Assembly: GCA_018398765.1 (NCBI GenBank)
Contig: JAHBMJ010001585.1
Location: 5,001-27,772, forward strand
DNA length: 22,772 nucleotides
Direction: 5' to 3'
From: Chromera velia
Taxonomy: Eukaryota; Sar; Chromeraceae
Part shown: positions 1 to 22,772 of the stretch, piece after piece
How the letters are laid out: every line of letters begins with the position of its first letter
How positions within the stretch are numbered: position 1 is the first letter of the stretch
Notes under the pieces: generated by a model
What the model saw: the letters and a program-made list of their open reading frames with translations, nothing else
What the model was told of the DNA's origin: nothing
Databases searched by the model: none
Program-made: the position numbers and the translations under genes

Positions 1-838
1 TCAGTGGGGTCTGGTAGAAATAAGAAGCCGATCGAGGACTACACGTCCTCCCTTCTCATGTATCACAGGAAAGATGATCCAATGCCTGCGCACTTTGCCG
101 TTTGATCATTAAATTGCATTGAACAAACCTGTCGCAGATGTATATCGATCGCATAATTTTTGTATAATGATTCAAATTTGGGTTTTTAACAAGTTTTTGA
201 CAAGTTTTTAACTTAAGTTTTAGTGGTTGTTCAACATGATTTTGGACTCTAAACGGTAAAAAAGTTAATGTCATTTTTTTTTTTAAAAAAAAAACATTTG
301 CGTGCCGAAGCGAGAAGGTCTTGGGGGGGGGGGGGTCTTGCGTGCCATTGGTACTCAAATAAATTTTTATATGGCCCCCTGGTGAACAAAGAAACGTAAA
401 GTGTAAAGAACCTCACATACAAAGGCTGAAACCGCGTGTGTACAACAAAAAAGTTGATCAAAAACGGTCTGGAAGAAATTCTAGGCGGGCCACAGGGTGT
501 GGTCTGAGCCTCAGTGATGGGGCACACCTCTTTGCCATTTGCGGGGGCGATCTCTACAAGACAAAACGGCGGCAGTGCTCAAGGGCACCACTAAATCACT
601 TATCACACTTAGTAGTGAATGTGGATGGAATGTTTTGTTAAGGTTATATATGTCAGTTGTATTGCATTCACCATGGATGATATTCTAAATCAATGAATTT
701 CGTGTATAATCGAAAGTGTTTGAAGGTCATATACGGTCACACGGTCTGCCAGGAATTTAGGCAGAGCCAAGGTTTGAGCTAGGTAGACTAAGTGTGCTTG
801 TTGGGCAGAAGTCTGCTAAAAGCTCAGAGTCTCCCCCT
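1..838. other. 5' flank, no gene seen
   Basis: No reading frame here looks like protein and no RNA gene was recognised. It holds a T11A10 palindromic run at 274-294, a G13 run at 323-335 flanked by GTCTTG on both sides, and a TATA-like TTATATATG near 645-653. If the retroelement has a 5' LTR it should lie in or just after this stretch, but I found no matching copy of it in the 3' flank. Confidence 0.5.
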
Positions 839-1060
839 TCAATTCTTTTCTTTCTTCCTTTCTTTCTTTCTTTCTTTCTTTCTTTTTTTTTTCTTCTTTT
901 TTTTCTTTCTTTCTTTCTTTCTTTCTTCCTTTCTTCCTTTCTTTCTTTCTTTCTTCCTTCCTTCCTTCCTTCTTTCCTTCCTTTTTTCCTTCCTTTCCTT
1001 CTTTTTTTTCTTCTTTCCTTTCTTTCTTCCTCTTCACACCTCTCCCTTCTCTTCCTTTAC
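839..1060. repeat. CTTT/CCTT pyrimidine microsatellite
   Basis: A pyrimidine tract of over 200 bases is built from imperfect TTTC and TTCC units. Any translation (poly Phe/Leu/Ser on +, Lys/Glu on -) is a by-product of the repeat and is not a gene. Confidence 0.95.
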
Positions 1061-1117
1061 TCTTTTATGAGTCAACGTCTTTTACTTGCAGCGTAACTTA
1101 CTCCGAAAGTATCTGAG

Positions 1118-1245
1118 AATGTCGCGGCCGGCGCGGTGGGCGGCCTGCCTGGAGTTTTGGACCCTGGGCGGCGCCGGTCACCCTCTATGCAGACAACAGC
1201 GTTTCGGGACCTCGGGCCACCGCGGTATCGAATCGGGTTTCAGAA
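1118..1245. other. GC-rich structured block, SINE- or tRNA-like at most
   Basis: This is a GC-rich island between AT-richer neighbours. GGCCGGCGC near 1124-1132 can pair with GCGCCGGTC near 1171-1180, giving a 9-bp stem with one G-U pair. Downstream, GGTATCGAATCGGG resembles a pol III B box, and TGGGCGGCCTG upstream could be a loose A box. No complete tRNA cloverleaf could be drawn, so this is only a structured block that might derive from a small RNA or SINE. Confidence 0.2.
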
Positions 1246-1391
1246 AAAACGCGGTCTGCAGCAATCGGAACAATCCAAACCGCCAGAAATTCATGGATTC
1301 AGCTAGCTTGATTGAGACTTCTAGCAGTTCGATGGATCGATTTAGCATTGACATTCTCTTTACCTGTATAAACCTGAATAGATCGTGTGCC

Positions 1392-1441
1392 TGTGTGTGT
1401 GTGTGAGTGGGTTCCCTCCGAAGGAAACGTCTTCGGAAGGT
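1392..1441 (+). repeat. (TG)n run followed by a hairpin
   Basis: A TG dinucleotide run (1392-1405) is followed by an inverted repeat. TCCGAAG (1417-1423) pairs with CTTCGGA (1431-1437), extended by CC/GG across a one-base bulge, with a 7-base loop. It lies just before the coding signal begins and may be in the leader of the element. Its function is unknown. Confidence 0.45.
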
Positions 1442-2434
1442 AGGTTATTCATCTACCACTAGAATCAACGTTAATGGTGACGAAGCTCCTATCGGATTTC
1501 AGTTTCGTTTGACTGCGTCCACTTCTACCAAAAAACAACCTTCTGATTCCTTCCATCGGCTGAAGTTTGGAGTCCTTCAGCCACTCATCGCTTCTTTCTT
1601 CCCTCCTCTCTTTCCATGCAGACGCGAAAGAAGAAGAGAGAGAGAAAAGAAAGAGAGAGGGAAAGAGACGGTACGTCTGCTCTTCGGAGCGAGTCAGTCC
1701 CTCCCTCTCTTTCACCCAAAAATGATGGCCATGCTGATGCAGAAAGCCGTCGTTCCATTTTTTCGCCTCCGTCTGATTTTTGTGGGTACGAGACGGCTAG
1801 CCCTTTGGCAAAGCTGAATCAAACCTCTTCACTTTTTCCCTCTTCCGCCCCTCTCCCTCCAATTTTGCCACGTTCTCACTCCTTTCCCGACATGAACGAA
1901 GGCGGTGCAGATGCAAAAGGCTCTCGTTCCCTTTTTCCCTCTCCCTCTGGCTTGCGTCCTCAAGAGACTTCAAACCCTTCGGTCAAGGAAACTGAAGAAA
2001 GACAAGTCTCTCTTTCCCTTTCCCCCTCTCGCCCTCTCCAACGTATAGATCTCGCCTCTGCACAAGCTTTTTCTTCACCTCCATCTCATCTTGTCTCATC
2101 TTCGCTTCACATGATCCAACCTTGCAGCAGAGAGATGGCACCTAAGGCGGCCACGGCGGTGAGTCCAGTCAAGGTACCTCTCAGGGTTCCACCTCTCCCC
2201 TTCTATGAACCATCACAGTCCTCTTCCTCTGTTCTGTCTCGTCAGATCAATGTGGGAGTATCGAGTGTTTCGGCCCCCATATCTTCTTCTTCTCTCGCTC
2301 CTTTTCCTGCCTCTGTGTCTGTGAGAGGAAAAGAAGACAACCATGAGAAAGAAGTGCATAGAAACAGTGAGACAGATGGAAAGACAGAAAAACAGTCTGA
2401 TAAAGACCCTGTCCAACCTCCCACTTCCAGTTTT

Positions 2435-2770
2435 CTTCAATCCACCCTTTCGCCTGAGTCTGCCCGTCTTAACGCAGCGGTGCTTGAAGGAAGGCAGAAG
2501 GCTGAATGAAAAGAAACCAAACTGAAGGAATTGGAAGAGATGAAGCGGAAAGAAGTATGGTATTCGAGAGAGATTGAGACTCGTTTGGCTGTCTCCCAAC
2601 CTTCACCTGCCTAGATCCCATCTCCTCCCTCCCAACTTCACACGGTTCTTTCACCTGAATCTGCTCGTCTCCACAGTGCTCTCAATGCAGAAAGAGAAAA
2701 GGCAGAGCGGAAAGCAAAGCAGGTAAAAGAAATTGAGGAATTGAGAAAGAAAGGGAAGGAGATGAGTGAT
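2435..2770 (+). repeat. Two-copy 201-bp in-frame coding repeat (SPESARL units)
   Basis: Two protein units with a 67-codon period start at 2435 and 2636. Both contain SPESARL followed by Ala/Glu-rich and Lys/Glu-rich helix-forming sequence. The TGA at 2507 in unit 1 aligns with a CGG arginine codon at 2708 in unit 2, so the stop arose in a former sense codon. The Lys/Glu pattern suggests a coiled coil. Confidence 0.7.
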
Positions 2771-3013
2771 TGAATGCAGGAGATAATGAAGAACAGTAGT
2801 CACAATCGTTGCTAACCTGAATCCATCTCCACTGCCTCTTTTGGACATCCTCCCTGCCTGCAGGCGACCTCTGGGAGTCTTCGCCCCCCCCCTGAGAGAG
2901 GACGGAGGGGAATTGATCAAGAAAGAGAGGCAGAGACAGAGAAACAGAGACCAATTATTGATAGAGACAAAGTGGTGCATGTCGGTAAACTTTCTTATAA
3001 TCTTTCTTCATCT

Positions 3014-3223
3014 ATGAATGCGACTGCGGACCCTCCTGATGGAAAAGTCCAATTTCGCTCGTCCCTTACCCCCTTTTCGCCCCCTATGAATGCGGACCTT
3101 CCTGTTGGAAAAGTCCAAAGTCATGCATCTCTCTTTCCACCTGTTTCTGGCCCTCTGAATGCGGACCATCCAGTTGGAAGCGTCCAATTTCAGAGTGTAT
3201 CTTTTCCCCCGCCCACTCGCTTC
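3014..3223 (+). repeat. Three tandem 23-24 residue coding repeats (N-A-D...GKVQ)
   Basis: Units start at 3014, 3086 and 3155 (72, 69 and about 69 bp). Each has the pattern (M/L)NA-(x)-D-x-P-x-G-(K/S)-VQ followed by a Ser/Pro-rich spacer. The lengths are multiples of three, so the reading frame is kept, supporting this as the translated frame. Confidence 0.75.
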
Positions 3224-3769
3224 CCCCAAAGCTTACCAACACAACCGCCTCTGTCGTTATCTGGTCTAGCGCACGGCCTAACTGGTCTCTGTGTCTCTGG
3301 CGTGCCTCGTGGGGAGAACTTCGGTGTCTCTCCTTCTCAATCTTTCCTCCCGGTAAGTACACACTGTCCTCATCCATCCTCACACTCTGCTCACCCTTCC
3401 AAACCCCTTGTCTTTCCTATAAACTCTAAAAATTCTTCTCCTCACTCTTTAGGTTCTTATGCCCCAAAAGCTGAGAATCCTAGGCTTGAATTTTCTGATT
3501 CAAGAAATCAGTTTCTTCAGTCTAATCTTTCTACTTTTCCTAGTGCTCAAAGCGTACAACTTCTGCCTCCTTTTTCAACTAAAGTTGGCATAGAAGTAGG
3601 AAAAGAAAACGAAAAAGATGAGGCAATTAGTTTTTCCAGACAGCCTGTCTGCAAGCCTAGACTCGTCACAGAGCGAAACTATGAGTCAGAAACAAGGCTC
3701 ACGAAAGACAAGAAGGAGGAAAGAGAGAGTGACGCAGACCTTCGGCACCATGACAAGTTGGTCAGATAA

Positions 3770-4873
3770 ATCCTAGAAAAAATAGAGCAGACGCCTAAAG
3801 AAATAATTCTCTTTATGCCTAAAGGGAAAGGGATGAAAGGCAATCCTTTTCTCCGTGAAAAAGTTGCTCATCAGAAACGACAATTCCTCAATTTCTGTAG
3901 AAACATGACTGAGCCATATCGACCAGCTGTTCAAAATGAGGTGACAGAACGAGCTCTTGATAGTTTTCCTCGTAGAGCAATCGAAATGCAACCTGAAGCG
4001 ATTCAATATGAACTGCGCGCTGCTGGTATGCAGATTCGGAAGGGAATCTGGTCCGAGGAAGAGCAGAATACGGTTCCGATGAGGCTGACGTTCGTGGAAC
4101 TCGAGGCAATCGCTGCGCATATGGAGGGGTACGCCTTCGATCTCCTCTTGCTGAGACCAGTTGAGATTATGATGAAAGTACATAGATGGAAAGGAGAATC
4201 TCTCCAAAAATATGCTCTCCGTCTTGACAGAGAAGTGGAGTCAGAAATAAAATTCCTGACCAAACATATTTTCCCTGACACTTCTACTCTGCGCCCTCAT
4301 CTGTGTCGTCTCCTGCCGTCTGCTCCTGTTTGGAATCCCACAGTGACCATCTCTGTGTTCTTTGCAACGGCCGGTCTGGATGACGATGTACACAAACATG
4401 CCTCTGATGCTCTGCAAAGATATCATGAACAGGTCATATTTGTTAGCGTTCTCAGTGATAAAAAATGCACAGCATGGTTACTCACGAACACTCTCACTTT
4501 TGCTTCTGTCCCAATAGATATTAAACAGGGTCTCACATACCCCTGGTTCGTAAATAATGTGAACAGAATAATGAGAGAATATGGTGCATCTGTATCTGAA
4601 CCCGGACCTGACCCTATTCTGAATGAGACCAGCTCGCTAGCTATCACACGCATCCAGCAGCACATGAATCGCACGATGAGAGAGCATGGCCATGCAGGTG
4701 GAAATCAGAGCCAGCCTGCAGTAAGTGTCCCTCTTACCCCTTCACAGACAAAGCCTCGTTCAAACCAGCCACACGAAAGACAGAAAGGAGGATCGACTCA
4801 TCAAGTCATTAAGCAGCCTCCCCATCAAACTCCTCATACATTCACAATACAAGCTGCTCAGCCACTTTTCTGA
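3770..4873 (+). pseudogene. Gag/capsid-like segment
   Basis: An open frame runs from the TAA at 3767 to a TGA at 4871, with a Met at 3815. The predicted ~350-residue globular stretch is mostly helical and lacks the Ser/Pro bias of its neighbours. Around residues 125-140 from that Met, the pattern W-K-G-E-S-L-Q-K-Y-A-x-R-L-x-x-E resembles the core helix of retrotransposon Gag capsids, where a Glu-Ser-(x)-x-x-Tyr-x-x-Arg segment is common. The last 80 residues turn Gln/Pro/Ser-rich and lead into an RGG-box tail. By position and this pattern it is probably the structural protein that packages element RNA. The match is by eye and weak in sequence; a diverged unrelated protein is possible. Confidence 0.5.
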
Positions 4874-5215
4874 AATCCTCCTCCTCCCCCCCCCCCTCCT
4901 GGCAATCCTACCTCTTCTTCTTTACAGGGTACAGGGCCACCTACTTTTGGTGTCAGCCCTCCCAGCAGTTCTTCTTCCCCCCCAACTGGATGGCAGGGAG
5001 GACCTGCGGGCTCATCTGCAGCCACTCGAGGAAGAGGAGGACTGACAAGAGGACGTGGGAGAGGGAGAGGCCAAGGAGGCAAGCAAAATGATGGGTGGGT
5101 CAAGGATCTGACCAGGGAAGGTATTGAACCTAACCCTGGTCCCTCTGGCACCGAAAAGGCTGCGGCAACGATAGCTTATCCTCCCTCCCAGGCCGAAGAA
5201 AACTTTGAGGGCTAA
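4874..5215 (+). pseudogene. Polyproline and RGG-box tail of Gag, ending in a 2A-like peptide
   Basis: This stretch is in the same frame as the capsid-like segment but has no Met, so it is missed by start-codon searches. After the TGA at 4871 come a run of about eight prolines, a Gly/Ser/Pro linker, and an Arg/Gly-rich stretch at 5027-5080 with repeated RG pairs. RGG boxes bind RNA and can stand in for a zinc-knuckle nucleocapsid, which is absent here. The 2A-like motif follows immediately (5096-5143). A TAA lies at 5213. Confidence 0.6.
5096..5143 (+). other. 2A-like ribosome-skipping motif 1
   Basis: The frame reads WVKDLTREGIEPNPGP. It carries the invariant C-terminal core of 2A peptides, (D/G)-(V/I)-E-x-N-P-G-P, including the final Pro. 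In known 2A peptides the ribosome fails to join Gly and Pro and then resumes, giving two proteins from one frame; here the break would fall between 5140 and 5141. It sits exactly at the end of the RGG tail, where a Gag product would be expected to end. Gly replaces the usual Asp at the start of the core, so activity is inferred, not shown. Confidence 0.75.
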
Positions 5216-5905
5216 GAGAGGGAGGAGATGAACGATTTCCCTTCTTTAGCACCCTCCGACTCTGACGAAGCGGAGTTGGAAATCTTTGCCTACCATGCGG
5301 CCGAGGTCCAGACGAGACTGCTTCACAGACAGCCACGTCGGTCGAAACCTCGCCCACGCAGGCGTCACAACCCAGACCGAGAGGGTGCTAGGCATCGGAG
5401 GAGGCAATCGCAGAATGCCACCCCGCAAAGGGATTCACACCCTGAGGCCCCTGACCTCCTTCCAAGTGATCCTGCAGCTAAGTCTGATCTTCCTATGATA
5501 AGCACTCCAGGAAGAAACTTTTTAACACCCCATCGGTCTTTTTCAGAGACTCCCCACAGGTCTGACCAGTCAGTTGCTCTCAACTCTCTCACGGTCACAC
5601 CCCCAAAGCCTTTTGATTTTCGTACACAGTTCCCCACGACATCTGCCCATTACTACCCTCCACCTCTAACAATACCTCCCTTTCCTCTGTTCCTCTGTAT
5701 TCCCATCGCCCCTCCGACAGTCCGCTCAATCGCTGCTCCCGAAAGTCCTTCGAGCCCTCCTGCGAACCCCCTTCTTTCCCTCTCACTGGGAGAAGGGGAA
5801 ATGGAAGGTCCTCCTGACTCCTCCCAGAGAGGGGCTACACGAAATAAGCGACCAGAAGGAGCTGTGGCTGCAAACACAGACCAGCTTGATCACGAAAGGC
5901 TGTGA
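5216..5905 (+). pseudogene. Arg-rich then Pro/Ser-rich polyprotein segment
   Basis: An open frame with a Met at 5228 lies between the TAA at 5213 and a TGA at 5903, in phase with the segments on both sides. The first third is acidic, then strongly basic (clustered Arg with Pro, His and Gln, around residues 35-75), which could bind nucleic acid or act as a nuclear localisation signal. The rest is Pro/Ser/Thr-rich and probably disordered. No domain was recognised. It follows 2A-like motif 1, so it would open the second mature product. Confidence 0.5.
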
Positions 5906-6874
5906 GAGAATAAAGGCTTTTCACCGCTCTATACGGTAGCAAAGGCAATCAAAGTAATGGGGGGAAAAATGACCGAAGACACAGTACACCCAGTTTTGGC
6001 AGACACCATTCTCACTCGATTCCTTCGGGAGCCATTCCACCTTGGAACCCCAGCTCTAGAGAACATTTTTTCCCCCGCCACCTCTTTCCGCTCTTTGACT
6101 GACCTGGATATCAACATCTTGCTGAAGTATTGGGGTCTCAGCATGATCCTAATATCTACGCAGGAGGTTTACGACACCCTCGCTCAGCCAACGACCGACC
6201 CACACACGTGCCTCGTGGTGGGGGAGGCCTGTCTCGAAGAGACGGAATGGACAGTTGTGGCTCCTTCTGAAGGGGCGCAGACCCAATCAGAGAGACAGGG
6301 CTGGACAAAATGGTCCATGGGAAAAGAAAAAGAGAGAAGAGTCACAGGGTTTGATCTGTTTTTTCGAGAGATAAAAAATGAAGGGACTGAAATGGCCGTC
6401 TTCTCACTCGAACGAATACAAACTTGTGAGATGCCCTCTTGCCGAGCATCTCTCCATGAAACGAACTCAAACACCCCCCGTTCCGTCTCCTACCCTGGCT
6501 GCCCTTACCTACACTTCGCTTGCATGCCCTGCCGTACCAAAGCCATGTTCCCGCCGCTCCGTGAACCTTCTCCTGACACTTTTTGCCCCCAGTGTAAACG
6601 CCTTCCTTCCGCAGAGATGAGCAAAGCCGAGGACTACCGCAGAGCAGTCTGGAAGAGTACGGTCCCACAGCAGACGCTGCCACCTGATCCCATCGCACTG
6701 CAAAGACGATTGATTAAATCAATCCATATAAGGATCCGATATACTCAGTCTCACCTCACTCTCTCCGAGGTGTGGCACCTGCATGACCAGCTCGACCACT
6801 ACCTTGCCGCGTGTTTACGCAGTAGGGAGTGGGAAGAGTGGGGAGAACACGACGATGGGGAGTCAGATGGATAG
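5906..6874 (+). pseudogene. Polyprotein segment with a RING-like zinc finger
   Basis: An open frame (Met 5957 or 5969) ends at a TAG at 6872 and is in phase with both neighbours. The first ~150 residues look globular and are not recognised. A Cys/His cluster follows at 6425-6595 with spacing C-x4-C-x19-C-x3-H-x2-C-x2-C-x17-C-x2-C. This matches the RING cross-brace pattern apart from the first pair (x4 instead of x2). A helical, Arg/Leu-rich and then acidic tail follows. RING domains usually recruit E2 enzymes for ubiquitin transfer, though the assignment here rests on spacing alone. Such a module is not a normal part of copia elements; a different zinc-binding fold is the main alternative. 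Confidence 0.55.
6425..6595 (+). other. RING-like Cys/His zinc-binding motif
   Basis: The eight ligands are Cys codons at 6425, 6440, 6500, 6521, 6530, 6584 and 6593 and a His codon at 6512. The core reads CPYLHFACMPC, and the last pair is CPQC followed by a basic residue, as is common in RING fingers. Confidence 0.55.
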
Positions 6875-7384
6875 GGGGCCGGAGATAAAGAATCTTCCAT
6901 GAATGTGAATGGAGGCCATGCAGATGCAAACGGCCCCCAGGATCATTTAGGACCGCCCCCTCAAAAGGAAAACATTCCTCGACCCAGCAGCTGGGTGAAA
7001 GATCTGACAGCAGACGGGGATATCGAACCCAACCCAGGCTGGGATGAGGGGAGTGATTCTCAGAGTGATAAAGCCCTGGGAAACAACGCCCCTGTTTCAA
7101 CCCCGCTGTCTCTTCGAGAGCTAGCTCTATCCCTTACGCCTGCCTCTATGCCTCCCCTTGAGGCACTGTCAGAAGTCTCGGACCTGGGCCTCTCTGACAT
7201 CCCATTAAATTCCTATGCTCCCTCCGAGGCCGCCTCAGTTCCTTCAGACGGCACACTCGCTTCTTTAGAAGATCTTGAAGGAATTGAGCTTGGGGATGGA
7301 ATGTATGGGGGAGGAGGATATTGGGAAAGGGATGCTGTAAACGACTTCGAGCGGGCGAGAGGGTCCGCACGAGGTTACATCTGA
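6875..7384 (+). pseudogene. Short acidic polyprotein module carrying 2A-like motif 2
   Basis: An open frame (Met 6899) runs from the TAG at 6872 to a TGA at 7382. It opens with NVNGGHADANG, which echoes the N-x-G-x-ADA units near 1721 and 1895, then reaches the 2A-like motif at 6992-7042. The remaining ~110 residues are acidic and Ser/Leu/Pro-rich, with a Gly/Tyr-rich patch near the end. No domain was recognised. The module is short enough to be a small separate product between two 2A-like sites. Confidence 0.5.
6992..7042 (+). other. 2A-like motif 2 (terminal Pro replaced)
   Basis: The frame reads WVKDLTADGDIEPNPGW. It has the canonical DIExNPG core and the same WVKDLT lead-in as motif 1, but Trp (7040-7042) replaces the final Pro needed for skipping. 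The change from Pro to Trp needs more than one base change. The motif may have lost activity or may never have skipped. Confidence 0.65.
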
Positions 7385-7909
7385 CAACTCTACGTCACCC
7401 TCTCTGTCACTCCTGCACTCTCTGATCTCGATCTCAGTGGCCCTGTGATCCTCGGCATCTTCCACCGATCTGGCTGGCACGACGGATCAAATGGTTTCTG
7501 GTCAGAGCAGTCGCTGACCTTCATCAACTACGCCGGTGCCCCCCAATTCCTCCCTAATCCCCTTCCTACCTCCTGGTTTAGTTTTAACCTTTTTTTTGAA
7601 AACGTCTCTCAACCAACCCACCCACCACCAACGGCAGGTGGTTGGATCAGAGATTTAACCGAAGAAGGAATTGAGCCGAACCCCGGACATCCAAAGAGGT
7701 ATGGAAGAGCAGAAGCATCGAGAAACAGGGGAAGTCAGTCATCTACTTCGAGGCCCATTCGCATCCAGCCTTCTCAGGCCTTCGTGAAAGTAACCGCAAC
7801 CTCCCCCCACTGCTCGGCCCCACACCTACGATTCCTTCTGTCCCTTTCTTTGAGGTCCTCTTTCATCAAGAAACCCAAGAGACGTCACAGGCACAAATGG
7901 AACCAATAG
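7385..7909 (+). pseudogene. Polyprotein module with 2A-like motif 3, ending in a frame change
   Basis: The frame continues past the TGA at 7382 through a hydrophobic, globular-looking stretch to the 2A-like motif at 7643-7690. It stays open to a TAG at 7907, but the next frame opens at 7678 and reads better as protein from about 7700 onward. A one-base loss between about 7690 and 7900 is the simplest explanation, and the end of this entry overlaps the next segment for that reason. Confidence 0.45.
7643..7690 (+). other. 2A-like motif 3 (terminal Pro replaced)
   Basis: The frame reads WIRDLTEEGIEPNPGH, almost the same as motif 1 with His in place of the final Pro. The three motifs share W-(V/I)-(K/R)-D-L-T, so they are copies of one extended element and not chance hits to NPG. 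Confidence 0.65.
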
Positions 7910-9717
7910 AGGGAGGCTTTCTTCCGAGTTCAGACGCTATCTCAGCATTTGGACCAGTCTCACCCCCGAGACCGACAGCAGCAGCAGATCTGCCTCCAAA
8001 CCCATTTGCCCCGCCTCTACCCCAACTGTCCATCTTTTCACCTCCCCCAAACCGAATCCCTCTCTCACAATTGACCCCGAGAAGAACAGTTCAACTGTCA
8101 TCTCCTCCTCGGAAACCTGTAGAGCTGAGACCTGCAAGTGCTCAGCGATCAGGAAATTACTCAGTTCGGACTGACACTTGGACAAACACAGGTTCATCCT
8201 CTTTCTTATCTTTTGCCGGTGCTGCCATCCTAGCCCAGAGTCAGCCTTTGTCCTCTGTCAGAGGCCCAGGCCTAGTGCTCCGCCTCCCAAATGGAGCCGA
8301 ACCTCCACTTGTGTCTGATTATACCCCCGGAGACCCCTTTTCCAATGATGGTCAATTGGGAAAAATGATACGGGTCTTACAGAGGACCCCGACAGAAGAA
8401 CATCAGTCGAACTTCTCCTCCTCCTCGACATCCCACCCCTTTGCACCTCCCCAACCCCTTGACCCCGAAGCTTCTTCTCAGTCGACCACGTTGATGTTAG
8501 GACCAGCTGGGCAAATACAATCAGAAATGCAGCCTGAGAATGGGGCGGTTGTTGGTTCTTTGAAAGAAGGCCGATCTGTCAGGCTCACTCACAAGAGAGC
8601 CTTGCCAGCGAATAAACCTGCCAGTGGCACCAGCATGGAGGAATGTTGGCTCGTCAACATCCCCATGTTGTTGAGAAGCCTTCAACGGATGTGCACTTCT
8701 GTGCCGCGACCCAAGGCGCAGGGAGAGTACCCCATACGCGTCCTCCTCAATGGTGCCACGGATGAGTGCAGGGTCGTTAGTGGGGCCATGCTGCAAATAG
8801 AACCGAAAGACGGTGCTATTGAAGTCCCAGATCCCCTCAAGAGAATCCCTCTCAGACAACTGAAACCGTACACCCTTAAAACGACCGATGGACAGCCCCC
8901 CACCTCGGTCCCCTCTGTGGTATGGAGGCGGGCGTTGCGAAAAAAGGGATACCCCCAGTCTGCACCTTTGGCAGTCTACCCAACCAGCCACTGGCTGCCA
9001 AGTGTTGAAGACAGGGAGTTTGGGATTGTTCAACCTGCAAAAGACGGTACAGGGGATTCAGAACAACTGATTGGTTTTTTCGGTGGAAAGAACAACCTTC
9101 TGCATCTGCCAGTGGGTCGGAGGGACCAGTATTTGTTCAATGTTGAGCGCGTGCTTGCCCCTGCACAAGAAAATGAGGAGGTTCAAGCCATCATGACACG
9201 TCTCCTGAAAATCTCTTTCTACTCCCTCCCAAACAACCTCCTCAAATTCCTGCTTGAGAATGAAGGACCAGGCGCCTCTGATCCCTCCCGACTGCCCTTC
9301 CACCTACCTGACAAGAGCTGGATTTTTTGTCGCGTTCACCTCTTCCACCTGGAGAGGTTTGACGAGTACCATTCAGCAGCGAGAGAGGAGATGCGTGAGC
9401 GAGGAGACACGAACCCAGATGAGGACCAAATAAAAAGGATGGCTGATGAGGCACTTGACAGTGTCTTGCCTGAGCGCCTTTGCATACCTTGCAGCGCTCG
9501 CAGCCTCATCGATGAAAACCGCAGACTGCAGGCTTTTCCCTACATTGATTACAATCCATCCAACCCTGCCATTGCTCCTCCGAGTGGTCTAGTGAGATGG
9601 AAAGGCATTGACCCCCGTCCCACAGCCCACGTCATTCTGAAAAAGCTGGACGGACCTGAATTTTTCAGGTTGTGGAAAGCCACGCGAAAGTCCGGTGCTA
9701 AGATTTCAGAGAAGTGA
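7678..9717 (+). pseudogene. Long unrecognised polyprotein segment (Met at 7897)
   Basis: This is the longest unbroken stretch: open from 7678 to a TGA at 9715, with the first Met at 7897 (606 codons from there). The first ~220 residues are Pro/Ser-rich. From about residue 230 it becomes globular with mixed hydrophobic and charged sequence. Around 8740-8790 it reads LLNGATDECRVVSGAML, which faintly recalls a retroviral-type aspartic protease active site (LLDTGAT...) but lacks the catalytic Asp. The C-terminal third has a long charged helix (near 9360-9470), a CIPC pair and a Trp/Lys/Gly-rich stretch. No family was recognised. Its length and lack of stops suggest stronger conservation or later decay than its neighbours. 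Confidence 0.55.
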
Positions 9718-10380
9718 GAGGATCTTTTCATCTCTGAAGAAAAGCATATGCGGGAGCCCCACAACTCCATCCTGGCTCTGCGATATGACACTTTCAAGCT
9801 CCTGTTGAACCCAATGTACGCGAGTGCCGATGTGTGCGACATTTGTGAGGTTCAACAGTTGGACCCTCGAGCATGCCTCGGACACAACTCGTACAACTGC
9901 CTCACCAGCAGTGGACTGACCTCCTGCTGTGGACACCGGCCTGGACTCCGGTACAGTCGGAAGGATGGCACGTCTTTCCTCTGCATCTGTGAACTAGACC
10001 CCACATGCACCTCCTGCTCATGTCCAGGAGGGGCAAAGTTCAGAGAGATTCGGGATGAGCCTCTTCATGGGGAACTCAGGCCCTTGCTTGAATGGTTCGT
10101 GAGGAAACGTTTCGAGCTTGAGCCAAATGAATGGGACAAGCTTCCGTTCTCTCTAGCCACCGTGTTTCGACAGATCTTTGTCCACGTTTTTTCTGTTGCA
10201 CAGAATCCAACGGAGGCACAGCAAGAGGACCGCCCTCCCAATCTGGGGTCAAAGCTCTACAAAGCGTCTTTGCTGAGGGTCGAACTCCCAGCCCAGCGGT
10301 GGCACGGAGTTCAAAAGGCAGAGCCATCTCTATCTTTGACCAAGAATCAAAAGCACAAAATAGCAGTAAGGCAGAGGTAG
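9718..10380 (+). pseudogene. Cys-rich, possibly zinc-binding polyprotein segment
   Basis: The segment is in phase with the one before, after the TGA at 9715; it has a Met at 9748 and ends at a TAG at 10378. Residues ~25-95 contain CDIC, a CLGH, CCGH, CIC and CTSCSC, at least ten Cys and two His, which suggests one or two zinc sites or a disulphide-rich fold. The downstream part is amphipathic with several Trp and Phe, then basic. Family unknown. Confidence 0.5.
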
Positions 10381-11226
10381 ACCGAGTCCTTTATCAGAGA
10401 CCTCAGTCCTTCGATCAGGCTGTCTCTGAGCGACCTGCATGTTCCGACTGGGGTTCACCCTGACGATGTTCGGGCCGCAGCCCCTCCTCGCCCAGGGGTA
10501 GCCGACACCAGATTGCAGTCGGTTCCAGAAGAGCCCGCTGTTCCTTCCAACTTCAAAGAGGAATTGGAAATAGGCCATAATTTCCTCCTTCTTAAGGCCC
10601 TCTATCAAGGAAAATGGGAGAGGCTCACGGAAGGGCAGATGGCATTGACACACTGGCAATCGACTGGCAGTCAAGTTCCGTCTGCCCAGGCTCTGATTGA
10701 TTTGATCTAGAAGTCGATCTTGCCAGACAGACTGAACACATTCATTTTAATTCACCCTCTTGTCTTCTTGCTCGATCTGCTGACAGACAGTAACGGACAC
10801 CCTCCAGCTTTTTTCATCCCTATATGGCTCAGGCACACGCCCAGTGAGCCTAGGGCGAAAGCATCCACCCTGCTCCCAAACTGGGTGGTCTTGATGAGGA
10901 TTTGGGGGTCCGCTGTTTTTTTCCCTCCGGAAAAGCAAGCCCGGTCCAGACTGGGAAAGGGTAGTCAGATTGATCAAGGGTCCGACGGCCTTCCCCTCCC
11001 TCGACCCTGCGAGAAAAGCTTTTATGCCTGGCTTCTTCATGAAGTTACTCAAAAGCCCAGGCAGGCTGTGCCTCCTTCCTCCTCTTCATCTACGGGTCTC
11101 TCCCTCCACCGCCCCCGCCCTCCGCGTCTGATGCTACCAGCACCCTTACCCGCAGAGGAAGCGCCCTCCCGTTTATCAGCTGCGCCAAGCACGCCGCGTT
11201 CCCAATTTTTGGATCAGTGTCTATAA
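10381..11226 (+). pseudogene. Unrecognised polyprotein segment
   Basis: The frame is continuous apart from a TAG at 10708, and ends at a TAA at 11224. The part before 10708 is helical and charged. The part after it is hydrophobic for ~30 residues (LIHPLVFLLDLL), then globular with Trp and Phe, then Pro/Ser-rich. The hydrophobic stretch is too short and mixed for a confident membrane call. No known domain was seen. Confidence 0.4.
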
Positions 11227-11982
11227 TCCTTCCCCTCCCAAGAAAGAAACACCACGAGAAAGAGGCTGAGAATCCATGATAAGCGACACTTTTTCACCTG
11301 TCTCCAGAGAATTTGCAATCGATATCATACGCTCCACGACCCGACGGCACGTCGGGCCCAGCAAATCCGGATCCGCGTGGCAGCGGATACTGCCAGTTCC
11401 ATTGACATCATGAGTGTCGATGAAGGTATCCACCTCCAACTGATCTTTAACAGGGATGGGGAGCTCCACCCAAACCCCGCCTTCTTTACGAGAAGGGAGT
11501 TTTTGAATGAAAAACAGATGATTCAAGGAGGGGGCGCTCAATTCCCTTCACTGAGCCGCAGTCTTATCCGAATTCGGATGGATGACGCTCGACCACAGAC
11601 TCTGCGCTCGTCCGGGAAGACCCTAGTCCACTTTGCCAAATTTCGTTTCCGAAACCACTTCCTCATTTTTGGTCTCAGTTGGCTCTGACGTTGCTCCTTC
11701 AATTGGAGAGAATTGGAGCCATACAGAGATGGAACCAGACATATCGAGATCTCCCATGGAAAAAACCTTCAGGGAATTGAGATGGAATGAAGCCGCTGGC
11801 TTCTTCCCGTCGATATCGATCTGATTCACACTCGGGTCACGTTTCTCCAGATCAATGAAGCCCCCCCTGACACCCACCTTTTCCACCCCGATACCCCCCT
11901 TTTTCACCTACCCGTCTCTTCTGCACGCCGTCAAAGAAGCCCGAGGGAACGTGCCATGGATGGGACGGGTGGCAGGGCTTGA
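11227..11982 (+). pseudogene. Unrecognised basic polyprotein segment with a degenerate NPG-like motif
   Basis: It is in the same frame, with TGA stops at 11686, 11788 and 11980. The first 60 residues are very basic (Arg/His/Lys). Near 11455-11484 the frame reads DGELHPNPAF, resembling the DGDIEPNPGW of 2A-like motif 2. The stretch after 11690 keeps protein-like composition in this frame, although other frames are also open in places. No family was recognised. Confidence 0.35.
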
Positions 11983-12552
11983 GCCCGCCCAGCAGCCTTC
12001 TCCCCCGACCCGACTCAAAAGGAACCCAGTCTCCCCGACAGGACCCTCAGTCCCCTGTCCCTCGCGGGGGACCGCGACGAGAGACCCATTTGGGCAAGGA
12101 GGACATCCTCACCAGACGCCTCCCTCAGGAGAATGAGAACAGCAGCCAGCTTCTCTCCCCCAGTGTTCCCCAGAAGCCCGTTGAAAAATTTGTTGGAGGA
12201 GAGTCGTCGGGAGGAAAGCACTCTGGGCATACAAGAGGAAGAGCAGTATACAGACGAGGACCAACCCGAAATCAACCCGTATCAGCAATGGGAGACGGAG
12301 CAGGACGCAACGGAGATGCAATTGGAGAAGCAGCAGGAGGAAGCTCCCCCGCCTACCCCCGAATCTGCAGAGCCGATGCAGTTGGTGGAGCAGCAGGAGG
12401 AAGGTCCACCGCCTGCCCCCGAATCTGCAGAACCAATGCAGTTGGTGGAGCAGCAGGAGGAAGCTCAACCAACTGCCCCCGAACCTGCAAAGTCGATGCC
12501 GATAGACGAACATCGAGAGAGTGATGAGGAATTGGTCGATTATGACCTTTGA
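11983..12552 (+). pseudogene. Acidic Gln/Glu/Pro-rich segment with 20-residue repeats
   Basis: In the frame carried from upstream it ends at TGA 12550, with an ATG at 12133. From about 12190 it is very acidic (Glu/Asp/Gln) and leads into three 60-bp repeats. Between about 11990 and 12190 a second frame also looks protein-like, so a pair of compensating indels is possible there. It is probably disordered; function unknown. Confidence 0.45.
12316..12495 (+). repeat. Three tandem 60-bp coding repeats
   Basis: Units start at 12316, 12376 and 12436, each encoding MQL-(E/V)-(K/E)-QQEE followed by a Pro/Ala/Glu-rich half. Because the unit is a multiple of three, two frames remain open across it. 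Confidence 0.9.
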
Positions 12553-13440
12553 ATGAAACGGAAACAAGTCAACAGAATGTTTTTATTTCTTTCACTTCCT
12601 TGTCTATGCCTCCACCTCCTACATTGAATGATCTTCCCTCTTGTCCCCTCCCCCCTCGACACTCTTCCCCCTCCCGTCCCTTCTCTTCTCCTCTTCCTAA
12701 TGTGCAAGTCCCAAAGCAGTCAAAGATTTTGCCTCCGAAAAAATGACTGCGCTCTCCTTCTAAGAGCAAGAAGTCAAGAAGGAAAGAGCAAGGCCGTGAG
12801 AGAAAGGAAAAGTTCGATCGGGAGGTCGGACAGCGTTGTCACTCGCAGTCTCGCTCAAAGCGACGTTCCTTTAATCAAAGAAAGAGCAACCGAAAGAAAC
12901 AATCGGACTCTATTCATGCTTCAATGTTCTTTACTTCTTTTGTTGTGTCTCAGATGTTTACTCCTCCCTCCACCTCTACTCCCCCTCCTCCCTTTTTTTT
13001 TTATGCTGGTGCTGGTAATTCTGACTCTCCCTTCGACGAAGTTTCTTTCCTTTGTGACCCTCTTCCTCCTCAACTCACACAAATCTATTCAGATCATTTC
13101 TTACCTGCAGTTTCTTCTGACTCAGTTGAGAAAGGAGGCCCTTTCTGTCTCTTTGGATCTCTTGCTTCAGAAGAGAACAGACTGATAGCAGAGAACCTCC
13201 AACGAACGTCTTTGTCTTCTTCTTCTCTTCCCCTCTCCTCTTCTATGCACGAACTTTTTTCTTTTAAAAGAAAGGCCACTGACCATTTTTCGTATTGTTC
13301 TTCCTCAGCTGCTGTACGGGAGGAAGACGATGATCGGGACGAGATCTCATCTGCAGAGTACACATGTGCATCTTCAGTTTGTCTTTCCGAAAATTCCAAT
13401 TCATCTGACTGCATCTTTGCCGACGTGCCCGACGGCAAGC
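12549..13440 (+). pseudogene. Basic and Ser/Pro-rich linker upstream of integrase
   Basis: The coding frame changes at 12546-12552, where a one-base loss in the CCTTT run is the simplest cause. It then stays open except for a TGA at 12744. It starts Ser/Pro-rich, becomes strongly basic with RS/SK/RKK clusters (about 12747-12905) that look like a nuclear localisation or RNA-binding region, then Ser-rich and acidic up to the integrase. A copia protease would normally sit here, but no DSG/DTG motif is visible. Confidence 0.5.
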
Positions 13441-14242
13441 GTCCTAAGAAGGTGAAAGTCAGTGCAGAATATGCACGTGAGTACCTGCAGTATGTATATC
13501 AGGAAGTGGGGCACATTGGTGGAAAGGCTCTTTACACTCTCGTCTCTCCGTATCTTGCCGTGAAAGGCCTGAGAAAAATGTGTGAAGAACTAAAAGCAGA
13601 GTGCAACACTTGCCTGCAAGTCCACGGTCTCCCAAGGCGCCTTCGTGGACAGAGAGGCTCTCATCTGAGAACTTGTGCCCCCCTGCAGCAGATAGCGGTG
13701 GACACAATTTTTCTGTATGGTCAACCTGTCTTGACGGTCATGTGTGAAGCGACAAGTTTCCTCATGGCCATCCCACTGAAAGACACGAAGGCAGAGACTG
13801 CATGGAAAGCTTTTGAGGAAGGATGGTTGAGACCTTTTGGCTATCCTCTTTCTTTTCGTGGGTTTGTAAAAACGGACAATGGGAGTGAATTCAAGGCCGT
13901 TTTCTCCTCCATGCTGGAGGACTTGGGAGTTAGACAGTTATGGACCCCCCCCGGTCCAATGGGCTGCTCAAACATCGGCATGATGATTTGAAACGTCTTG
14001 TCGAAGCAGCTCTTTTAGACAGAGGCATAGAAAAACGGCACTTCCGTCAAGTTCTTCCTCGCTGTGTGTCTCAACTTAACCTCCTTCCCTCTGTCAACTC
14101 TGACAAAAGATCTCCGTACGAACGTCTTACATCTCAACGTCTTCTCCCTCCCTCTCTTGAATGCATGCTTGCTGAAGTTCACAAGAAAGGTCCGACAGCA
14201 CTCTCTCCCCTGAATTTGACTGTCGGAGAAAGAGTATATTAG
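13441..14242 (+). pseudogene. Integrase (zinc-binding and DDE core), broken
   Basis: Integrases insert element cDNA into the host genome. The zinc-binding domain shows a GHIGG His (13512), then C-x2-C (13602, 13611) after 29 residues. The first His of the HHCC set seems replaced by Tyr. The core has the first Asp at 13701 (in AVD) and the second at 13875 (TDNGSEF). The third acidic residue, expected after NG-x-x, is Lys at 13970-13972. The frame shifts at a C8 run (13945-13952), and the second-to-third spacing is 31 residues instead of about 35, so a little more than one base may be missing. Then comes a C-terminal region ending at TAG 14240. The lost third residue and the shift make it inactive. 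Confidence 0.85.
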
Positions 14243-14848
14243 AAGAACCCTCGAAAGACCTACCGCTCGCTCGACATCAAGTGGCGGCTCTTTGAAGTAT
14301 CCTCTCTCGTTCCTCACTCCCGCTTCCTCGTCTATTTGACTCCCATCTCTGAGTCTGGAGAGAGACTGCAGAGTAAGGAATATCTTGCCCACTCTTCTTG
14401 TTTTGTTCGTACACCTTCTCATCCCCTCCCTTCTTTCTCCCGCCCTGCCCCAACTGATCGCCAGTCGCAGTCTGAGAGACCCCCTGAGACTAGAGGGGAT
14501 CTCTTTATAGAGGTACCAAGTGATGAGAGACCACAAGAACCAGCTCGGTCTGCAAGCGATCAGTCAAAAAAGAAATCTTCCTCTTCTTTCTCTTCTTCTT
14601 CCATTCTTTTTGCAGAAAGCATGGAGTTCAAAAGTCAAAAAGACTCGTTTCCCGTTGGGTTGGCCTCAGCCGGCCCTCTTCCAATCAATGAAAGAGAGGC
14701 ACAGTCTTCAAAGGATTCTCGTTCGCTTCCAGATGAAAGATAAACCGACGAAGTCAGAACGGGAAAGAAATCTATATCTCAGTCTGCCCATTCTTACTCT
14801 TCTTTTTCTCATTCTTTTCCACGTATTCTTGAAGGAAAACCTATTTTT
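14243..14848 (+). pseudogene. Integrase C-terminal region and Ser/Lys-rich linker
   Basis: The frame continues from the integrase past TAG 14240. The first ~45 residues (K-x-x-R-K-T-Y-R-S...W-R-L-F-E-V...) have the small beta-rich look of an integrase C-terminal domain. It then becomes Ser/Pro/Gln-rich with a run of Ser, and crosses a TAA at 14741. This matches the variable linker between integrase and reverse transcriptase in copia elements. Confidence 0.55.
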
Positions 14849-16465
14849 TTGTTTTCTAAACCTGTCCTCCCTCAACCTCCCTCTTCCCAAAGAGAACCCA
14901 AGTCAGAAAAAGACACTGAGCGCCAGAGTTTACTGACCCCTTCTCCTTCAGATGGAGAGACGTGGCGTTTCACAGTCCAGAGAAACCCAGAGCTATTGAA
15001 GAAGTGTCCATTGATCTTCTGGAAGGATGAAGAGCTGCAGAAAGGCATGGTTGGAAGGAAGGTTGGGGTATTGACAGATAGATTTCTTCTTGTGCATGTA
15101 TGGGGGTCCTATTCACAAGGACAACTGTGTGAAAGAGTCCTTACCCCACAGTTTTATCATCCCAACAACACCATCTGTTCCACCCTGACTTCTTCACTCA
15201 CTTGCTTTCCTTACATCCGAAAGGTGTCGCCTTCTTGTCTGAGAGAATCAGAACTTTTCCTTTCTTCTTCTCGTTGCCTGCTTCCTGATGCATGTGCAAA
15301 AATCGCAAAGCACCTTGACTCAGCCTCAATCTCTTGTCTTGGACTCAATCAGAGCAAGACAGCAGACGCGATCAAAAAGACGGAGGACTGGTTGAGAGAA
15401 GCACTCAAACTGTCCCCCGATCTTACTCTTTGGGAGATAGAAACGGAGTCTACTGACGTTCCATCAGACAGTGAAGAAAATAAATCGAATCAGCTGATAG
15501 AAAGTGTTTTCTTTTGTCTTGATGGTCTAACTGACCCTTCACAGTTCCGAATTCCTCTTTACTCTTCTAATGTCCCCAGTCCCTCTCTCCCTGATCTGTC
15601 CATCTCGTCTTCGTCTTCTTCTTTTTCTTCTTCTTTATCTTCCTCCCCGTCCTCTTCAGCAGCTGCAGAAGGAGAGAAACAGGCTCATTATTTTGCTGCA
15701 GGAGCAACGCATCAAAAATTCTCAGTACGTCACCTCTCTCCAGATCACATGACAGACTTTAAGGCAGCCAGGCAGAAGGAATTAGATAAATTTGAACGTT
15801 TTCGTGTATTTAAGGCAGTTCCAGTTCAGTCGGTTCCCAAGGGTTCGGTCGTCTTGCCTATACTGTGGGTAGACACCTTGAAACTGAATGACGAGGGTAA
15901 AAGGGAATTCAAGTTGAGATGGGTAATTTGGGGAGATCACGACCCGCGAAAAGGTCTTGAGGTGGCAACTGACCCATGTCCGCCCGAGAATATTCACCTG
16001 ATGCTACTTGCAGCACTCAGTAGCACAGGTTTCGACCCGTCTTTCATCAGCACTGTAGACGTAAACAATGCATTTCTGCAAGCACCAATAAATGACATGG
16101 TGTATGTACTCCCCCCGAAAGAACATCCTGACTATGGCAAAAAGCTCTGGCTGTTGCAGCGATGTATATATGGACTCTCTGAGAGCCCCCTTCTTTTTCA
16201 GAAATTTCTTGAATCAAAACTTCTCAAACATGGATGGGTGAAATCTCTCCTCCGGGGAATTTGGTGGAAACTGTCAACTGACGGGGAAGTGCTTGCATTG
16301 ATGTCTCTCTATGTCGACGATGTCTGTGTTGCCAGCCTCAGTGGCCCAGCAGAGAGCCATCTGCAGGAAATTATGCAAAAGGTCGAATGTAAGCAGATCA
16401 GACCACTGCAGAGCTATGTTGGAGTGTTCTATGAGGTCACAAAGGATGAGATCTGGTGCTCATAG
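14849..16465 (+). pseudogene. Ty1/copia-type reverse transcriptase
   Basis: This 538-codon open frame ends at TAG 16463. The first ~290 residues are linker, with a poly-Ser/acidic stretch near 15600-15670. The RVT_2-type domain starts near 15760: W-V-D-x-x-K-L-N-x-x-G and a K-L-R-W-V segment, then VDVNNAFLQAP with the first catalytic Asp at 16058, then the CIYGLSESP block (YGLxQ in most copia elements), then YVDD at 16310-16321 with both catalytic Asp residues. It copies element RNA into cDNA in cytoplasmic particles. The catalytic residues are intact, but the in-frame stop cuts it off from RNase H. It follows the integrase, which fixes the Ty1/copia order. Confidence 0.9.
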
Positions 16466-17788
16466 GAGTCTTATGCAGCTAGTCTAAATAACAGAGGTAT
16501 CAGACCCCTGGTTAATCCCATCCCCGACGCAGTAAGAAAGCAAGCAGACACATCCCCTCCCCTGAACAAGAAAGAGATAAAAACCTTCCAACAGAGTCTG
16601 GGTGAGCTTTCTTACCTGGCATCTTTTACGCGTCCTGATTTGGCATACGGCACAAGTCACATAGCACAGTGGAATGCCATTCCGACCGTAAATGCTTTTG
16701 GATGGCTCCAGCGACTTGTCTCCTGGGCTCGTGCACACTCCCTCCGTGGAGTGGCAGTTCCTCGCTCTCCCAGAGCAGAGCCCCTGCATGTTGAATTACA
16801 TACTGATACATCTTTTGGTATCCCAGCCCATCCTGAGCCTCAAATTGAGTGGGTACTCACCGTCTGTGGATGTCCGCTTGCCTGGAAGTCCATCAAACCA
16901 AAGAAGGTAGCAAAATCCACAACGGATATGGAATTCATTACCGCAGAGAACGGGGTCGAACTTCTCTCCTCTCTCCTCCCTTTCTTTGAGAAGCTTTGGC
17001 CGAAAGTACATAGAACGCTTTGGTCTGACAGTCACGATCTCGTGTCCCTGGTCGGTCAACCCGTCCTTTCTGGTACGAGGGCAACTCAACAGTCTCTTGC
17101 CGCTGAAATCGACGACCTACGAGAGAGAGAAGCAGTAGAGACGTCTCTAGTCAGTATATTGCAGAAAGCAGTGCACCAGGATGTTCAAGAGAAGTTCATT
17201 GCTCTTGAGCATATCTCGACTGTCCGGAATCTTGCTAACCCTCTCACAAAGGGAAAGAGTACGCATGAGCTCTACCGACTGTTAGAACAGAAGGGAAGGG
17301 AAGCACGGAAAGGTGCGATACATCCTCTTCCTGATCCACAAAAGAGGCCTATTCTTCTGCAACCTGACCTTCAAGCAGAAGTGTCAGTGTTCTTCGAGAA
17401 TATGAACCGAGCTCAAACCACTTTCTCACAATTTTTCCCACGCTTTCCCCTCATCTGTCCGACTCGTGCTCTTCGTGATGCATCTGTGACTCCTCTCTCA
17501 GCCTTTCACTTCCACATGCTCTCCCTTGCCATGGCTTGCTCAGCTTGCCATCAGATAGGACATTCATCTGACACAAGCCCTGATATGGAGGTAGAACGCA
17601 AGGGAAGAAAGGAACTCTACCTTGAGCGAGCGGGACATACTGGCAAAGGGTGTACGTTCTGTGCTGCGATCGGCTTCCTCAGCAAGGCCCATCGAGCAGC
17701 AGATCACGCGGTTGACCAGAGAATGCCTCCAACCACACTGGCTCCTGTCACCCCGATTGGACGCCTGGTGCGGCCTCAAATCCTCTGA
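16466..17788 (+). pseudogene. Ty1/copia-type RNase H with C-terminal extension
   Basis: It continues in the RT frame directly after the TAG at 16463; the first Met is at 16640, but the copia-like block starts earlier with ESYAASL and FTRPDLAYGTSH. The RNase H core shows HTDTSF (Asp 16805), W-K-S-x-K-x-x-x-V-A-K-S-T-T-D-M-E (Glu 16931), SDSHD (Asp 17027) and L-A-N-P-L-T-K-G, where Asn at 17237 replaces the usual last Asp. RNase H degrades RNA in RNA:DNA hybrids. After the normal end the frame runs on for about 170 more residues, with CSACHQIGH and GHTGKGCTFC near 17535-17670. The frame ends at TGA 17786. Confidence 0.85.
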
Positions 17789-18077
17789 AGTGCACCCTTT
17801 GGGACCTGCATGAATGCATGAATGCATGGCATTTGCTTTATTTTTTCTTCCTCTCCCTCTTCTCTTCCTATGCATGCATTCCTCTCTCTCATTGTGTACA
17901 TCAACAAAGACCAGGCCTGGCAACACCATAATGAAATTGAATGCCTCTCTTGAATGTCTCCTCCCCTTTCTTCTTTCTTTGAATATATATGATCGCTTCT
18001 GTTCTTTCATTGTTTCCTTCTCTCACTGCAACTGCATAATCCCAATTCAACCTCCACTTGAATTCCACACAAGCCAT
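17789..18077. other. 3' untranslated stretch, no gene
   Basis: It follows the end of the polyprotein. It has short TGCATGAA repeats at about 17808-17829, a TGCATGCA palindrome at 17871-17878 and pyrimidine-rich sequence. Nothing looks coding. Confidence 0.6.
17871..17878. promoter_or_regulatory. TGCATGCA palindrome
   Basis: An exact 8-base palindrome. TGCATGC-type sites are bound by AP2-family regulators in apicomplexans; use here is only inferred, and low complexity could explain it. Confidence 0.25.
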
Positions 18078-18390
18078 AAAGTGAAGGAGGGGCGCTCGAA
18101 AAAGAGATTGAAAAAGAATAAATAAAGTGAAGGAGGGGTGATCCCCCACAAAAACATTGACAAAGTGAAGGAGGGGCCCCTTCTCACAGTTTTTTCCTTC
18201 AGACGAACAAACCTGCATGCGATTTTTTCGGTCACTCCATACATGTATAGAGCTTGACTACAAAGAACCATAAAATGAAGGAGGGGGCGGCACGACGAAG
18301 CGCTATGCCCTTCCTCCAGAAGACAAAAGAAGGAATACAGACAGCTGCCATAAGAAAGACCAAGTAAGTCAATGGCATGAAAGGAGGGGG
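18078..18390 (+). repeat. Five copies of a purine-rich motif, polypurine-tract-like
   Basis: AAAGTGAAGGAGGGG occurs at 18078-18092, 18124-18138 and 18162-18176, with close variants at 18273-18287 and 18377-18390. Three of them follow ATAAA or AATAAA. LTR elements prime plus-strand DNA from one polypurine tract just before the 3' LTR, and this cluster lies about 290 bases after the polyprotein, where such a tract belongs. Copy 2 is followed by TG, the usual first bases of an LTR. The role is inferred from position and composition. Confidence 0.6.
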
Positions 18391-19889
18391 ACGCCTCACC
18401 CTTTGCCTGGCAGACTGACTCTGACCTCTCTTCTCTTCTCTGTTTGTTTCTCTTCTCTTCTCTTCTCTTCTTTTCTATGTTTCGATTGTTTCTTCTTTCT
18501 CACCCGGCCGGGACCCCTCCCCCTCCTTTTCTGTCATGATTTATCTTTCTCCCCTCTTGAAACAGCTAACCGTAAGAATCAAGCCACGTTTTTTCTCTTC
18601 AGTTTTTTCCTTTCTCTGACACTTCTCTTCTTATGTCTCATTGGATAAGCAATCGATCATTTATCCTTCTGTCCTACTGTGCACCCTCTTCTCTCTTCCC
18701 AATGAATGCATTTGTGTACATGAATGCATACATGCAAGTGAAAAAGAAAAAGACATTTAATTCTTGCAAGACCATGATGAAGAAAAGAAAGTGTAAGACT
18801 GTCAATCGAACCTACCCGTCTCTTGGCAGACCCTTGCACCCAGCCAATGCATGTCTTCTCTCCCTCTTCTCCTCTTCTGCAAATACAAGCAGGACAAATG
18901 CATGAATGATTCTGGTGGTCGGCCCTCAGGCCGAGCAAGAATCTGGTTTCTCTCTGTGCCTTCTCTTCTTAGACTCTAATCTCGACTGCTGCCGACAATC
19001 CTACAAGAAGAAAAATGCCCTCAAAGGAGTCCACGTCAAAGCACCAGGTGCCCCCCCACCAATTGTGCGAGACTCCCCAACGGCAGCATACATAAACATT
19101 TTTTTTCGAGACTGGATTCGAAAGAAAGAAAGCTGGAGGAAACGGATTCACCACTGGAGTTCTTCTTGCATTTTAACCTGTTCTGTGTTTGTTTTGGAGG
19201 TTCCCTTTTTTCTTCAGTTTTGTCTTCAGAAGGAAAGAACAGTCTAAAAGAAGCAGGGAAAGGAAAAAGATGACTACGTCAAGTTTGCACTAACCGGTCA
19301 AGTCCATGCCTCTTATGTCTCCATATGTCTCCCCTTTCTTCCTTCCCGATCACGTAAGTGTCAGGAAGAATAAAGAAGACTGACAAAATATACTAACAGC
19401 TGCAGCTCAAGGATCTGCAGTCTTTCCTCGTTACCTGCAGTCAAAAGACATATGAACGTGCGAAATGAGACAAGAGAATTCATGTAAGCATGCGTGATCT
19501 TAATGTTCCTCTCCCTTTTTTCTTATCCCCGGTCTCAACGGAGTTTGATGCATAGAATTACTTGGCCAGTTCATGAAAAAGTGGCATCGGTCTTTCTTTT
19601 TTTTTCTTTGTTTTCTGTTGGCTGATCCAGGTACCTTGCCCTTATCGATCTACCAATTCGTTTTTCTTTGTGTGGTCTCCCCAAACTTGAGAGAAATTGC
19701 CGACTTGACCTCCCTTCCCCCATATCGCCCTCCTTTTCTCACAACTGTCAAGCCTGGCTTTCTCTCTCTCGCTGGAAGATTACCAAAAGAAAGAGTTCCT
19801 AACTTCTTGTTTCCTGACGCTCCCCCCTTTCTTTCAATCCCTTCGTCCCCGGTATCATAACATCATGCGAATCTTGAGGACAGCGTGAA

Positions 19890-19897
19890 TGCATGCA
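19890..19897. promoter_or_regulatory. TGCATGCA palindrome
   Basis: Second exact copy of the palindrome in the non-coding 3' region, within GAATGCATGCATGATGC. Confidence 0.25.
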
Positions 19898-20130
19898 TGA
19901 TGCGGAATGATGGTGTTTGTGAATGAATCATCACCACACCCACCCACATCACAATCAACTCAACCAACCGGTTTGTCTTGCCACTAAGTCATCATTTGAA
20001 GGATCTTCTATGACATACATAAAGCCAGAAAGACACGCGAACGGACCTGGTTGCTGGTAGATGATGAAAGTAGGAAGATGGTGATGACATGCGATTCGGA
20101 ACTGGAGCCGTCTCCTTGTCCATCTCATTG

Positions 20131-20154
20131 CCCCCCCCCCCCCNCCCCCCCCCC
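20131..20154. repeat. Poly-C run with an unresolved base
   Basis: A C homopolymer of about 24 bases with N at 20144. The length is probably unreliable in the assembly. Confidence 0.9.
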
Positions 20155-20489
20155 TTTCTCCCCTTCCTCATCACCAACCTTTCACCTTTTTCCTCAGCCC
20201 TGTCCTCCCTCAAAAGCGAGACAAGAAGCCAGGAAATGTAGTGGAAAGAGCGTTTGAGACAGAAAGCAAGAAGAAAGGCGGTGTAGCTGATAAAGCTCAC
20301 CTCAATGTGCTCTTCTCCTACCTATGTCCCTTTCCTCCCTTTCATCTTCCACTCAGCCTTCCCCACATAGAAAATGCACCGTCTCACACCTTCAAAAGGG
20401 AGAGGACATTTACTTGAATCACATACAAAAAGGGCAGGAAGTTTGAAAACGATAAGATCCGTCTACCAGGTTGAAGAAAGCCATAAACA

Positions 20490-20497
20490 TGCATGCA
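20490..20497. promoter_or_regulatory. TGCATGCA palindrome at the edge of repeat A1
   Basis: Third exact copy, ending immediately before the first base shared with repeat A2 (20498). Confidence 0.25.
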
Positions 20498-21249
20498 TTA
20501 GGCAATCCGAATCATGAAGAGTCATCCAATACAAATTCGTATACACAGGTGCTTTCCGGGGCCGCACACAGTAGAATTCCATGAGCGTGTCGACCCCTCT
20601 GTCTATACATGCATTCATCTCTCAGTCAAGCTTCCACACACCTGCTTTGACCGTGAAGCCGGAACGTTTATAGATCTTTGCATGAAACAGCTCAGCAGCA
20701 GAGACCCTGCCTGTGCATAATATAGGGCGGGCGGTGCAGATCCTGTCGAGCGGATGCAACAGGTAAGGAAAACAAGTAACAATATACGTCTGGCACACCC
20801 TTTCTATGCTTTATGTGAATGCATTGCTACATGACAACATGTCGTCTTCTGGAGAGTGGACATCTTGAAAATTGGATACTTGATTGAAGATCCCCTATAT
20901 TTTGCAAAGATTGCCCGACAGGTTTGAGGTCAAAATACGGCTGTTTTGGTTACTCTGGTAGCAAAAGCATGTGTAGAAAGAAGCAGAGGGGAGGAAGAAT
21001 ACAATGCAGATTTCACTTTTTTGCCTTCTTGTCTGTATATGCAACCCCCTTCCTCGCAGAGCTCTCTTTTCTCTGACTGTCTGCCTGGTGACTGCAAGCG
21101 GGTATGCCATTGGAGTACTTGTACTGAGACCACCATAATAAAAAAGAATAGAGACAAAGTCCACAGCCAAGATGCCCTTCAAAAATGGAGGTCATTTTTT
21201 TTGCTAGTGCAGCTGCCATACATTTGACTCTTCATTAGTTGGACTACCT
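20498..21249. repeat. Repeat A, copy 1
   Basis: Its first 503 bases (20498-21000) match 22270-22772 with no gap and 15 differences, all transitions. The remaining ~250 bases have no second copy inside the window. No convincing coding sequence is seen. Confidence 0.95.
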
Positions 21250-21760
21250 AAAAAAATTTTATTTCAAGACAGAGAGAGAGAAGAGAGCAAAGATGATTCG
21301 ATATGTTGCAGTGCTGGCATACCCTCTTCTTTCATGAAACTTTTAAAGCGTTGCTCTGTCTGCTTGAGGAGACAGGAGTGAATATGTGCTTCTCTGCTGT
21401 CTTTACAGGCCTACCAGACGCCTCCCTGACCACGCGCACACCCGGCCCCTCCCTTCATTGCACTCTTTGCTCTCTTCGGTCAGTAACTGACTGTCTGCCA
21501 CTTCTCTCCACTCTATGTTCTATGCATGGTGGATTCTTTCCTCTCTCGTCTGTCTCTCTTGTCCCGTATTAGTCTCTTTTACTCGCAAACCCCGCAAAAT
21601 TGTCGGCACGACGAAGGATTTTTTCTTTTCTTCTCTTTTGCTCCCCCTGTAGCAGGCCAAAAAATGGGGAAAAAATTGACAGAGTTGGATTTTGCCCAGT
21701 GCATCTTTTGTCACAGCCCCGACTTCCCACATTGTTCCTTTCCAAAAATAAAGTTTCTTT
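21250..21760. repeat. Repeat B, copy 1 (511 bp)
   Basis: Starts AAAAAAATTTTATTTCAAGAC and ends AAAAATAAAGTTTCTTT. It is followed head-to-tail by copy 2, with no gap and 13 differences, all transitions. It contains a possible frame from 21303 that is stopped by a TAG at 21570, where copy 2 has TGG. AATAAA near the end and a pyrimidine-CAG site (near 21400-21410) look like transcript signals but are unproven. Confidence 0.95.
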
Positions 21761-22271
21761 AAAAAAATTTTATTTCAAGACAGAGAGAGAGAAGAGAGCA
21801 AAGATGATTCGATATGTTGCAGTACTGGCATACCCTTTTCTTTTATGAAACTTTCAAAGCGTTGCTCTGTCTGCTTGAGGAGACAGGAGTGAATATGTGC
21901 TTCTCTGCTGTCTTTACAGGCCTGTCAGACGCCTCTCTAACCACGCGCATACCCGGCCCCTCCCTTCATTGCACTCTTTGCTCTCTTCGGTCAGTAACTG
22001 ACTGTCTACCACTTCTTTCCACTCTATGTTCTATGCATGGTGGATTCTTTCCTCTCTCGTCTGTCTCTCTTGTCCCGTATTGGTCTCTTTTACTCGCAAA
22101 CCCCGCAAAATTGTCGGCACGACGAAGGATTTTTTCTTTTCTTCTCTTTTGCTCCCCCTGTAGCAGGCCAAAAAATGGGGAAAAAATTGACAGAGTTGGA
22201 TTTTGCCCAGTGCATCTTTTGTCACAGCCCCGACTTCCTACATTGTTCCTTTCCAAAAATAAAGTTTCTTT
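21761..22271. repeat. Repeat B, copy 2 (511 bp)
   Basis: The direct tandem copy of 21250-21760. The frame from 21814 stays open through the whole unit (about 150 codons, Cys/Leu/Ser-rich) and runs into repeat A2. Copy 1 has a stop in the same frame and no domain is seen, so I do not call a gene. Confidence 0.95.
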
Positions 22272-22772
22272 AGGCAATCCGAATCATAAAGAGTCATCCA
22301 ATACAAATTCGTATACACAGGTGCTTTCCGGGGCCGCACATAGTAGAATTCTATGAGCGTGTCAACCCCTCCGTCTATACATGTATTCATCTCTCAGTCA
22401 AGCTTCCACACACTTGCTTTGACCGTGAAGCCGGAACGTTTATAGATCTTTACATAAAACAGCTCAGCAGCAGAGACCCTGCCTGTACATAATGCAGGGC
22501 AGGCGGTGCAGATCCTGTTGAGCGGATGCAACAGGTAAGGAAAACAAGTAACAATATACGTCTGGCACACCCTTTCTATGCTTTATGTGAATGCATTGCT
22601 ACATGACAACATGTCGTCTTCTGGAGAGTGGACATCTTGAAAATTGGATACTTGATTGAAGATCCCCTATATTTTGCAAAGATTACCCGACAGGTTTGAG
22701 GTCAAAATACGGCTGTTTTGGTTACTCTGGTAGCAAAAGCATGTGTAGAAAGAAGCAGAGGGGAGGAAGAAT
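22270..22772. repeat. Repeat A, copy 2 (cut by window end)
   Basis: It matches 20498-21000 at a constant offset of 1772 bases. It starts right after repeat B copy 2, so the larger period is A+B+B, and the array may continue beyond the window. Confidence 0.95.

What the first reader, a model, noticed from the sequence alone, without database searches (positions are those of the whole stretch)
5096..7690. Three 2A-like peptides dividing a copia-type retroelement polyprotein
Three in-frame motifs at 5096, 6992 and 7643 share W-(V/I)-(K/R)-D-L-T...(G/D)-I-E-P-N-P-G. The first has the complete NPGP ending. They sit between distinct modules: the end of the Gag RGG tail, after the RING-like segment, and before the long unknown segment. 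2A-like peptides are established in some viruses and non-LTR retrotransposons; serial use in a giant Ty1/copia-type gag region would be unusual. Motifs 2 and 3 end in Trp and His, so only motif 1 is predicted to skip.
Basis: partly seen in the sequence, partly recalled or inferred. Interest (0 to 1): 0.88.

Follow-up and report, generated by a model that had tools for sequence, protein, structure and literature searches.

The report
Ribosome-skipping peptides in giant LTR retrotransposon
A 20-kilobase jumping gene of the copia kind carries three copies of a short virus-type peptide that makes ribosomes release one protein and carry on with the next, and the same peptide also occurs in ordinary genes of this organism, where such peptides are rarely reported.

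Summary
Three in-frame 2A/StopGo-like peptides lie at 5096-5143 (WVKDLTREGIEPNPGP), 6992-7042 (WVKDLTADGDIEPNPGW) and 7643-7690 (WIRDLTEEGIEPNPGH). They sit in the long first ORF of a ~20-kb LTR retrotransposon with a copia-type reverse transcriptase. Sister copy C273 has both 360-bp LTRs and a 5-bp target duplication.

Motifs 1 and 3 fit the published StopGo class 1; motif 2 fits class 4 (the same WV(R/K)DLTx[acidic]G signature shifted by one residue). NPGW stands at 8 of 9 motif-2 sites found in the genome, so it is ancestral. His after NPG remains unproven.

The motifs' codons are no more alike than random synonymous choice predicts, so the peptide, not recent duplication, is what persists. 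I found no protease signature in the pieces examined.

The same peptide occurs in host loci, including a spliced exon of an EI24-domain gene. However, the only transcript-like protein seen there has a degenerate NPWP.

Activity is inferred; no assay was run. The closest prior survey (Rao et al., Cell Reports 2025) could not be read.

The parts
1114..1473 (+). 5' LTR (360 bp, TGAGAATG...CAACGTTA)
   Evidence: Same 360-bp sequence bounds copy C273 on both sides with 5-bp TSD GTGAT; window LTR identical at 349/360 (5') and 344/360 (3') columns
1616..12552 (+). Span of ancestral ORF1 (giant gag-region polyprotein); interrupted here by stops and at least one frameshift. ATG at 1616 is a candidate start only
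   Evidence: ORF list and frame-2 stops; C2589 copy open from before motif 1 to ...ELVDYDL-stop with 3 premature stops. The part before about 4650 was not checked in another copy
3770..5095 (+). Gag-like segment ending in an RGG-rich tail
   Evidence: Translation; no Pfam match for 3770-4873; 'Gag' is inferred from position and RGG tail
5096..5143 (+). Motif 1, WVKDLTREGIEPNPGP (StopGo class 1; G at p12, P at p15, P at p19)
   Evidence: NPGP in 6 of 7 close-family sites found, TPGP in the 7th; pN/pS 0.10 against 0.54 for the rest
6425..6595 (+). Cys/His cluster (RING-like, CxxxxC...CxxxHxxCxxC...CxxC)
   Evidence: Translation; no Pfam match, so RING-like by eye only
6992..7042 (+). Motif 2, WVKDLTADGDIEPNPGW (StopGo class 4; G at p11, D at p12, W at p19)
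   Evidence: NPGW in 8 of 9 motif-2 sites found, NPG-stop (TAG) in the 9th
7643..7690 (+). Motif 3, WIRDLTEEGIEPNPGH (StopGo class 1; H at p19)
   Evidence: NPGH in 5 of 8 sites found, H at p19 in 8 of 8; a ninth place, C24, keeps the upstream flank but not the motif
7691..12552 (+). Long segment of unknown function downstream of motif 3 (the frame shifts to frame 1 in this copy)
   Evidence: no Pfam match in the C2589 counterpart at E<=1
13467..13955 (+). Integrase (H2C2 zinc-binding plus rve core) in ORF2 (pol)
   Evidence: Pfam rve E 6e-5, H2C2 E 0.009 in the window; H2C2 5.9e-5, rve 4.2e-4 in C2589; all below the curated cut-offs
15824..16426 (+). Copia-type reverse transcriptase
   Evidence: Pfam RVT_2 E 8.7e-17, 62 bits against cut-off 31.6
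16466..17788 (+). Segment after the RT, probably RNase H and C-terminal part
   Evidence: Inferred from order; no significant Pfam match
17789..20498 (+). 3' non-coding part of the element; this copy ends at 20498, where it meets a tandem satellite and lacks the last ~181 bp and the 3' LTR
   Evidence: 4 copies (C500, C1153, C273, C2589) align to exactly this point, then 181 bp and an LTR

Best explanation
ORF1 of a giant (~20 kb) copia-type LTR retrotransposon uses serial StopGo (2A) recoding. As each WV(R/K)DLTx[acidic]G(D)(I/V)EPNPG peptide passes through the ribosome exit tunnel, it holds the Gly ester bond of the P-site tRNA so that it is hydrolysed rather than joined to the next residue. 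Translation then continues. The predicted products are a Gag-like protein ending ...NPG (ends at 5140), a RING-like protein starting with Pro (5141-7039), a 216-aa protein starting with Trp (7040-7687), and a large protein starting with His (7688-12549). Motif 1 is very probably active, motif 2 (NPGW) probably, motif 3 (NPGH) perhaps only partly, giving a mixture of fused and separated products. Shown here: sequence, frame, conservation, and fit to the published motif classes. Inferred: activity, product boundaries, and that skipping replaces proteolytic processing in ORF1.
For: Exact fit to the StopGo classes of PMC12846837 (class 1: WV(R/K)DLTx[acidic]G with G=p12, P=p15; class 4: same signature, G=p11, D=p12). 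Representatives of both were almost 100% active in reticulocyte lysate, and a natural p19=W variant reached 91.5%. Near-identical picornaviral 2As are listed in PMC11512398 Table 1 (e.g. GGWIRDLTAEGVEPNPGP, GWVRDLTVDGDVESNPGP). Motif 1 is the most conserved: pN/pS 0.10 against 0.54, with only 16 of 950 other 16-codon windows as conserved. The three motifs share peptide but not codons: DNA identity 31-33 of 48 (motif 2 compared without its extra Asp codon) against synonymous-shuffle means of 31.6-33.4. The peptide has therefore been held through synonymous saturation, or arisen more than once, which argues for function at all three sites. p19 is W at 8 of 9 motif-2 sites and H at 8 of 8 motif-3 sites found. 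No D[ST]G[AST] protease motif in any frame of the fetched C2589 pieces, about window 4650-14000, and no protease family at E<=1 in seven segments.
Against: No assay. The window copy is dead. Motif 2 is no more conserved than its surroundings (403 of 946 windows as conserved) and motif 3 only mildly (189 of 950); the pooled set gives 846 of 20000. Motif 3 is broken in C1153 (NPEH, twice) and C743 (stop and NPRH), absent from C24 although its upstream flank is there, and in C3413 expanded into decayed units; motif 1 is TPGP in C743. Diverged motif-1 fragments read NPDW and NPRL (C2154, C3485). More distant relatives of the RING segment (C850, C3853, C1070) show no such motif in the stretches fetched. 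His at p19 has no published support that I could read. A protease too diverged for Pfam, or one outside the pieces examined, cannot be excluded; a looser search found one Asn-Thr-Gly-Ser stretch in ORF1, next to a Ser run.
Confidence: 0.6

Rival explanations
1. Only motif 1 works; motifs 2 and 3 are inactive relics of former 2A sites.
For: Pro at p19 is nearly universal in viruses (PMC12846837); motif 1 is clearly the most conserved; motif 3 is broken in 3 of 8 sites found and absent from C24.
Against: W at p19 is a tested natural active variant; W (motif 2: C24, and a stop one base from W in C3413) and H (motif 3: C3413) recur in copies up to ~25% diverged; the rest of each motif matches motif 1 in peptide but not codons, which relics would not be expected to keep.
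Confidence: 0.23
2. The sites stop but seldom go: they release Gag-like product and mostly end translation there, setting an excess of upstream over downstream proteins.
For: A very close picornaviral sequence, GGWIRDLTAEGVEPNPGP (potamipivirus B1 2A2), gave the upstream product with little or no downstream product in vitro (PMC11512398).
Against: Class 1 and 4 representatives in PMC12846837 gave almost 100% StopGo activity; three serial stops would leave almost no product of the 4.9-kb last segment.
Confidence: 0.1
3. The peptide is a short protein-binding or structural motif kept for another reason, and resembles 2A by shared ancestry or convergence only.
For: It also sits inside a spliced host exon where the transcript-like protein has a degenerate NPWP core, and in a decayed tandem array in C3413.
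Against: The shared residues are those of the StopGo core and upstream signature, in both known offset classes.
Confidence: 0.05
4. Chance resemblance or low-complexity artefact.
For: None found.
Against: 0 of 200 shuffles; pattern controls 0, 3 and 2 against 15, 38 and 17.
Confidence: 0.01

Closest known systems
StopGo/2A classes 1 and 4 of RNA viruses (PMC12846837); e.g. aalivirus, kunsagivirus and potamipivirus 2As (PMC11512398 Table 1)
   Same: Same WV(R/K)DLTx[acidic]G signature, same offset rule (G at p12 with P at p15, or G-D at p11-p12), multiple sites in one polyprotein, core E-x-NPG
   Different: Host is an LTR retrotransposon; two of three sites have W or H instead of P at p19; activity untested
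2A-bearing non-LTR retrotransposons (L1Tc of Trypanosoma cruzi; APE-type elements). Known here from passages citing them; the primary papers were not read
   Same: A retroelement that uses a 2A-like peptide in its coding sequence
   Different: Those are non-LTR elements; here copia-type RT, integrase, LTRs and several sites; that their upstream motif class differs is recalled, not tested
N-terminal 2A-like sequences of sea urchin NLR proteins (PMC4981915; abstract, section 4 and passages read)
   Same: 2A-like sequence in cellular genes, as in the host loci seen here
   Different: There at or near the N-terminus and many predicted to act as signal sequences; here the class-1 type inside an EI24 gene exon and in repeated cassettes
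Ty1/copia (Pseudoviridae) LTR retrotransposons (general knowledge)
   Same: RVT_2, integrase before RT, LTRs, 5-bp TSD
   Different: About 20 kb, huge ORF1, pol in a separate ORF, no recognisable protease in the pieces examined, StopGo-like sites

Membership tests
StopGo/2A recoding sequences | Core (D/G/C/N)(V/I)ExNPGP | tested here: met
   Motif 1 only: GIEPNPGP, in 6 of 7 close-family sites found
StopGo/2A recoding sequences | Same core at motifs 2 and 3 | tested here: not met
   DIEPNPGW and GIEPNPGH; W at p19 is a published active variant, H not documented in what I read
StopGo/2A recoding sequences | Upstream class motif WV(R/K)DLTx[acidic]G | tested here: met
   Motifs 1 and 2 exactly, motif 3 with Ile for Val
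StopGo/2A recoding sequences | Lies in frame between coding modules | tested here: met
   One frame holds all three motifs in sister copy C2589, with 3 premature stops over the fetched ORF1 stretch
StopGo/2A recoding sequences | Separates flanking proteins during translation | not testable with these tools
   Needs an in vitro translation assay
Ty1/copia LTR retrotransposon | RVT_2-type reverse transcriptase | tested here: met
   E 8.7e-17, above cut-off
Ty1/copia LTR retrotransposon | LTRs and short target-site duplication | tested here: met
   In copy C273: 360-bp LTRs, 343/360 identical, TSD GTGAT; the window copy lacks its 3' LTR
Ty1/copia LTR retrotransposon | Integrase upstream of RT | tested here: met
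   rve and H2C2 matches (below curated cut-offs) at 13467-13955, RT at 15824-16426
Ty1/copia LTR retrotransposon | Aspartic protease between gag and integrase | tested here: inconclusive
   No D[ST]G[AST] motif in any frame of the fetched C2589 pieces, no Pfam match at E<=1; looser pattern: one NTGS in C2589 ORF1 and one LDSGT in the window (9941, in a frame with stops)
2A-bearing non-LTR retrotransposon | RVT_1-type RT, no LTRs, no integrase | tested here: not met

The most novel reading that the evidence does not exclude
A copia-lineage LTR retrotransposon has given up protease processing of its gag-region polyprotein for a chain of StopGo sites, with Trp and His as natural start residues after the skip. 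In the same organism StopGo has also entered cellular genes through a spliced, copied exon, so StopGo is a regular cellular device in this lineage rather than a viral speciality.
Probability: 0.25. Interest if true: 0.86.

Novelty: new variant of a known kind. Interest (0 to 1): 0.65.

Why it matters
StopGo is described as common in RNA viruses and rare in cellular genes, with retroelement use cited only for non-LTR elements in the papers I could read. Three sites in one LTR element would extend it to a new class of mobile element. It would supply non-viral natural NPGW (and NPGH) sites for testing the new p19 rule, and would offer a protease-free way to divide a retrotransposon polyprotein. 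The host-gene copies raise the testable question whether the organism or its mobile elements spread the peptide.

Tried and rejected
Duplication of one motif into three sites: not detectable, because DNA identity equals synonymous-shuffle expectation. Recent exchange between motif 3 and the host exon: 38/48 against a mean of 35.7, 877 of 5000 shuffles as high, so not significant. LTRs inside the window: none found by self-comparison; they were found by comparing copies. Protein-database relatives: the RT query gave 1 weak plant hit (only the 8000 best candidates were scored), the RING-gene exon none, the EI24 exon one JGI protein. Rfam gave 0 matches in the window. Host identity: 58 matches to PF00504, the chlorophyll a/b-binding family, suggest a photosynthetic eukaryote. 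Chromera velia (193.66 Mb in 5,953 scaffolds) is my guess from size and GC against 177.8 Mb in 4,040 contigs here. It is unproven.

Prior art: searches listed no natural 2A in an LTR element among the titles and abstract openings shown (15 of 32 papers, 25 of 6,013, 15 of 412; 0 papers). [quoted passage not shown] Rao et al. 2025 (Cell Rep, PMC12338488) and Odon et al. 2013 (PMC3708506) were not held, so a prior report cannot be excluded.

In the selection counts, C2606 was first aligned past its true end. It was masked after window 6785, and those numbers are the ones used. Cells with stops or gaps were dropped. C24, C3413, C850 and the second copies in C3025 and C1153 were not in that count. 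On re-checking, a looser protease pattern had one Asn-Thr-Gly-Ser hit; the strict pattern was run afterwards. Confidence was lowered slightly (best explanation 0.62 to 0.60, novel case 0.27 to 0.25; first rival raised 0.22 to 0.23) for that and for the missing motif 3 in C24.
Full report
OBSERVATION. A peptide pattern for them gives 3 hits in the window and 0 in 200 base shuffles. In the 177.8-Mb genome that holds the window, a DNA pattern for IEPNPG gives 15 hits against 0 for the reversed control. The upstream pattern gives 38 against 3, and [VI]ExNPGP gives 17 against 2; the last two lists contain some matches that look like chance. A pattern for the class-1 motif gave no hit in viral contigs or in prokaryote genomes.

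THE ELEMENT. The window is one dead copy of a long LTR retrotransposon. Its RT matches Pfam RVT_2 (E 8.7e-17) and is preceded by integrase matches below the curated cut-offs, so it is of the copia type. Sequence 1114-1473 is the 5' LTR. In copy C273 the same 360 bp stands at both ends of a ~20.0-kb stretch (343 of 360 columns identical), flanked by the 5-bp duplication GTGAT. The window copy breaks off at 20498 inside a tandem satellite; four other copies continue for 181 bp into a 3' LTR. Eleven frame-2 stops lie between 1547 and 7907 here. In copy C2589 one frame runs from before motif 1 to a stop equal to window 12550-12552 with 3 premature stops, and integrase lies in a separate frame after it. 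ORF1 is therefore one giant polyprotein with the three motifs inside; its part before about window 4650 was not checked in another copy. In the fetched C2589 pieces I saw no D[ST]G[AST] protease motif and no protease family; a looser pattern found one Asn-Thr-Gly-Ser next to a Ser run. That is absence of evidence, not proof.

THE MOTIFS AGAINST WHAT IS KNOWN. The 2026 PNAS study PMC12846837 (I read the abstract, sections 7-11 and 14, and passages) defines upstream StopGo classes. Its classes 1 and 4 share WV(R/K)DLTx[acidic]G. In class 1 the G is p12 and p15 tends to be P; in class 4 the G is p11 and p12 is D. Motifs 1 and 3 here are class 1 and motif 2 is class 4. Representatives of both classes were almost 100% active in reticulocyte lysate. 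The study also found natural W at p19 (91.5% active; 80.5% when put into F2A) and natural H at p16 (>95%). The text gives no figure for His at p19, only that more than half of all p19 changes kept over 40%. Picornavirus 2As in Table 1 of PMC11512398 (passages and section 10) are nearly identical in sequence. A very close one, potamipivirus B1 2A2, gave mainly the upstream product. An earlier paper, PMC2885027 (passages), reports that a P at p15 in FMDV 2A works at ~99%.

CONSERVATION. Motif 1 ends NPGP in 6 of 7 sites found in close copies (C1583, C273, C2589, C2606, C3025 twice, one of them in a fragment) and TPGP in C743. Two diverged fragments (C2154, C3485) read NPDW and NPRL. Motif 2 ends NPGW in 8 of 9 sites found (C1583, C273, C2589, C3025, C743, C1153 twice, and C24, where the motif is split by an insertion). 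The ninth, C3413, has NPG then TAG, one base from TGG. Motif 3 ends NPGH in 5 of 8 sites found (C1583, C273, C2589, C3025, C3413), NPEH in C1153 twice, and NPRH in C743; p19 is His in all 8. In C24 the flank before motif 3 is present but the motif is not; the decayed extra units in C3413 were not counted. In a codon count over up to seven copies, pN/pS is 0.10 for motif 1, 0.50 for motif 2, 0.38 for motif 3 and 0.54 for the remaining 1010 codons. As-or-more-conserved windows number 16 of 950, 403 of 946 and 189 of 950; for random triples, 846 of 20000. Copy data therefore support motif 1 strongly, the pooled set weakly, and motif 2 not at all. Related copies are not independent. A different line of evidence covers all three: the motifs share peptide but their DNA identity (31-33 of 48, motif 2 without its extra Asp codon) is what random synonymous codons give (31.6-33.4). 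The peptide has thus either been kept while silent sites were scrambled or arisen repeatedly, and both point to function of the peptide. Against this, more distant relatives of the RING segment (C850, C3853, C1070) show no such motif in the fetched stretches.

THE SAME PEPTIDE OUTSIDE THE ELEMENT. Related motifs also occur at C994, C4024, C2768 (EGIEPHPGP, with the p16=H variant), C614 (degenerate EGTEPNPWP), C1322, C3884 (upstream of a RING-like exon; Pfam matches below cut-off), C998 (NPGS) and C3396 (frame with stops). C994, C4024, C2768 and C614 are copies of one cassette, with 74-84% identity over the block that holds the motif, each with a splice-acceptor-like TGCAG just upstream of the motif (sequence). 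At C4024 the cassette lies in an EI24-domain gene. A 510-aa JGI protein (P0002, from a 2,327-base contig) matches the other exons of this gene at 100% on both sides of the cassette exon, so the exon is spliced in frame. That the contig is a transcript is inferred from its length. In P0002 the motif reads EGTEPNPWP, like C614, while the C4024 reference reads EGIEPNPGP. The expressed form may therefore be inactive, or the sequence may be an allele or a chimera.

HOW IT MOST LIKELY WORKS. Serial StopGo would cut ORF1 during translation into a Gag-like protein with an RGG tail, a RING-like protein starting with Pro, a 216-aa protein starting with Trp, and a large protein starting with His. Motif 1 is very probably active (my estimate ~0.9), motif 2 probably (~0.65) and motif 3 uncertain (~0.4). 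These are judgements, not measurements. Fusion products from incomplete skipping may matter.

NOVELTY. The mechanism is known and the place is new as far as I could see. In the papers I read, retroelement use is cited for non-LTR elements only, and my searches showed no natural LTR case in what they listed. Rao et al. 2025, which surveyed cellular proteomes (so described in PMC12846837), could not be opened, so priority is unsettled. Hence 'new variant of a known kind'. The host is a photosynthetic eukaryote by its light-harvesting genes; Chromera velia is a guess.

Noticed in passing
L071 (G000:C4024) 3001-3170; protein P0002: A 2A-like exon is spliced in frame into an EI24-domain gene, between the EI24 part and a C-terminal, probably membrane part; the JGI protein carries a degenerate NPWP where the reference has NPGP.
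   Followed up: partly
L070 (C994), L071 (C4024), L074 (C2768), L075 (C614): A repeated cassette holding a 2A-like exon, shared at 74-84% identity around the motif by four loci: a possible exon-carrying repeat.
   Followed up: partly
L072 (G000:C3884) 2075-2953: SGWFHDLTKEGVEPNPGPGPG upstream of a RING-like exon in a gene away from the retroelement copies; no protein-database hit.
   Followed up: partly
L088 (G000:C3413) ~800-1190: Motif 3 expanded into tandem 48-bp units (GGWIRDLIKKGIEPTG...), all but the last having lost NPG.
   Followed up: partly
L067 (C3786) 1501; L054 (C105) 1501: Two further 2A-like sites of another type (CDCGDIESNPGP and ETYIESNPGP) with related downstream flanks; context not studied.
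   Followed up: no
window 20499-22772: Tandem satellite (copies about 1.26 kb apart in C2152) with many matches genome-wide; the element copy ends abruptly in it, by real truncation or misassembly.
   Followed up: partly
window 12315-12499: 60-bp coding tandem repeat (3.1 copies, MQLVEQQEE...) near the end of ORF1.
   Followed up: no
window 9-378: Dispersed repeat present in many contigs, about 0.7 kb upstream of the element.
   Followed up: no
G000:C1153:1336-3170 (L085): Tandem duplication of about 1.16 kb holding motifs 2 and 3, identical in the translated motif stretches; could be real or an assembly artefact.
   Followed up: no
L074 (C2768) 4727-5500: Open exon with a P-loop-like GGGKTRAL and LLVDEL stretch, about 2 kb downstream of a 2A-like exon; no Pfam match.
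   Followed up: partly
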